64,000 nt of DNA. It comes from Marinomonas rhizomae (GTDB lineage Bacteria; Pseudomonadota; Gammaproteobacteria; Pseudomonadales; Marinomonadaceae). Both the position numbers and the translations under genes were made by a program. The stretch's first letter is position 1, and every line of letters begins with the position of its first letter. A model generated the notes under the pieces. It searched no databases and was not told where the DNA came from. It saw only the letters and a program-made list of their open reading frames with translations. The stretch lies in assembly GCF_003315485.1 (NCBI RefSeq), contig NZ_QNSE01000013.1, positions 1 to 64,000 on the forward strand. Reading direction: 5' to 3'. Of this stretch, positions 1 through 64,000 are shown piece after piece.

Positions 1-52
1 TCTCCCCTACAGCATCAAAGTGCTTGGGCTAGGAACATACTTACCAGACTAG

Positions 53-79
53 AGTGAATTACTAGCTAAGCAATTCACT
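53..79. other. Short inverted repeat in otherwise empty left edge
   Basis: The arms AGTGAATT (53-60) and AATTCACT (72-79) can form a hairpin. No open frame of note lies in 1-126 on either strand; in particular no RelE/ParE/Doc toxin frame follows the antitoxin relic on the minus strand. The hairpin has no run of T beside it, so it is not a convincing terminator. Confidence 0.35.
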
Positions 80-126
80 TAGAAAGATACAAGGGTTAGG
101 GAGGGGTCAATTTGTACTGATAACAC

Positions 127-395
127 CTAAATCCCTAAGCTTTTCTTCGCTTCCTCAAGTGAAACCGTATTACCGTCACGAGCTTCTTCCAAACCCTGAT
201 AAACAACACGAAGAAAACCAAGTTCTTCTGCGGCTTTTTCATACTCTTCTAGGCTCTGAACAACGGCAACGCCACGACCTCGGCTTGTTAACAAGATAGA
301 CCTGTGTGTGTTTCTTGCGTCCTGCTAACTACTTTCCCAGGATTTATCTTGAGATCAGAAAGAAGGACCACATCTTCGGAAAATTTCATTTGCAT
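127..395 (-). pseudogene. Phd/YefM-family antitoxin, frameshifted relic
   Basis: Read on the minus strand from ATG at 395, the first frame encodes a Phd/YefM-like N-terminus (MQMKFSEDVVLLSDLKINPG, then KVVSRTQETH). It stops soon after a CA dinucleotide run (plus-strand TG run at 303-310). Dropping two bases from that run restores the family continuation (SILLTSRGRGVAVVQSLEEY), which then runs to a TAG at 127-129 for a full length of about 89 residues. Family members bind their own promoter and neutralise a RelE/Doc-type toxin. No toxin frame lies downstream, so this looks like an orphan, inactivated half of a toxin-antitoxin pair. A sequencing error in the dinucleotide run is the main alternative. 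Confidence 0.8.
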
Positions 396-468
396 CGACA
401 CGCTTGAACATTGAAACTTATGGTAACGGAAGAAAGTACAAAATAAAGAATCCGCTAAAGGAATTTAT

Positions 469-1332
469 ATGTTGAGAAGACTTGCATCGTGGTGGAGAGA
501 AGACACAGATAACAATAATCCAAACCTTAGCCAGCTGAAACTCTTTAAACTTGCTTACCTACTGCCTACTATTACATTCGCTATTTTTTCTGTACTGATT
601 TTTCATGCTGAACAGCTCTGGACTTATGATATTTGCTTTAGATCAGCATGTATATTTAACACATATGAAATCTTTAAAATTCCCGTATGGCTACTTGCTT
701 TGTCATTGCCTCTTACGGGGCTAGTAGCAGCTCATCATAGGTCTGTTCAGACATCAAAACAAATTGACCTAACGATGGAAAACAATACGTTTTCAAACTA
801 TTACAAACATATAGAGCATTTTGAAAATCGTTACAAAAATTTTGAAGTTGACCTCGACCTTTATAATCACAATATTGTTAAATTTGAGTTTTCTAGCATT
901 GCTAATTTATATGTTGGAGTATTTCCCTTTAATTTTCCCCATGATTTCAAGTCAAATTACAGAGGAGACCATTTATCAGGTCTAGAAAATGCTCTAGCTA
1001 GATTGCAAATAATCTTTGAAAAACCTATAGATTTCAAAAATATCGAAAAAAACCAGCTAGATCCTATCAATTCACAAAACCTTTTCAGCTCACTTTACAT
1101 TAGAGAAGCAATAGTAAACGGAGAAACTTACAATTTAAGACCAACGGACTTATTCAGCATAGAGTGGGATAGACCATCAATACACATAACTCTAATTATG
1201 GCTTGCTTAAAGCTGGTGATTTCTTTGAATAAATTTTCAAGTAGCAAAATACCAATGTCATACACTATATCCACAAGCTCTGGACTCGCTACTGTCGACT
1301 TTAAAGGAAAAGATTTTTCTAAGTCACTGTAA
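469..1332 (+). CDS. Unrecognised two-TM protein with long cytoplasmic-like C-terminus
   Basis: I do not recognise the function. The 287-aa product has two hydrophobic segments, about residues 25-48 and 70-88. A polar region of about 200 residues follows, with a segment reading SVQTSKQIDLTMENNTFSNYYKHIEHF, where a helix leads into an NxFxNYYKH-like motif. I have seen similar layouts in accessory membrane proteins of unknown role, some near defence or mobile genes. Base composition is AT-rich compared with the rhamnose locus. It starts 73 nt after the antitoxin relic on the opposite strand and ends 51 nt before lysE. A membrane-anchored accessory protein is the most that can be said. Confidence 0.65.
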   Translation: MLRRLASWWREDTDNNNPNLSQLKLFKLAYLLPTITFAIFSVLIFHAEQLWTYDICFRSACIFNTYEIFKIPVWLLALSLPLTGLVAAHHRSVQTSKQIDLTMENNTFSNYYKHIEHFENRYKNFEVDLDLYNHNIVKFEFSSIANLYVGVFPFNFPHDFKSNYRGDHLSGLENALARLQIIFEKPIDFKNIEKNQLDPINSQNLFSSLYIREAIVNGETYNLRPTDLFSIEWDRPSIHITLIMACLKLVISLNKFSSSKIPMSYTISTSSGLATVDFKGKDFSKSL

Positions 1333-1383
1333 AAAAACTAGACATTCGTTTGATATAAGCCAAAACACCGGAAACTTAATTTA

Positions 1384-1986
1384 ATGGATATACAAGGATT
1401 CGTAATAGCTATTTTGCCAATAGCTTTATCACCTGGAGCCAGTTTTACTCTTGCGCTGTCAAACGTTGCCATAAATGGCATGAAAGGTGCGTTTAAAGTC
1501 CTGATAGGAACTGGACTTGGAATTATTCTACATGGCTTACTTGTAGGCCTCGGCATTTCTAACGTTCTAAACAAAAGCCAAGTTGTCATGAATAGCTTGC
1601 AGATTATTGGTATTGCCTTCTTGCTTTGGCTAGGTCTAAAACTTGTTACTTCTGGCATGAAATTATTGCACCATAAAATGGAATTCACTGCTTCAGACGT
1701 CAGCGTAAAACAGGCTTTTCTATTAAATATTTTCAATGCCAAAGCGATTGTCTTGTATCTAACCGTTGTGCCTATTTTCGCTGGCTCCAGCTTATCAAGC
1801 TACCTTTTGCTCGCTACAACCCACGTTATAATTATGGCTCTTTGGATTTTAATTTTTAGCTTAATGTTTTGTTTTGCTAAAGAAAAACTAAAAGTAAATA
1901 TCATTAGCGCGATCATAAATATTGTCGGCGGGGGATGCTTGCTCACTATGTCCTGTCATTCTGCTTTGAATTATTACTACCAATAA
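1384..1986 (+). CDS. LysE/RhtB-family amino-acid exporter
   Basis: The 200-aa product has the family size and about five or six hydrophobic helices (around 5-25, 38-60, 66-88, 112-135, 140-165, 170-195). The N-terminus carries the family motif around ALSPGASFTLALSNVAINGMK: a P-G-P-like turn, then G-x-x-x-G in the next helix (GTGLGI). LysE/RhtB proteins export amino acids or related small metabolites through the inner membrane; the substrate cannot be told from sequence. The gene stands alone, 51 nt after the unknown membrane protein, and converges on the end of the rhamnose operon. A small shadow frame on the other strand is not real. Confidence 0.85.
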   Translation: MDIQGFVIAILPIALSPGASFTLALSNVAINGMKGAFKVLIGTGLGIILHGLLVGLGISNVLNKSQVVMNSLQIIGIAFLLWLGLKLVTSGMKLLHHKMEFTASDVSVKQAFLLNIFNAKAIVLYLTVVPIFAGSSLSSYLLLATTHVIIMALWILIFSLMFCFAKEKLKVNIISAIINIVGGGCLLTMSCHSALNYYYQ

Positions 1987-2059
1987 CAACGCCTCATGAA
2001 GTGTTCGCGCCAGTGTCAAAGTGAGACATTGTTTGCAGACTTTTATCACACAGCTAAAA

Positions 2060-3769
2060 CTACAACTCCCCCACCAGATCCCGCCATTGCTGACGGTACA
2101 GGTTAAGCAGTGGTTTTATTTGTGAATCACACAAGGCAAGGCTGAGGCGGCCTTTTAGCTTTAAGCTTTTGTTCGAAAGCAATGCCGCGCCGCCGGAGGT
2201 GCCGGTAACATCCCGAGAGGCGTAGATTTCGTTTTGACTGCGCATACAAGCCAATAAGGTGAGGAAGTTAATGTTATTACTGAAAGCGCCTTCAACAATC
2301 ACGGTATCGCTACTGTCCATCAGATCAAGACAATAATCCGTCATCAAAGCCACATACACATCCGCCAAAGCAGACTGCTGAGCAGGCGTTAATTCCATGC
2401 CACGGTCGATAATACGCCCTTCGCAGTGGGCAAAGGGGCCACCACCTTTGGCAAAGGCAGGAACCGCCAAAATACCGTGTTCTAGGATGAAGCTAACGTC
2501 ACCCAAGGTGGCTTTGCTGTCGCTACGCAGTTGCTCCCATTCACGTCCACCCATGAAGCGAACCGTCGGTGTCGCTCGGCCAAGAGCGTCCACATTGGCC
2601 AGCATGTCTTTGTCTTCTTGCAATGCATCCAGCTTGCCATTAATCGTGGCGATAACCGTCCAAGTGCCACTAGACACCACGGTGAGTTTCTCCATCGGTT
2701 GCCCGATATATGGTACCAGCGAGGCATTAGAATCGTGTATTCCATTGAAAATAACACAGCTCGACGGCAAGCCAGTTTCTTTGGCTAAGTCTGGTAAAAT
2801 AGTGCCAAGCTTAGCGCCGGTTTCCATCACTTCAGGAAAGCGCGCCGCCCACTTTTGTTGTTCACAAAAATCAGAAAACTGACAACTGGTCGGATTCCAC
2901 AAATCTGTGTGGCAACCTAACGAAGTAACTTCTGCCGCTTTGTTACCACTGAGCTTATAACCCCAGAATTGTGGATACAAAAGTAACGAATCGACTGTTG
3001 CGAACTGATCTGCAAAGTTTTTTTGCTGCCAAAATAATTGCGCTCCAAGATTCAAACCTTGAGGTAATCTCGGGCTAAAAGACTCACCAAAATCAGGTCG
3101 TGCAGCATCGTACTCTGCTTTTAGCTCGGACACGCCATCGTATTCATAATCCAATATCGGCAAGGCGAGTTCATCGCCTTTCATGCAAGCAATGGTTGCG
3201 CCATGAGTGGTGATAGCAATGCTGGAAATAAAATAGCGCTGAGCTAAATCAGCAAGGGCGTCTTTAATCCATTGCCAAATAGAATCCACATCCACATGAG
3301 GATATGGCGACGCGTCAACGACACCATTAACGCGTTTTTCAATATGCAATAACGCGCCAGTTTGCCCGTCCATCAGGCAGATCTTAATGTTGGTTTTACC
3401 AATGTCTAACACCGCTACCACGCGTATTTTATCAGGTTGCAACACATTAAAGCGAAATACTTCTTGCAGCGCATCAGCGACAGGTTCAAACGATGGGGTT
3501 TTGGTTTCCATGATGTCCGCCATGTATTCCCACCAACGTTGCATAACGGAATGATCGGCTAGCGCTTCAGAGTTTAGATCATCCGCATCAAAGGTGGCAT
3601 ACAATCGGTTTGTGTCTCGATCACTCTCATTAATATCCAAGTGAATATAATAATTGCGGATGCCATGTTGCTTTAAGTGCTCAGCAAGCTCTGGCCAGAG
3701 TTCATCATGACGTTTCTTGTATTCTTCTTCACAGCCTTTGTGTAAATACATCACGGAGGCATATCTCAT
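2060..3769 (-). CDS. rhaUK: L-rhamnose mutarotase fused to FGGY-family rhamnulokinase (RhaU-RhaK)
   Basis: The 569-aa product is a two-domain fusion. Residues 1-108 are an L-rhamnose mutarotase (RhaM/RhaU family: MRYASVMYLHKGCEEEYKKR, a conserved HDELWPEL segment, and an NYYIHLD strand). Residues about 117-569 are an FGGY sugar kinase, with the ATP-binding phosphate-1 loop VLDIGKTNIKICL and a later SSGTW loop. The enzyme would convert rhamnose anomers and phosphorylate L-rhamnulose at O-1. In Rhizobium leguminosarum rhaU and rhaK are separate adjacent genes in the order rhaRSTPQUK; here they are one reading frame. It overlaps rhaQ by 4 nt and ends the operon. The continuous frame and good conservation of both halves argue against an assembly artefact. 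Confidence 0.9.
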   Translation of the reverse strand: MRYASVMYLHKGCEEEYKKRHDELWPELAEHLKQHGIRNYYIHLDINESDRDTNRLYATFDADDLNSEALADHSVMQRWWEYMADIMETKTPSFEPVADALQEVFRFNVLQPDKIRVVAVLDIGKTNIKICLMDGQTGALLHIEKRVNGVVDASPYPHVDVDSIWQWIKDALADLAQRYFISSIAITTHGATIACMKGDELALPILDYEYDGVSELKAEYDAARPDFGESFSPRLPQGLNLGAQLFWQQKNFADQFATVDSLLLYPQFWGYKLSGNKAAEVTSLGCHTDLWNPTSCQFSDFCEQQKWAARFPEVMETGAKLGTILPDLAKETGLPSSCVIFNGIHDSNASLVPYIGQPMEKLTVVSSGTWTVIATINGKLDALQEDKDMLANVDALGRATPTVRFMGGREWEQLRSDSKATLGDVSFILEHGILAVPAFAKGGGPFAHCEGRIIDRGMELTPAQQSALADVYVALMTDYCLDLMDSSDTVIVEGAFSNNINFLTLLACMRSQNEIYASRDVTGTSGGAALLSNKSLKLKGRLSLALCDSQIKPLLNLYRQQWRDLVGEL

Positions 3770-4785
3770 AACGCTTTTGCCTCTTTTCGCTTAAGGGAAG
3801 TTTTATACATAGTAATCAGTACCGGTAAACTCACGACAGTGATTAACATCACGCCAACGATAATCGTCATGACGATGCCTGGAATATTCAACAGCCCCAT
3901 ACCAAAGGTAACCAAGCCCATTAGGATCACCGCCAACACCACTCCAGCAATGGTTCCGCTGCCGCCAAGAATACTCACGCCCCCTAGAACCACCATGGTG
4001 ATAATGCTGAGTTCCCACCCCATGGCGATACTTGGACGCGTGCTACCCAAACGCGAAGTCAGTAGAATAGAAGCAACCCCAGACATCACACCGACCAAGG
4101 TAAACAGGATCAAGCGATGCTTATCCACCTTGATACCAGAGTAATAAGACGCCGTCGGATTATTACCAATCGCATAAGTGTAACGGCCAAAGGTAGTGCG
4201 ATGCAGCAACCAATAAAACACCAAAGCAAAGAAGGCAAACAACACCAATTCAAACGAGAATACCCAATAAACATAACCTTGCCCAAAAAACTCAAAGCCA
4301 TCAGGGTAATCTCGTACCACTTGGTCTCCCAACAAGATATAGCTGATACCACGAAATAAACTCATGGTACCGATTGTCACCACAATGGATGGAATCTTAA
4401 AACGCGTCACCAAGACGCCATTAAATAGACCACAAGCCGCACCCGCTAAAACACCAACAAACGCCACCGCATAAACGGGTGCGCCCATTTGGGCAACTAA
4501 CCCCATCAAGGTACTAGAAAGCGAGATAATAGCCGCCACAGAAATATCAATTTCTTTGGCGATAATCAGCATTGCCATCGGCAAAGCGATTAAGGCTTTT
4601 TCGGTGAAGTTAAAAGTTGCATCCGATAAATTCCAAGGGTCTAAAAAGTAAGGGGATAAATAAGAATTCATCACGCAGACTAAAAAGACGATCAAAACCA
4701 AAAAGCTTTCCCAGCGCAACAAACCCTGTAGTTTGCTGGTAAACATTGAATCCGGCGTTGCTGATTTTTTTATTGTTGTATCCAT
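3766..4785 (-). CDS. rhaQ: Rhamnose ABC importer, permease RhaQ
   Basis: The 339-aa inner-membrane permease belongs to the RbsC/XylH-type branched-sugar family (BPD_transp_2), with about 8-10 hydrophobic helices. It contains the family segment MLIIAKEIDISVAAIISLSS (about 74-93) and the late GGVSILGGSGTIAG motif before the last helices. Together with RhaP it should form the transmembrane channel for L-rhamnose delivered by RhaS and energised by RhaT. The start lies 9 nt after rhaP and the end overlaps the mutarotase-kinase gene by 4 nt, so translation is probably coupled. The assignment to rhamnose comes from the operon; the family alone only says pentose/hexose importer. Confidence 0.9.
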   Translation of the reverse strand: MDTTIKKSATPDSMFTSKLQGLLRWESFLVLIVFLVCVMNSYLSPYFLDPWNLSDATFNFTEKALIALPMAMLIIAKEIDISVAAIISLSSTLMGLVAQMGAPVYAVAFVGVLAGAACGLFNGVLVTRFKIPSIVVTIGTMSLFRGISYILLGDQVVRDYPDGFEFFGQGYVYWVFSFELVLFAFFALVFYWLLHRTTFGRYTYAIGNNPTASYYSGIKVDKHRLILFTLVGVMSGVASILLTSRLGSTRPSIAMGWELSIITMVVLGGVSILGGSGTIAGVVLAVILMGLVTFGMGLLNIPGIVMTIIVGVMLITVVSLPVLITMYKTSLKRKEAKAL

Positions 4786-4793
4786 ATTCGCCT

Positions 4794-5792
4794 CTAATTA
4801 GCTCGTATTTCGTCATTTGCATTGGGGTTACGTAAGATGATCCGCGCCTTATCTTTGCCAGATGAAGCATTAGCAATGACGGCGATAATAATGACCAAAC
4901 CTGAAATCGCCATTTGCCAAAACGGTGAGACACCAATAATGGGCAAGGCGTTATTCACCACGCCGATAAACAAGGCGCCAATCACACAGCCCACCACAGT
5001 GCCCAAACCGCCGACGATACTAACGCCGCCGATTACACAGGCTGCAATAACTTGCAGTTCAAAACCATTTGCCACATCCACATAGGCAACCGCAAATCGT
5101 GACACCCACAAATAACCGCATAACCCAGACAAGGTACCCGACACTAAAAAGGCATAAAACTGCACCTTACCGACGTTCACACCGGAGTAAAATGCGGCCA
5201 TAGGATTACCGCCAGCCGAATAAAAGTTACGCCCCCACACGCTGAACTTCATTGCCCAGAAAAATAAAACAATGGTGACGACAGCCATCCAACCGAGCAC
5301 GGGCATGGATAAAATTTCATAGCGGGGTAAGCCTATAAAAGACTCACTCATTTGATGCGAATTCACCCATGCGCCGTCCGATAATAAAAACGTTGCGCCA
5401 CGGTAAATACTCATGGTGCCAAGAGTAATAACAATAGAAGGCACTTTTAATAGCCAAACAAACAAGCCATTAATCGCCCCTAACAAGGCACCAATAAACA
5501 GAGACAAAAATATCAATAATGCCATATGAAGCTCTGGGAAATATTGATTCACCATAGCGACAAACATGCCAGTAAACGCCACATTGGCCGCCACAGACAA
5601 ATCAATACAACGCGTTAGAATGACTAGCATCTGACCCAGCGCCAGCATGATCAGAATCGAGGTGTCGTTAAAAATACTGACACTGTTCGATAAGCTAATA
5701 AAATCAGGGCTGATCACTCCAACACCAAAAAACATAGTCAATACAATGATACTCAGCACGCCTTCACGGGAGTAAATTAAACGTTTTAACAT
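4794..5792 (-). CDS. rhaP: Rhamnose ABC importer, permease RhaP
   Basis: The 332-aa polytopic permease is of the same BPD_transp_2 family as its neighbour. It shows the segment MLVILTRCIDLSVAANVAFT (about 55-74) and the GGVSIVGGLGTVVG motif near the C-terminus. It is a paralogue of RhaQ, and sugar importers of this type use two similar permeases or one as a dimer. It overlaps rhaT by 7 nt and is followed by rhaQ after 8 nt, consistent with one transcript. Its role in rhamnose uptake is inferred from context, which matches the rhaSTPQ order known from Rhizobium leguminosarum. Confidence 0.9.
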   Translation of the reverse strand: MLKRLIYSREGVLSIIVLTMFFGVGVISPDFISLSNSVSIFNDTSILIMLALGQMLVILTRCIDLSVAANVAFTGMFVAMVNQYFPELHMALLIFLSLFIGALLGAINGLFVWLLKVPSIVITLGTMSIYRGATFLLSDGAWVNSHQMSESFIGLPRYEILSMPVLGWMAVVTIVLFFWAMKFSVWGRNFYSAGGNPMAAFYSGVNVGKVQFYAFLVSGTLSGLCGYLWVSRFAVAYVDVANGFELQVIAACVIGGVSIVGGLGTVVGCVIGALFIGVVNNALPIIGVSPFWQMAISGLVIIIAVIANASSGKDKARIILRNPNANDEIRAN

Positions 5793-7300
5793 GTAACACT
5801 TCCTCCCGTCGCAAGAGAAACTACCTTCTCTGGCGTCGCGTCAGTACGTGATAGTTCACCGACAATGAGCCCTTCGTTCATCACCAAAATACGATCTGAC
5901 ATACCAAGTATTTCTGGCAACTCTGACGACACCATGATCACAGCTAAACCGGAATCCACCAGCTCAGACATAAACTCATGTACCGCCGCTTTCGACCCTA
6001 TATCGATGCCTTTGGTTGGCTCGTCCAGAATGATCACTTTCGGATTGGTAGCGAGCCATTTGGCGATAACCACTTTTTGCTGGTTGCCGCCTGAGAGGTT
6101 CATTACCTTCTCGTCCCAGCAAGAGGCTTTCACTTGCAAGCGTTCGCAATATTGACGAGCCAGTGCCATTTCGCCTTCTTGGTCGATTTGTCCATGCTTC
6201 GCCAAACGCTCCATCTGCGGCAAGCTAACGTTTTGATAAATAGGCAATTCAAGCACTATGCCTTGTTTCTGACGTTCTTCTGGCACATACACAATGCCGT
6301 TGTCGATAGCCTCTTTGGGTGAGTGAATAATCACTTCTTTGCCATTCATTTTGACAGAGCCAGTCACATGATCCGTGGTGCCAAACAAAGCCTGCATCAC
6401 TTCCGTTCTGCCAGAACCTACCAGACCATAAACGCCAAGGATCTCGCCTTTTTTAAGGCTAAAACTAATATCAGCAAATTCCGTTGTGTGACATAAGCTA
6501 CTAACTTCTAAAAGTGTTTCGCCAATTTCTACGTCTTTTTTGGGGTACGTTGCTTCGATGCTACGCGCCACCATCATTTCCACCAACAGCGCTTCGTTGG
6601 TGTCTTTGATAAAACCTTCCCCCACATAACAACCATCACGAAACACGGTATAACGATCTGCCAAGGTGAAAATTTCATCAAACTTGTGAGTTATAAAAAG
6701 AATCGCTTTGCCTTGATCTCTTAACGTATTTACCAGTTCATAAAGCTCGTGAATTTCATGATGAGACAAGGCCGCCGTCGGCTCATCCAAAATCACAACT
6801 TTGGCATCGACTGACAAAGCACGAGCAATACCAACCATGTGTTTTTGGCCAATGCTTAATTCTCGTAGGATTTGATTTGGACTCATGTGGGCATTAATTG
6901 ACGATAAAATTTCTTGTGACTTCGCCTCCATCGCAGACCAATCTATGGAGAAACGTTTGGTCATAAGGCCCTTTTTCATTGGATAGTTGCCCAAAAAGAT
7001 ATTTTCGGCCACCGTCAGATCATCAAACAACACGGTTTCCTGATGGATCGCCGTAATGCCTAAAGCATGGGAATCATGAGGGGAATGAAACTGCACGGGC
7101 TTGCCATTAAAAATGATTTCCCCACCATCGGGCTGATAAATGCCAGTCATGGTTTTTACTAGAGTCGATTTTCCGGCACCATTCTCGCCGATGAGAGCGG
7201 TCACTTGGCCCGGATAAAGGTGAAGATCGACACCATCCAGTGCTTTCACACCGGGGAACACCTTACTCACCTTTTTTAGACTAAAAATTGCACTGTTCAT
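5786..7300 (-). CDS. rhaT: Rhamnose ABC importer, ATP-binding protein RhaT
   Basis: The 504-aa cytoplasmic ATPase has two ABC domains in tandem, as in RbsA/MglA. The first has Walker A GENGAGKST (about 38-46), a signature LSIGQ and Walker B VVILDEP. The second half keeps a GLVGSGRTE-type degenerate Walker A, signature LSGGNQQK and VIILDEP. It couples ATP hydrolysis to rhamnose uptake through RhaP/RhaQ. Between it and rhaS upstream lies a 142-nt gap with a GC-rich double hairpin, which may lower its expression relative to the binding protein. It overlaps rhaP by 7 nt. Confidence 0.92.
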   Translation of the reverse strand: MNSAIFSLKKVSKVFPGVKALDGVDLHLYPGQVTALIGENGAGKSTLVKTMTGIYQPDGGEIIFNGKPVQFHSPHDSHALGITAIHQETVLFDDLTVAENIFLGNYPMKKGLMTKRFSIDWSAMEAKSQEILSSINAHMSPNQILRELSIGQKHMVGIARALSVDAKVVILDEPTAALSHHEIHELYELVNTLRDQGKAILFITHKFDEIFTLADRYTVFRDGCYVGEGFIKDTNEALLVEMMVARSIEATYPKKDVEIGETLLEVSSLCHTTEFADISFSLKKGEILGVYGLVGSGRTEVMQALFGTTDHVTGSVKMNGKEVIIHSPKEAIDNGIVYVPEERQKQGIVLELPIYQNVSLPQMERLAKHGQIDQEGEMALARQYCERLQVKASCWDEKVMNLSGGNQQKVVIAKWLATNPKVIILDEPTKGIDIGSKAAVHEFMSELVDSGLAVIMVSSELPEILGMSDRILVMNEGLIVGELSRTDATPEKVVSLATGGSVTC

Positions 7301-7346
7301 AACGGCTGCTCTTATTGTTATTCATTATGAAATTATTGAACGAGTA

Positions 7347-7434
7347 AAACCCCACCCTAGCCTTCCCCTTGAAGTAAGGGGAAGGAACAAAAATACTTAG
7401 CGCCTCCCCCTGCTAAGGGGGATGCTGGGGGGTT
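7347..7434. repeat. GC-rich nested palindromic repeat between rhaT and rhaS
   Basis: Two perfect hairpins lie side by side: CCTTCCCCTT/AAGGGGAAGG (7361-7385) and CCCCCT/AGGGGG (about 7406-7420). They are embedded in outer partial arms AACCCC...CCTAGC and GCTGGGGGGTT. This G/C-run structure contrasts with the surrounding sequence and resembles dispersed REP or MITE-like repeats of many proteobacteria. No open frame is involved. Placed just after rhaS in the transcript, it could stabilise the rhaS mRNA 3' end or act as a partial attenuator. Whether it is repeated elsewhere cannot be seen from this window. Confidence 0.7.
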
Positions 7435-7442
7435 AGTAGCGA

Positions 7443-8438
7443 CTAGAAAATTGAAGAGAATTCATCAACGTTAGACGCATCATAAACAAAAGGTTTCGCC
7501 ATGGCGCCATCACCGTTTTTGTCTACTTTAAGCGTGCCCATACGCCCCATCGGAATCTCAGTTTTTGTGCCTTGGCCTTTTACAAGGTTGTAAGCCAGCA
7601 TAGTCGCTGAATAACCAAGGTCAATTGGGTTCCAGATAGCAAAACTATGAATCGCACCACTGTGCACATGGCCAGCTAATTCAGAAGGAAGCCCCAAACC
7701 TGTCACATACACTTTGCCCGTTAAACCTAAGTCACTGACAGCTTGCGCGGCGGCCAAAATACCCACTGTAGTTGGTGCCACGATAACATCTAGATCTGGG
7801 TGATTTTTAATAAGCGCAGTCGCTTCACGGAAACTCTTATCCGCTAAGTCATCACCGTAAACAGTATCGACAAGTTTTAGGTTAGGGAATTTGCTAAGGG
7901 ATTTTTTCATTTCGCCAATCCAAATATTTTGGTTGGTCGAAGTAGGAGTTGCACTCAGAATGGCAAAAGTACCAGAGCTTTTACCTTTGGCTTTAATAGC
8001 ATCAGCCGCAAGCTGCACATTCATTTCGCCAATTAGACTGTTGCTAGAAGGGTTCAAATGGATTTGGCGGCCTTCTTTGCCAACACCAGAATCCCAAGAA
8101 ATCACTTTGATGCCGCGCTGTTGCGCTTTTTTCAAAGCTGGAACCAAGGCATCTGCATCGTTTGCGGATACGGCAATGGCATCGACACGCTGCGCGATCA
8201 ATGAGTTGATGATTTCAATCTGGCCTTCTGCTGTGGTTGACGTTGGACCTGTATAAATGATCTCTACATCGCCTAGCTCTTTTCTTGCTTCTTCGGCACC
8301 GCGATACGCGGCTTCGAAAAAGCCAATACCTAACGCCTTCACCAGTAACGCTACTCGAACTTGATCCGCTGCATATACACCAGATGCAAACAAAGTAGCA
8401 GAAGCCAACACACATGCCGTGATGAGTTTACTTTTCAT
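7443..8438 (-). CDS. rhaS: Rhamnose ABC importer, periplasmic binding protein RhaS
   Basis: With ATG at 8438 the product is 331 aa and begins with a standard signal peptide (MKSKLITACVLASATLFASG, cleavage near VYAA-DQ). A longer frame upstream lacks a ribosome site, whereas GGAG lies just before 8438. The mature part is a periplasmic-binding-protein fold of the RbsB/rhamnose class (Peripla_BP_4), with the segments VALLVKALGIGFFEAAYRGA and DAIAVSANDADALVPALKKA. It binds sugar in the periplasm and delivers it to RhaP/RhaQ. It follows rhaR after 62 nt and precedes rhaT after the palindromic repeat. Substrate is inferred from the complete rhamnose locus around it. Confidence 0.9.
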   Translation of the reverse strand: MKSKLITACVLASATLFASGVYAADQVRVALLVKALGIGFFEAAYRGAEEARKELGDVEIIYTGPTSTTAEGQIEIINSLIAQRVDAIAVSANDADALVPALKKAQQRGIKVISWDSGVGKEGRQIHLNPSSNSLIGEMNVQLAADAIKAKGKSSGTFAILSATPTSTNQNIWIGEMKKSLSKFPNLKLVDTVYGDDLADKSFREATALIKNHPDLDVIVAPTTVGILAAAQAVSDLGLTGKVYVTGLGLPSELAGHVHSGAIHSFAIWNPIDLGYSATMLAYNLVKGQGTKTEIPMGRMGTLKVDKNGDGAMAKPFVYDASNVDEFSSIF

Positions 8439-8500
8439 AATTATCTCCAAGAGCGCGCTCATCATCACACAACAGGAAATTGTCGGATCAGAGACGCGGT

Positions 8501-9283
8501 TTATTGTTTTTGTTTTTCTACTATGATCAATCGACACCCTGCCGATTCGATCACTTCTTTACTCTTGTTATCTATTCCATCGTCCGTGATGACGATATCT
8601 ATCTGTGATAAAGGACAAATGATCATACTTGATCGGTTTTGAAATTTTGTACTATCAACCAAAAGCACCCGCTGATTTGCTCGATTTATCAGTTTCATTA
8701 CCGCTTGTACGATTTGTGGATCTGTCTCCATCACACCATGAGAATTTACGCCATATGCACCGATAAAAAGAATGTCAGCGTATGTGTGATTAGAAATATC
8801 ATTCGGGAACGGACTTAAAATAATGTTCTGTTCCCGATGGATTTTTCCACTCGGCACGGTCACGCTGCACTTACTCTTTTTAATCAACTGATCGGCAATA
8901 GAAAACGAATTGGTCAGCACTTGCAACTTTAAACCGCGCATATACTCAGACATAGCCGATGTGGTTGTGCCACCGCTGATCATAATCGACATATTGTCTG
9001 ATAATAAATCCACAGCGGCTTTAGCAATACACCGTTTTACGTCAGTGTTAATCGTTTGACTAACCGAGTAAGGCCGTCCCAACAAACTGACATCAGAAGG
9101 AGGATTAATGGCTTCCGCCCCTCCTCGTACCCGACGCAGTTTTCCTTCTTTATCCAGAAAGCCGATGTCTCTTCTTACTGTTGCTTCGGAAGCACCTAAC
9201 ACATCCGTTAGATGCGCCACCGTCACAATAGGTCGAGCTTCTACTTCCGACAGGATCACTCTGTGCCTTTCAATCTCATGCAT
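8501..9283 (-). CDS. rhaR: DeoR-family regulator of rhamnose genes, RhaR
   Basis: The 260-aa product has the N-terminal DeoR helix-turn-helix (about residues 5-57, with VAHLTDVLGASEATVRRDI as the recognition region). A C-terminal sugar-phosphate sensor domain follows (DeoRC), with the SGGTTT phosphate-binding loop about residue 103. DeoR-type repressors usually release DNA on binding a phosphorylated sugar. It is the first gene of the transporter arm and diverges from rhaD, as in Rhizobium leguminosarum rhaRSTPQUK/rhaDI. The 235-nt gap upstream holds an inverted repeat that is a good operator candidate. Confidence 0.88.
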   Translation of the reverse strand: MHEIERHRVILSEVEARPIVTVAHLTDVLGASEATVRRDIGFLDKEGKLRRVRGGAEAINPPSDVSLLGRPYSVSQTINTDVKRCIAKAAVDLLSDNMSIMISGGTTTSAMSEYMRGLKLQVLTNSFSIADQLIKKSKCSVTVPSGKIHREQNIILSPFPNDISNHTYADILFIGAYGVNSHGVMETDPQIVQAVMKLINRANQRVLLVDSTKFQNRSSMIICPLSQIDIVITDDGIDNKSKEVIESAGCRLIIVEKQKQ

Positions 9284-9317
9284 TGATCATCCTCGATATT
9301 CAATATAATTTATTTTC

Positions 9318-9414
9318 AATCATTATCAAGCACTTTTGATCAATATTTAATTAAAAAGACAAAAAATGCTTGAAAATGATTATTTTTGTTCTAGTATGAA
9401 GGCTATCAATCATT
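9318..9414. promoter_or_regulatory. Candidate RhaR operators in the rhaR-rhaD divergent promoter
   Basis: AATCATTATCAAGCA at 9318-9332 is repeated in inverse orientation at 9367-9381 with 14 of 15 bases matching, with 34 nt between the arms. A third half-like copy, TCAATCATT, occurs at 9406-9414 and also overlaps the first arm (9316-9324). The region is the only gap between the two divergent rhamnose arms and is strongly AT-rich. Such spaced repeats fit looping or paired binding by a DeoR-type repressor. Binding itself is inference. Confidence 0.55.
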
Positions 9415-9518
9415 CTAACCCGCTGATTGTGCATAACAAAAATAAATTTTAAGTCTTTGATTAATCGCCATAAAGCGACACTTTATGCCATTAAAAAGAC
9501 GGAACTTGAGGTTAAACG

Positions 9519-11609
9519 ATGTCTACTAACTTACTACCCAATCTTTGGAATGATGCTGACGCATCCCTTCTGACTGAACCCGAATTATTGCAATATCGAT
9601 CAAACTTGCTTGGTTCTGACATGCGCGTTACCAATTATGGTGGCGGTAATACCTCAGCAAAACTGCAAATGGACGACACGCTTACAGGAGAAAAAACCAC
9701 TGTATTGTGGGTAAAAGGCTCTGGTGGCGATATTGGCTCCATGGGCTTGGATGGTTTTTCCACTCTTTATATGGACAAACTGAATCAACTCTTACCACTA
9801 TATCGTGGGCTTGAGTTTGAAGATGAGATGGTCGCCTACCTTCCGCATTGTACTTACAACCTAAATTCACGCGCCGCCAGTATCGATACGCCGCTTCATG
9901 CGTATTTGCCTTACCTTCACGTCGATCACCTTCACCCAGATGCCGTGATCGCGATCGCGGCAAGCAAAAACAGCAAACAACTGACAGAAGACATTTTCAA
10001 CGGTGAAATTGGCTGGCTTCCTTGGCGTCGTCCAGGTTTTCAGCTAGGCATGGACTTGCATAAAATCGCCACTGAGAACCCTCACCTTAAAGGTGTTGTA
10101 TTAGAAAGCCATGGTCTTTTTACCTGGTCGAATGGCAACAAAGATTGCTACCTCAACTCGCTGAACATTATTAACAAAGCACAAACTTGGTTGGAACAAC
10201 AAAGCGCTGGCAAAGCCGCTTTTGGTGGTGAGTTATTTACCACCTTGCCCAACGACAAACGCCAACAAGTGGTTTCTAGTTTAATGCCACTCATTCGAGG
10301 AAAAACCAGTGAGAAGCAACGCCAGATTGGCCACTTTAACGCTTCAGACGAAGTGCTACAGTTCGTCAACTCTAAAGACCTAGATCGTCTTGCTAAACTT
10401 GGCACCTCTTGCCCAGACCACTTTTTGCGCACCAAAATTCGTCCTTTTGTGGTGGCGTATGATCCACAGAAAGACAACCTTGACGAAGTGATTGAATCAT
10501 TAGATCAAAGCCTTGCTGACTACCGTGAAGAATACGCGGGTTACTACAACCGTTGTAAACGCGATAACAGCCCAGCTATGCGCGATCCAAACCCGGTGAT
10601 TTACTTGATTCCAGGCGTTGGCATGTTGTCGTTTGCCAAAGACAAAGCAACGGCACGAATTGCAGGTGAATTCTATGTGAATGCGATCAATGTAATGCGT
10701 GGCGCAGACAGCGTGAGCGAATACGTTGGCTTGCCAGAACAAGAAGCCTTCGACATTGAATACTGGTTATTGGAAGAAGCCAAACTGCAGCGTATGCCAA
10801 AACCAAAATCCTTAGCAGGCCATATCGCTTTGGTGACGGGTGCGGCTGGCGGCATTGGTCTGGCGACGGCAAAACGTCTAGCCAAAGAAGGTGCCAACAT
10901 AGTATTGATGGACATAGACGAAGACGCTCTGACGACGGCGCAAGCAGATATCACTGGCGAGTTTGGGAAAGATTCCGCGTCTAGCATCAAGATGGATGTG
11001 ACCAACGAAGACGATGTTATCCGTGCCGTGAAACATTGCGCCGTGGCTTTTGGAGGTTTGGACATTGTTGTCTCCAATGCTGGCATCGCCTCTTCCGCAC
11101 CATTAGAAGAAACCACGCTTGCTCTATGGAATAAAAACCAAAGCATCTTATCGACAGGGTATTTCCTTGTTGCTCGTGAAGCCTTTAGTCTGCTAAAACA
11201 ACAGAATATGGGCGGCAACATGGTGTTTATCGCCAGTAAAAATGGCTTGGTTGCCAGTGCCAATGCCAGTGCTTATTGTGTTGCTAAAGCAGCTGAGATT
11301 CAGCTTGCGCGCTGCGTTGCTCTGGAAGGTGCACCACTTGGTATTCGTGCAAACGTGGTTAACCCAGATGCAGTGTTACGTGGCTCAAAAATTTGGACTG
11401 GCAAATGGAAAGAAGAAAGAGCCAGTGCTTACAAATTATCGACCGATGATTTAGAAGAGCATTATCGCCAACGCAGTATGCTGAAGCTGAATGTTTTCCC
11501 TGAAGACATCGCCGAGGCCATTTACTTTTTTGCGTCTGACGCGTCGTCTAAATCGACAGGCAATATTCTGAATGTCGATGCCGGTCATGCACCGTCATTT
11601 ACTCGCTAG
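9519..11609 (+). CDS. rhaD: Bifunctional rhamnulose-1-phosphate aldolase / lactaldehyde dehydrogenase (RhaD)
   Basis: The 696-aa fusion has a class II aldolase/adducin domain (about 1-410; metal-site histidines in HVDHLHPD and ESHGLF). A short-chain dehydrogenase domain follows (about 430-696), with NAD loop TGAAGGIG, NAG in VVSNAGIA and the catalytic YCVAKAAE (Y-x-x-x-K). The aldolase splits L-rhamnulose 1-phosphate into dihydroxyacetone phosphate and L-lactaldehyde; the dehydrogenase would oxidise the aldehyde to lactate. This two-domain form is well known from rhizobial rhaD. It starts after a GAGG ribosome site and is followed 35 nt later by rhaI, which indicates a two-gene rhaDI operon. 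Confidence 0.93.
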   Translation: MSTNLLPNLWNDADASLLTEPELLQYRSNLLGSDMRVTNYGGGNTSAKLQMDDTLTGEKTTVLWVKGSGGDIGSMGLDGFSTLYMDKLNQLLPLYRGLEFEDEMVAYLPHCTYNLNSRAASIDTPLHAYLPYLHVDHLHPDAVIAIAASKNSKQLTEDIFNGEIGWLPWRRPGFQLGMDLHKIATENPHLKGVVLESHGLFTWSNGNKDCYLNSLNIINKAQTWLEQQSAGKAAFGGELFTTLPNDKRQQVVSSLMPLIRGKTSEKQRQIGHFNASDEVLQFVNSKDLDRLAKLGTSCPDHFLRTKIRPFVVAYDPQKDNLDEVIESLDQSLADYREEYAGYYNRCKRDNSPAMRDPNPVIYLIPGVGMLSFAKDKATARIAGEFYVNAINVMRGADSVSEYVGLPEQEAFDIEYWLLEEAKLQRMPKPKSLAGHIALVTGAAGGIGLATAKRLAKEGANIVLMDIDEDALTTAQADITGEFGKDSASSIKMDVTNEDDVIRAVKHCAVAFGGLDIVVSNAGIASSAPLEETTLALWNKNQSILSTGYFLVAREAFSLLKQQNMGGNMVFIASKNGLVASANASAYCVAKAAEIQLARCVALEGAPLGIRANVVNPDAVLRGSKIWTGKWKEERASAYKLSTDDLEEHYRQRSMLKLNVFPEDIAEAIYFFASDASSKSTGNILNVDAGHAPSFTR

Positions 11610-11644
11610 CGCCTAGATAAAAAAGAACAATAAAAGGAATCACC

Positions 11645-12937
11645 ATGAAACAATTAATTGATCAAAACTTGCTGCAAGAGCACAACGCCAAGCAAGAAGC
11701 TGCGGTTACTAGCGATTACAATGCGCTAGCGGAGAAACTAGATCGTTCAGGCGTAAGAATCGATACAATCTTGGAACAGGCTAAGCAGTTCACCGTTGCC
11801 GTTCCTTCTTGGGGAGTTGGCACAGGTGGCACGCGTTTCGCGCGCTTTCCGGGCAAAGGCGAGCCACGTAATATCTTCGAAAAACTCGACGATTGCTCAG
11901 TTATTCAACTGCTATCACAAGCTACTCCTGCCGTTTCCCTACATATTCCTTGGGACAGACCAAAAGATCCAAACGAACTACGACAATACGCTGAGCAATA
12001 CGGTTTGCATTTTGATGCGATGAATTCCAACACCTTCCAAGATCAAATTGGTCAGGAAGAGTCGTACAAATTCGGCAGTTTGACACACACCAACAAAGCC
12101 GTGCGCGAACAAGCCATTGCCCATAATATTGATGTGGTGGAATTAGGTCAAAAGCTCGGTTCAAAGGCACTCACGGTTTGGGTAGGCGATGGCTCTAACT
12201 TTCCTGGTCAACAACACTTTAAAAACAGCTTTAGCCATTATTTAGACAGCATCAAGACGGTGTATAACAGTCTGCCTGATGATTGGAACATGCTACTGGA
12301 ACACAAAATCTTCGAACCAGCCTTTTACTCAACCGTAATTCAAGACTGGGGCAGCAGTTACCTTGCCGCAAAAGAAACTGGCGAGCGGTGTTTGTCTCTA
12401 GTGGATTTGGGGCATCATGCGCCCAACGTCAATATTGAAATGATCGTCAGCCGTCTTGCTCAATTCGGCAAACTGGGCGGGTTCCATTTCAACGACAGTA
12501 AATACGGTGATGATGATTTAGACAGCGGTTCAATTAACCCCTATCAACTCTTCCTGATCTTCAACGAATTGACCGACATTCGCGCGCAAGACCCGTCTTA
12601 CCGCCCTTTTTATATGCTAGATCAATCACACAACGTGACCGATCCAATCGAAAGTCTGATGTACAGCGCGGCAGAAGTCCAACGCGCTTTTGTGAAAAGC
12701 TTGCTTGTCGATCGCCAAGCATTGACTCAATACCAAGAAACAAACGATCCAATGATGGCACAAGCTAGCTTGAAACAAGCTTACAATTTGGATGTCGAAC
12801 CAATCTTGCAAATGGCGAGATTACACACTGGCGGTGCCATCGACCCTGTTAGCTGTTACCGTGCCAGCGGCTACCGTGCTGCCGTCGCCAAGGCTCGCCC
12901 AGCAGACCCAAACAAAACTGGTTCTGGGATCGTGTAG
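11645..12937 (+). CDS. rhaI: L-rhamnose isomerase, Rhizobium type (RhaI)
   Basis: The 430-aa protein matches the rhizobial-type L-rhamnose catabolism isomerase, a TIM-barrel metal enzyme distinct in sequence from E. coli RhaA. Recognisable segments are SWGVGTGGTRFARFPG (about 50-65), the metal-site LLEHKIFEPAF (about 218-228), DLGHHAPN and GGFHFNDSKYGDDD. It converts L-rhamnose to L-rhamnulose for the kinase domain of the fusion gene on the opposite strand. AGGA precedes its ATG, and it is the last gene of the rhaDI operon, followed by a strong terminator. Confidence 0.92.
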   Translation: MKQLIDQNLLQEHNAKQEAAVTSDYNALAEKLDRSGVRIDTILEQAKQFTVAVPSWGVGTGGTRFARFPGKGEPRNIFEKLDDCSVIQLLSQATPAVSLHIPWDRPKDPNELRQYAEQYGLHFDAMNSNTFQDQIGQEESYKFGSLTHTNKAVREQAIAHNIDVVELGQKLGSKALTVWVGDGSNFPGQQHFKNSFSHYLDSIKTVYNSLPDDWNMLLEHKIFEPAFYSTVIQDWGSSYLAAKETGERCLSLVDLGHHAPNVNIEMIVSRLAQFGKLGGFHFNDSKYGDDDLDSGSINPYQLFLIFNELTDIRAQDPSYRPFYMLDQSHNVTDPIESLMYSAAEVQRAFVKSLLVDRQALTQYQETNDPMMAQASLKQAYNLDVEPILQMARLHTGGAIDPVSCYRASGYRAAVAKARPADPNKTGSGIV

Positions 12938-12983
12938 TAAAGCGGATAAAAAGAGTGAGCGATTAAAAGTATAGCCTTTTAAA

Positions 12984-13014
12984 AATATAGCCTTTAAGTG
13001 AGGCTATATTTTTT
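12984..13014 (+). terminator. Rho-independent terminator after rhaI
   Basis: A 10-bp perfect stem, AATATAGCCT (12984-12993) with AGGCTATATT (13001-13010), has a 7-nt loop and is followed by more T. It lies 46 nt after the rhaI stop. The remaining stretch up to 13184 shows no gene. Confidence 0.85.
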
Positions 13015-13184
13015 GCTTAGATTAGTTTTGGAGACTGTACTTTATTAAGAACAGCCCCAAAATAAAATGAAATAATTGATTGGCTTTTAATTAAATTTAG
13101 TATCAAAAAAACAGTATTAGCGCGCTAAACGTTCGTGCTGCTTTTTTGACAATTCTCACTGAGCATACGCCAAAATAAGGCTAT

Positions 13185-14540
13185 TTAGACATCTAGAAAT
13201 TGAATCGTTTTCCCATTGGGTTTGCCAACCAAAACTTCGTTTTCGACGATAAGCTGTCCATTCACTATGGTATGAATCGGCCAGCCAGTTATGACTTTAC
13301 CCTGATAAGGTGTCCAGCCGCTAATGCTGGCGATCCAATCATTATGAATGTCTCGTTTTGCGTTAAGGTCAACGAGAGTTAAGTCCGCATCGTAACCAAG
13401 GGCAATCCGCCCTTTTCCTTCTATACCAAAAATTCTTGCGGGCCCTGAGCTGGTGAGATCCACTAAGCGTAATAGGCTTAAGCGACCAGCATTGACGTGA
13501 TCCAACATCAGTGGAAGTAGGGTCTGAACGCCTGTCATGCCACTTGGCGATTGCGGATAAGGTTGTGCTTTTTCTTCTAGGGTGTGCGGAGCATGATCAC
13601 TGCCAATTACATCCACTACTCCCTCTTGAATGGCTTGCCAAAGCGCATCTTGATGGACTTGTTCGCGAACAGGCGGATTCATTTGGGCTAGGCTTCCTAA
13701 ACGGTCGTAACACTCCGGTGCGCTCATGGTTAAGTGGTGTGGCGTGACTTCGACGGTGACTCTGTGTTTGTGCTGGGCCAAAAATGCCATTTCCTCTTTA
13801 GTAGAAACATGCAGTACATGTAAACGACGATTTGCTTCGCTGGCTATTTTGACGATGCGCTTGGTGGCCATCAGTGCGCTTTCTGGGTCTCGCCACACTG
13901 GGTGATCGGTGACTTTTTTACTAGTCTCAACAATGCTTTTACGCACTTTCAATCGCGCTTCATCTTCGGCATGAACCGCCATACGGCGAGAGCCATGAGC
14001 AACAATACGTCGCAGAATATCATCATCGTCGGCTAATAAATCGCCAAAAGAACTGCCCATGAAGACTTTAACACCAGAGCAACCTGGCAGTTTTTCTAGC
14101 TTATCCAGTTGCTCGGCATTAGCTCCTGAACCACCCATGTAGAAAGCAAAGTTACACCATGCTTGTTGCTTAGCAATGGCAAGCTTGGCGTTTAAGTCAC
14201 TCTCATTAAGAGTAAGTGGATTGGTATTGGGCATTTCAAACACACTGGTCACACCGCCTAATACCGCGCCTCGGGTACCCGCTTCGATGGTTTCTTTATG
14301 TATTAAGCCAGGTTCACGAAAATGCACTTGGCTGTCTATCACCCCAGGTAAGATATGCAAGCCGCCTGCATCAAGATATTTGTCAGCTTGCCAAGCGTCT
14401 TTTAGATTGCCAAGGGCAACAATACAGCCCTCACTGCAGGCGATATCAATACGTTCTTCGCCATTCGGGGTGATGACGGTGCCGCCATGGACAAGTAAAT
14501 CAGCATAGTATTGGTTAGATTGAATAATAGAGGAACTCAT
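13185..14540 (-). CDS. pyrC: Dihydroorotase paralogue of the zinc-starvation type (PyrC2)
   Basis: The 451-aa amidohydrolase is close to class I dihydroorotase. It has the family landmarks GVKVFMG (bridging lysine), VHAEDE, HVLHVST and the catalytic SDHAPH. The usual D-x-H-x-H motif of the first strand reads [11 protein letters not shown] here, so the first metal-ligand histidine is Gln. Dihydroorotase cyclises carbamoyl-aspartate in pyrimidine synthesis. Its start overlaps the thrS2 end by 4 nt in an operon with folE2, a combination described as Zur-controlled paralogues that replace housekeeping enzymes when zinc is scarce. Allantoinase or another cyclic amidase is possible but less likely given the neighbours. 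Confidence 0.8.
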
Positions 14541-16564
14541 TCGACTCCTTTGATGTGGTCTGTTTGCTGCTCGCCACCTAATAGCCTGCTTTTTAGCGCT
14601 TGTTGAGTTACCAAACGTGTCGATAGATCTGGCGCTTGGGCAGCTTGTTGTAATAAGGTAATAGCGTCACTTAAAGGCAAGACGCCAAGATCTTCACCGC
14701 TTTGACTGCGAATCGCAACACAGCCAGAGGTTTGTTCTTTCGCGCCAACTACAAGCAAGTAAGGAATACGTTGCAAGGTGTGCTTGCGAATTTTGTAGCC
14801 TATTTTCTCATTACTGATGTCAACTTCGGTGCGTATATGTTCGCCTTCTAGTAGTGCCGCGACATCTTGCGCGTAGACGTTATTGTCTTCACTTATAGCC
14901 AATACAATAGCTTGTGTAGGCGCCAGCCAAGTAGGGAGTGTGCCCGCGTGATGCTCAATCAAAATACCAATAAAGCGTTCCAGTGAACCAAATAGTGCGC
15001 GGTGCAGCATGACAGGCTGTTTTTTCTGGCCATCCATGTCGACGTATTCTATGCCAAAGCGCTCAGGCAAATTCATGTCTACTTGCAGAGTGCCACACTG
15101 CCAATCTCGGCCAATGGCGTCTCTTAAAACAAATTCCAGTTTCGGACCATAGAAAGCGCCTTCTCCAGGGTTGATTTGGTAATCGAGAGACATCTGCGCC
15201 AAGACATCGGTTAGGGTGTTTTCTAGTACATCCCATGTGGCATCGTCGCCCATACGATTTTCTGGACGAGTGGATAGCTTAATACGCACCTCGTCGAAAC
15301 CAAATTGGCGGTAAATATCCAATACCAAGGACACCACATCACGGCATTCGGACTCCATTTGAGCAGGCGTACAGTAAATGTGAGCATCGTCTTGAGTGAA
15401 ATGACGAACGCGCATCAAGCCGTGCAAAGAGCCAGATGGTTCGTAACGATGAACCTTGCCAAACTCTCCCATACGAATAGGCAAATCGCGGAAGCTTTTC
15501 AAACCATGACGATACAGTAAGACGCTACCGGGGCAGTTCATTGGTTTGAGAGCAAGAGAACGACTGTCTTCCGTTTGTGTAGTAAACATGTGGTCATGAT
15601 AGTTCTGCCAATGCCCTGATATTTCCCAGAGTTTGCGGTCCATCATGTCGGGAGAGTTCACTTCTTCATAGCCTGCCTCTTTTTGGCGACGACGCATGTA
15701 GGCGATCAGTTCTTGAAATACCGTCCAACCTTTGTTGTGCCAGAAAACAGCCCCAGGGGCTTCTTCTTGGAAGTGAAATAAATCCAGTTCACGCCCCAGC
15801 TTTCGATGATCGCGTTTTTCAGCTTCTTCTAAGCGAGTTAAGTAAGCTGACAGCTGTTTTTTGTCTGCCCATGCAGTGCCATAAATACGCTGTAATTGTT
15901 CATTTTGCGCGTCACCACGCCAGTAAGCACCCGCTAGTTTGGTTAGTTTAAAGGCTTTAAGAAAGCGCGTATTCGGTACGTGTGGGCCGCGACACATGTC
16001 GATGTATTCTTCATGATGATACAAACCCATTTCCGTGACATTGTCTCCCATGTCTTCGATCAAGCGAAGTTTATACGCCTCCCCACGGGCTTCAAACGTA
16101 CGGATGACCTCGTCACGAGGAATGACCCTTTTTACGACGTCGTAGCCTTTTTTGATCAACTCTGCCATGCGATTTTCAATGGCAGCCATGTCGTCTGGCG
16201 TAAATGGTCGCTCGAAAGCAACGTCATAGTAAAAGCCATCTTCCACCACAGGACCAATCACCATGTTGGCCGTTGGGTAAAGCTGCTTAACTGCGTGACC
16301 AATTAAATGCGCACAAGAGTGGCGAATGATCTCAAGTCCTTCGTCATCCTTTGGCGTGACAATGCTTAAACTGGCATCCTGGGAAATTAGATCACATGCA
16401 TCGACGAGTTGGCCATTGACCTTGCCGGCCAAGGTATTTTTAGCAAGGCCTGCACCAATCGATTGAGCAACTTGTGTGACGCTGATTGGCGCAGAGTATT
16501 CACGCACGCTGCCATCAGGCAGCGTGATATTGATGAGTGCTACTTTGGATATAACCGAGTTCAT
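14537..16564 (-). CDS. thrS: Threonyl-tRNA synthetase paralogue (ThrRS2)
   Basis: The 675-aa product is a full-length class II ThrRS. It has a TGS domain (about 8-68), an editing domain with [10 protein letters not shown] (about 81), the catalytic core with MNCPG, the motif 2 loop [21 protein letters not shown] and motif 3 [13 protein letters not shown], and a C-terminal anticodon domain (about 570-650). The three zinc ligands known from E. coli ThrRS are all present (Cys in MNCPG, His in DDAHIYC, His in MLHRA). It overlaps the PIG-L gene and pyrC2 by 4 nt each. The usual infC-rpmI-rplT neighbours are missing, so I read it as a second, zinc-starvation copy. That the genome has another thrS cannot be checked here. 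Confidence 0.88.
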
Positions 16565-17292
16565 AGCGTGTCCACGACAGTTGGAGTAAGTTTCATGTAG
16601 CCTTCGGCGTATTCAATGTTGCGCTTCGTGGTAATACCAATGTTGCGTTTTGCTTGAACACCACGCTGCTGTGCAACGCGAGTGTAATACGCCCACAAAT
16701 GTTCTTGCCCTGCCATGCATTCAATCGCTTGACGCTTAAGATCCCAAACATCGGTAATGTCTAGAAAGGTATTAGGTGTCCATTCGCATTGTTCTGTTTG
16801 ATGAGGTTCGAAGGCATAAACCGGCGGTGCTCCCAGTACTTTTTGCTCTAGGTTATGCCCCGCTGCTTGAGCTGTTACACGGGCTTCTTGGGCTAGATGC
16901 ATGGCAAGGGGATGATCGAAGTTATAAGGATCCTTAACGGAGTGACTCAAAACAAACTCTGGTTGCAATGTTTGGTACAAATCCACCATGCGAAACAAGG
17001 TATCATCGCTGACACGCATGGGATAATCACCAATGTCCCAGAACTCTACGTCTGCCCCTAAAATATCGGCTGCTCTTTGCGCTTCATCGCGTCGAGCTGC
17101 TTTTACTTTTTCTAGGGTCATATCGGGGAGCTTCCATAATTTGGCGGATTCACCTCGCTCACCAAATGACAAACAGACGACTTTAACGTGCCAACCTTGT
17201 TTAACGTGGCTGGCAATAGCGCCACCACAGCGCCAAACAAAATCCGCTGAATGAGCACTAACAACAAGCGCTGTTTTATTTGTATTAGACAT
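16561..17292 (-). CDS. PIG-L/LmbE-family zinc hydrolase, GalB-like
   Basis: With ATG at 17292 (preceded by AGAGGAAA; the frame extends 17 codons further without a ribosome site) the product is 243 aa. It has the PIG-L metal motif in the form [12 protein letters not shown] (about residues 13-24) and a later FDHPLAMH histidine pair. This variant recalls GalB, the 4-oxalomesaconate hydratase of Pseudomonas gallate breakdown, more than the sugar deacetylases. No gallate genes are present: it overlaps thrS2 by 4 nt and follows folE2 after 206 nt. The actual reaction in a zinc-starvation operon is unknown; it may be a low-affinity or iron-using paralogue. Confidence 0.75.
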
Positions 17293-17498
17293 GGTATTTC
17301 CTCTTTTTTCTTGGCGATGGTTTAAGAGCAAGCGCTTAGTCAATCAATGGCTGACTCGCATCACTTAAAACTCATTTTGAATACGTTTATAGCCATTAAT
17401 CCATTGTCTGTTGATGCGCAATGACAGTTGGATTAACAAACACTCTAGGAAGAGCCGTGGGCAAATCACCGCGAGTTTTTTGCGTATCATGATCATGA

Positions 17499-18473
17499 TC
17501 ATGATGACATTTTCATCAATATAGATGAGCTGGGATGTGTTAGGTCCGCTGTAGTTTGCTGTTCTGGCGCGTTAGACCAAGCAACGGCATCGTGTGGATG
17601 CAAACTTTCTAAATGTCGGACGTGAACCTTAGGCGAGGAAAATTTGCCATTTAATGCCGCTTGAATTCGACGCGCCGCATCTTCTACAAACATCAAATTT
17701 TGTCCATTCAATGCTGCAAATGCTTGTTCATCAGCACGCTTGACGGCCGTTTGTAATGGTGTGCCTAATGCCACTTCGATTTGATCAATCAAGGAGAGTA
17801 GACCAAATTCCTGCTGATTCGTTGGTACATCGACTTGAACACTAGCCTCACTGCGCTGACTATGCGGCGTTGCTAAGCTGGCATTGTCTCGTAGCCATGC
17901 GGCAACAGTATCAGGAGCTAATGCAGGTTGATTGACGAAATCGCTTAAAAAACGCTGCTCAATTAATTGACGAGATAGCGCCGCCGAGCAAGGGCAAGTA
18001 GACGAGTATTGAACAATAACCTGAGCATTAATTTGAAAAGATTTATCACTAAGATAGACATCCAAACACACGGGGTAAGATTTCCAACCAGAAGCACCTT
18101 CTGTCATTAAGGCGGGACGGCGGGTTAGAAGATCAAACTTCAGACGTAAACGAGCACTGTCCGTATAGCAATCTTGATGAGTTTCTATCATAGCTTTAAG
18201 CAAGCTTTCTAAGCGATAAGGTGACAGGGCGTCTCCATCGCTGAGTGTGTCTAATAGCCGATAAAGTCTAGACATATGAATGCCTTTAACATGACCTGCT
18301 GGCAGATTAACTTGTACGTCAGCGTGGGCGTGTAACTCTCTGTAATAATGAGCCTCACAATTAGTTTCACTGACAGTAATGGGTAAATCTATCCCCTTCA
18401 TTCCCACCCACTCTAAAGGGGATTCATTGACCACTGTTTCACTGATAGAAACATCAGGTAGTAAATTCGTCAT
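17499..18473 (-). CDS. folE2: GTP cyclohydrolase FolE2 (zinc-independent type)
   Basis: The 324-aa protein is a COG1469 GTP cyclohydrolase IB, with the family segment [16 protein letters not shown] containing the metal/catalytic cysteine. It converts GTP to dihydroneopterin triphosphate for folate and can use metals other than zinc. It replaces FolE under zinc limitation in many bacteria and is a typical Zur target. An AAGGA site precedes the ATG. The 3' end runs into a short ATGATC triple repeat (17488-17508) that provides the stop codon. A relic of a COG0523 gene and then a Zur box lie upstream on the same strand. Confidence 0.92.
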
Positions 18474-18525
18474 TACATTGATTCCTTAGAAAAACACACC
18501 TTATGACCATAAGAAATGATCAGAA

Positions 18526-18803
18526 TTAAGCCCATTCAGAGAAAAGGTTCGCCATGTTTTCCAGGTGTTCATGCCTAGACGCATTTCTTCATCGTTCAAT
18601 AAGCAATTACCCAACTCAGCTCCCAACAACGCTTCCCCTTTCATTGCTCATCTCCACCATTTTTTCGTCTGTTCAAAACACTCTTTTCGCGATTATTCAG
18701 AATATGATTTCGTAAGCTGGACTTACCTACACCTAGAAAAACCAGACAATACTGCGACAGAAAGCTTTTTGCTTAATGTGCTATTCACAAAATATTCATC
18801 CAT
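18526..18803 (-). pseudogene. COG0523 (YciC/ZigA-type) zinc metallochaperone GTPase, internally deleted relic
   Basis: Reading minus from ATG at 18803 gives a short leader, then KLSVAVLSGF. After removing one T from a five-T run (18735-18739) it continues FLGVGKSSLRNHILNNRE, the P-loop start of COG0523 GTPases. The middle of the gene, including the CxCC metal site, is missing. The 3' part encodes ELGNCLLNDEEMRLGMNTW, the typical C-terminal segment. One more frameshift separates it from an expected PFPEWA-stop end whose TAA is at 18526-18528. The whole remnant is 278 bp against about 1.2 kb for an intact gene. It sits between a Zur box and folE2, exactly where COG0523 genes are often found. 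The short plus-strand frame over this stretch is not a gene. Confidence 0.78.
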
Positions 18804-18872
18804 AGAGCGCCCTACTTGATAGGAAGAAATGGAAAGGGCTTAAGTACTTAAAAATTAACAACATATATAAAA

Positions 18873-18887
18873 TGTTATAACATAACA
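18873..18887 (-). promoter_or_regulatory. Zur box upstream of the COG0523 relic and folE2
   Basis: TGTTATAACATAACA differs at one position from the gammaproteobacterial Zur core TGTTATAATATAACA and is nearly palindromic. It lies 70 bp upstream of the relic's start codon on the minus strand, about 400 bp from folE2. The site predicts repression of the folE2 operon when zinc is plentiful. Consensus recalled from the literature; binding is inferred. Confidence 0.75.
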
Positions 18888-19083
18888 AATTTGTTTTAAA
18901 CTACTATAACTAAAATGAATACAAAGGTCACTAGCTAGAGAGTCGATCATAATTACTATTTCCCTCTCCCTTAATGCTTTTCAGCTTACTTGCACTCATC
19001 TCCTACGTGCCAGTGATCACCTTGTACTTGCCTACGCTGTTTGGCTTTGAATGAATCGTTTGAGCTTTTAGCCAAATTCGACA

Positions 19084-19127
19084 TCAAAAAAAACAGCATG
19101 AAAGTGATAAACTTCCACGCTGTTTTT
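19084..19127. terminator. Terminator downstream of azoR (works both ways)
   Basis: AACAGC (19092-19097) pairs with GCTGTT (19119-19124), with further pairing of AAGT/ACTT inside. A run of eight A before the stem on the plus strand gives a T tract for the minus-strand azoR transcript. The stretch 18888-19083 between this and the Zur box shows no gene. Confidence 0.8.
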
Positions 19128-19138
19128 ATAGCCGTTAA

Positions 19139-19798
19139 TCAGTTCAATAGGTTTACTAAAGCGACAATATCTTGCTTTGCTTTTTCGACCGATAAAACGT
19201 GACGATCATCCGCAAATTCTTGGTATTCCGAACCGATTTCATAAAACTTATCCACGCCCAAATACTTGGCTAACTCTTTAATATGTGGACTTAAATGATT
19301 CATTTGTTCACGTACACCACCAATACCAAAACCAAACTCACCAGCTGAAGTCAGTAAAACTAAGGTCTTGCCTGACAAGATAGGTTCAATCGGAAAGTCG
19401 CCTCGCGCTAGGTCAAAGGTGAAGGTTTTATTCACTCTCAGCATTTGGTCGAACCACGCCTTCAATACCGCTGGCATGCCGTAGTTATACATGGGGGCGG
19501 TAATGAGGATGATATCCGCTTGAGCCACTTCATCAAAATACCTATCAGACTCAGCTAATACTCGCTGCTGTGACTCGCTTCTGTTTTGCTCTGGGGTAAA
19601 TGCCGCAGCAATCCAATCTTGGCAAATAAAGGTTGGCGGATTAAGACCAAGGTCGCGACAAACCACTTTGTCTTGATGATTTTTATTCAGCCATGTATCG
19701 ATAAAATAACGTCCAAATGACTTCGAAATCGAATTATAGCTTGGCGTCGAATTATCAGTACGACGTACACTGGAGTCGATATGTAGAATAGTTTTCAT
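19139..19798 (-). CDS. azoR: FMN-dependent NADH-azoreductase
   Basis: The 219-aa flavodoxin-fold enzyme starts MKTILHIDSSVR as in AzoR, and carries the flavin-binding ITAPMYNYGMPAVLKAWFDQ (about 99-118) and LLTSAGEFGFG (about 148) segments. AzoR reduces azo compounds and quinones with NAD(P)H in the cytoplasm. A divergent LysR gene 115 nt away is the likely regulator, a common pairing. A strong terminator lies just past the stop. Confidence 0.9.
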   Translation of the reverse strand: MKTILHIDSSVRRTDNSTPSYNSISKSFGRYFIDTWLNKNHQDKVVCRDLGLNPPTFICQDWIAAAFTPEQNRSESQQRVLAESDRYFDEVAQADIILITAPMYNYGMPAVLKAWFDQMLRVNKTFTFDLARGDFPIEPILSGKTLVLLTSAGEFGFGIGGVREQMNHLSPHIKELAKYLGVDKFYEIGSEYQEFADDRHVLSVEKAKQDIVALVNLLN

Positions 19799-19913
19799 GC
19801 TTTATGTCTCTTTCATTGATAGTGAGTCGACATAGTGTGTTCGGCAATCGTTTTAGTGACAAATGGTCTTATTTTTCCTATAAAGTAGTTATTCTCATCC
19901 ATAGAGTGCCTTT

Positions 19914-20819
19914 ATGTTTCAACAACTCCCTTCTTTAAATGCCATCAAAGCCTTTGAATCTGCGGCTCGGTTAAACAGTTTTAAAGACGCTGCCAATGAA
20001 TTGAATGTGACACCGACAGCTATTTCACATCAAATAAGAGCACTTGAAGATAGCTTAAAAGTAAGACTATTTGAGCGAAAAACACGAGCTGTGACCTTAA
20101 CGACAGAAGGCAAATTATTAGCGGCATCGGCCAATCAGTCCCTGCAAGATCTACTCTCAACAGTAAGTCAATTAAAAGGCTCTTCTAGTACGTTAACTAT
20201 CAGCACGACCAGCTCGTTTGCGGCAATGTGGTTAGTTCCAAACCTTGCCGATTTTCAACAACAATACCCTGGCATAGACATTCAGATAAGGGCAGAAGAA
20301 ACCCTTATAGATATGGAACATGATAGACGTGTGGATATGGCAATTCGCTACGGAGAGCCACCTAAACAACGAGAAATTAAGGCTCTTACTCATCAACCAC
20401 TAGTTCAAGAATCTCTTGGCTTTTTTGCGACCCCAGAATATTGGGAAAAACATCGTAAAAATCTGTCTGATGTCGTATTTTTCTGTACGCAATGGAAGAA
20501 TCCAAACCTCCCGAATTTAGGACTAGAAGAAACGATCAAAAGCATCGTTGTCGACTCTCGACCAAATATTCGCTATTTTGATGACGAAAACCTAACCGCT
20601 CAGGCTGCACTTTCTGGGCAAGGTATCGCTATCATCAGCCAGCTTGCCGTCGAAAACTCGATTAAAAACGGCTGGTTAACCCAAGGCACAGACAAGATGT
20701 CAAAATCTATCACTGGCCTACACTACTACTTAGTTATCCCCAAGCGGGTGCAAACCAGCCAAGCGGCAATTCATTTTAAAGAATGGTTACAATTGACTTT
20801 GGCCAAAGTCAGCCCATGA
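19914..20819 (+). CDS. LysR-family regulator (GcvA-like), probably of azoR
   Basis: The 301-aa protein has the LysR helix-turn-helix at about residues 6-65 (LPSLNAIKAFESAARLNSFK, then VTPTAISHQIRALEDSL) and a type 2 periplasmic-binding-like effector domain (about 90-295). The N-terminal form LxxLxAFEAAARxxSFxxAAxEL is typical of the GcvA/AmpR subgroup. It is divergent from azoR and likely binds the 115-nt gap. The effector is unknown, plausibly a quinone or electrophile. Confidence 0.88.
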   Translation: MFQQLPSLNAIKAFESAARLNSFKDAANELNVTPTAISHQIRALEDSLKVRLFERKTRAVTLTTEGKLLAASANQSLQDLLSTVSQLKGSSSTLTISTTSSFAAMWLVPNLADFQQQYPGIDIQIRAEETLIDMEHDRRVDMAIRYGEPPKQREIKALTHQPLVQESLGFFATPEYWEKHRKNLSDVVFFCTQWKNPNLPNLGLEETIKSIVVDSRPNIRYFDDENLTAQAALSGQGIAIISQLAVENSIKNGWLTQGTDKMSKSITGLHYYLVIPKRVQTSQAAIHFKEWLQLTLAKVSP

Positions 20820-20827
20820 TTTAGAGT

Positions 20828-21805
20828 CTAATCGCTTATCTTCTTGTAAAAATATTTACGGCAAGTGCTTTCATCTATTCGCCTAAGAGCAAAGACTAAA
20901 ACCCCCACAATAACCACAGAAAAAACAATTCGTCCCCAAAAAATAGTCATAAAGTCTGCGCCAATCAACAGAATAAGTAAGGTGTCTTCAATCAAACTGT
21001 GAAGTAGATTGAGCAACATCATGGCGACAAAAATATCTCGTGGTGAAATATGGCCTCGTTTTGCTTCGTTAATAAGTAAACCACCACCGAAAGAAACCCC
21101 TAGCGTAATACCAACAATCGTCAAATTGGTTGCTTCTCGGCTGATACCAAGCACTGACAAAATTGGCTTAAGCAGTATTGCCATCAGCTTTTCTACCCCC
21201 AGCAATTTTAACAACCGTAAAAACGTCATCAGTGCAGCAATTACCAAAAAAATCATCGCAAGACTTTGAAGTTGATCAAACGCCCATGCAATATAGCTAG
21301 GGTCACTGGTTGGTGAATGTTTCCACACAGTCTGCGCTGGTGTATTTAATAAATTTCCACCTTGATAAATGTGATGGAGTATCCAACCCATTAATAAACC
21401 ACCACCAAGTCTTATCACCAGTGTCGCAACAATGCCTACTCCGGCCTTTTTAGCCACCGCCACTTCCACTGGCAATGAATGTGCGAGCAACAATAACGTT
21501 CCTAAAATAGAGACTTGGGCGACGGTTAAGTCAGCGTCCATACTCATAAAGACCACAAGCCCAGCGTACATATTGGTAACCAGGGTTGTTGCCCATACTA
21601 AGCCCATCTCACTGGGCAAGCCAACTAAAGACATAACAGGACTCAACCAGTGACTTAGCAGCTCTATACCACCAAATTCTTCAACAACCTTGATCACGAT
21701 AATCATCGGAATCATTATTTTATAAAGCGTCCAGGTGACATCAATAATCTCTTTCCAGAGACCGCTCCATAAAAGACCAACCCAACGACATATGCGTTTA
21801 TTCAC
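20828..21805 (-). CDS. Gate-domain (nucleoside recognition/SpmAB-like) membrane protein
   Basis: The product is about 325 aa if it starts at GTG 21805, which has a strong GGAG site 9 nt upstream; the ATG at 21877 has none. There are about eight hydrophobic helices and two related halves, each carrying a Gate-domain segment (first around WSGLWKEIIDVTWTLYKIM, second around DQLQSLAMIFLVIAALMTF). Gate proteins include nucleoside transporters and SpmA/SpmB, and the substrate here is unknown. It diverges from an Lrp-type regulator over about 150 nt, which points to control by an amino acid. Convergent with the LysR gene, 8 nt apart. Confidence 0.75.
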   Translation of the reverse strand: MNKRICRWVGLLWSGLWKEIIDVTWTLYKIMIPMIIVIKVVEEFGGIELLSHWLSPVMSLVGLPSEMGLVWATTLVTNMYAGLVVFMSMDADLTVAQVSILGTLLLLAHSLPVEVAVAKKAGVGIVATLVIRLGGGLLMGWILHHIYQGGNLLNTPAQTVWKHSPTSDPSYIAWAFDQLQSLAMIFLVIAALMTFLRLLKLLGVEKLMAILLKPILSVLGISREATNLTIVGITLGVSFGGGLLINEAKRGHISPRDIFVAMMLLNLLHSLIEDTLLILLIGADFMTIFWGRIVFSVVIVGVLVFALRRIDESTCRKYFYKKISD

Positions 21806-21952
21806 TTCTCTTACTCCAAACAATTTATAAATAAATTCTATTGAGATAAGAAGAAATATGTCGATCAATTTAACCATTGATATCGCTAAATATTTTTAAT
21901 ATAAAATATAAGAAGAAATTTTTATTCGTATTATTATAATTTTGAGAAATAT

Positions 21953-22417
21953 ATGGAATTAGACAAAATAGATCGAAACATCCTAGTCATCTTGCAGCGT
22001 AATAATCGCATCGCCAATGTTGAACTAGCCGAAGAAGTAGGGCTATCGCCACCAGCTTGCCACAAAAGAGTAAAACGTCTGAGAGATGACAACATCATCG
22101 TCGGTGACGTCGCTCTTGTGAATCCAGAATTGAGCGGCAATAAGCTGACCTTGCTGGTGTCGGTAGAAATGGAGCGGGATAGGAAAGATGTGTATGACGC
22201 CTTTAAACACGTTATTAGCAAAGCAAATGAAGTGAGGCACTGCTACCAAATAACAGGCGGCTATGATTTTATGATGGTCGTTACTGTGCCAGATATTCAA
22301 GCTTATGAAAGCTTTGTTGACCGAGTGCTTCACACTGAAGCCAACATCCGAAAGTTCCAAACCTCGGTATCGCTGCGAACTGTAAAGTCCTCAACCGAGA
22401 TTCATTTGAAAGAATAA
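21953..22417 (+). CDS. Lrp/AsnC-family regulator
   Basis: The 154-aa protein has the classic Lrp layout. An N-terminal helix-turn-helix (about 4-58: LDKIDRNILVILQRNNRIAN, then LSPPACHKRVKRLRD) is followed by a RAM/AsnC ligand-binding domain (about 68-145, with TGGYDFMMVVTVPD). Such proteins sense amino acids and often control an adjacent transporter, here the divergent gate-domain protein. The 3' end overlaps the convergent YcaQ-like gene by 27 nt. Confidence 0.9.
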   Translation: MELDKIDRNILVILQRNNRIANVELAEEVGLSPPACHKRVKRLRDDNIIVGDVALVNPELSGNKLTLLVSVEMERDRKDVYDAFKHVISKANEVRHCYQITGGYDFMMVVTVPDIQAYESFVDRVLHTEANIRKFQTSVSLRTVKSSTEIHLKE

Positions 22418-23626
22418 ATTACGCAGAGGTTGAGCAAGGTACTTAGGCTCAACAGCTGTCAAGGATATGGAGTCACATTGCTGAAATTGACTAAACTCCT
22501 TGATAGCTTCAACAAAGGCACCAATTACCAAGTCGTCATCAAAGTACTGTGTTTCATTTCGCAACTCCAGATACAGAGATTTTATTTCTAACCGTCGCTC
22601 TTTACGATGGGCTTTACAATCCATACGACCAATAAACTCCCCCTGAAATAATAGCGGTAGGCAAAAGTAACCATATTGGCGTTTGGGTTCCGGCACATAA
22701 CACTCAATCTGATAATCGTATTGATACAGGCTTTTTAGTCGATCACGCTGAATCACGCTATTATCAAAGGGCGACAGTATTAATAAGCGATTATTCAAAC
22801 GAGGCAAACGGCGCTCTAATGCGTCCGCTGCCATTACATAAACATCGCCATTAGGGATGGTTACTTGCGCTAACAAGCCTTGTGCCAAGCGTTCATCAAC
22901 TAGATTCTTCATCGCTTTACGCACCCCAGTATTACGACGTAAATAAGTCAGTCCTTTTAACGAAACCAGACCATGACAGCGTAATTGCTGCTCAAGTAGA
23001 TGGTTCGAAAACTCGTCCATACTTGGCACTGTTGTATCAATGTGAGAAGGCAAAACTCGCTCGGTTAAATCATAGAATTTCTGAAAACCTTCACGATTAC
23101 ATACCATGAGATCGCCTTGCATATAGAGTTGCTCAAGAGCTTTTTTAGCGGGTTTCCAATTCCACCAGCCAGCGCCATTATTGCTGGATTTGGTATCGAT
23201 ATTTCGGGAACAAAGTGGCCCATCAGCAGCAATGCGAGCCAATAGCTCGGCCATTAGTTTTTCATCTGGTTCTTTGTACCAATGGGTTTGACCGCTTTTA
23301 ATGGCATTTTTGTAAGGCAAGGAAAAACGAAAGTCGCCTATTGGAAGAAAAGCTGCCGCGTGAGACCAATATTCGAAGACATCGCCATCCAACAACAGTT
23401 GATTCGTCATCACCGGCTTAAACTTAGGCACTCTAGAATGCAACACATGATGATGCGCTCGCTCCACCACAGAAATGGTATCGATCTGCACATAACCTAA
23501 ATGACTCACGGCTTTACGCGCACCAACTAAGCCACTACCAAACGGACTCTTCTGCAACAACCCCTGAGAGGCCAAAGCAAGACGACGTAGTCGAGCTAGA
23601 TCTTTCACAGATTTGAATTCGGTCAT
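22391..23626 (-). CDS. YcaQ-family winged-helix protein (DNA crosslink repair glycosylase-like)
   Basis: With ATG at 23626 (AAGG 8 nt upstream) the product is 411 aa; an upstream frame extension would overlap the asparaginase gene. It matches the HTH_42/YcaQ family by the N-terminal KSVKDLARLRRLALASQGL, the LGYVQIDTISVVERAHHHVLHSR block (about 40-62) and the catalytic-region QxQ-like tract. E. coli YcaQ unhooks interstrand crosslinks; the role here is inferred from the family. It follows the asparaginase gene after 28 nt on the same strand. Confidence 0.85.
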   Translation of the reverse strand: MTEFKSVKDLARLRRLALASQGLLQKSPFGSGLVGARKAVSHLGYVQIDTISVVERAHHHVLHSRVPKFKPVMTNQLLLDGDVFEYWSHAAAFLPIGDFRFSLPYKNAIKSGQTHWYKEPDEKLMAELLARIAADGPLCSRNIDTKSSNNGAGWWNWKPAKKALEQLYMQGDLMVCNREGFQKFYDLTERVLPSHIDTTVPSMDEFSNHLLEQQLRCHGLVSLKGLTYLRRNTGVRKAMKNLVDERLAQGLLAQVTIPNGDVYVMAADALERRLPRLNNRLLILSPFDNSVIQRDRLKSLYQYDYQIECYVPEPKRQYGYFCLPLLFQGEFIGRMDCKAHRKERRLEIKSLYLELRNETQYFDDDLVIGAFVEAIKEFSQFQQCDSISLTAVEPKYLAQPLRNLFFQMNLG

Positions 23627-23654
23627 GCCAGAAACCTTAGTAACCTTTAACCTA

Positions 23655-24653
23655 TTAGAGCTCACAAACAATTGCGCCTGTTTTACGCTTTTCCCAATTT
23701 TTCAACGTAACAGAGCGGTATTTTTGCATGATGTTATCCGCAACGAAGGTGGTAATACCCACATGATCCAATAATGCGGTCATGACGGACTCTGCGGCTC
23801 GAACGGCGCCATCAGCACACTTTAGTGCTATGGCAAGCTTCAATTCTGGAATAGCAGCAATATAAACACCTTCTGCTCCCACTTTTAGAAAGACGCGCTT
23901 CTGTAAGATGCTCATCATATCCGTACAATAACGCGCCGTCCCAGCCACCATGAAAGGATTCTCAACTACTGCATCATATAAGGTTTTACAAGCTTTCTGA
24001 CGCTCTTTTGATAAGCTATCAGGACTAGCAAACTTAGCAAATGCCAAAGCAAGATTCGTTAGCGGCATCGCCCATGTAGGTGCGGAGCAACCGTCTGGGG
24101 ACCAAGGTGCCGTGTTGTAATCATACTCGCACATATCCGCCATGGTATCGGCAATTTTCTGCTGCACAGGATGATCAATACCGATGTAGCCCTCTGATGA
24201 AACCCCAAGCAAGTTCGCTAACCCCAGCATTCCCGCATGCTTTCCAGAACAGTTATTATGTAGCTGATTTGGCTCTTTTCCTTCTCCTGCTAGTACATAC
24301 CCCGCTTCTGCACACATTGGCCAGTGACAACCACATTCAAAATCAGTCTCAGACGACGCAAGTTTATCCAACATACTCTGCACAGTTGCCACATGTTCTG
24401 GTTCGCCATTATGAGACGCACAACAAATGGAAATTTCATCACTACTGAACCCAAAACGTTCTGCTCCTCCCATCTCGATAAAAGCCAATGCCTGCATTGC
24501 TTTAATCGCACTGCGAGGATAAACCAAAGCATCTACATCGCCCCAAGATTCAACGATCTTACCTGTGCTAGAAACAATAACCGCTTTAATATTGTGCTCA
24601 CTTTCAACTATACCGCCACGTGTTACTTGTACGGAAAGAGGTGCATGCTGCAT
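23655..24653 (-). CDS. Asparaginase II-family protein
   Basis: The 332-aa protein belongs to the Asparaginase_II family (PF06089), unrelated in fold to the type I/II enzymes of E. coli. Landmarks are VYPRSAIKAMQALAFIE (about 44-60), ICCASHNGEPEH (about 76-87) and NNCSGKHAGML (about 132-142). Rhizobial relatives hydrolyse L-asparagine to aspartate and ammonia in the cytoplasm. It may share a transcript with the YcaQ-like gene that follows. A short plus-strand frame overlapping its upstream gap is not convincing. Confidence 0.85.
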   Translation of the reverse strand: MQHAPLSVQVTRGGIVESEHNIKAVIVSSTGKIVESWGDVDALVYPRSAIKAMQALAFIEMGGAERFGFSSDEISICCASHNGEPEHVATVQSMLDKLASSETDFECGCHWPMCAEAGYVLAGEGKEPNQLHNNCSGKHAGMLGLANLLGVSSEGYIGIDHPVQQKIADTMADMCEYDYNTAPWSPDGCSAPTWAMPLTNLALAFAKFASPDSLSKERQKACKTLYDAVVENPFMVAGTARYCTDMMSILQKRVFLKVGAEGVYIAAIPELKLAIALKCADGAVRAAESVMTALLDHVGITTFVADNIMQKYRSVTLKNWEKRKTGAIVCEL

Positions 24654-24813
24654 AGGACTATTCCTTTACCTAAATAATGGGAGAGCGGATAATGTATTTA
24701 AAACAGAATAAGTTGAACCTAGGAATAAAACAACCAGCGGTCCGCGCCTTTAGATTAGAAAGGAAAAATAGCTCACATCTAGCAAGTATGTTCGGCGAAC
24801 ATCCCTATGATTA

Positions 24814-26583
24814 TCACCTTTTCCCCAGTCCACTTGCCGCCGTTACAGCAAAGACAGACAACAATGCCAAGGCGCTAACAGGGGCTAAAACGACCCAGTA
24901 ACTGCGTTCAATATACGGTAACCCCTCGGCTAAGACACGACCCCACTCAGGGCTTGGGGGCATAGCACCTAAACCTAAGAAGCCCAATGATGCCAACGTC
25001 AGAGCGATACCCGGAACACGTAGCATGGCATGGCGTAATAAAGGCTTTATCACCGCGGGAAACACGTAGAAGGCATTACGACGCACAGCCCCAACGCCAA
25101 TCAAAGGTAGCATTTGGATATACGGTCGCGCTTTGACTTCGGCAGTGAGCGCCGCCGCATGGGCAGCGAGCGGAGCCCAGCTGACCAGTATCACTGCAAG
25201 TGACGCACCTACTAAACCCGGCCCATACACCGCTGCGATAAGTAAGCCACTCAAAATGGGCGGTAACGCATTAGCGACTTCAATCGGCCCCGCCATCAAA
25301 CGAGGAAATTGACCAATCAAGAAGCCAATCATCAAACACGCCAACGCCACCAAGATCGCCAGCACGCAGGTATACAAACTGCCGTGAGCTAAGCGAGCCA
25401 ATAGGTCGCGGCCCATGGCATCGGCGCCAAATGGCAACCCCATCGACGGCGCTTGCAAACGCATAAACTCGACTGAGTAAGGATCGCGAGGCAATCCTGC
25501 CAGCATCATAACGGCCAATATAAGCAAACACACAATCGGCACTAAACGCTTACTTTTAGACATAATTACGTCAGCTTCTTTAGGTATCGGCATAGCCCCT
25601 TGGCGTAATGCTCGTCCAAGGATCATGGTTTTCAAAATATTGACCACAATGCCGATAAAGAAGGCGAATAACAGCATTAAGAGGATACCCAGCTGTAACG
25701 CAGGCACATCTTTGGATATCGCCGCCCCTAATGTCGAACGGCCAATACCCGGAATAGCAAAGATCTTCTCAATCGCTACCGCACTGCCCGTCAAGGACAC
25801 AATGGTTAAACCAATCATGGGCAACACAGTTGCAAGAGCACGGCGCACCACAGCAACGACTATGTGCCAACGACTCACCCCCGCGACGCTCCATGTTGCC
25901 ACCCACGCTTCCGTGAATACTTGAGCGATATTATCGGACAGCAAACGTCCTAAATAGCCCCCGGCAGGGATGGCCAAGGCCAACGCTGGTAAGACCACAT
26001 ACGAGACACCCTTCCATCCATAGGTCGGAAACCACCCTAGCCAGACAGCACCCAGTAACAACAGCATTGACGCCAGCACAAACTCAGGCAACGCCGTGAA
26101 CGTCACCGCCAATATACCGCTGCTGCGATACGCTTGACCTCGTAACCCTCGACGTATGGTTTGAACACACAGCAACAGCGCAATCACGAACGCCGTACCG
26201 AGCGCGAACCCCATCAGAGTCAATGACACACTCGCCGCTTGCAACATATCCGCTAGCAAAGGCTTACCTGATACCCAAGAAACGCCCGCATCCCCATGCA
26301 GCAAGCCTTTTAACCAATCAAACATCAGCGCAATCGGCCCTTGATCTAGCCCTAAGGATTCTCGAATGGCGTTTAGGGTTTCTTCGGTCGGGTTTTGTTC
26401 TGAGAAGCGCGCACGCAACAGAGCCAGCGCCGGATCTTGCCCTGATAACCAAGGTAACATGGCGACCACAACCACCACGCCTGCTAATGACAGCAAACGT
26501 GAACACAGGGTAAACACCGCAGAGCGGTCAAGGTCAAAGACCCAGCCCGCCGCGCTTAAGGTATGTCGTAAACGGTTTTTCAT
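24814..26583 (-). CDS. Peptide/nickel-type ABC importer, fused DppB-DppC permease
   Basis: The 589-aa protein joins two permeases that are normally separate. Residues about 1-335 are DppB-like (LSLAGVVVVVAMLPWLSGQD, then GLDQGPIALMFDWLKGLLHGDAGVSW and the IEKIFAIPGIGR loop). Residues about 350-589 are DppC-like (FGADAMGRDLLARLAHGSLY, then LGFLGLGAMPPSPEWG). Around 11 hydrophobic helices are visible. It would form the whole transmembrane pore of the importer encoded with the next three genes. It ends the operon and starts 16 nt after the binding-protein gene. The Zur-like box before the operon suggests a zinc, zincophore or other metal-complex substrate. Confidence 0.88.
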   Translation of the reverse strand: MKNRLRHTLSAAGWVFDLDRSAVFTLCSRLLSLAGVVVVVAMLPWLSGQDPALALLRARFSEQNPTEETLNAIRESLGLDQGPIALMFDWLKGLLHGDAGVSWVSGKPLLADMLQAASVSLTLMGFALGTAFVIALLLCVQTIRRGLRGQAYRSSGILAVTFTALPEFVLASMLLLLGAVWLGWFPTYGWKGVSYVVLPALALAIPAGGYLGRLLSDNIAQVFTEAWVATWSVAGVSRWHIVVAVVRRALATVLPMIGLTIVSLTGSAVAIEKIFAIPGIGRSTLGAAISKDVPALQLGILLMLLFAFFIGIVVNILKTMILGRALRQGAMPIPKEADVIMSKSKRLVPIVCLLILAVMMLAGLPRDPYSVEFMRLQAPSMGLPFGADAMGRDLLARLAHGSLYTCVLAILVALACLMIGFLIGQFPRLMAGPIEVANALPPILSGLLIAAVYGPGLVGASLAVILVSWAPLAAHAAALTAEVKARPYIQMLPLIGVGAVRRNAFYVFPAVIKPLLRHAMLRVPGIALTLASLGFLGLGAMPPSPEWGRVLAEGLPYIERSYWVVLAPVSALALLSVFAVTAASGLGKR

Positions 26584-26598
26584 AGAAATGCTAAACGC

Positions 26599-28131
26599 TT
26601 ATTCCATCATCTCAGGTGAAGCTAAGTGGGTGCGAGTAGAGATAATCAAGCGCTCACGCGGGTCTGCAATAGCATCACGCACACGCTTAGATTGCCCTTG
26701 AATCACACGTTCATGCAACATCGGAATCGCCGCATCGGTCGCTAAGATCAAATTTTCTGCCTTCATTATAGCTTTTTGACGTGCTTCTCCTGCGGGTAAA
26801 GCCGATGCTGTTTGTAACGCTTGGTCAATAGCAGGATCACACAACTGAGCCAAGTTATAAGAGCCATTACAAGTAAAGTCACTCGACATGTACGCCACCG
26901 GATCACCTAGATCCAGCATGGTCGCGCGTGACAATATAAAGGCATCAAATTTGCCTGCTAAGGCATCGGACTCGATTTGAGAATACTCACGCACATCTTG
27001 CTTTACGGTAAAGCCTGCATCCGTCAGTTGTTGCGCTAAGTAAACGGCCACTTCCGGTAATTCCGTGCGGTCTGTATAAGTACCTAAGGTAATAGTCACG
27101 CCATTTGGTTCTGCGGGCATCACCGGATCAGCTACTGGCTGGCGTAGTTTCGCAGCCCAAGGCAATGCTGGCCCAAGCAAACCTTCACCGATGTCCGCAC
27201 GAGATTCGTACACGTTATCCACCAACTGCTTGCGATTGATCGCATCACGCACCGCGGCACGCATGCCAGGATTGGTCATGACGCCGTTTTGCGTATTCAA
27301 GTACAGCGTATTAGTACGTGGCATAGGCACTTCGCGAATCATATCGGGATCTAACAAGGGCGCTTGTGATACAGGAATGGCTTCCACTATATCGGCTTCA
27401 CCTGAGCGCAACGCCGATGCGCGGGCGATGCCATCCGGCACAAAGCTTACGTCAATGCCTGGTGCTTGGGCTTTTTCCCCCCAGTAACCATCGAATCGAT
27501 CGATGGTAGCCGTGCTCGAACCATTCAGCTTAACCAAGCGGAACGGCCCTGTTCCTGTGTTTTCAGGATCAATCGTACCGTTTTCAGCGTAAGCACTGGG
27601 TGCCAAAATGGTCAGCTGTGGGCTGGTTAAACGCTGCGCCAACAATGGATCAGGCTCAGTACTGCTAACGATCACTGCGTTGTCGCCGTCTGTTTTCACT
27701 GTCCATGACACACCATCTAGAATACGCGGTTTAGGCGAGGCATTTGCAGCCGTACGAAGGGCATTTGCCACAGCGTTGGGCGTTAGTTGAGTGCCATCGT
27801 GAAACATAACCCCATCACGCAAGGTAAAACGCCAGTCGTTCGGAGTCAGCTGCTCCCACTCAGTGGCAAGGCTAGGCTGAAGGTTGCCTGCTTTATCCAA
27901 AAACACTAAGGTCTCACCAACACTCCAACGGGAGAATTTGAATGCGTCATCACTCAATGGCGATAAGCCTGTTCGTGGCGTCAACAGCATTGCTAATTTG
28001 ATCCGGTCGCCTTGCGTTGCACTGCTGGTACTCGTCTGCTCATTGGCATCCTCCGTACCATCAAAGCATCCTGTTAGTGCCGTCACAGACAGAGCAAGAG
28101 CCATCCAAGGCCATTTTTTCACGTATTTCAT
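26599..28131 (-). CDS. Peptide/nickel-type ABC importer, lipoprotein binding protein (SBP_bac_5)
   Basis: With ATG at 28131 (AAGGAAA site) the product is 510 aa. It begins with a lipoprotein signal, MKYVKKWPWMALALSVTALT followed by the lipobox cysteine. The mature domain is family 5 extracellular binding protein: RWSVGETLVFLDKAGNLQPS, then WRFTLRDGVMFHDGTQLT (about 105-122). The family binds oligopeptides, nickel or metallophores. Ligand residues for metal cannot be judged from sequence alone. It follows the ATPase gene after 29 nt in the four-gene operon. Confidence 0.88.
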   Translation of the reverse strand: MKYVKKWPWMALALSVTALTGCFDGTEDANEQTSTSSATQGDRIKLAMLLTPRTGLSPLSDDAFKFSRWSVGETLVFLDKAGNLQPSLATEWEQLTPNDWRFTLRDGVMFHDGTQLTPNAVANALRTAANASPKPRILDGVSWTVKTDGDNAVIVSSTEPDPLLAQRLTSPQLTILAPSAYAENGTIDPENTGTGPFRLVKLNGSSTATIDRFDGYWGEKAQAPGIDVSFVPDGIARASALRSGEADIVEAIPVSQAPLLDPDMIREVPMPRTNTLYLNTQNGVMTNPGMRAAVRDAINRKQLVDNVYESRADIGEGLLGPALPWAAKLRQPVADPVMPAEPNGVTITLGTYTDRTELPEVAVYLAQQLTDAGFTVKQDVREYSQIESDALAGKFDAFILSRATMLDLGDPVAYMSSDFTCNGSYNLAQLCDPAIDQALQTASALPAGEARQKAIMKAENLILATDAAIPMLHERVIQGQSKRVRDAIADPRERLIISTRTHLASPEMME

Positions 28132-28160
28132 GGGAATTTCCTTTACATAGATTAGCGAAA

Positions 28161-28943
28161 TTAAGAAAGAGAATGCCAAGCGCTGGCATGAATTGTAGGA
28201 ACCGCCTCTAACAGGCGTTGAGTATAAATATTGTTCGGGGCACGCAGCGCATCCTCGGTCAGCTGATCTTCGATAATATGACCTTGCTGCATCACTAACA
28301 TACGATCACACAACCCTGACACCATGGAGATGTCATGGGTGACTACCAATAAGCCCATTTGATTGTCTTTGCACACTTGAGCTAACAGTTCTTTAATCTG
28401 CTCACGCAAAGGTAAATCCAGGCCACTGGTTGGCTCATCTGCAAGTAAAAATTTTGGCTTAATAATTAACGCTCTTGCCAATGCCACTCGCTGGGCTTGC
28501 CCACCCGATAACTCACTCGCCTTTTGCTTTAATACCGAATGAGGCAACTCAACTTGTTCAACAGCTCGCAGTAATGTCTCAGTATTTAGCACACCAATTT
28601 TGAGCCGTTTCACCGGTTCTGACAGTAACTTCGCCACCGTTTGCTGGGGCGGTAATGCTGTATGTGGATCTTGCGGAATGTACTGCACTAATTTGCGATA
28701 GTGATTCATCGGTCGCCATGGCTTAATTCGAATCGACTCGCCTTCGCAGTAAATCTGGCCTGACTGTGCGCTAATAACGCCAAGTATCAATTTGAGTAAG
28801 GTGGATTTGCCACAGCCGGATTCACCGACTAAACCTATGCGTTCTTGCTGTTCGACGCTCAAACTTAATTGGGGAATAATCTCAGACTCTCGGCCACGAC
28901 CATAACGCAGATTTTTCAGCTGTAAAAAGGGCGTGTGGGTCAT
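28161..28943 (-). CDS. Peptide/nickel-type ABC importer, ATPase (DppF-like)
   Basis: The 260-aa ABC ATPase has Walker A GESGCGKSTLL (about 37-47), signature ELSGGQAQRVALARAL and Walker B KFLLADEPTSGLD. It pairs with the ATPase upstream to power the fused permease. Its ATG overlaps the end of that gene by 4 nt. The typical DppF C-terminal extension (after about residue 220) is short but present. Confidence 0.88.
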   Translation of the reverse strand: MTHTPFLQLKNLRYGRGRESEIIPQLSLSVEQQERIGLVGESGCGKSTLLKLILGVISAQSGQIYCEGESIRIKPWRPMNHYRKLVQYIPQDPHTALPPQQTVAKLLSEPVKRLKIGVLNTETLLRAVEQVELPHSVLKQKASELSGGQAQRVALARALIIKPKFLLADEPTSGLDLPLREQIKELLAQVCKDNQMGLLVVTHDISMVSGLCDRMLVMQQGHIIEDQLTEDALRAPNNIYTQRLLEAVPTIHASAWHSLS

Positions 28944-29779
28944 GCGTTAACAGCCTGTTTTTGCGGTAATTTCGTATCAGAGAAGACTTGATGAGCGGCC
29001 TTTACTAAGCGCTGGGTATAAGGGTGTTGTGGATGGCTCAGTAAATCTTGCAACGCCCCTTGCTCCACGATTTTTCCGTCTTGCATGACAATAGCGCGAT
29101 CGCATAATTGCGCCGCGACACTTATATCGTGAGTGATAAATAACAGTGATAATGGGCTAGCATGTAAATACTCAGAATGAGAGCATGCATGATCATCACA
29201 GCACTGGCGTAATACCTTGATCACTTGCTGCTGGCTCAATACATCTAACGCTGTCGTCGGCTCATCTGCCACCAGCAAATTCGCTCCGCTTAACAGGCCA
29301 AATGCGATACATAGACGCTGACGCTGTCCACCCGACAATTCAGACGGCAAGCGTGATAAAAGCGACTCGGCATCTTTTAACTGCATTTGCTTAAGCAGCG
29401 CTAACAACTCATCACGAGAGTGTACATTGGTACTTAGAGATAACTGCTTACCCACACTCATAAGCGGATTCAAGGCGCTGAATGTATCTTGAAAAACCGT
29501 TGCCACACGCGCTTCGGCACGACGTGCTAATACAGGCTGCTGAGCTACCGAGACACCATTCACGATCACATCACCTGCAACATCAATGTATGGTGCAAGC
29601 GTGCCATTTATCGCCCGCGCGGTGAGCGACTTTCCTGATCCAGATGCACCAATCAGGCATACTTTCTCCCCTTCATGTACATCAAAGCTGATGTTATCTA
29701 CTAGAACTTTTTCATCTAGAAACAAGGTCAGGTTCTGTACACTTAAGGTACAGCGAGGGGGTGGAAAATTTACAGCCAT
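28940..29779 (-). CDS. Peptide/nickel-type ABC importer, ATPase (DppD-like)
   Basis: The 279-aa ABC ATPase is the first gene of the importer operon. It shows Walker A GASGSGKSLTA (about 42-52), signature ELSGGQRQRLCIA and Walker B LLVADEPTTALD, and the C-terminal QHPYTQRLV segment typical of dipeptide/nickel-type ATPases. A Zur-like palindrome lies 30 bp before the ATG, the best clue to its regulation. The order ATPase-ATPase-binding protein-fused permease is unusual, since permeases generally precede ATPases in dpp/nik operons. Confidence 0.88.
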   Translation of the reverse strand: MAVNFPPPRCTLSVQNLTLFLDEKVLVDNISFDVHEGEKVCLIGASGSGKSLTARAINGTLAPYIDVAGDVIVNGVSVAQQPVLARRAEARVATVFQDTFSALNPLMSVGKQLSLSTNVHSRDELLALLKQMQLKDAESLLSRLPSELSGGQRQRLCIAFGLLSGANLLVADEPTTALDVLSQQQVIKVLRQCCDDHACSHSEYLHASPLSLLFITHDISVAAQLCDRAIVMQDGKIVEQGALQDLLSHPQHPYTQRLVKAAHQVFSDTKLPQKQAVNA

Positions 29780-29808
29780 GGTAAGTGCTTATCTACAGAC
29801 ATCAATGA

Positions 29809-29823
29809 TGTTATAACATATCA
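29809..29823 (-). promoter_or_regulatory. Zur-like box before the ABC importer operon
   Basis: TGTTATAACATATCA matches the Zur core at 13 of 15 positions, and shares its first twelve bases with the box at 18873. It lies 30 bp upstream of the first ATPase start codon, a position suited to repression. The rest of the gap to 30062 shows no gene; one 23-codon frame there is not supported. Confidence 0.6.
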
Positions 29824-30062
29824 CAAATATGAATGTGAGGGGAATAGCAAACACTCTCCTTAAAAGAGCGGCTGTAGCCAATTTTCTAACTTATATACTA
29901 TGACAGGAAAGGAATTAAGCGCTCTGACCGCAACAAAAAATGACCAACGTTATCGCTTTTTACGATCACAATAATGTAAAGCTCCTAAAACACATAGCAG
30001 AACGAATTTTTTAGAAAGGTTTCATGCCATTTCAACGAAGAATGTTTTTATATACAAAAATC

Positions 30063-31421
30063 TCAGCCAATCACCACTGTATTACGCCCTGCTCCTTTGG
30101 CTTCATAAAGCAAAACATCAGCACGTTTTACAATGCGGCTTTGATCATCAGAATCTTGATAATCCGTCACGCCCAAGCTAATAGTGAATGGTGGCATACC
30201 GTTTTCATTGAGTGCCTCGACCTTCTTACGAAGCTGCTCGGCCAACATACCGGCACCCTCCAGATTGGTATCTTTTACCAATACGGCAAACTCTTCACCA
30301 CCCACTCGAAATAAGACGTCAATCTCACGTAGACGTTTTCGCAATGTATTAACCAATAATTTAAGTACGTTATCGCCGACATCGTGCCCATAGGTGTCGT
30401 TGATTTTTTTAAAATGATCAACATCTAACAAAATCAAACTAAAGTGATGCCCACGATTAGCAAGCGCCAGTTCATCTTTAATCAATTCATCCCATTTATG
30501 GCGATTGAAAGCGCCAGTCAGTTTGTCTCGCGTGGCCAGCTCAATAAGTTGTGCTTCGACTTTATGTCGATTACTCATTTCTTTCGAAAACTGCCTAACT
30601 AATACTTTTAAATCTGTCTCTAATTCGTCCAGTTCATCTAAGCCTTTATGATTAACCGAAGCCTTGTCATGCTCAACCACAATAGAGCGGTGCAGGGACT
30701 CTATCTGCCCTCGCAAGGACCAAATTCGTTTACGAAAAGTGATGATGATATATAAGGTTAGATAAGTACCAATGCCAAAAGCAGATATCCCCAAAACGGC
30801 ATTCATAACCACAAAATGGCGCTCTTGACTTTCAACTGCTGCCGAGACATTAATGGTTAGTTGATCAATTTTTCTAAGCAGTTCATCCGTTTGAGTATCT
30901 AAACCTTTATCCTGTAGCTCTAGCATTGGCCAAGATGTTGAAAAACCTTGCTTGCCTTGCTTAAGGAAGTCATCAACAAGATGATCAAATTTTATTCGAT
31001 GTTGATGTAATAAGTTAATATGTTGAATCAATGAGCGATGATCAAGCAGCTTAATTCTGATACTACCAAAACCAAGCCCTGTACGAAGTATTTCTGTAGA
31101 CTTATCTAGCTGAGCAGCAAGCTGTGCACTGAATCTATCAAAACCCTCTATGCTTTTTTCTTGTAGAGATTGGTCAGAAAAAAACACATCGCCTTGCTGA
31201 CGAATGCTTTCCATCAATAAATGCTGCTTCAGCTGCAGCATTTCAATATCTGCCATCACCTCGGAAAGCGGCACATCAATTTCTGCTACTTCATGCATTT
31301 CTTTATAGATCCGCTGAGATTGATACGCAGAATAAACAATTACGACAAATAGGAATGACAAAAGAACAAAAGACAAGCCGCTAATTTTTCGTGTCATAGA
31401 GACATTTAACCAATTAAACAT
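30063..31421 (-). CDS. Membrane-bound diguanylate cyclase (GGDEF), tandem copy 1
   Basis: With ATG at 31421 the product is 452 aa, exactly the length of the neighbouring paralogue, and both start MFNWLNVSMTRKIS. There are two TM helices (about 12-32 and 190-212) around a helical periplasmic sensor region of about 155 residues. A coiled linker and a GGDEF domain follow (about 285-450), with the active site as RVGGEEF and the LLDVDHFKKINDTYGHD segment. It should make cyclic di-GMP from GTP. No RxxD inhibitory site is evident. It follows copy 2 after 146 nt. The signal is unknown. Confidence 0.9.
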   Translation of the reverse strand: MFNWLNVSMTRKISGLSFVLLSFLFVVIVYSAYQSQRIYKEMHEVAEIDVPLSEVMADIEMLQLKQHLLMESIRQQGDVFFSDQSLQEKSIEGFDRFSAQLAAQLDKSTEILRTGLGFGSIRIKLLDHRSLIQHINLLHQHRIKFDHLVDDFLKQGKQGFSTSWPMLELQDKGLDTQTDELLRKIDQLTINVSAAVESQERHFVVMNAVLGISAFGIGTYLTLYIIITFRKRIWSLRGQIESLHRSIVVEHDKASVNHKGLDELDELETDLKVLVRQFSKEMSNRHKVEAQLIELATRDKLTGAFNRHKWDELIKDELALANRGHHFSLILLDVDHFKKINDTYGHDVGDNVLKLLVNTLRKRLREIDVLFRVGGEEFAVLVKDTNLEGAGMLAEQLRKKVEALNENGMPPFTISLGVTDYQDSDDQSRIVKRADVLLYEAKGAGRNTVVIG

Positions 31422-31567
31422 AAAGAGTCTGATACCCGTTGTTAGGCTAACGCAAGAAGTATAGAAACAACTCAATTCAAAAGCTTACTCCTACAATGCA
31501 CACAAATATTAGCACATATAAAAACGATAAAATTTAGGATATGCAATAAGAAAAAGAAACGAAAGCG

Positions 31568-32926
31568 TTAGCCAGCCATGACCCTATTTCGCCCTGCGCC
31601 TTTGGCCTCGTACAACAAAATGTCGGCTCGTTTTACGAGAGTCCCCTGATCGTCAAAGTCTTGATAGTCTGTGACGCCCAAACTAATAGTAAACGCTGGA
31701 ACATCATTTTCATCCAGGACTTCCACATTTTTACGTAGCTGTTCTGCCAGGACTTCAGCATCACCAAGATTAGTATCTCGTAGTAATACAACAAATTCCT
31801 CACCACCAATCCGGAATAACATATCGGTTTCACGTAGGCGTTTGCGTAGGGAATTCACTAACAGCTTAAGGACATAGTCCCCCATATCATGACCGTATGA
31901 ATCATTGATTTTCTTAAAATGATCAATGTCTAGCAAGACTAAACTAAAGTGGTGCCCGCGATTGGCTAGCGCGATTTCATCCTTGATCTGTTCATCCCAC
32001 TTATGTCGATTAAACACTCCTGTCAGTTTGTCTTTTGTCGCTAACTCCATCAGCTGGGTTTCAACTTCGTCGCGGTTATCTTGTTCTAATGAGAAGCGCG
32101 CCATCAGGACTTTTAAATCTTTTTCTAACTGATCCAATTCATCAGTACCGTTATTACGTATCATGTCACCACTCTCTTCAGAAGAAATAGAGCGATGCAA
32201 GGACTCAATCTGACCTCGCAAGGAGCCTACCTTTCTACGAAAAGATAGGATAGTGTAAAGAGTTAAATAGCCACCAATAGCAAAGGCAGAAACGCCCAAA
32301 ATGGCATTCATCACCATAAAGTCGCGTTCTTGCTTTTCCACTGTCGCGGCTACTTTCATCGTGAGTCGCTCAATATTCGCAAGCAATTCTTCTGCTTGAG
32401 AATCTAATAAGTTATCTTTTTTTTCCAGCTCCTCCCAAGATACCGAATGCTGGTCTTTATTTGTTTTCAAAAAACGAGAAAACAAACTTTCAAAGCCGAT
32501 TCTGTGCTTATGTAATACACTAATTTGTTGAATCAAGGACTGATGCTCTTCCACATCAATGCGAATACTACCGAATGACATACCAGCGTGAAGTATGCTG
32601 ACACTTTTATCTAACTGCGAAGATAGCCGCTGGCTAAACTCATCAAAACCTTTAACACTTTTGGCCTGTAATACTTCATCAGCAAAAAATGCATCGCCTT
32701 GTAAGCGAATACCTTCCATCAATAAATGTTGTTTAAGCTGCAGTATTTCGATATCAGCAATAACCTCTGACAGAGGAATATCAATCTCAGCCACCTCTTG
32801 CATTTCTTTATAAATTTTTTGTGTCTGATAAGTAGAATAAAGAATAACGACAAATAAAAACGACAAGAGAACAAAAGATAGGCTACTTATTTTCCGTGTC
32901 ATAGAGACATTTAACCAATTAAACAT
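31568..32926 (-). CDS. Membrane-bound diguanylate cyclase (GGDEF), tandem copy 2
   Basis: The 452-aa protein has the same architecture as the next gene downstream: TM helix, helical periplasmic region, TM helix, linker, GGDEF domain with active site RIGGEEF. The N-terminal 90 residues and the GGDEF domain are very similar between the two; the periplasmic middle and linker (SSEESGDMIRNNGTDELDQL) differ most. A tandem duplication with a diverging sensor is the simple reading. The stretch 32927-33068 upstream shows no gene. Confidence 0.9.
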   Translation of the reverse strand: MFNWLNVSMTRKISSLSFVLLSFLFVVILYSTYQTQKIYKEMQEVAEIDIPLSEVIADIEILQLKQHLLMEGIRLQGDAFFADEVLQAKSVKGFDEFSQRLSSQLDKSVSILHAGMSFGSIRIDVEEHQSLIQQISVLHKHRIGFESLFSRFLKTNKDQHSVSWEELEKKDNLLDSQAEELLANIERLTMKVAATVEKQERDFMVMNAILGVSAFAIGGYLTLYTILSFRRKVGSLRGQIESLHRSISSEESGDMIRNNGTDELDQLEKDLKVLMARFSLEQDNRDEVETQLMELATKDKLTGVFNRHKWDEQIKDEIALANRGHHFSLVLLDIDHFKKINDSYGHDMGDYVLKLLVNSLRKRLRETDMLFRIGGEEFVVLLRDTNLGDAEVLAEQLRKNVEVLDENDVPAFTISLGVTDYQDFDDQGTLVKRADILLYEAKGAGRNRVMAG

Positions 32927-33068
32927 AGAGGGCTCTTATAAAGTCACATAAAGACATACAGAATACAGGCACAATATGTCTATTGCACCTTAACAGTTGT
33001 AAACTTAATACCTTTAAAAGATGGGGGAAAACGGTACCTTCACTCTAAACGACAATTAAAAGGGGCAT

Positions 33069-34262
33069 TTATTCTACAGCGATTTTAATACGCTTTAATA
33101 AACTCCAAATCACCACCAGAGCACAAATACCTAAAATAGCTCCGGTGAAACCAACACTCGCCAGACCGATCAACTGAATAACCTGACTGCCAATTAGAGC
33201 GCCTGCACCGATACCCAAATTTATAATACCAGAGTATAAAGACATAATAATATCAGCCGCGGTATCATCTACTTTCAGTACTCGTATCTGCATACTCAAG
33301 CCGATAATCATCAGTGACGCCCCCCAAAGAAGAACGCAGGCAATCAATAAAGAACCACTTGGCGCGACAAAGTACAAAACACTCATCGAAAAGGATGCGA
33401 TAACAACACTAGAAACCAACATCAGAGTATTCGCTCTTTCGCCAAAATAACTAAACAAAATACTGCCGACAATCCCTGCCAATCCAAACAGTAATAATAC
33501 TAATGTGGTGAACTGGCCACTTGCTGAACCTATCTCTTTCAAAAAAGGCTCTATGTAGCTATAAGCCGTGTAATGAGCAGAGAAAATCACGAAAATAAAC
33601 AAATACATACCTAGCAATACTTTATTGCGAAGTACTTCTGGCACCTTACTAAGAGAACCCGAAAATAAACTGGGCAAATTAGGCAGTAAGCGATACATGG
33701 CCAGCATGATGATTAATGCGATGATCGCAATAACGGCAAAGGTAGTTCGCCACCCCAAAAGCTGGCCAATAATACGCCCCGCCGGAACACCAAGTACCAT
33801 CGCCAATCCCGTTCCCGTTGCCAATACACTCAGCGCAAAAGTATGTTTTCCTTGCGGAGCAACCCGAATAGCAATGGAAGCAGTAATTGACCAAAACACA
33901 GCATGAGAAAAGGCAATACCGATACGGCTCACCAACAAGGTAGTAAAACTCCACGCCACTACCGTCAAAATATGACTCGCGATAAATAAGGCAAACAAAC
34001 CAATCAATAACGTCTTACGCTCTAGCTTGCGAGTTAATAACATCATTGGCAGCGACATAAGCGCCACAATCCAAGCATAGACAGTCAACATCCAGCCAAC
34101 TTGAGCTGGCGGAATCGAAAAGCTTTGCGCAATATCCGACAACAAGCCCACTGGAACAAATTCCGTAGTGTTAAAAATAAAAGCACTGAAGCCCAGCACA
34201 AAAACGCGCAAGTATTGAACACGACGAGAAGCCGTATCCTCAGTAGAAGGAGTTGATATCAT
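33069..34262 (-). CDS. MFS efflux transporter, SotB/sugar-efflux type
   Basis: With ATG at 34262 (GCAGGA site) the product is 397 aa with 12 hydrophobic helices. The N-terminal FNTTEFVPVGLLSDIAQSF, then VGWMLTVYAWIVALMSLPMMLLTRKLERK, is the signature of the SotB (YdeA) subgroup of DHA1 exporters. These proteins export sugars such as arabinose or IPTG, and some relatives export drugs. It is transcribed alone, divergent from the chemoreceptor gene. Confidence 0.87.
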   Translation of the reverse strand: MISTPSTEDTASRRVQYLRVFVLGFSAFIFNTTEFVPVGLLSDIAQSFSIPPAQVGWMLTVYAWIVALMSLPMMLLTRKLERKTLLIGLFALFIASHILTVVAWSFTTLLVSRIGIAFSHAVFWSITASIAIRVAPQGKHTFALSVLATGTGLAMVLGVPAGRIIGQLLGWRTTFAVIAIIALIIMLAMYRLLPNLPSLFSGSLSKVPEVLRNKVLLGMYLFIFVIFSAHYTAYSYIEPFLKEIGSASGQFTTLVLLLFGLAGIVGSILFSYFGERANTLMLVSSVVIASFSMSVLYFVAPSGSLLIACVLLWGASLMIIGLSMQIRVLKVDDTAADIIMSLYSGIINLGIGAGALIGSQVIQLIGLASVGFTGAILGICALVVIWSLLKRIKIAVE

Positions 34263-34520
34263 GATGTCCTGCAGGAATATGAACGACAAGAAAGACCGCT
34301 ATTGTCCACTTTTTTAAACATAACGGAATAGTGAAATATGAATCTTTATTGATAGTTGTCTTATGGCTGACTCTAATCCATTTAGAAAATCTAAACATAC
34401 TGACTCCCACACCAAATAATCTTTCTTTAATGAGAATTATTTTGATTTTTCATGAGAAATGCCATATTAATAACGCACCAAAACAATGCAATAAAACCGC
34501 TATACGTTGAAGGACCCAAC

Positions 34521-36134
34521 ATGAACAATCTATCCGTCAAGGCAAAATTTATTACTCTTATTTTCTCCATCATCATTATATTTTTGGTGGCACTAAGTTT
34601 AATAAAAGCAAAAAGTACAGAATTAGCAAATCGCTTTGATCGATTCTATGAAGAAAACCACAATGTCTCACTTAATTTGGAACGAGTAAAAGAAGCACAA
34701 ATAAATATCGTGCTCAATGCACGAGGTTTACAGATTGCTTATCTCCTATCACTAGAGAAGCAGATTCCAGGTTACTTACAGGCTATTTCAGAGAGTTACA
34801 GCACAACACCCGCGTTGATCAATAACCTCAATAAAGGCCTTCCAAACCAATCTGCCGAGTCTAGAAAGCTTCAAACACTCGTCAACGACTTCCAAAGCAA
34901 AACAAAGACATTTGTCAGCGCCATGGAAAACTCAGCCGACAACAAAGCCCCCTTTACGGTATTTTCAGCTTTTATCAACTCCTACAATGACTTAATGGCA
35001 TACTTTGCGACACTGACAGACAAAACAAACAAGGAAGTTATACAAGCCAAGCAACAAACAGAAAGCCTAGTTACAAATATTGAAATCGGCTTTTGGGTCT
35101 CTATTTTAATCGCCCTCGTCATTTCCATCACCCTCAGCTATTTGATATCCAACAACATAGTGCGAGGTATTTTTGCGGTTCGTAACGCAGCACAAAACAT
35201 GGCGCAAGGCCATCTCAACAAACCCGTGAAAGTATCTGGAAGCGATGAGATTGCAGACCTTGGTCGCGCTATTAATACATCCGCTAAAAACCTACGTTCT
35301 GTCATTACTGACGTGCTCAATTCAGTAGACAAGGTGAATGAAAACAGCCAAGAAGTATTAAAAGTAAACCAGGAAGTCGGCGAATATTCTGTCCACATTA
35401 TGGACAATACCACTCAAGTGGTTGTGGCACTGGATCAAATGTCTGCAAATAACCGCACCATTGCTGACAATACCCAACAATCTGCCGATGCTGCCAGTGA
35501 CATTCGTACTGTGGCGCAAACGAGTTTAACCACGGCCAATAGCACTCTAGATGCCATCAATCAACTGGTTACATCTTTAAAGGACACGGGTACCGTTGTC
35601 ACGCAGCTACGCCAAGAGACGACCAATATAGAAACCATCTTAGATGTTATTCGCAGTATCGCAGAGCAAACTAACCTACTGGCTCTTAACGCTGCGATAG
35701 AGGCCGCTCGCGCAGGTGAACAAGGCCGAGGGTTTGCGGTTGTTGCTGACGAAGTTCGGACGCTAGCACAACGTTCACAAGCTAGCGTGAATGAAATTGA
35801 AACCCTCTTAGCCCAGCTTAGTACTGCAAGCGGACAAGCAGTCAACTGTATGAAAGTCAGCTTAACACTAGTCGAATCATCAAAAAGCCAAGTGGAGAAA
35901 ACCAACGAACTAACCGGGAATATTCTGACGGGCATTGAACGAGTATCAGAACAGGCTCTACAAATAGCCCAATCCATAGAAGAACAAACCGAGGTATCCG
36001 AAGACATCACCAAGAAAATGCACTCTGTGCAAAGCTTAACAAGACAAAGTGCTGAAATGGCTAAACATTCAGGGCTTAGCATGGCTCAAAGTAGTGTTGA
36101 TGTGCAGCAGCAATTAAGTTTCTTTAAACTCTAA
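34521..36134 (+). CDS. Methyl-accepting chemotaxis protein
   Basis: With ATG at 34521 (AAGGA 7 nt before; a longer upstream frame has no site) the product is 537 aa. It has TM helices at about 10-32 and 190-212, a helical periplasmic ligand domain between them, a HAMP domain (about 212-265) and a signalling domain. The signalling domain contains the conserved hairpin tip [34 protein letters not shown] (written here only for its key residues E-Q-T-N and G-E-x-G-R-G-F). It relays a periplasmic signal to CheA/CheW. No C-terminal CheR-binding pentapeptide is visible. Confidence 0.92.
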
Positions 36135-36156
36135 TACTAGCTAGTAGAGCCCCGTC

Positions 36157-36187
36157 GCACCTATCCATTTTACAAGTGGTTAGGTGC
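36157..36187. terminator. Hairpin after the chemoreceptor gene
   Basis: GCACCTA...CCA (36157-36167) pairs with TGG.TAGGTGC (36177-36187), with one mismatch inside the stem. It is 22 nt past the stop. There is no clear T tract, so it may be a weak terminator or 3'-stabilising hairpin. Confidence 0.45.
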
Positions 36188-36277
36188 CTTCACGGTGATC
36201 ACACTTCTCCTATTTCATTACGATAAAACGACAGGACATGAACATAGATCATTAAACCACCTACACTTTTTTACACA

Positions 36278-37558
36278 ATGGTCTTTAAAGCTATGAGACG
36301 ATATCGCTTAGTAAACAAACGATCATGGATGCCAATGATTCCTTCTATTTTATATTTTTCACCCTTACTAGCATCATGGAAGACGCAATTCCATACAGCC
36401 TTATGTATGTATGGACAAACCGTCGAATGGAAGGCGATACAAAGTATCGATCAGTCACCTACTTTTGCCATAGTATTACTTGCAGAAAAGGACATAAAGG
36501 CGTCGGATTGGCCTCTTTTAGCATCTAGAAGAACCATCGTTATAGTTGATGAGTGGAGTTTAGATAATAGTGTTAAATGGATACAAAAAGGTGCAATAAA
36601 CTGCTTCGCCCGTGACGACGAGCACCTTACCGCCTGGCTGATATCTGAGATTTCAGGCTTAACAGTAAACCGTTCCCATCAAGCTGAAGATGATATGTTA
36701 CAAATCATCATAGATGCGATTCCCGCCCCCCTATTTTTCAAAGATCACCTACACATATACCGAGGCTGTAATACCGCATTTTGTCAATTTCTAGAACTTT
36801 CTCGAGAAGAAATTATCGGACACTCTGTCTATGATATCGCTCCAAAGCCCCTTGCAGACACATATTATAAAGCCGATTGCCAATTATTAGCCGAAGGTGG
36901 TACGCAACGCTATGAAGCAGAAGTACAGCTTGGCGATGGGTCTATTCATGAAATAGAATTCAATAAAGCCGTTTTCACCAATTCAAACGGGCAAGCCATA
37001 GGGCAAGTTGGGGTCATGTTAGACGTTACCGAACGTAACCAACTTATTAGTCAATTAGATAAAGCCACCCGCACGGATCCGTTAACTGGCACGTCAAATC
37101 GTCGAGAATTCAATCTCATTATTCAAGATGAGTTCGAGAAGCGAAAACATTCAGAGCAAAGGCTCAGTTTAATGACTCTAGATGTGGATTTTTTTAAAAA
37201 AATCAACGACAAGTTTGGCCACGGTGGAGGCGATCAAGCACTGCAACTCATTGCTAAATGGCTTCAAAGCCAACTACGATCTAGTGACAGCCTGTTCCGT
37301 GTTGGCGGTGAAGAATTCTATATATTGATGCGAGATACAAACATACAAAATGCCTTCGAGATGGCTGAGCGCCTATGTAAAGGCATGGCGACTCATATCT
37401 TTTCTATCGACCAGAAACCTGTACATATCACGCTGTCAGCAGGCGTGATTGAACTGGATCCAACAACAGAACTAGAAAGCATCCTCGATATGGTAGATAA
37501 AGCATTATACGAGGCAAAATCAGATGGGCGAAATTGTGTTCGCCCAGTGTACCTGTAA
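36278..37558 (+). CDS. PAS-GGDEF diguanylate cyclase
   Basis: The 426-aa soluble protein has an N-terminal region of about 130 residues that resembles a degenerate receiver-like fold (FAIVLLAEKD, IVIVDEWSLDNS). A PAS domain (about 145-250: IIDAIPAPLFFKDHLHIYRG, ending VGVMLDVTERNQL) and a GGDEF domain (about 262-422: DPLTGTSNRREF, DVDFFKKINDKFGHGGGD, active site RVGGEEF) follow. It should synthesise cyclic di-GMP in response to a cytoplasmic signal or bound cofactor. Transcribed alone. The exact start is uncertain, as several Met codons lie in the first 20 residues. Confidence 0.88.
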   Translation: MVFKAMRRYRLVNKRSWMPMIPSILYFSPLLASWKTQFHTALCMYGQTVEWKAIQSIDQSPTFAIVLLAEKDIKASDWPLLASRRTIVIVDEWSLDNSVKWIQKGAINCFARDDEHLTAWLISEISGLTVNRSHQAEDDMLQIIIDAIPAPLFFKDHLHIYRGCNTAFCQFLELSREEIIGHSVYDIAPKPLADTYYKADCQLLAEGGTQRYEAEVQLGDGSIHEIEFNKAVFTNSNGQAIGQVGVMLDVTERNQLISQLDKATRTDPLTGTSNRREFNLIIQDEFEKRKHSEQRLSLMTLDVDFFKKINDKFGHGGGDQALQLIAKWLQSQLRSSDSLFRVGGEEFYILMRDTNIQNAFEMAERLCKGMATHIFSIDQKPVHITLSAGVIELDPTTELESILDMVDKALYEAKSDGRNCVRPVYL

Positions 37559-37672
37559 TTGAAAAATATGCACAAATAAAAACCTGAACAGGAACGATTT
37601 CCATTAACGTCTGTCTATAACAGAAGTAATTCATGAATACATCGAACTTTTCACTATAGATAGGAACCTGAA

Positions 37673-38719
37673 ATGAAACGTCCAACAATAAAAACGTCAC
37701 TCTTCACCTTGGCTGGTGCAACCTCAATTCTCGCTTTTAGCAGTGCATCTGTTCACGCTAGCGGTGAGGTTAATGTCTACTCCGCTCGCAGCGAAGCACT
37801 TATTGCCCCCTTGCTAGAAATCTATTCAAAAGAAAACAACGTCAAAGTAAACCTAATTACTGGCAGCGCCGATGCCCTATTAAGCCGCTTACAATCTGAA
37901 GGTGACGCCAGCCCAGCCGATGTGTTCATTACTGTGGATGCAGGTCGTTTGTACCGAGCAAAAGAAGCTGGCGTGCTGCAGCCGTTTACAACTAACAACC
38001 TAAATAAGGTTGTACCTGAACACCTAAAAGACCGCGACGGTTACTGGTACGGTTTATCTCAACGTGCTCGTGTGTTTTTTTATAATCCAGAAACGGTGTC
38101 CGCTGCCGACTTATCCACTTACGAAGATCTAGCGGATCCTAAATGGAAGGGTAAAGTCTGCATTCGTTCATCCAGTAATATTTACAACCAATCTTTGGTT
38201 GCTTCCATGATAGATGCGGACGGAGAGAAACAAACGTTAGAGTGGATTAAAGGCTTGGTTGCCAATTTTGCCCGTCCACCAGCGGGCGGCGACACAGATC
38301 AGATCAAAGCAGCAGCTGCAGGCGTTTGTGATATCGCGGTAGCAAACACCTATTACTTTGGCCGTTTAGGCTTAAGCAACAAAAAAGAAGATCGTGCTGT
38401 TTTTGACAAGCTAAAAATGTTCTGGCCTAACCAATCGACGAACGAACGTGGTGCTCACGTCAATGTCAGTGGCATTGGCATCACGGCATCATCTAAAAAC
38501 CTAGGCAATGCCAAACAATTAATCGATTTCTTAACGAATAAGCAAAGTCAAAAATGGTACGCGAATGTTAACAACGAATACCCTGTAATCGAAGGTGTTG
38601 CGCCACCTAAAAGCTTAGCGACATTCGGTGAGTTTAAAGGCGATCAGGTGTCTTTAAGTGTATTGGGTGAAAACAATCGTCAAGCAGTTAAATTAATGGA
38701 CCAAGGTGGTTGGAAATAA
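37673..38719 (+). CDS. Periplasmic Fe(III)-binding protein of an ABC importer (FbpA/FutA type)
   Basis: The 348-aa protein has a signal peptide (about 1-29, ending SASVHAS) and a transferrin-like binding fold: VNVYSARSEALIAPLLEIYS (about 33-52), SPADVFITVDAGRLYRAKEAG, and the tyrosine pair in ADGVCDIAVANTYYFG (about 216-231) that would ligate ferric iron. It hands iron to a membrane ABC transporter, but no permease or ATPase gene is adjacent, so partners must lie elsewhere. AGGAAC precedes the ATG. A strong terminator follows, confirming a single-gene unit. I saw no clear Fur box in the upstream 114 nt. Confidence 0.88.
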   Translation: MKRPTIKTSLFTLAGATSILAFSSASVHASGEVNVYSARSEALIAPLLEIYSKENNVKVNLITGSADALLSRLQSEGDASPADVFITVDAGRLYRAKEAGVLQPFTTNNLNKVVPEHLKDRDGYWYGLSQRARVFFYNPETVSAADLSTYEDLADPKWKGKVCIRSSSNIYNQSLVASMIDADGEKQTLEWIKGLVANFARPPAGGDTDQIKAAAAGVCDIAVANTYYFGRLGLSNKKEDRAVFDKLKMFWPNQSTNERGAHVNVSGIGITASSKNLGNAKQLIDFLTNKQSQKWYANVNNEYPVIEGVAPPKSLATFGEFKGDQVSLSVLGENNRQAVKLMDQGGWK

Positions 38720-38760
38720 GTCCTTTTTAATTAAAAAGTCCAAATCGTTTTTATAAATGC

Positions 38761-38800
38761 AAGAGCCTTTCAAATAGATGTTTGAAAGGCTCTTTTCTTT
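38761..38800 (+). terminator. Strong terminator after the iron-binding protein gene
   Basis: A perfect 14-bp stem, AAGAGCCTTTCAAA (38761-38774) with TTTGAAAGGCTCTT (38781-38794), has a 6-nt loop and then TTCTTT. A 60-codon frame that starts inside the hairpin is not a gene. From here to 39087 I see only AT-rich, non-coding sequence before the lipoprotein gene's ribosome site. Confidence 0.92.
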
Positions 38801-39100
38801 CTATAAAAACAACGAGATCTGCTCCAGATCACAAATACATGACCACTATTTCGTTCGCCATCAATGCTATCCCCTCTTATCACCTGAGTTAAAACCGGAT
38901 GGGCATTTTAATTCCTTTAAAGCCAAGCCTCGATATCATAAAGAAAACGAAAACAATTGAAGGCAAGCAATACGAAAATGGCGTCTCACGCCAGGCTTAA
39001 TACTGCAATATCTCTGGTCGCTTTTACTTCACACTGGATTTATGACGATTATTTGCTTTATTTAAAGTAGCCCTATTACTTTTTGCCAAGGAGAGATTCA

Positions 39101-40216
39101 ATGAAACACTCCATTCTACTGCCTGCTGCACTGCTATTATCGGCTTGCTCAACTAACTCTCAATTAAATGTTGTTGATGGTTTAACGCTTGTTGCAGCCA
39201 ACGATGGCATAGGAATGAACCCTTCTCGTTGGATGGTTTCGGGGCACCCAGTACAAACGACTTATGTATCACTGAATGGACAGCTTGCACTGAGAGCTGG
39301 ACAAGTGTGTATTGCCAGCCGTTTCCGTTCGCCTTTTACCAATAACTGTCAAAGTTTGGATTTGAACGAGGAGAATAAAGAAGATAGGGAAATTGCGTTT
39401 TACAGCGAATATTACCAACCCGAAGGAAAGAACAGCGAAAAGACTCTTAAAAATTTGCTAGATACAGTTTACGAAGCACGCGAAGCCCAAATTGACTACG
39501 TGAACAAAAGCGCTACTTATTACGCTTGTGTTACACAAAAAGAAGTAGAGATATCGAAAAATAAAGAGTTTGAAGAAGCAGATACCGCCTTAGCCGAAAT
39601 AAAGAAACAACTACCGGACATATGTACTGATGAACGAAGTAACCGAGAACAAGCCTTAAGCAAGCTAAAAATTAAGCAATTGGCCGAGCGAAAACAGATT
39701 ATGGAACCGAATCGTCTTGTTTATAACTGGGCAGAATCACTGAAGTTTGAGGGCGGTGCGGTGGTTCTAGAGCAATCTAAAAATGCAGCTTCAGGCCGTT
39801 ATAGTAAAGAAGCCAGTGGTTACACAGTCGTTGATGGCATTCGTATTGAGCGTGTTCAGATCAGTTGTGATGGCATAAAAGCACTCATCACAAAGCATAA
39901 TGATTATGATCGCCTTAAAATAGTCACCATGACTCTAAGCGCGGATGAACTTTACTATGATGCTCGAGAAGATAAAACAACCGCCTTTAATGCTAATCTA
40001 ACCTTCTCGCCTAGCGAGTTAAAAACACTTAAAAATATCTTTGAATCCGATGTTGAAGCAAACATCAATGCGGCACTTGCCAGCTCTTCAAATATTGCCT
40101 CAAGCGGATACTTAAAGTTAGCAAACCAGATGGACCAGACGGACCAATCTTCCAATACAGGACTGACTTACTATGCCGTACTGACTGACCTTAAGTCATT
40201 TCAGTGTCCCGAATAG
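39101..40216 (+). CDS. Uncharacterised lipoprotein
   Basis: With ATG at 39101 (AAGGAGA site 7 nt before) the 371-aa product has a lipoprotein signal (MKHSILLPAALLLSAC, lipobox LSAC). I do not recognise the mature protein. It contains charged helical stretches around residues 95-125 and 150-205 (EADTALAEIKKQLPDICTDE), several cysteines and a C-terminal half with alternating strands. Its envelope location is all the sequence supports. It stands alone between the iron-binding protein and ilvY. Confidence 0.72.
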   Translation: MKHSILLPAALLLSACSTNSQLNVVDGLTLVAANDGIGMNPSRWMVSGHPVQTTYVSLNGQLALRAGQVCIASRFRSPFTNNCQSLDLNEENKEDREIAFYSEYYQPEGKNSEKTLKNLLDTVYEAREAQIDYVNKSATYYACVTQKEVEISKNKEFEEADTALAEIKKQLPDICTDERSNREQALSKLKIKQLAERKQIMEPNRLVYNWAESLKFEGGAVVLEQSKNAASGRYSKEASGYTVVDGIRIERVQISCDGIKALITKHNDYDRLKIVTMTLSADELYYDAREDKTTAFNANLTFSPSELKTLKNIFESDVEANINAALASSSNIASSGYLKLANQMDQTDQSSNTGLTYYAVLTDLKSFQCPE

Positions 40217-40250
40217 TGGCCGTTATACAAAATACAATATTGTTATCATT

Positions 40251-40277
40251 CTGCACCGACTTATCTGCACCGACTTA
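40251..40277. repeat. 13-bp tandem direct repeat after the lipoprotein gene
   Basis: CTGCACCGACTTA occurs at 40251-40263 and again at 40265-40277, one T apart. It lies between the convergent ends of the lipoprotein gene and ilvY. Probably a recent slip duplication; no function is indicated. Confidence 0.6.
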
Positions 40278-40310
40278 GAGGATGCTACTGGTTGCTCTTC
40301 ATTCCTTTGG

Positions 40311-41189
40311 TTACATCAGCGACCAAAATGCTTCCACCAGCGGATTCTTCAAGCTTTTCTTTAGAGCAAACAAGCCAATATCGTAAGGCTCCAATTCAGG
40401 TTGTACATCTAGCACCTTAATTCGATCCACCAATGGGCTGTTATCCAAGACGATTTTCGGCACCACCCCGATACCAAACCCTAAACTCACCATGCTCACG
40501 ATCGCTTCGTTACCTGTTACTTGTGCATAAATCAGCGGCGCAATGTCGTGCTGACGAAACCATTCATCGACACGCGTTCGAGACACACCACTTTCCGAAA
40601 GAATCATAGGGATATTCGCCCATTCTTCTGGTGTCGTTGGCGTATTTGTTGGCACATTGGGTACTTGCTGCTCAAGGGGAGCAATAAATAACAAAGGTGA
40701 AATAGCAATTGGTTTAAAAGCTAAGCCACGAGGTAAATTAGTTGGACGTGCAGCAATGGTAATGTCTTCCTTGCCATCTAAAATATGCGCAATGGCGTGC
40801 TCTGGGTCGCCTGTCCGCAGCTTAATTTCAATGGCTGGATAAGCGATACGAAAACGGCGCAGCAATTCATACAAAAAACTGTAGCTTGCTGTCACCGAAC
40901 CATAAAGACTAATCTCACCGCTAAGCTGATCCGAGTTGTCCGTTAATTCATGACGAATCAAGTTCCATTGCCGGCTGGTATCACGAGCATACTTGAGAAA
41001 CTTTTGTCCTTCTTGGGTCAATACCACAGTACGATTATCTCGGTTGAATAGCGCCACTCCTAGCTCATCTTCTAAATGACGAATATTACGCGACATTGCT
41101 GAAATGCTGATATGACACTCGTCGCTAGCGCGTCCGAAATTCAGTGTTTCAGCCAAGGCAAGGAACTGCTTAATCGATTTAATATTCAT
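40311..41189 (-). CDS. ilvY: LysR-family activator of ilvC, IlvY
   Basis: The 292-aa LysR protein has the helix-turn-helix at about 1-60 (MNIKSIKQFLALAETLNFGR, then ISISAMSRNIRHLEDELG) and an effector domain. Its N-terminus and its divergent placement next to ilvC match IlvY of enterobacteria, which activates ilvC when acetolactate or acetohydroxybutyrate accumulates. The name therefore rests on both family and context. Confidence 0.9.
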   Translation of the reverse strand: MNIKSIKQFLALAETLNFGRASDECHISISAMSRNIRHLEDELGVALFNRDNRTVVLTQEGQKFLKYARDTSRQWNLIRHELTDNSDQLSGEISLYGSVTASYSFLYELLRRFRIAYPAIEIKLRTGDPEHAIAHILDGKEDITIAARPTNLPRGLAFKPIAISPLLFIAPLEQQVPNVPTNTPTTPEEWANIPMILSESGVSRTRVDEWFRQHDIAPLIYAQVTGNEAIVSMVSLGFGIGVVPKIVLDNSPLVDRIKVLDVQPELEPYDIGLFALKKSLKNPLVEAFWSLM

Positions 41190-41414
41190 AAAACAACTTC
41201 ATCCGACGATTATTCGTTCATCATAAATCATGTTTGCAAAAAATGGGACACTGTATTGCGAATATATCAATTTACGAAAAGGTTTCATTACGATAGATTA
41301 GCCTTACTCGCAGAACGTCATGAAAAATATTGCTTGGCGACTGTGTAACCCATTTTTAATATCGGCGTGTTTTTATCGCTGAGACATTAATCAAATCTAT
41401 AGGATGTGTATAAC
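41190..41414. promoter_or_regulatory. ilvY-ilvC divergent control region
   Basis: This 225-nt gap separates the divergent ilvY and ilvC starts, where IlvY is expected to bind. TTGCAAA- and TTGCGAA-containing AT-rich segments lie at about 41232 and 41257 and fit the loose T-N11-A LysR pattern. Exact operator edges cannot be set by eye. A plus-strand frame of 78 codons here overlaps ilvY and is not credible. Confidence 0.5.
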
Positions 41415-42887
41415 ATGGCTAACTACTTCAATACTTTGCCGCTACGCGAGCAACTAGCTCAATTAGCAAAATGTCGCTTCATGGACAGCTCTGAATTTGC
41501 AGACGGCGTAGAAGCGCTTAAAGGCAAAAAAATGGTTGTAATTGGTTGTGGTGCACAAGGTCTTAACCAAGGCTTAAACCTACGCGATTCTGGTCTAGAT
41601 GTTTCTTACGCTTTGCGTCCAGAAGCGATTGCACAAAAACGTCAGTCTTGGAAAAACGCCACTGAAAACGGTTTTGTTGTTGGCACTTACGAAGATTTGA
41701 TCCCGACAGCTGATGTTGTATTAAACCTAACCCCTGATAAGCAACACACTCCAGTTGTTAAAGCAGTTATGCCTCTTATGAAGCAAGGCGCTTGCCTATC
41801 TTACTCTCACGGTTTCAACATCGTAGAAGAAGGCATGCAAATCCGTGAAGACTTAACAGTAATCATGGTTGCACCTAAGTGCCCAGGTTCTGAAGTTCGC
41901 GCTGAATACGTTCGTGGTTTTGGTGTTCCAACACTGATCGCAGTTCACGAAGACAACGATCCTCAAGGCGAAGGTCTTGCACTAGCGAAAGCTTACGCAG
42001 TTGGTACTGGCGGTCACAAAGCAGGCGTTTTGATGTCTTCTTTCATCGCAGAAGTAAAATCTGACCTTATGGGTGAGCAAACTATCCTTTGTGGTATGCT
42101 GCAAACTGGTTCAATCCTTTGCTTCGACAAAATGGTTGAAGAAGGTATCGACGCTGGCTACGCATCTCGTTTGATCCAGTTCGGTTGGGAAACCATCACG
42201 GAAGCATTGAAATACGGCGGCGTGACCAACATGCTAGATCGTCTTTCTAACCCAGCTAAGATCAAAGCATTTGATCTTTCTGAAGAGCTTAAAGTTATCA
42301 TGCGTCCTTTGTACAACAAGCACCAAGATGACATCATCAACGGCACTTTCTCTCGCGTAATGATGGAAGACTGGGCGAACGATGATAAAAACCTTCTTCA
42401 ATGGCGTGCAGACACAGCGGAAACTAACTTCGAGAAAACACCAGCTGGCGATGTAGAAATTTCTGAACAAGAATTCTTCGACAACGGCATCTTGATGGTT
42501 GCTATGGTAAAAGCCGGTGTTGAGCTTGCTTTCGAAACAATGACAGCCGCTGGCATCATTGCTGAGTCTGCTTACTACGAGTCTCTACACGAAACGCCAC
42601 TAATCGCGAACACTATAGCTCGTAAGAAATTGTACGAAATGAACGCGACTATCTCTGATACAGCAGAGTACGGTTGTTACCTATACAACCACGCTTGCCT
42701 ACCATTGCTAGGCGACTTCATGAAAGACATCAAAACTGACGTGATCGGTAAAGGTCTTGCTACTGACGATAACGGCGTAGACAACGCTCGCCTAATCGAA
42801 GTAAACGCAGCGCTTCGCTCTCACCCAGTTGAAGCAATCGGTACAGTATTACGTGGCCACATGGCGGACATGAAAAAAATCGTTTAA
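41415..42887 (+). CDS. ilvC: Ketol-acid reductoisomerase, class II
   Basis: ATG at 41415 gives a 490-aa protein whose first residues [20 protein letters not shown] align with E. coli IlvC; a Met three codons earlier is less likely. It is the long, class II form with the NADPH-binding [18 protein letters not shown] (about 46-63), then two helical knotted domains ([29 protein letters not shown]). It converts 2-acetolactate and 2-aceto-2-hydroxybutyrate to dihydroxy acids in isoleucine/valine synthesis. Codon use is strongly biased, as for a highly expressed gene. It is followed by a clear terminator. Confidence 0.95.
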
Positions 42888-42960
42888 TACGATTATTGCG
42901 CTCGCCAATACTGTGTTAAACAGAGATTGGCATCGCTCATAACCTCGTAATTTACCTATA

Positions 42961-43000
42961 AAAAAGCCGAGCTTTTCATCACTGAAGACTCGGTTTTTTT
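42961..43000 (+). terminator. Terminator after ilvC
   Basis: AAAAAGCCGAG (42961-42971) pairs with CTCGGTTTTTTT (42989-43000), with extra pairing TTTTCA/TGAAGA inside. It lies 74 nt after the ilvC stop. Confidence 0.88.
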
Positions 43001-43042
43001 GTCGCTTCATTTTGTATTTTTGGTTTAGAAAAGGAATCTCTC

Positions 43043-44527
43043 ATGGGTATTGCCATCCACTTAGACGACCTCAGCGTTAACTTCGACGATCGTTTTCAGC
43101 TAAACAACCTCAACTGGTCGATTGAAGCAAATCAGCATTGGGTCGTTACTGGCACCAATGGCTCAGGTAAATCCGCCTTAGCGGCTGTGTTGGCTGGAGT
43201 GGGTAAGATAGAACAAGGCAGTTTATCAGGCTTACCAAGTAACGTTGGCCTGGTGTCCTTTGAGGCTCAAGCCGAGTTGATCGCCAAAGAGCTGAAAAAA
43301 GACGACGCCGATATTATGGACGTTATCTCCCTTGGCACACCCGTCCATGAAATGATTTTTGACCAATGCCTAGATCCTGAACTGGCACAAGAATTGGTCG
43401 AAAAATTTGGTTTAACGCCCCTATTAGATCGTGCTTTTCGTAAATTATCGACCGGCGAAACCCGCAAAGTCATGCTCGTTCGTGCCCTATCTAGCAGGCC
43501 GGACTTACTCATCCTAGATGAACCTTTTGATGGCTTAGACGCTGCCACATTGACCATGTTGCAAGAACATCTTGAGAAGATCGCCAATACGGTTCCTATG
43601 GTAATAGTGCTCAATCGTTTTGATGAAATGCCTGATTTTATTACCCATGTCGCCTACATGGATAAGGTCGCACTCGAGTCAAAAGAAGCACACCAAAAAC
43701 GCTCAGAAAAGAAAGTGAGCGGGTCAGGAAAACTAGCACTGACAGTAGATAAAAACAACGAACAAGCCTTTCATGAGCTTTATCAACTGCTGCACCTGAA
43801 AACCACCGATCTTAGTGTGCCAGAGGCAGACCCAAGCACTAAACTACCTGACCTAGACCCTAGCCAACCATTGGTGAAATTAAAACAAGCTAGCATCAAA
43901 TACGGCGACACTGTCATTGTCGACAAGCTCGATTGGACCATTGAACAAGGTCAACACTGGCAACTCAGCGGCCCCAACGGCAGCGGTAAAACCTGTGTAT
44001 TGTCCTTGATTACCGGCGATCACCCACAATGCTACACCAACGACATTTTTGTCTTTGGGTTCCAACGCGGAAATGGCGAAAGCATCTGGCAAATCAAACA
44101 ATTTATCGGCTATGTCTCCACCGCATTGCAATGGGAGTATCGTGTTAGCACCAGCTGTAAAAATGTGATCATTTCCGGCTTCTACGACAGCATCGGCATG
44201 TACAACAAATCCACCGATAACCAGAAGCAAATCGCCGATCAATGGCTTGAATTACTTGGCATGAAAGACCGCGCCGACCAGCCATTCAACAAGCTGTCCT
44301 ACGGCGACCAACGTTTATTACTCATCGCCCGCGCCATGGTCAAACACCCACCACTCTTGATCCTAGACGAGCCTTGCCTCGGCCTAGACGACATGAACCG
44401 CCAGCTAGTTTTGGCCTTGATAGAAAAAATCTGCGAAGGCAAAGAAACAACGGTACTCTACGTCAACCACCACATGGAAGACCAGATCAAAGGGATAGAG
44501 AACTACTTGGGATTGAAGAAGAGCTAA
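43043..44527 (+). CDS. modF: Double ABC ATPase ModF (PhrA)
   Basis: The 494-aa cytoplasmic protein has two ABC ATPase domains: Walker A GTNGSGKSALA (about 37) with KLSTGETRKVML and LLILDEPFDGLD, then Walker A GPNGSGKTCVL (about 312) with KLSYGDQRLLLIARAMVKHP and ILDEPCLGLDD. It closely follows E. coli ModF, including DHPQCYTNDIFVFGF in the second domain. ModF was named from its place in the modulator region of molybdate genes and its function is still unclear; no mod genes are present here. An AAGGAATC site precedes ATG. Transcribed alone. Confidence 0.9.
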   Translation: MGIAIHLDDLSVNFDDRFQLNNLNWSIEANQHWVVTGTNGSGKSALAAVLAGVGKIEQGSLSGLPSNVGLVSFEAQAELIAKELKKDDADIMDVISLGTPVHEMIFDQCLDPELAQELVEKFGLTPLLDRAFRKLSTGETRKVMLVRALSSRPDLLILDEPFDGLDAATLTMLQEHLEKIANTVPMVIVLNRFDEMPDFITHVAYMDKVALESKEAHQKRSEKKVSGSGKLALTVDKNNEQAFHELYQLLHLKTTDLSVPEADPSTKLPDLDPSQPLVKLKQASIKYGDTVIVDKLDWTIEQGQHWQLSGPNGSGKTCVLSLITGDHPQCYTNDIFVFGFQRGNGESIWQIKQFIGYVSTALQWEYRVSTSCKNVIISGFYDSIGMYNKSTDNQKQIADQWLELLGMKDRADQPFNKLSYGDQRLLLIARAMVKHPPLLILDEPCLGLDDMNRQLVLALIEKICEGKETTVLYVNHHMEDQIKGIENYLGLKKS

Positions 44528-44561
44528 AATTTAGCTGGCTCCCTGCCTTAGAAAGAAAACC

Positions 44562-44613
44562 GTGTGACGCTTCATACTCGAAACTGCCGCCTACCTCACA
44601 TGAAGCGTCACAC
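44562..44613. repeat. Perfect 14-bp inverted repeat after modF
   Basis: GTGTGACGCTTCAT (44562-44575) and ATGAAGCGTCACAC (44600-44613) are exact inverse copies around a 24-nt loop. They are flanked by AAAAC and TTGTTTT, so the structure could end transcription from both modF and the convergent unknown gene. The long loop is unusual for a plain terminator. Confidence 0.7.
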
Positions 44614-44631
44614 TTGTTTTCAATACAAAGT

Positions 44632-45492
44632 TTATTCTTGATAATGTGGGAGCGCATTAGAGATGTAGAGTTTTTTAATTTGATCTAATTGTAAATGAGG
44701 TTTAGCGGTAATTATTATTTTCGTATGCATGTCTAACGCAGTTGAATATACGTTATGAGGGAGTTCTAATACAGGATCACTGATTTTCCCATTCACAATA
44801 CCTTCAATATCCTTAATTTTTAATTTGCAAAGGCCTGTAGATACATCTAAACCTGTAATTTGCTCGCAAACATAGTCTTGAATATCACCTACTGTTAGCT
44901 CTTTTTTCGAACGAATTGCATCGGCATCAGCCTCTGTGGTTATGAGCCCACCTTCAAATTGCTGGAGTGATTTACAATCTGGTCCGACAGGAGCTACAAG
45001 CGACTTCAAAGGTCCACGGTTATCAAGTGCCACTCTAGCCAGAATATCAATAAGAGCCTTTTGATTATCAATAGCTCCCTGAGCTAATATTTGATTAACT
45101 TCTGGATTTTCTTTTGATGCCTTCATTATTTCATCCGCTACTTTTTTAGCATCACCTCTACCAGTTGCATCATCATGAATAAAACCAACCATCTTAGAGA
45201 TAAGCCACTTATAAACGTCCATATTCTGGGATAAAAATAAATCTGAATGAGCACCTACAGTGCTTAAAAGAACTCCTATTTCATAACACCCAGAGCCACT
45301 CTCAGATGCTTCAACTCTCACTACTGGCTGAGCCCTAGGTTGCAAAAGTTCCCCAGTAAATAAAAGATGTGCAACTGATGAATATAACTTCCCTACACCT
45401 TTGAGCGACTCCCCAAAGCGAATAGCGTCAATGACATGTCGATCTGTCTGTCCTCCTTCGTATTTAAGAATCAACTTGTCATCACTTTTCAT
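44632..45492 (-). CDS. Unrecognised cytoplasmic protein (possibly DUF7946-like)
   Basis: I do not recognise a function. The 286-aa product opens with LILKYEGGQTDRHVIDAIRFGESLKGVGKL. That YxGG...H...D...SL pattern recalls an N-terminal domain seen in several bacterial proteins of unknown role (DUF7946 from memory, uncertain). No signal peptide or TM helix is evident. Residues about 90-160 are helical and the C-terminus (LDMHTKIIITAKPHLQLDQIKKLYI) is strand-like. It stands alone between modF and aphA; the 271 nt upstream to aphA show no gene. Such isolated genes are often accessory. Confidence 0.65.
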   Translation of the reverse strand: MKSDDKLILKYEGGQTDRHVIDAIRFGESLKGVGKLYSSVAHLLFTGELLQPRAQPVVRVEASESGSGCYEIGVLLSTVGAHSDLFLSQNMDVYKWLISKMVGFIHDDATGRGDAKKVADEIMKASKENPEVNQILAQGAIDNQKALIDILARVALDNRGPLKSLVAPVGPDCKSLQQFEGGLITTEADADAIRSKKELTVGDIQDYVCEQITGLDVSTGLCKLKIKDIEGIVNGKISDPVLELPHNVYSTALDMHTKIIITAKPHLQLDQIKKLYISNALPHYQE

Positions 45493-45763
45493 ATGATGCT
45501 CCTATTTAGGCCATGAATGAGTATATTAATTTTTAATCTATCAGCTTAACAATATCACTCTTTTATGAAATCAGAATTAGTTTGACCATCTAATCATGGG
45601 TGTTAGTTAAGATTGCTTATTCAATAAAGCGCCCCGCGCTACCTAATATATCGACTACTTTTTCTCAAAGCACACATTTATTAAATTTGAAGATCCAGTT
45701 TAAGCCAAAACAAGATGATAGAAAGTCGTATTTATTAGCGATAAGATACGCAAGTTATTAACT

Positions 45764-46495
45764 ATGAAACCTATAGGGAACACTGTGAACCATACTCTAC
45801 GCTCAATCACTATTGCTCTAGCTTGTGTCGCTAGTCTATCTGCTAACGCGGATCCAAAAACACCAGGCACGCATAAAGGCTATTCCACCATTGATATGAC
45901 CACGGCGGGCATGCCAGCTGATGTGAAAATGATTTCTGTTGCGGATATCAAGAAGGAACTGCAAGGCAAAGCGCCTTTTGCCGTTGGTTTAGATATTGAT
46001 GACACTAGCTTGTTCAGTACGCCAGTTTTTTATCGCGGTCAGCAAGAATTTTCACCAAACGGTTACTCTTACCTATCAAATCAAGACTTTTGGGATAAGG
46101 CGAACTGTGGCTGGGACGCATTTAGCATGCCTAAAAACATTGCTAGAGAGTTGATTGCGATGCACCAAGAACGTGGCGATAGTATTTATTTCATTACAGG
46201 TCGTACGGGATCTGATTGTAGCTTCACCACAAATTACTTGAAAAAGGCGTTTGATATCAAAGATATGCATGATGTTATTTTTGCTGGCTCGAGCCGTACC
46301 GAATACACGAAAGCCAAGTATATAAAACAACACGATATCAAAATGTACTATGGAGACGCGGATGGCGACATTATTTCAGCTCGTAATGCTGGCGCAGAAG
46401 GCATTCGTGTAATGCGCGCAGCGAACTCTAGCTACAAACCGATTCCTAAGAATGGCATCTATGGTGAGCGAGTATTGAAAGACTCTCAGTACTAA
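45764..46495 (+). CDS. aphA: Class B acid phosphatase, periplasmic
   Basis: The 243-aa protein has a signal peptide (ending SLSANA-DP) and a HAD-fold class B phosphatase domain. The catalytic motif GLDIDDTSLFSTPVFY (about 77-92), the loop WDKANCGWDAFS, ITGRTGSDC (about 146) and YYGDADGDIISARNAGAEGIR (about 195) are intact. AphA removes phosphate from nucleotides and other monoesters in the periplasm. A GTG at 45785 with AGGGAA just before it may be the true start, since the ATG at 45764 lacks a ribosome site; both give a usable signal peptide. A terminator follows at 46538. Confidence 0.9.
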   Translation: MKPIGNTVNHTLRSITIALACVASLSANADPKTPGTHKGYSTIDMTTAGMPADVKMISVADIKKELQGKAPFAVGLDIDDTSLFSTPVFYRGQQEFSPNGYSYLSNQDFWDKANCGWDAFSMPKNIARELIAMHQERGDSIYFITGRTGSDCSFTTNYLKKAFDIKDMHDVIFAGSSRTEYTKAKYIKQHDIKMYYGDADGDIISARNAGAEGIRVMRAANSSYKPIPKNGIYGERVLKDSQY

Positions 46496-46537
46496 TAATC
46501 TTCCTATCGATTAGTTCTGTGTCTATCTTAAAATAGC

Positions 46538-46570
46538 AAATAGCCAACTCATGATGTTGGCTATTTTTTC
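46538..46570. terminator. Terminator between convergent aphA and Stealth gene
   Basis: AAATAGCCAAC (46538-46548) pairs perfectly with GTTGGCTATTT (46556-46566), followed by TTTC on the plus strand and preceded by A-rich sequence, so it can serve both genes. Confidence 0.88.
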
Positions 46571-46580
46571 TTCTATTACA

Positions 46581-47636
46581 CTAATTCAAGACTGCAATTT
46601 CTTTCAGTGTATCCTCTGGTTGCAGGCACAACCCTTCAACGGTGGTATTTTGAACGTACACAGAAAACCCACCAATAGCCTGAGCAATTAATTCATCTGC
46701 GTTTGGGATAATTTCGATCAGTTGGGGAAGATCGTTAACACATAAAAATTTGATATTTGGCTCGGCCGCTCTAGTCAGCAGAGCTAGGGTGTCGGCAGAA
46801 GGCTGCCCTTTACCCTGTCCACTTGAAATATGCAGGTGATCATCTTCTGCGCTGATTTTAGCCTCTTTTCCTATAATACAAGCGTGATTATGTAACCCCT
46901 GCGGAAGAAATTGATCCAAGTTCCGAAACCTATATTTAATGTTATTAAGAAACTTATCAGGATACTGAGCAAACAATTCTGCCATCTTTGAACGTCGAAA
47001 AGGATGTACAACATGAGCGGCAGAAAACAGTTCTGTAGCTGTGAAACCAATAATTTTGGCCGCATTGATCTGCATGAAATAATGAAACTTCGCAGGGTCA
47101 TTACGTGCTTCGGTGCAGCCAAGTAACTCGCTATAGTCAGTCCATTTGCCTCGCAAAATAGGAGCAAGCCCGTCAAAAACGTCTGTTGGTTCTAAAGGTG
47201 CGGCCAAGAACACATCATCATTGAAGTATATAAACCGCTCGCTCAGCCCGTCAATACGCCACAGCATGCTCTCAATCGCCAAAGAGTTGAATGTGGGTAA
47301 CACATGTGTGAAGCCATCAAATATTTCCGCATGATAAGCAAAATGAACTTTAGCTCTAACACTTTCTGAGAGACTTGATAAATCAGGACCTTCCTCATCA
47401 ATAACTATCCAAATTTTGCCTATCCAAGGTGCATGATTCTCAATCGATTGGATGCAATATAAAATTTCATCATTACACATCCATCTGTGGGGATTCGAGG
47501 CATTTTCATGCAGTGGCAAAGACTCTTTTGCCATATATTCTTGTCGCTTCTGGCGGTGCTTCGCAGCGTTGCCATCGACCCAAGTGATGACAGCATCAAT
47601 CGATTCAAGTTGGTGCTCTGTTGTATTGCTTAACAT
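46581..47636 (-). CDS. Stealth-family sugar-phosphate transferase
   Basis: The 351-aa protein has the Stealth conserved regions in order. CR1 is IDAVITWVDGNAAKHR (about 13-28) and CR2 runs from RWMCNDEILYCIQSIENHAPWIGKIWIVID through RFIYFNDDVFLAAP (about 52-150). A CR3-like part is HVVHPFRRSKMAELFAQYP (about 208-226). Family members transfer hexose-1-phosphate in capsule or exopolysaccharide synthesis and are related to GNPTAB. No capsule genes are adjacent, so the acceptor polymer is unknown. It is cytoplasmic or membrane-associated and has no TM segment. Confidence 0.86.
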   Translation of the reverse strand: MLSNTTEHQLESIDAVITWVDGNAAKHRQKRQEYMAKESLPLHENASNPHRWMCNDEILYCIQSIENHAPWIGKIWIVIDEEGPDLSSLSESVRAKVHFAYHAEIFDGFTHVLPTFNSLAIESMLWRIDGLSERFIYFNDDVFLAAPLEPTDVFDGLAPILRGKWTDYSELLGCTEARNDPAKFHYFMQINAAKIIGFTATELFSAAHVVHPFRRSKMAELFAQYPDKFLNNIKYRFRNLDQFLPQGLHNHACIIGKEAKISAEDDHLHISSGQGKGQPSADTLALLTRAAEPNIKFLCVNDLPQLIEIIPNADELIAQAIGGFSVYVQNTTVEGLCLQPEDTLKEIAVLN

Positions 47637-48020
47637 TTATATATCCGTCTTTCTTGATGGCGCGTTGTTGCAGTTAAGGGGGACCTGCACTTTTTCATTT
47701 CTCGTCGCCAAATGGCTATCGTTCCAAATACGCATCAAGTGTTGCCTTTTCTCAATGGCACTTTTTAAAAGAGTAAACATTTTAGACTTCTTATTAGACT
47801 TAAAATTCCGTCACGCCGAACCTTCTCTTTAGTCTAGTCATGTTTGTCTTATTAATCATTTATATACTTTTTATTAATTAAGTAGGAAAAAGTTGCTAGA
47901 AAAAATTTTATTTGACCTGAAAATAGCAAAATATAGAACAACGAAGCTCAAAGAGAAGAAAGCCAACTTTTTGAACAGGTCTAAAAACTACCAACCAATT
48001 TTAGAACGACACAGGTAAAT
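47637..48020. other. AT-rich intergenic stretch with a doubtful 41-codon frame
   Basis: No firm gene is seen between the Stealth and SHOCT genes. A small plus-strand frame, TTG at 47893 to TAA at 48018, would encode 41 residues rich in lysine (LEKILFDLKIAKYRTTKLK) after an AGGAAAA site. Composition alone may explain it. A longer plus-strand frame at 47452-47832 is mostly a shadow of the Stealth gene. Confidence 0.3.
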
Positions 48021-48027
48021 AAAACCT

Positions 48028-48053
48028 AAAAAAAGAGGCCCATCATGAGCCCC
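48028..48053 (-). terminator. Terminator of the SHOCT-protein gene
   Basis: On the minus strand AGGGGCTC and GGGCCTCT form an 8-bp stem with two wobble pairs around ATGAT, followed by a seven-T run (48028-48034 on the plus strand as A). It lies about 40 nt past the stop codon. Confidence 0.7.
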
Positions 48054-48090
48054 TTACTTAGATTAATATTTCACTAATCCCATCATTCAA

Positions 48091-48870
48091 TCAAATGCGA
48101 TTCAGTAGATCTGTCTTTTTCGAATTGTATTCATTATCCGAAATAGCGCCCATGTCGCGCAGCTTTGCCAGCTTTTCAATCAACTGAATCACTTCATCGA
48201 CTGATGCCGTATTACTCAAGTTCTGAGGTGTTTGCACCTCAGGAGTTGGCGTATAGGCCATTTGCGCAGGCGGAGCGACAAAGTTGTTCTGTGATGCTTG
48301 ATTGTTTGTATTTGAATTAGCGGAACCCACGCCAGAAACAATTGGCAATGTATTCACCGCAATCGTGCCGTACTGGCTGGAAAAAGTCAGTGAAGAATTA
48401 CCGCCCTGCTGTTGGCTTATGCCACCGATGTTGTTGTCTAACGTATCGTATACTGTCACATTACCATTTACTTCCACCGCAAGACGATTTGGAAAAATAG
48501 CGTAACGCGTGCTGTTTTGCGCTCCACTACTAAAAGGCTGACCGAGATCGCCAGGCCACCATTGGTTACTGGATGTTGAGCCTTGAGGTAACGGCATAAA
48601 AACCTGCATATTAGCAAGACCGTTAGCCAATTCATTACACAAATTGTCCACTGTCGATTTCAAACCATAGTTGAACATATCACCCACCATGGTCATTCCA
48701 CCACGCATCCACTGGCCTCCACCACCCAACTCAGGGCAGTTAAACTGTGCCATTGAACCACTTCCATTATTCACCGCAATCAGCATGTGCACCACAGCAT
48801 CGAAGCTTAGATTGTAACGACGGGAAAGGGAATTAACTAGGTTTTGTCCATCTTGCGTTAAATTTTGCAT
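48091..48870 (-). CDS. SHOCT-domain protein of unknown role
   Basis: The 259-aa product ends in a SHOCT (short C-terminal) motif: VIQLIEKLAKLRDMGAISDNEYNSKKTDLLNRI-like, with the key GxIxxxEYxxxKxxLL pattern (about 226-258). The N-terminal 100 residues contain a glycine-rich stretch (PELGGGGQWMRGGMTMVGDM). A beta-rich part (about 120-165, AIFPNRLAVEVNGNVTVYD) resembles a short PH-like fold, and a Gln/Asn/Pro-rich linker joins it to SHOCT. No signal peptide is present. SHOCT regions are found in many proteins as oligomerisation or sorting modules; the function here is unknown. Confidence 0.78.
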   Translation of the reverse strand: MQNLTQDGQNLVNSLSRRYNLSFDAVVHMLIAVNNGSGSMAQFNCPELGGGGQWMRGGMTMVGDMFNYGLKSTVDNLCNELANGLANMQVFMPLPQGSTSSNQWWPGDLGQPFSSGAQNSTRYAIFPNRLAVEVNGNVTVYDTLDNNIGGISQQQGGNSSLTFSSQYGTIAVNTLPIVSGVGSANSNTNNQASQNNFVAPPAQMAYTPTPEVQTPQNLSNTASVDEVIQLIEKLAKLRDMGAISDNEYNSKKTDLLNRI

Positions 48871-49109
48871 AATAAAGCTCTCTAAATGAGACGTAGAGCT
48901 GTTCTCTTTTATCTAGCCCGCTGCAAAAAAGGCAAACATCACCTAAAACATGGACACAAATAAAGAGTAGGTTGCAGCATCATGCTGGCCAACAGGTTTC
49001 GTAGAACACCACTCTAACACATGCATGCCTTACAAAATGGTGACAAGCCACCGAATAGGTGCAAATAACTGTTTATTTTTCAAACAACCATTTTTTATCA
49101 CTAATAAAA
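48871..49109. other. Intergenic stretch, nothing found
   Basis: This stretch upstream of the SHOCT gene presumably contains its promoter on the minus strand. I see no open frame above 20 codons with a ribosome site, no hairpin and no repeat. Confidence 0.5.
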
Positions 49110-49140
49110 AAGGAATAAGCCAGTAAATGGCTTATTCCTT
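49110..49140. terminator. Terminator of the original yghU gene
   Basis: AAGGAATAAGCCA (49110-49122) pairs perfectly with TGGCTTATTCCTT (49128-49140) around GTAAA; the minus-strand transcript then meets TTTTTTATT. It sits 31 nt past the stop of the yghU 3' fragment. Confidence 0.9.
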
Positions 49141-49170
49141 CATAAAAACGCACGATTCCCACGCTATAGT

Positions 49171-49530
49171 TTACTCAATCAGACCATCGAAATCCGCAGC
49201 ATCATGGCGCTCTTTCAGTTGCGCGCCATCACCAAAAGCTTTATTAACAATTCGTCCGCGTTGAACAGCTGGACGTTGTTCGATCTCTTTTGCCCAACGT
49301 AAAACATTCTTATAACTAGCAACATCTAAAAACTCAGCGGCATTGTACAAATTACCCAGTACTAAATTGCCATACCAAGGCCAAATCGCAATGTCTGCAA
49401 TAGAGTACTCTTCGCCAGCCATATAAGTGTTGTTCGCTAACTGTTTATCTAGCACATCTAACTGACGTTTGGTTTCCATAGTGAAGCGATCAATCGGATA
49501 TTGCATTTTAGTAGGTGCATAAGCGTAAAA
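49171..49530 (-). pseudogene. yghU: yghU-type glutathione transferase, 3' fragment cut by element insertion
   Basis: The minus-strand frame 49530-49171 encodes FYAYAPTKMQYPIDRFTMET, then the GST C-terminal helical domain (EEYSIADIAIWPWYGNLVLG) to a normal stop. It lacks about 170 N-terminal residues, which are at 58736-59241 on the other side of the element. The fragments join exactly: the upstream half ends GGGFGH and this begins FYAYA, as in the intact copy at 57709-58566. An internal ATG at 49506 could give a short product but no function is expected. The family reduces disulfides with glutathione. Confidence 0.92.
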
Positions 49531-49550
49531 GTATGTGTGTTATAATCACC
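49527..49550. other. attL junction of the integrated element
   Basis: Host sequence GCGTAAAA (49523-49530) meets element sequence GTATGTGTGTTATAATCACC (49531-49550). The host gene logic requires five A at the original site and four remain here, with three at the right end, which implies a 2-bp AA core. The arm TAATCACC is the inverse of GGTGATTA at the right end. Confidence 0.82.
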
Positions 49551-49583
49551 ACATAATCATCATGTGTTTAAAAGGTTAGGGAA

Positions 49584-51437
49584 ATGTCTAAAAAAGCATA
49601 TTCGTACATTCGCTATTCGTCACCACAGCAAGCAAAAGGTGATAGTTATAGACGACAATTTTCAAAAACTGTTGAGTATTGCAAAGAAAACGGCTACGAG
49701 CTGGATACTGACTTGATTTACAAAGAGCTGGGTAAGTCAGCAAGTAAACCTAACGAACAAAAAAGATTAAAAAAATTTATTGAAGATTGTGAAACTGGCA
49801 GAGTTGAAAAGGGAAGCTTACTTGTAGTTGAAAATTTAGATAGACTTTCTCGACAAAAAATAAATATTGCAATGAGCCAATTTTTAAACATATTAGAATA
49901 TGTTGATATATACACACTTCAAGATAAAAAATTATATTCAAATTCTGATGGAAATGATAAAAATCAACTCATAGACATTATTACAAGTCTAGTAGTTATG
50001 TCTCGTGCATACGAAGAAAGCGAAACTAAAAAATTACGACTTAAAGAGGTTTGGCAGGAAAAAAGAGATAAAATACAAGTTAAAAAAATCAACTCATCTT
50101 ATCCCCACTGGTTAACTGTTTCAGAAGATTGTAAAAGTTTTATTATAAAAGAAAAAGCTGCTGATGCTATCAGAAAAATATTCGAGTTATGCAATAATGG
50201 ATATGGGTTCTCTCAGATATTAAGATATTTAAATAATAATATCGAAAAATATCCAACTCCAAGTAGCAGATCAAAAACAGGTTTATGGGTCAGATCAACA
50301 ATACAGCTATTATTATCAGATAGGAGAATAATTGGAGAAATTCAACTATATAAAGGTGCATATAAAGAAAAAGTAGCACAAGGTGAAGCTGTTAAAGATT
50401 ATTATCCTAAAATAGTTGATGAAGAAACATTTTTAAAAGCTCAAATTTCTTTAAAGAGTAGAAGCATACAAAAGGGAAAAATTGGAAAATACAGTTTTTC
50501 AAATTTATTTAGGGGTATTGCTGTCTGCTACAATTGTTCGAACGTTTTGGAGTTTGTAGACAAAGGTAAAAACAATAAAAGAACCCGAAGGTATTTAACT
50601 TGTACAGATGCTAAAAGAGGCGGATCGTGCAATGTATCAACTCATTACAAATATGATGAATTAGAGTTAATGTTGTTACATCTAATTTCAGAAAACGGTT
50701 TTTTGCCCGTGAAAGTTGATCCATCTGAAATAGAGATAAAGATTCAAAAAAACAAAGAACTTAAAAAATCGGCAGAAAATAAATTAAACATTTTGATTGA
50801 ACAAGATTTCACTGCAACTGCAATTATAAATAAAATAAAAGATCTAAACAATGAAATTGATTTTTTAAAAAAAGAAATAAAAGAACTAGAAGATAATTTA
50901 GAAAAAGTTGAAATTAAATATACATTTGAAGATCTTATTAATGAAATGAAAAATGAACAAGATGAAGACCTTAAGTTTAATAACAGAATAAGATTGAATA
51001 GTTATTTAAAAAACAAAATAAAAACAATCAAAATAGCAAAACTGCATAATATTTATATGAACTTTACCATGATTGACAATAGTGTGTATGATGCAATTAT
51101 AGATATTAAATACAATTTGGGCGGTTGTGAGAAAAAAGGAGATAAAGATTTTAAAATAAAAAAACTTAATGGCACCGAAAACTACTCAATAGATATAAGA
51201 TCGTGGTCATTAATTAAATCATTCAACCTTATAATATTAAAATATAGTGATTTGATGCTAGGATTAGAAAATAAAAATAAAAATGAAGAGGATTTAAATG
51301 ATATTGATAAATTAAACAAAGAAATAAACAGAGTAAATCTATTAATAAGTAATTTTATTAAAAAAGATAATGACAATAGCAATGATTTTGAAAAAATATT
51401 GACTGAAATTATGGCTCTATATAATTTATTTAAATAA
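49584..51437 (+). CDS. Large serine recombinase (element integrase)
   Basis: The 617-aa protein starts with the resolvase catalytic domain: AYSYIRYSSPQQAKGDSYRRQ (about 5-25, catalytic Ser within YSSPQQ) and ENLDRLSRQ (about 93-101). A recombinase domain follows (about 190-290), with a zinc-ribbon with CYNCSN and CTDAKRGGSC (about 316-350) and a long coiled coil (about 375-460). Large serine recombinases integrate DNA at an attB with a 2-bp core, matching the AA core deduced from the junctions. It lies 53 nt inside the left end, the usual place. A GTTAGGG-AA site precedes ATG. Strong A/T codon bias. Confidence 0.93.
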   Translation: MSKKAYSYIRYSSPQQAKGDSYRRQFSKTVEYCKENGYELDTDLIYKELGKSASKPNEQKRLKKFIEDCETGRVEKGSLLVVENLDRLSRQKINIAMSQFLNILEYVDIYTLQDKKLYSNSDGNDKNQLIDIITSLVVMSRAYEESETKKLRLKEVWQEKRDKIQVKKINSSYPHWLTVSEDCKSFIIKEKAADAIRKIFELCNNGYGFSQILRYLNNNIEKYPTPSSRSKTGLWVRSTIQLLLSDRRIIGEIQLYKGAYKEKVAQGEAVKDYYPKIVDEETFLKAQISLKSRSIQKGKIGKYSFSNLFRGIAVCYNCSNVLEFVDKGKNNKRTRRYLTCTDAKRGGSCNVSTHYKYDELELMLLHLISENGFLPVKVDPSEIEIKIQKNKELKKSAENKLNILIEQDFTATAIINKIKDLNNEIDFLKKEIKELEDNLEKVEIKYTFEDLINEMKNEQDEDLKFNNRIRLNSYLKNKIKTIKIAKLHNIYMNFTMIDNSVYDAIIDIKYNLGGCEKKGDKDFKIKKLNGTENYSIDIRSWSLIKSFNLIILKYSDLMLGLENKNKNEEDLNDIDKLNKEINRVNLLISNFIKKDNDNSNDFEKILTEIMALYNLFK

Positions 51438-51454
51438 CATCAACTCGCTTTAAA

Positions 51455-51597
51455 GCCGCTTGCGGCATATCTCTTTAATATCTTAACCAATTACATCAAT
51501 GAATTACAAAACACGCTTAAAACATCATTTAAACGCTTTTTATGGTCATCGCTTCGCTCTTCCGCTCTTCCAGAAAAGCCCGAAGGGCATATCTCTT
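51455..51597. repeat. Two hairpin-ATATCTCTT modules after the recombinase gene
   Basis: GCCGC-TT-GCGGC (51455-51466) is followed at once by ATATCTCTT (51467-51475). A second, different hairpin GCCC-GAA-GGGC (51578-51588) is followed by the same ATATCTCTT (51589-51597). The stems differ but the 9-nt tail is identical. In an AT-rich setting these GC stems stand out. They may be terminators or binding sites; no gene lies between them. Confidence 0.6.
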
Positions 51598-51739
51598 ACG
51601 CACTTAATAAGTCTTTATTTTGTTTTTTTGCGTCTTTTTGCGAAAAATAAAAGAAAGAAAATCTAAGTACTTTTTATCTATATTAAAGATTCTAAATTAG
51701 TTAATAATTTACATTAGTTAGTAATCTATATTATTAGCA

Positions 51740-51858
51740 CACCACTATTTTACATCTTCATCCACCATTATTTTACTTCTTCATCCACCACTATTTTACT
51801 TTGCACACACCACAATTAAGCTTTTACTTTCAATCACACACACCACAATTAAGCTTTT
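51740..51858. repeat. Iteron-like direct repeats upstream of the Rep-like gene
   Basis: A 23-bp unit beginning CACCAYTATTTTAC is repeated three times in register (starts 51740, 51763, 51786). Then CACACACCACAATTAAGCTTTT appears twice (starts 51804, 51837). All units share CACCAC/T followed by A/T. The array lies about 230 bp before a Rep-like gene, the standard layout of an iteron plasmid origin. The flanking parts of 51438-52091 are otherwise non-coding. Confidence 0.72.
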
Positions 51859-51887
51859 TGACCCAACACTTCAATACATAATTTGAC

Positions 51888-51906
51888 AATTTAAAAAAAT
51901 ATGATT
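51888..51906 (+). promoter_or_regulatory. AT-rich block shared with the abiH promoter
   Basis: AATTTAAAAAAATATGATT, preceded by TTGAC, recurs in nearly the same form before abiH (55267-55286, AATTATAAAAAAATATGATT preceded by CTGTCA). Both lie upstream of plus-strand element genes. A shared promoter or regulator site is likely but undefined. Confidence 0.4.
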
Positions 51907-51930
51907 AATTGAAATTATAAACAAAAAAAA

Positions 51931-51954
51931 TCGCATTCAAATTAATGAATGCGA
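51931..51954. terminator. Hairpin before the Rep-like gene
   Basis: TCGCATTCA (51931-51939) pairs perfectly with TGAATGCGA (51946-51954), with eight A before and CTTTTA after. It can act as a bidirectional terminator that isolates the repeat region from the Rep-like gene, or as a leader structure for it. Confidence 0.6.
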
Positions 51955-52091
51955 CTTTTAAAAATTAAACTTCCTGCAAAGAAGATATAAATTAATATAC
52001 ATTTAATTATTGAAAAGTCAATTGTTAAATTTCAAAAATTGTATTTCTTCACTGTTTAATTTTTAAAATTATATAACGAGGAATATAAAAA

Positions 52092-52724
52092 ATGATAGAA
52101 TACTTTACAATAGCGAGAGAATTAATGAACAGAGAAAACAAACTACATTATGAATTATTTGATTTTAAACAAAATCACGACATTAAACTATTTGTTGCGA
52201 TTTTATCAAACGCAACTATGATTTATAAAAATAACAAAACAGATGAAAACTATTTGACTTTTTCATTAAAAAACTTTTTTTCAGCCGATAGTTATTTATG
52301 TAGGGCTACATTAAGTTTTATTTATATAGAAAAGTTTTTAAGAACCAATGAAATAATAATGTCAAAATTCTTTGATTTAATTGATTATGATTTAGAAAAC
52401 AAAACTATAAGTTTTACTTTTACTGAAAATTATATAAAAACTATGAAAAAAAGCGGTTTTAATAAATTAGAATTAAAAACATTGAAAAGCATAAAAGACA
52501 TTAGAACAACTAAATTAGCTATGATTTTAGCGATGAAGCCTAGTGGTTATTTAGACGTAAATTATTTATTTAAAGTTTTAGATTTGTATAAAATTGAGCG
52601 AAGAGATAGAAGAATATTCAAAATCAAACAAGCTTTTAAAAGCTTAAATGTAAAATGTGAATATAAATATCCTAAAAATAAAAATTCACCAGTGTTACAA
52701 GAGCACTATAAGTTTTACTATTAA
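52092..52724 (+). CDS. Putative replication initiator (Rep_3/RepB-like)
   Basis: The 210-aa protein shows a pattern fitting two winged-helix domains. The first covers about 5-120 (IARELMNRENKLHYELFDFK, start of a Rep_3-like domain) and the second about 125-195 (LKSIKDIRTTKLAMILAMKP, then VLDLYKIERRDRRIFKIKQA). This resembles RepB/Rep_3 initiators of small iteron plasmids, and the iteron-like array just upstream supports it. Similarity is by eye and modest. The length is short for the family, where 230-350 is common, so the N-terminal domain could be reduced. It converges on the relaxase gene with a 4-nt overlap of ends. Very AT-rich. Confidence 0.55.
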   Translation: MIEYFTIARELMNRENKLHYELFDFKQNHDIKLFVAILSNATMIYKNNKTDENYLTFSLKNFFSADSYLCRATLSFIYIEKFLRTNEIIMSKFFDLIDYDLENKTISFTFTENYIKTMKKSGFNKLELKTLKSIKDIRTTKLAMILAMKPSGYLDVNYLFKVLDLYKIERRDRRIFKIKQAFKSLNVKCEYKYPKNKNSPVLQEHYKFYY

Positions 52725-54715
52725 AACTTATAACGTTTTTTATTTGAATTTTCAATTCTCACATTATTATTTAAATCATTCTTATGATCTATTTTTAACC
52801 TAAACAATCCATCTTTATCATCTAATATACTTTTTAGTGATCTATCTTTATTTAATTCATTTAAGACATAATCAGCATCATATTTTTTATCTAAATTTGA
52901 TAATACAAATTGTCTTTGCTCATTAATACTATTGTTTGTTAATTTATTATCATACAGATTGATCAAGTTTGAATTACTCATTTTTTCGTTTAAAACAACA
53001 CTTTTGACATCATCAAGAGAGATTAAAGAATTTTCTAATTGAAAGAAAAATAAATCATCTTTGTTGTTTTTAAATGCTATTCTCATAGAATTTAAAGTAA
53101 GTTCTTTATTACTTGAACTTGCACCCTTCCAGCCATTTTCTTTTGCTATTTTATAAGTAAGCTCTAAATCGAAAGAATTAGAATTAGGACTTAATGATAT
53201 TGTTTTTTTATCTTCGCTTATCTTCAAATTGAAGTTGTTTGGTCTTTTTTCTTCATCTTTTTTGTTGTAAAAAATCGATAAAGAACCATCTTTATTTTTA
53301 ATCTGTTTATAGTTGTAGTTTAAATTTTTAACATCAAAATCATCTCTAATGCTTAATTTTTCATCATTTTTAAAGCTTCTATTAGTTAAGTATTCGAATA
53401 AATCAGCATCATTTTTTTTAATTTTCCCATAGGTTAAATATGAATTTATCTTTCCAGCAGCAAGAGAAATATCATCATCTAGTGATGTGAATGTTATTCC
53501 GCCTGTTCCGTTTTCTCTTTTATTTACATAAATTTCTATATTATTATCATTTAGTATATCAATAAATTCTTTTGTATTTTTAGAATTCCTATAAGCATTA
53601 TTAACTGTGTTTTTTAAGTTTGAAAAAATGTCATTATTATTTAAAAGATCATCTTTTTTATCTAAAATATGTCTTTCTTTATTATTAACGATATTAATTT
53701 TTTTCTCATTTATTATTTTTTTACCATTAAGTTTTCGATGGTGATTATTTTTTTTATTCCAGTCGTTTGTTTTTATATCTTGTAATTTTGTAATTTTATT
53801 TTTATTCTCTTTTATTAAACTTTCTTTATATTCGTTATCAACTTTGACTTGATCAGTAAACCAATTTTTAAATTTCTTAAAGACACTGTATTTAATAGGT
53901 TTTTCTAATTCTGTAATTTTCTCATATATTACATTTATTTTATTATTAACTTTTTTTCTATTATTTGAATGAATATCTTTGTTCTTATTTATATCTGAAA
54001 TTATTTTATTTTCTTTTGTTTTCAAAGAATATTTAATATTGCCCAATTCGTCAATTTTCAAATCATAATCAATTGATTTATTTTTAGCTATTTTTTTATG
54101 ATCATCACTTAAATTTGCAACATATATTTTCTTTTTTTTATTGTTAGCGTCTATTTTCCATACATAATTTTTAGGGTCATTTTTACCTGTCAGTGTTAAT
54201 TTATGCACTTTCTCTATGTGCTGCACTGCTGACTGTCTTTTTAAGCCTGAATTGCTTTGTCTATAGTAGTTGCCCACCTCGTCGTGATAACCCCTTACAA
54301 GATGAAAATGGAGCTTCCCGCTGTCGATCTGCGGCCAGATCATGTAGGGCGTTTTTTCAAAATTAGGATCGTATTTTTTAGCTGTTTTTATAGCTAATTT
54401 TAAAGCGTTAGTCATACCTAACTTTTCATCATCTTCATTAGAAAAAGATATTATAGAATGTTCGTATAGGTATTTTTGACGCGAATTTTTAGATAATTGT
54501 GAATTAGCATCAACTGACAATATAAAGTTATCAACGAGCTGGTTATATTCGTTATTATCGTTGATATTAGAGCAATAACCGCAATTAGAAGATACTGAAA
54601 TTAACCTAGGATTATTAGAATTGTTTAATCCTGCTTTATTATTGCTATTGTATTTTACAACTTTTTTTAATTGCTTAATCGTTGTAGCTTCGTGTTTTAG
54701 TGAGAAAATAGCCAT
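52721..54715 (-). CDS. Relaxase, MobA/VirD2 type
   Basis: The 664-aa protein has a relaxase-like N-terminal domain of about 190 residues. A candidate nicking Tyr is in VVKYNSN (about 19-25), and the metal-binding motif III is seen as KLHFHLVRGYHDEVG (about 135-149, H-x-H). The rest is long, lysine/asparagine-rich and helical (about 200-350), with a C-terminal globular part that may be a primase-like or DNA-binding region. Relaxases nick oriT and stay bound to the transferred strand. It overlaps the mobC-like gene start by 1 nt, a typical mobCA order. It requires a helper conjugation system. Confidence 0.8.
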   Translation of the reverse strand: MAIFSLKHEATTIKQLKKVVKYNSNNKAGLNNSNNPRLISVSSNCGYCSNINDNNEYNQLVDNFILSVDANSQLSKNSRQKYLYEHSIISFSNEDDEKLGMTNALKLAIKTAKKYDPNFEKTPYMIWPQIDSGKLHFHLVRGYHDEVGNYYRQSNSGLKRQSAVQHIEKVHKLTLTGKNDPKNYVWKIDANNKKKKIYVANLSDDHKKIAKNKSIDYDLKIDELGNIKYSLKTKENKIISDINKNKDIHSNNRKKVNNKINVIYEKITELEKPIKYSVFKKFKNWFTDQVKVDNEYKESLIKENKNKITKLQDIKTNDWNKKNNHHRKLNGKKIINEKKINIVNNKERHILDKKDDLLNNNDIFSNLKNTVNNAYRNSKNTKEFIDILNDNNIEIYVNKRENGTGGITFTSLDDDISLAAGKINSYLTYGKIKKNDADLFEYLTNRSFKNDEKLSIRDDFDVKNLNYNYKQIKNKDGSLSIFYNKKDEEKRPNNFNLKISEDKKTISLSPNSNSFDLELTYKIAKENGWKGASSSNKELTLNSMRIAFKNNKDDLFFFQLENSLISLDDVKSVVLNEKMSNSNLINLYDNKLTNNSINEQRQFVLSNLDKKYDADYVLNELNKDRSLKSILDDKDGLFRLKIDHKNDLNNNVRIENSNKKRYKF

Positions 54716-55083
54716 TATTTCCCCCTATTCGCTTGCTTAACGTGTTTTGTGAAATAATTTTTAGCTTTAATTCCCTGACTTAAAAAATCTTTGATCTTTT
54801 TAATATCATCATCATTTAATGATTTTCTTTCATTTGCTACTCTTGCAAGTTGATTTAAATTATTTCCGTATTTTATCAAGTAGTTTAATACTTTTAAAGA
54901 ATGCCCCCCTTTATCTACATAAACAGATTTAAAGCCTTTTCCATTGTTAATATAATGAATTATTAAAGCCTCCCAACTTTTAAAACCTGAGATTATTTTT
55001 TGCTCGTTTAGTAGTTCATAAGTCGAATCATCAACTCGTATATGAATACTTTTCCTTCTATTATTTTTATTTTTGTTTTCCAT
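54715..55083 (-). CDS. Relaxosome accessory protein, MobC-like
   Basis: The 122-aa protein starts with a ribbon-helix-helix-like segment (RRKSIHIRVDDSTYELLNEQ, about 9-28) and ends with the MobC signature YLIKYGNNLNQLARVANERK (about 68-87). MobC proteins bind oriT and help the relaxase reach the nick site. Its ATG is preceded by AGGAA. The 239-nt gap upstream holds the candidate oriT. Confidence 0.82.
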   Translation of the reverse strand: MENKNKNNRRKSIHIRVDDSTYELLNEQKIISGFKSWEALIIHYINNGKGFKSVYVDKGGHSLKVLNYLIKYGNNLNQLARVANERKSLNDDDIKKIKDFLSQGIKAKNYFTKHVKQANRGK

Positions 55084-55202
55084 TTTCTATTCCTTTTTTT
55101 ATAATTTGTCCAAGTGCCAACGCGGAAAATTATGCTGTTTATTTTATATCTATCTCTCAAATTTAATTTATTAAATTTCATATTTTCGGAGAAAATCAAG
55201 TT

Positions 55203-55221
55203 AAGTTGGGGAACCCAACTT
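55203..55221. other. Candidate oriT inverted repeat
   Basis: AAGTTGGG (55203-55210) and CCCAACTT (55214-55221) form a perfect 8-bp repeat around GAA, within the otherwise AT-rich gap between the divergent mobC-like and abiH genes. A second feature, CAAGTGCCAACGCGG (about 55109-55123), is GC-rich and could be a nick region. The position beside mobC fits an origin of transfer; no known oriT family could be matched by eye. Confidence 0.5.
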
Positions 55222-55266
55222 TCTACTTGCAATATAATACATTTAGCATATTAGATTGAACTGTCA

Positions 55267-55286
55267 AATTATAAAAAAATATGATT
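55267..55286 (+). promoter_or_regulatory. Candidate promoter region of the abiH pair
   Basis: AATTATAAAAAAATATGATT nearly repeats the block at 51888-51906. It is about 37-56 bp upstream of the abiH start and is followed by TGTAATATATTAA, a reasonable -10 context. It is the probable promoter of the two-gene abiH unit. Confidence 0.45.
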
Positions 55287-55322
55287 TACTGTAATATATT
55301 AATTGAACAGGAATCAAAATAA

Positions 55323-56276
55323 ATGAAAAAACTGTATGTCATAGGGAATGGTTTTGATTTACATCATGGTCTTAATACTAGCTTTTTGAACTTTAAAGAA
55401 TATCTCAGAGTTTATAATGTAGAGTTATTAAATCTGTTTGATATGTTTTACTACTCAAATAGGTATGAAGATTTATGGTCAAATTTTGAATATAACCTGG
55501 CAAATTTAGATAAAGATAATTTGCTTGATCATTTATCAGAGTTCCTTCCAGTAATTTCAAGTGATGACTTCAGTGATAGAGATTGGCACGCTTCGGATAT
55601 TGAATGTGATAAAATATTGGGACTTTTAACAAAAGGGTTACGTATAAATTTCAAAGATTTCATTATAAAGGCTTCTATTAAAAAAATTGATGACAATAAG
55701 AAAATAAAAATAGATTCAAAAGCCAGTTATATTAGCTTCAATTATACTAAAACTCTGGAAAAAGAATACTGTGTTGATAATGAAAATATTTTTTACATCC
55801 ATGGAATTGCATATGGAGATGAAGAAATTATCTTAGGTCATGCAACAGATCCTAATATTTTCAAAGATAGTAAAGACACTATAAAGATACCAGAAGACGT
55901 TTCTGACGAGTATTTAGATTGGTGGTATAGTGAAATGTCGAGTAATAATGATACAATGTATGAAGAGTTAGTCAGTAATGTAAATGATTATTTTTTATCT
56001 TCGTACAAAAACACACAAAAAATAATTGAAGATAACTCTGATTATTTTAAAAAGCTATCAAATGTTGAAAAAATATTTATTTTAGGACACTCAATGTCTG
56101 ATGTTGATATTTCATATTTTGAAAAAATAGCTATTTCATTAAATGAAGATTGTATATGGTATGTTTCTTACTATGATAAAAATGACTATGAATATAAAAA
56201 TAAAGTTCTTGGCATGTTAGATATAGACGCAAGTAAATATCAACTTATTGACTTTAAAGATTTACCATTTATTTAA
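55323..56276 (+). CDS. abiH: AbiH-family phage abortive-infection protein
   Basis: The 317-aa protein shows the AbiH family pattern: N-terminal LYVIGNGFDLHHGLNTSFLNF (key residues G-N-G-F-D-L-x-H-G-L, about 4-24), central SFNYTKTLE (about 138-146) with IHG nearby, and C-terminal LGHSMSDVDISYF (about 258-270). AbiH was described from lactococcal plasmids as blocking phage multiplication by abortive infection; the molecular target is not known. Here it lies in the cargo part of a mobile element and is followed after 11 nt by a gene for a membrane protein, which suggests a joint function. AGGAATC precedes ATG. Low GC like the rest of the element. Confidence 0.88.
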   Translation: MKKLYVIGNGFDLHHGLNTSFLNFKEYLRVYNVELLNLFDMFYYSNRYEDLWSNFEYNLANLDKDNLLDHLSEFLPVISSDDFSDRDWHASDIECDKILGLLTKGLRINFKDFIIKASIKKIDDNKKIKIDSKASYISFNYTKTLEKEYCVDNENIFYIHGIAYGDEEIILGHATDPNIFKDSKDTIKIPEDVSDEYLDWWYSEMSSNNDTMYEELVSNVNDYFLSSYKNTQKIIEDNSDYFKKLSNVEKIFILGHSMSDVDISYFEKIAISLNEDCIWYVSYYDKNDYEYKNKVLGMLDIDASKYQLIDFKDLPFI

Positions 56277-56287
56277 AGAGACAAATA

Positions 56288-57586
56288 ATGAAAATACTAG
56301 GAGATTTTTTTTCTTCAATTATAGGAAATACAAAAACAAGAATAAGAGACCCTTTTATTGGGACATTTTTTATATCTTGGATTATTTGCAACTGGAATTA
56401 TTTGGCAATACTTCTTTGGGGAGAAGAAAGTCTCACCCAGAGAGTTAAAGATTTTCATCGTTACATAACAAGCTCTGATTTTTTCGAATTGAATTCAATA
56501 TTTTTCTTACCCTTAATTATAAGTACGGTATACCTTTTCTTATTCCCTTGGCTTTCATTTATCATAAAACACTTACAAATAGTCGCTAATAATAAGCTAC
56601 ACAAACAAGCTGTGGACATTGATCTTAGTCAAATAATTCAACAAGAAAAACTTAATAAAGCTAAGTTAAGAGCTGATCCTGATAAGACTTTTTTAGCTCA
56701 AAGTGTACAGATTGATTTAGATAGGAAAAAGCATATATCTGAACAATGCGAATTAAGAACTTCACGATTTAAAGCGAAAAATAAAGAAGCTATCGCAAGA
56801 GCTGAAGAAGCGGAAAGTAAAAAAAATATTGCAGCTCTAGACGAGTCAAAGAAAAAAAATCAAGCTGATTTAGAGCGCCAGAAATTTAACGTTAGCAGTG
56901 CTGAACTTCGATCCACCTTATCTTCTCACCGTTTTCCGTCTGCATTTCTATTCATATCATCACTTTCAGAAAGTTTTGAAGAAGATGGGATTACTCTTTC
57001 TCTAAATACTTTGTGTAATGTAGTTACAGCAATATTCGGTTACGATAGTTTTCAATTACTTTTAGAAGATAAGAAATTTGATAATGAAAGTTTATCAAAC
57101 GTGAAATATATTTTTTATGATGAGAGTATTTTAGCAAATAAGCTTGATGAAATTTCTTCCTATGAGAACAAAAATATTACTTCAGAGATGTTATTTAGTA
57201 ATATACAAATAATATTCGAAGACTTGCCTTATAAATTTGTCAATATTGAAGAACTAACTCAACTTAGTATTGAACTATGTGAAAATAACTCATTTGATTT
57301 ATTAGAAAGTGATGAGGTTTGTGGAACAATGGCAGAGTCAGATACTATTTATGATGAAGTTTATATAGAAGGAGCAGAATCTCCAGATTTTAATGATGGA
57401 TTCACAGTTTCAGTTAAAGCATCAGCAAGTGGCTCTCATCGTAAAGAAGATGGTATTCCAGGTAGAGATATGAATATAGTAGCAGAAGTTTATAGTAAAG
57501 CACGAGTTGGAAAGTTTGGTTTAGGAGAACTTGAGATAGGAGATATTAGTAGCAATTTAATCGATTATTGGGAAGAAGAAGTTTAG
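56288..57586 (+). CDS. Unrecognised membrane/coiled-coil protein paired with abiH
   Basis: No family could be named. The 432-aa protein has two TM helices near the N-terminus (about 24-46, FIGTFFISWIICNWNYLAIL, and 71-93, FFLPLIISTVYLFLFPWLSF). A charged coiled coil of about 110 residues follows (about 105-212, rich in K, E, A, Q), then an acidic C-terminal domain (about 215-432) with a beta-rich end (GFTVSVKASASGS to GLGELEIGDISSN). The RDPFIGTFFISWIICNW start resembles membrane modules I associate with accessory proteins, from memory only. It begins 11 nt after abiH, so the two are almost certainly co-transcribed. A membrane-acting effector or anchor in a two-gene defence unit is a fair hypothesis. 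Confidence 0.8.
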   Translation: MKILGDFFSSIIGNTKTRIRDPFIGTFFISWIICNWNYLAILLWGEESLTQRVKDFHRYITSSDFFELNSIFFLPLIISTVYLFLFPWLSFIIKHLQIVANNKLHKQAVDIDLSQIIQQEKLNKAKLRADPDKTFLAQSVQIDLDRKKHISEQCELRTSRFKAKNKEAIARAEEAESKKNIAALDESKKKNQADLERQKFNVSSAELRSTLSSHRFPSAFLFISSLSESFEEDGITLSLNTLCNVVTAIFGYDSFQLLLEDKKFDNESLSNVKYIFYDESILANKLDEISSYENKNITSEMLFSNIQIIFEDLPYKFVNIEELTQLSIELCENNSFDLLESDEVCGTMAESDTIYDEVYIEGAESPDFNDGFTVSVKASASGSHRKEDGIPGRDMNIVAEVYSKARVGKFGLGELEIGDISSNLIDYWEEEV

Positions 57587-57664
57587 TTTATAAATTTTCT
57601 AAAAAAGTAATTTACAAGCAATAAACTTTAACATCTATTTCGGTTAAATTATATTATAAGTAAT

Positions 57665-57695
57665 AATAAGCGCACTAATTTATAGTGCGCTTATT
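57665..57695. terminator. Bidirectional terminator between the abiH pair and the yghU copy
   Basis: AATAAGCGCACTA (57665-57677) pairs perfectly with TAGTGCGCTTATT (57683-57695) around ATTTA. It lies between the convergent ends of the membrane-protein gene and the intact yghU copy and can end both transcripts. Confidence 0.88.
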
Positions 57696-57708
57696 TCTAA
57701 CCTGCGGT

Positions 57709-58566
57709 TTATGGCTTTAATTTCAAAACGTTATCAATGTCATCAGCAGAATGACGCTCTTTCACTTGCTCCCACTCTTCACCAAATGAGCGGTTAACTA
57801 TACGCCCACGTTGCACACCTTCACGAAGCTCTATCATTTTCGCCCAACGTACAACATTCTCATACGTATGAACTTGTAAGAACTCAGCTGCATCGTACAA
57901 CTTGCCAAGTACAAGGTTTCCATACCAAGGCCAAATAGCCATATCTGCAATTGTGTATTCTTCACCAGATACATAGGTGTTTTTTGACAATTGCTTGTCC
58001 AACACGTCCAGCTGACGCTTAGCTTCCATCGCAAAGCGATTTATTGGGTATTCTTGTTTTACACCTGCGTATGCATAAAAATGACCAAACCCACCGCCTA
58101 AGAATGGAGCTGAGCCTTGTGCCCAAAAAAGCCAATTAAAGGTCTGTGTTCGTGCTGAACCAGCTTGAGGAAGGAACTTACCAAACTTCTCGGCAAGATG
58201 AACAAGTATAGACGCTGACTCAAATACATTTACACCTTCATCGCCAGATTTATCTAATAGTGCTGGAATTTTCGAGTTTGGATTAACGCTAACAAAACCC
58301 GAAGAAAACTGTTCTGATTCACCTATGTTAATAAGATAAGCATCGTACTCCGCTTCCTTTATTCCAAGGGCTAATAACTCTTCTAGTAGAATGGTTACTT
58401 TTTGGCCGTTTGGCGTACCCAGTGAATAAAGCTGAAGAGAGTGCTCACCTACTGGTAATTTTTTATCAAATCTTGCGCCCGATTCAGGGCTATTGATATT
58501 TGCCCATTGGTTATCACCTTCTGCATCATTTACCCAAATTTTTGGTGGTACGTATTGATTACTCAT
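57709..58566 (-). CDS. yghU: Intact yghU-type glutathione transferase carried by the element
   Basis: The 285-aa protein is complete: an N-terminal extension (MSNQYVPPKIWVND), a thioredoxin-fold domain (about 40-130: LQLYSLGTPNGQKVTILLEE, then NPNSKIPALLD and FESASILVHLAEKF), and a helical C-terminal domain (about 145-270, EEYTIADMAIWPWYGNLVLG). E. coli YghU is a glutathione-dependent disulfide-bond reductase. It is clearly homologous to the disrupted host gene but diverged at many positions, so it is not a simple duplicate of it. Its GC content is nearer to the host than to its element neighbours. Lying inside the element, it may restore the function lost on insertion. Its own sequence keeps an attB-like site at about 58065-58095. 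Confidence 0.92.
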   Translation of the reverse strand: MSNQYVPPKIWVNDAEGDNQWANINSPESGARFDKKLPVGEHSLQLYSLGTPNGQKVTILLEELLALGIKEAEYDAYLINIGESEQFSSGFVSVNPNSKIPALLDKSGDEGVNVFESASILVHLAEKFGKFLPQAGSARTQTFNWLFWAQGSAPFLGGGFGHFYAYAGVKQEYPINRFAMEAKRQLDVLDKQLSKNTYVSGEEYTIADMAIWPWYGNLVLGKLYDAAEFLQVHTYENVVRWAKMIELREGVQRGRIVNRSFGEEWEQVKERHSADDIDNVLKLKP

Positions 58567-58715
58567 AGTGTCCCCTTGGATTAGAACTGACGGATTATTA
58601 AGAATGCTGTATTGTGAACTTTCAAACCATATGACACTCTTTACATGTGGTTTAAACCTTGATTTTACAAGTAAACTATTGAATATTAAGGATTTTATTA
58701 TTATCTTTATTTTAG

Positions 58716-58738
58716 GGTGATTACAACATACTCATAAA
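58716..58738. other. attR junction of the integrated element
   Basis: Element end GGTGATTACAACATACTCAT (58716-58735) meets AAATGACC (58736 on), the continuation of the host gene. With the left junction it rebuilds an attP with 20-nt arms around AA, and an attB reading GCGTAAAAATGACC. Confidence 0.82.
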
Positions 58739-59241
58739 TGACCAAAGCCACCGCCTAAATAAGGCGCAGAACCCATCTGCCAGAATAACCAGTTACGGCA
58801 TTCTGTTTTTGCTGCTAGCTCTTTTGGTATAAAGGCATCAAACTTTTCTGCCAAGTATTGCAGAATAGAACCAGATTCAAAAACACGAGTCGGTGGTGTA
58901 GTACTGTGATCCATCAAAGCAGGGATTTTTGAGTTTGGGTTGATGTCAACAAAATCCGAGCCAAACTGATCGCCCTCACCAATGTTAATCAAGTAAGCAT
59001 CGTATTCTGCTGCGCTGATTCCCAATGCTAAAAGCTCTTCCAGCATAATAGTGACTTTTTGACCATTGGGCGTCGCCAAAGAATGAAGTTGTAACGAGTG
59101 CTGGCCAACTGGCAATACTTTGTCATGCGTTGCACCTGCTATCGGACGATTAGTACTGGCAAATTTACCACCGTTTTCTGTATTCCATTGCCATACCTTT
59201 GGTGGGACATACTCTTCATTTTTAATAGAGTCAGAACTCAT
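58736..59241 (-). pseudogene. yghU: yghU-type glutathione transferase, 5' fragment cut by element insertion
   Basis: The frame from ATG at 59241 encodes an N-terminal extension (EEYVPPKVWQWNTENGGKF), the thioredoxin-fold domain (LQLHSLATPNGQKVTIMLEE, NPNSKIPALMD, FESGSILQYLAEKF) and the start of the helical domain, ending GGGFGH at the junction. One element-derived codon and a TGA follow. The remaining 120 codons are at 49171-49530. The retained promoter would still drive a truncated 169-aa product, which lacks most of the helical domain and is unlikely to be stable. Confidence 0.92.
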
Positions 59242-59286
59242 AACATCTCCTAAAATTATTTTTCAGCAAGAGCATAACTCTTACTA

Positions 59287-60063
59287 TTAATGTTCGACAA
59301 AAGCTCGTTCGATAACATAATCCCCTGGTACACCTATTTTTGGCGATTCTTTAAAACCAAGTTCATTAAGTAACGCTGATGTGTCTTTAAGCATATTTGG
59401 ACTACCACAAATCATGGCTCTATCATGAGCAGGATTCAACTGAGGTAAGCCAATATCTTCCACCAATTTACCACTGCGAATCAAATCAGTTAGGCGGCCT
59501 TGATTACGAAACGGCTCACGCGTCACAGTTGGGTAATAGATTAGCTTGTCTCTTACCTGCTCGCCAAAGAATTCATTTTCTGGCAATTCTTTTTCGATAA
59601 AATCAGCATAAGCTAATTCGCTAACGTGGCGAACACCGTGGATCAATACTATTTTTTCGTATTGTTCATAAGCGTCAAAATCTTGAATAACACTTAGGAA
59701 AGGCGCTAAACCTGTGCCAGTAGATAACAAATACAAGTTTTTACCTGGGTGTAAATCACGAGTCACCAAGGTACCCGTTGGTTTTCGGCTTACCAAAACA
59801 TCATCACCCACTTGTAAATGCTGCAAACGTGAAGTGAGTGGCCCATTGGGCACTTTAATGCTAAAAAATTCTAGATGCTCTTCATAGTTAGGACTGGCAA
59901 TACTGTAAGCTCGCATCAATGGACGAGTATCTGTTTCTAGGCCAATCATAACAAACTGGCCGTTATCAAAGCGTAAGCTTGGATTACGAGTGGTTTTGAA
60001 GCTAAATAAATTTTCATCCCAGTGGTGAACGCTTAACACACGCTCAGTAACAAATGCACTCAT
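59287..60063 (-). CDS. fpr: Ferredoxin/flavodoxin-NADP+ reductase
   Basis: With ATG at 60063 (AGAGGTA site) the product is 258 aa. It has the FAD-binding RPLMRAYSIASPNYEEHLEFF (about 52-72) and NADP-binding LLSTGTGLAPFLSVIQD (about 109-125) segments and ends with the AFVEH type of C-terminus found in bacterial subclass I Fpr. It moves electrons between NADPH and ferredoxin or flavodoxin, often in oxidative stress or iron limitation. It is upstream of yghU on the same strand with a 45-nt gap, so the two could once have formed a redox unit. Confidence 0.92.
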   Translation of the reverse strand: MSAFVTERVLSVHHWDENLFSFKTTRNPSLRFDNGQFVMIGLETDTRPLMRAYSIASPNYEEHLEFFSIKVPNGPLTSRLQHLQVGDDVLVSRKPTGTLVTRDLHPGKNLYLLSTGTGLAPFLSVIQDFDAYEQYEKIVLIHGVRHVSELAYADFIEKELPENEFFGEQVRDKLIYYPTVTREPFRNQGRLTDLIRSGKLVEDIGLPQLNPAHDRAMICGSPNMLKDTSALLNELGFKESPKIGVPGDYVIERAFVEH

Positions 60064-60224
60064 AACTACCTCTGTTAAATATGTAGACGCCTCTAATAAC
60101 ATGCGTTTTTAGAGGGAAGACCCATTAATTGATACGTATACTATAAGACTTTTCTATATTTGTTTAATTGATTATTCAGATAGTTTTAATATGCTCAGCA
60201 TATATAGTTTTATCCTTAACACCA

Positions 60225-60243
60225 GATATTGATTCTCATTATG
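60225..60243. promoter_or_regulatory. Weak Fur-like site in the fpr upstream gap
   Basis: GATATTGATTCTCATTATG matches the classical 19-bp Fur consensus at 15 positions. It is 162 bp before the fpr start and 257 bp before the EAL gene, rather far from both. The remaining gap 60064-60499 is AT-rich without open frames. A chance match in AT-rich DNA is quite possible. Confidence 0.3.
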
Positions 60244-60499
60244 CCATTCGAATAACCAAATAATGCGTCACTAAATAGGAAATTAAAGCGTAATTAGAGA
60301 GCCACAGAAAATAAGCATTTAGCGATTTATTGTATCTATGATTTATCAGAGCAGGTCGTCTTACATTTCTCAAACATAACGACACAATAGATCACAAATT
60401 CCAGCACAACATCCACTGTGATACTCTAGAAAGCATCTAGACTAGGTTTACTATTTAACAAATAAAAGCGGTAAATAAGTCACTTATAGTGAGGCAGAT

Positions 60500-61711
60500 A
60501 TGACTACCAACACGCGGCAGAATTTCGTTTTCCCTGAGAAAATAATTCCAATGGCTGCGACAATTGACGAACTAGACACCATTATTTCCGCTGTTCGCGT
60601 TTATCTAAAAATGGACATCGCCATCATCTCGGAAGTCAAAAATGAAAATTTGTACTTTCGCCATGTTGATGTAAACCCTACTAGTACCTTTCCTCAAGGC
60701 AAAGAAGCAAAACCTTATCAGGGTTCTTATTGCCAAGCATTAGTAAACGCCAACATCCCTGGGTTGATTCAGAACACACACATAAATGCCGTCACCAGTA
60801 AGTTAATTGCCACACAAGCATCCAATATTGGATCTTTTATTGGCGCGCTGATCTATTTAGCGGATGGCTCTCTTTATGGCTCAGTATACTGTTTCCAGAA
60901 TCAACCAGATTACACGTTGAATGAGCGTGATCTTTCCGTCATCGAGTATTTTGCCAACTTGATAGGGAAAACTCTCGATTCTCACACAGAGAAATCACAA
61001 CAGCGCCATGAAATAGAAAGCCGTATAAATAATGTCATTGAAAATGACTTAATCACGATGCATTACCAGCCAATCCTAGATCTTAATACAAATAACATCA
61101 CAGGGTATGAATCTCTTGCTCGCTTTCACAGCGATCCTTATGTCGCACCCGATATCTGGTTTAAAGATGCATACCTAATAGGCATGGATGAGAAACTGGA
61201 AATGTTAGCCGTAAAATCAGCATTACAAGTTGAGAAATATTTTCGTAATAATAATCACTATTTATCAATCAATGTATCCCCCGCTCACATCCTCAGCGGA
61301 GCGTTAGAAAGAGTCATAGAACATATCTCTTGTGAAGTGCTAGTGGAGATAACCGAGCATCAACCTATCGCAGACTATGTCGCCTTTCAGCGCGCTTTTA
61401 ATTCTTTACGATGTAAAAGAGTCAAGCTCGCGATTGACGATGTAGGTACAGGCTATTCTAATCTCAGCAATATCCTAGAATTAGAACCAGATATCATCAA
61501 ATTAGACTTAAGCCTCACCCGAGACATCCACAAAGACAGAAAACGCATTGCACTAGCTTCTGCTATGTGTACATTTGCTAAAGAAATGAACTGTGAAATT
61601 ATTGCTGAAGGTATAGAGAACAGGCATGAACTTAACAAGTTAAAAGAGTTAGGTGTGAATAAAGGGCAAGGATATTTTATTGGTCGACCGTCTCCCTTTG
61701 TTTTGAACTAA
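60500..61711 (+). CDS. GAF-EAL cyclic di-GMP phosphodiesterase
   Basis: The 403-aa protein has an N-terminal GAF domain (about 15-165, with AIISEVKNENLYFRHVD and a Cys in GSYCQALV) and an EAL domain (about 185-400). The EAL motif reads ESL (GYESLARF). The other key residues are present: the NVS strand, VEITEH, IDDVGTGYSNLS with the DD pair, IKLDLSL, and AEGIE, ending GYFIGRP. It should hydrolyse cyclic di-GMP, counteracting the three cyclases in this window. Its signal is unknown; GAF may bind a small ligand or haem. GAGGC precedes ATG. Confidence 0.9.
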   Translation: MTTNTRQNFVFPEKIIPMAATIDELDTIISAVRVYLKMDIAIISEVKNENLYFRHVDVNPTSTFPQGKEAKPYQGSYCQALVNANIPGLIQNTHINAVTSKLIATQASNIGSFIGALIYLADGSLYGSVYCFQNQPDYTLNERDLSVIEYFANLIGKTLDSHTEKSQQRHEIESRINNVIENDLITMHYQPILDLNTNNITGYESLARFHSDPYVAPDIWFKDAYLIGMDEKLEMLAVKSALQVEKYFRNNNHYLSINVSPAHILSGALERVIEHISCEVLVEITEHQPIADYVAFQRAFNSLRCKRVKLAIDDVGTGYSNLSNILELEPDIIKLDLSLTRDIHKDRKRIALASAMCTFAKEMNCEIIAEGIENRHELNKLKELGVNKGQGYFIGRPSPFVLN

Positions 61712-61940
61712 ATGGTTTAAATACCATTCAACCCAGCTAACTTCTTAACTTCAAACCTGTAAGCATTACCAACACCACACATAATGGATTGTAATACAGC
61801 ATTAAACGCCACCTTCTACCCCATCAGATTATTAAATCTCTGCTGTACTGTAAGAAGAACGCACATAAGAACGTCAAACAACTAGATGACATCAAACCTT
61901 TTTAGCAACACTTCTTTCTTATGACTAAAGGACAGACCAA

Positions 61941-62567
61941 ATGATCACCCGAAACGTACTAAGCCACACCATAACCTCGTTACTTATTTCTGGAGTAGCC
62001 GCTTTTAGTAGCACTTCCCAAGCCGCACCACAGAGTATGATAGTTGCTGGCGGTTGTTTTTGGTGTGTGGAGTCTGATTTCGAATTAGTTCAAGGCGTCA
62101 GCGATGTTGTCTCAGGCTATACTGGTGGCCACACAGAAAGCCCAACGTACAGTCAGGTATCTTCCAAAAACACAGGCCACTTTGAAGCCGTTGTGATTCA
62201 CTTTGATGATGACGTCGTCTCTCTAAAAATATTGGCAGACTATTACTGGAAAACCATCGACCCAACCGATGCAACAGGCCAATTCTGTGACAAAGGCTCT
62301 CCGTATAAAACCGCCATGTTTTACCAAGACGACCAACAAAAGGCCGTTTTTGAAGCCTCTCTAGCTAAGGTGAACAATACAAAACCTTTCAAAGACAAAG
62401 TGGTGACAGAAATCCTACCAGCTAAAAAGTTTTACCTTGCTGAGGACTACCATCAAAGCTACTACACCAAGAACCCTATACGTTATGCTTTTTACCGAGC
62501 CAGCTGTGGCCGAGACAATCGTATTGAAAGCTTATGGGGAGAAGTAGCGAGTCACCAATACCATTAA
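61941..62567 (+). CDS. msrA: Peptide methionine sulfoxide reductase A, exported form
   Basis: The 208-aa protein has a signal peptide (about 1-29, ending STSQA-AP) and the MsrA catalytic GGCFWCVESDFE (about 36-47, catalytic first Cys) with later DPTDATGQFCDKGSPYKTAMFY. It repairs S-methionine sulfoxide in proteins, here in the periplasm, unlike the cytoplasmic enterobacterial MsrA. Possible resolving cysteines are at FCD and near the C-terminus (RASCGRDN). AAGGA precedes ATG, and a terminator follows. Confidence 0.92.
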   Translation: MITRNVLSHTITSLLISGVAAFSSTSQAAPQSMIVAGGCFWCVESDFELVQGVSDVVSGYTGGHTESPTYSQVSSKNTGHFEAVVIHFDDDVVSLKILADYYWKTIDPTDATGQFCDKGSPYKTAMFYQDDQQKAVFEASLAKVNNTKPFKDKVVTEILPAKKFYLAEDYHQSYYTKNPIRYAFYRASCGRDNRIESLWGEVASHQYH

Positions 62568-62629
62568 AGACTAGCGATACCATACAATTTAATGACCTTT
62601 AAAACCGTATTCTTTTGAAAGGCTCAGTC

Positions 62630-62664
62630 ATGCCAGCACTACAGTTTATTGCTGGCATTTTTTA
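62630..62664 (+). terminator. Terminator after msrA
   Basis: ATGCCAGCA (62630-62638) pairs with TGCTGGCAT (62650-62658) around an 11-nt loop, followed by TTTTTT. It is 63 nt past the msrA stop; the following stretch to 62859 shows no gene. Confidence 0.88.
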
Positions 62665-62859
62665 CATTTAAAACCCACCCTCCCTTCACAATTTGGTTAC
62701 CCAGAAGTATCAGTAAAGCGTTTCTTCCCTAGGTTTAACGCATAGAAAATGAAGCAAATTGGCAATTCCTATCCAGATACTAGCCATTCAACCAGTCATA
62801 CGCCACATTGATAACGCAACTCACGAAGTTCTCAAAAAGTAACTAAAAGGAGTTATAAA

Positions 62860-63429
62860 ATGAAAAAATTTATTCCAGTAATCGCAGGTAGCATCGCTTT
62901 AGCTTCTCTAAGTGGCGTAGTAAAAGCAGAAAATATGGCTGACAATGATAGCGGTATTTATGTTGGTGCTAACTATGGTTATCTTAAAGTTGAAAGTGAA
63001 GATGACTTCGACGATAACAAAGACGTGGTACAGGGTATTGTCGGTTATCGCTTTAATTCCTTCCTAGCTTTAGAAGGTAGCTACATTGATTTTGGTAAAT
63101 ATGGCGGTAGTGCCGCTAACGCATCAACAACCGGTTATACTGCCGCTTTAAAAGGAACCCTGCCTATTACTCAAACGACAGAATTGTTTGTCAAAGCAGG
63201 TCAATTATGGCACGAAACGGATTACAACGTTGCCTCAATCAAAGGTAGCTCAGACGATAGAAGTTTATTCGCTGGTGCCGGTATCAACTTTAACGTAACA
63301 GAAAACTTATTGTTAAATGCCCAATATACTTGGTATGACGTAGATTTGAATGCTGACAACGTATCTTCTGACTCAGAATTCAAAACCGATTTAAATCAAG
63401 CCAGTGTCGGTGCAGAATACCGCTTCTAA
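62860..63429 (+). CDS. Small outer-membrane beta-barrel protein
   Basis: The 189-aa protein has a signal peptide (MKKFIPVIAGSIALASLSGV, cleavage near VKA-EN) and alternating amphipathic strands suited to an eight-stranded barrel of the OmpA/Omp_b-brl type: IYVGANYGYLKVES, FLALEGSYIDFGKYG, LFVKAGQLWHETDY, LLLNAQYTWYDVDL, and a C-terminal ASVGAEYRF ending in Phe, as required for BAM insertion. There is no C-terminal OmpA peptidoglycan domain. AAGGAG precedes ATG. The role is unknown; it may be a surface or adaptation protein. Confidence 0.88.
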   Translation: MKKFIPVIAGSIALASLSGVVKAENMADNDSGIYVGANYGYLKVESEDDFDDNKDVVQGIVGYRFNSFLALEGSYIDFGKYGGSAANASTTGYTAALKGTLPITQTTELFVKAGQLWHETDYNVASIKGSSDDRSLFAGAGINFNVTENLLLNAQYTWYDVDLNADNVSSDSEFKTDLNQASVGAEYRF

Positions 63430-63449
63430 GCTATGCACCTTCCTTAAGC

Positions 63450-63484
63450 GAAAGACTTAGCCTGCTTGGCTAAGTCTTTCCTTT
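63450..63484 (+). terminator. Terminator after the outer-membrane protein gene
   Basis: GAAAGACTTAGCC (63450-63462) pairs perfectly with GGCTAAGTCTTTC (63468-63480) around TGCTT, followed by CTTT. It is 21 nt past the stop codon. Confidence 0.9.
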
Positions 63485-63574
63485 GTTTATGTTTATTTAT
63501 TAACAAGAAGCACTTTGACCCACCATCACTAAATCTCTAGTATCTACGCATCTCATTTGAAAAAGATGTTAACT

Positions 63575-64000
63575 ATGAACCCAATTCTTCAAGCTCAGTC
63601 TAATCACAAATCTATTCGTCAATACACTGATAAAGCCATTGATGAAGTTTTACTCAAGCAACTTATCCAGTCAGCACAAGGTGCAGCCTCTTCAAGTTTC
63701 ATCCAGGCTTACTCTCTTGTTCAAGTGTCTAATAAAGACAATCGCCAAAAAATAGCGACGCTAGCAGGTGGTCAAAAATGGGTAGAATCGGCGCCAGAAT
63801 TTTTTATCATTTGTGCGGATCTGACTCGCGTTGAATATTGCAGCTTAGAGCAAGGCTTAGGGGAATTAGAAGGCAACACGGAACACTTCATCGCGGCGAC
63901 AACCGATGCAACGTTTTTTGCCCAAAACCTAATGCTTGCTGCAGAATCTGTTGGTCTTGGTGCCGTGTTCATCGGTGGCATACGTAACGATCCAGAGCAA
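63575..64000 (+). CDS. nfsA: NfsA-type oxygen-insensitive nitroreductase, partial (cut by window end)
   Basis: From ATG at 63575 an open frame runs to the window edge (142 codons). It begins MNPILQAQSNHKSIRQYTDK, the N-terminal FMN-binding pattern (H-x-S-I-R-x-Y), then SAQGAASSSFIQAYSLVQV and AAESVGLGAVFIGGIRNDP, matching NfsA/FRase I (full length about 240 aa). It reduces nitroaromatics and quinones with NADPH. A weak ribosome site (AAAGATG) precedes it. Confidence 0.85.
   Translation, partial: MNPILQAQSNHKSIRQYTDKAIDEVLLKQLIQSAQGAASSSFIQAYSLVQVSNKDNRQKIATLAGGQKWVESAPEFFIICADLTRVEYCSLEQGLGELEGNTEHFIAATTDATFFAQNLMLAAESVGLGAVFIGGIRNDPEQ

Follow-up and report, generated by a model that had tools for sequence, protein, structure and literature searches.

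A mobile element of 9.2 kb splits the host yghU gene of Marinomonas rhizomae after codon 168 of 287 and carries an intact yghU of a foreign clade, suggesting that this serine-integrase element brings a self-contained replacement for the gene that it splits, a reading to which we give a probability of roughly 0.75. The element lies in a stretch of 64,000 nucleotides, which is called the window here. The same anatomy, with a common dyad upstream of the carried gene, was found on a second contig (L062); the window and L062 are the two cases of a split yghU with an intact carried copy.

Results

Insertion site and ends of the element

The element extends from about 49531 to 58735, with 9205 bases between the two host pieces (Table 1). 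The host yghU starts at 59241 on the minus strand and the host sequence stops at about 58736-58738. When fused in frame, the two host fragments encoded 287 aa, and this joined YghU showed 92-93.5% identity to the three same-genus orthologues compared. The frames of the host pieces in the window are still open and their dN is low, which fits a recent insertion.

The two ends of the element showed what is expected of att sites, namely a short common core bounding the element: TTT was present at both element-host junctions, adjoining 20-bp arms which match each other as inverted repeats at 15 of 20 positions. Inverted-repeat arms are what the attP of a serine integrase is expected to show. When the element ends were compared over 26 bases, 16 positions matched, a number reached by 19 of 5000 shuffles.

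Table 1. Features of the yghU insertion in the window, with the basis of each assignment.
Feature	Position	Strand	Basis
Host yghU 3' fragment, codons 169 to end	49171-49533	-	tblastn with carried YghU, 68% over residues 162-282
Left end (attL): TTTT 49527-49530 and element arm 49531-49550	49527-49550	.	Sequence; arm comparison
Large serine recombinase, presumed integrase	49584-51437	+	Pfam Resolvase 53.1, Recombinase 52.8, Zn_ribbon_recom 27.9 bits
210-aa ORF without assigned family	52092-52724	+	Pfam, NCBIfam, PADLOC searched
Large AT-rich ORF, relaxase candidate only by position beside mobC	52721-54715	-	Role inferred
MobC-like mobilisation protein	54715-55083	-	PF05713 29.1 bits, cut-off 23.2
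AbiH-family phage-defence protein	55323-56276	+	PF14253 201.6 bits (cut-off 30.9); PADLOC AbiH 74.1 bits
432-aa protein, possibly defence-linked	56288-57586	+	Homologue context
Terminator-like hairpin after carried yghU	57665-57695	-	13 pairs; L062 counterpart
Intact carried yghU, 285 aa, Vibrio-type clade	57709-58566	-	NF008731, tree
30-bp dyad AAACCACATG-N10-CATATGGTTT, ~90 bp before carried start codon	58624-58653	-	Counterpart in L062
Right end (attR): element arm 58716-58735 and TTT 58736-58738	58716-58738	.	Sequence; arm comparison
Host yghU 5' fragment	58732-59241	-	Carried copy 62-64% identical; 302.1 bits to NF008731

Genes of the element

The gene content suggests that the element is probably a serine-integrase element of the integrative mobilizable element (IME) type. 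Its presumed integrase has the three Pfam domains of the large serine recombinase that a serine-integrase IME should have, each one exceeding its own Pfam cut-off. As to mobilisation functions, the MobC-like protein scored above the cut-off, and for the neighbouring large ORF a Pfam search up to E 10 yielded no relaxase match and tblastn against plasmids gave no match. Neither Pfam nor NCBIfam nor PADLOC had a match to the 210-aa ORF at E 0.001. The 432-aa protein had no Pfam match; a homologue of it, 46.5% identical, adjoins restriction-modification and DUF262 genes on a Vibrio aerogenes plasmid, and because of these neighbours the protein may be the product of a defence gene beside AbiH.

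Identity and origin of the carried yghU

The initial annotation had described an intact yghU inside the element, next to the junction and oriented as the broken host gene, differing from the host fragments at many residues and having a host-like GC content unlike that of the AT-rich core. The coordinates and tblastn bore out the position and orientation of this gene, just inside the right end. The carried YghU was 64% and 68% identical to the host 5' and 3' pieces, respectively, and 66% identical to the joined host YghU, and the GC content was 0.414 for the carried gene and 0.427 for the joined host gene against 0.21-0.32 per kb in the element core, so the description held for divergence and composition as well. 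The carried protein matched NCBIfam NF008731 (YghU) with 490.5 bits (cut-off 325) and was alike to YghU (NF008731/PRK11752; PDB 3c8e) over residues 2-278 (E 1.4e-119), looking like an ordinary member of this family with no difference noted. The gene is complete and separate, with a start codon of its own that lies about 170 bases beyond the cut, and it does not form one frame with the host remainder as the element part of target-restoring elements does. Only one weak GST-like match (31%, E 1.5e-4) was obtained when the rest of the M. rhizomae genome was searched with the carried YghU. Promoter-like sites were not in excess around the carried gene (4 found, 5.3 expected from shuffles).

The nearest relatives of the carried YghU among the best 80 genome_contigs loci listed were those of Vibrio and Amphritea, with up to 85% identity; in viral_contigs, three loci were 55-63% identical. 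A maximum-likelihood tree of 89 rows was built with 86 of the 133 loci and three added rows, leaving out L092-L126, L171 (the same DNA as L062), L179 and L181-L190; its bootstrap was not fully settled. The joined host gene fell within the genus clade, and the carried gene was placed apart from it, in a 26-row, mainly Vibrionaceae set with support of 100/95; the two copies, whose phylogeny the initial annotation had proposed to compare, thus belong to different clades. In 30-codon windows, the identity of the carried copy was 0.77-0.93 to the Vibrio chagasii copy and 0.43-0.83 to the host gene, and the former was the closer one in 18 of 18 windows, showing no sign of gene conversion.

Such a gene might be cargo that is kept for its own benefit, as glutathione-dependent stress protection or extra dosage, and not as a replacement. 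Relatives of the carried yghU are indeed found on plasmid records too (198 of 72,556 with at least 60% identity; 790 records had any match, many of them to other GSTs). However, for random cargo it would be a coincidence to share its family with the target and to lie at the very junction that breaks it, and we regard this explanation as improbable.

A second yghU insertion and the signals common to both

A survey of other yghU-inserted elements for carried copies, as had been suggested for this locus, found one on L062, a contig of the Pseudomonadales MAG DT_90 whose DNA is that of G142, where the 5' part of a host yghU is cut at the same GGTCATTT site. In a search of the order and class samples for a fragment plus a whole yghU, only the M. 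rhizomae genome and G142 were among the matches listed. The order on L062 is cut host yghU, spacer, intact yghU, terminator-like hairpin and a convergent partial ORF. The intact yghU is 82% identical to the carried copy of the window, and the two were sisters in the maximum-likelihood tree with moderate support (88/87, bootstrap not settled). A dN/dS of about 0.06 was obtained between them, a rough figure with synonymous sites near saturation, which suggests that the carried yghU may be under selection. In L062 the reading frame of the host 5' piece is lost upstream and the carried gene is intact. The partial ORF resembled AbiH weakly (45% over 29 aa), its PF14253 score being 14.6 bits (E 0.037), below the cut-off of 30.9.

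L062 is a 3.3 kb contig that ends at the partial ORF. When an integrase relative was searched for in its 84% complete genome, none was found, nor was a host yghU 3' piece found for L062. Its host fragment, which has a long branch, grouped with the genus of the window and apart from the two rows of its family, which makes misbinning of the contig possible. L062 is presumably what is recovered of a complete element like that of the window.

The dyads are located at -90/-89, being AAACCACATG-TAAAGAGTGT-CATATGGTTT in the window and AAATCAAATG-AAAAGAGTGT-CATTTGATTT in L062. The two differ little in the middle; in the arms, a C-G pair is replaced by T-A, with both sides changed, and one mismatch is closed. 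The dyad was absent upstream of the other yghU genes (133 loci, of which L062 and L171 represent one DNA, plus the host gene) when about 350 bases, or 222 in L053, were scanned; other dyads of equal match and different sequence were present upstream elsewhere, for example in L015, L088 and L198. A pattern built from both dyads, with at most three mismatches allowed, matched two of the 390 order genomes, at precisely the places of the window and L062, and one of the 369 class genomes, that of M. rhizomae itself. A search of viral_contigs with a shorter exact form found none. Folding of the dyad was clear in L062 (z -4.3) and not clear in the window (z -1.1), and the dyad could either bind a protein or act as a hairpin in RNA. 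The spacer before the carried yghU also has a ribosome-binding-like AAGGGG. The GCGCAC hairpin after the carried gene is common to the window and L062, and it may have come with the gene, because two Enterovibrio loci have a similar one.

The carried clade spans several families, indicating that yghU moves between lineages, and a Vibrio-type yghU could in principle have arrived by ordinary gene transfer, with the element inserted alongside by chance. Nevertheless, L062 repeats the gene, its orientation, its closeness to the cut host gene, the dyad and the terminator, so that two separate events seem very improbable to us.

yghU in related genomes

All 48 genomes of the genus that were searched had yghU. 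In each of the other 47 at least one near-full-length match was in one piece, and none was split. The fpr gene was directly beside yghU, as in the window, at 12 of 27 same-genus loci (gap of 58-252 bases), and at seven of these 12 the 48091-48870 gene of the window was found on the other side. A second yghU adjoined the first at none of the 27 loci within about 1.5 kb on each side. The one-piece genes and the lack of an adjacent copy in these loci indicate that the empty site exists and that the extra copy belongs to the insertion. The old tandem paralogue in element-free relatives, which the initial annotation had named as the finding that would speak against cargo, was not found in these genomes and loci.

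That the element broke one of two adjacent yghU genes is hardly credible, even if G150, G293 and G304 of the genus do have a second yghU-type gene, because the carried copy has one half of the host gene on either side, these second copies are on other contigs, the one inspected (L166) is among ordinary genes, and the carried and host genes are set apart in the tree; this reading was rejected on synteny and the tree together.

Further yghU matches were obtained in G150, G293, G304 and G317, the last being 39% identical over part of its length. The second yghU genes of G293 (L166, G293:C1, 9317-10183) and G150 were 70-71% identical and located elsewhere on the chromosome. L166 was considered as element cargo and rejected, having ordinary neighbours and no recombinase in the part listed. 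In L168 (G304:C5), a frameshifted yghU at 1076-1927, perhaps a contamination, matched the carried copy piecewise with 74-82% identity; L168 was also discarded as another element, since neither a host fragment nor a recombinase was seen on its 3.1 kb. In E. coli, 5366 of 5426 genomes matched yghU and 5364 had one place covering at least 80% of it; one of the remaining two had yghU interrupted by an IS1 insertion.

Other serine-recombinase elements

Serine recombinases were found in 7 of 293 order genomes, that of M. rhizomae included. Nine recombinase places outside the window were surveyed over 20 kb each, and only L165 had a whole gene together with a displaced end of the same gene. L165 (G000:C4:165001-185000; 2-1297 and 11545-11820) is a second serine-recombinase element of the M. 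rhizomae genome, located in a carboxypeptidase gene which we take to be of the M32 type, and its recombinase is 30% identical to the integrase of the window. This element gives its target a new 3' end, the last 88 residues of which share 83% identity with the displaced host end; a short extra stretch is duplicated in the fused gene, and the old 3' end is displaced beside the integrase. An L165-like arrangement was observed in another species of the genus, G307, which was added after the nine-place survey of order genomes (L201, G307:C5:122001-141900; 18485-19900, 8195-8458 and 6067-6330). The identities of the related integrases of L165 and L201 to that of the window were 28-30%. L201 has two displaced 3' ends of the target (84% and 88%), as if two insertions were stacked at one site. 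Other internal repeats near serine recombinases were noticed in L158, L159 and L161, and in L161 (G251, 6119-7123) two adjacent ORFs that are 71% alike lie about 2 kb from the serine recombinase. No close relative of the window's integrase was encoded in the 72 genome_contigs and 14 viral_contigs stretches matching the pattern, and the site choice of this integrase therefore rests on two insertions.

The carried yghU retains the target core GGTTTGGTCATTTTTA near codon 160, and consequently the element might insert into its own cargo. It is very doubtful, however, that the carried copy mainly serves to preserve an intact attachment site so that further elements can stack, as the two displaced ends in G307, of the kind that repeated insertion would leave, could suggest: the core codes for protein and is common to the orthologues compared, so its presence needs no stacking purpose, and no stacked yghU element was seen.

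Discussion

The replacement allele proposed in the initial annotation is well supported by the synteny, the separate clade of the carried gene and the related copy of L062. In the mechanism that we propose, yghU would be cut in two after codon 168 when the integrase recombines attP with an attB that lies within the gene. The right-end cassette, which consists of the spacer with its dyad and AAGGGG, a complete Vibrio-type gene and a terminator, could then supply YghU while the element stays integrated, and excision would re-form the host yghU. The carried copy is presumably expressed, offsetting the cost of the insertion, and the element presumably still moves. Judged from the DNA, the carried copy may make yghU a safe landing site, and purifying selection, a dyad of its own and a terminator fit this. 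A change of the host's redox properties through the exchanged allele, which the initial annotation also suggested, is conceivable. It is not obvious why a host should need a substitute for YghU, since E. coli can do without yghU.

Elements that make up for the damage of their own insertion are known already. SXT in prfC, phage 21 and e14 in icd and the elements in guaA supply the 3' or 5' end of their target. They resemble the element of the window in that respect; however, they fuse a part of their own to the host remainder, whereas the element described here leaves the remainder broken and brings a foreign gene that is full-length and has a control region of its own. The carboxypeptidase elements of L165 and L201 are like that of the window in having a related serine integrase, an insertion in a coding gene and compensation, but they supply only the 3' end and not the whole gene. 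Related integrases in one genus thus appear to offset the damage in two ways, by part-gene fusion and by whole-gene replacement, of which only the whole-gene form is unusual. We found no published example of a complete carried copy of the target in limited searches (open papers and set phrases), which are a weak proof of absence.

In the part of the IME review drawn on here (PMC5704250), site-specific serine-recombinase IMEs are described as disrupting dispensable genes, with three streptococcal IMEs in rumA as an example, and tyrosine-integrase IMEs as preserving the end of the target gene. The serine-recombinase IMEs of that text are like the element of the window in having a single large serine recombinase, a mobilisation gene, an insertion in a coding gene and very short common sequences at the ends (PMC5704250). 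In contrast, their target is disrupted and dispensable, whereas the element of the window brings a complete substitute, and a carried substitute for the target is not mentioned in that part of the review (PMC5704250).

An integrase that lands in the middle of a protein gene should be costly to the host, and the use of such mid-gene sites would become understandable if the element carries a complete substitute. A broader proposal, that gene-targeting elements bring their own target, so that a foreign redox enzyme under the dyad of the element avoids the cost and, for as long as the element resides there, brings a glutathione enzyme of the host under its control, with the attachment core kept, is put forward only tentatively, and we hold it to be rather unlikely. 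If elements do carry substitutes, other integrase families would be predicted to carry paralogues of their own targets, and a split gene with an intact homologue inside the insert would be the signature for searching for them. The finding also points to a way in which a foreign version may silently take the place of an enzyme gene that all 48 genus genomes searched possess.
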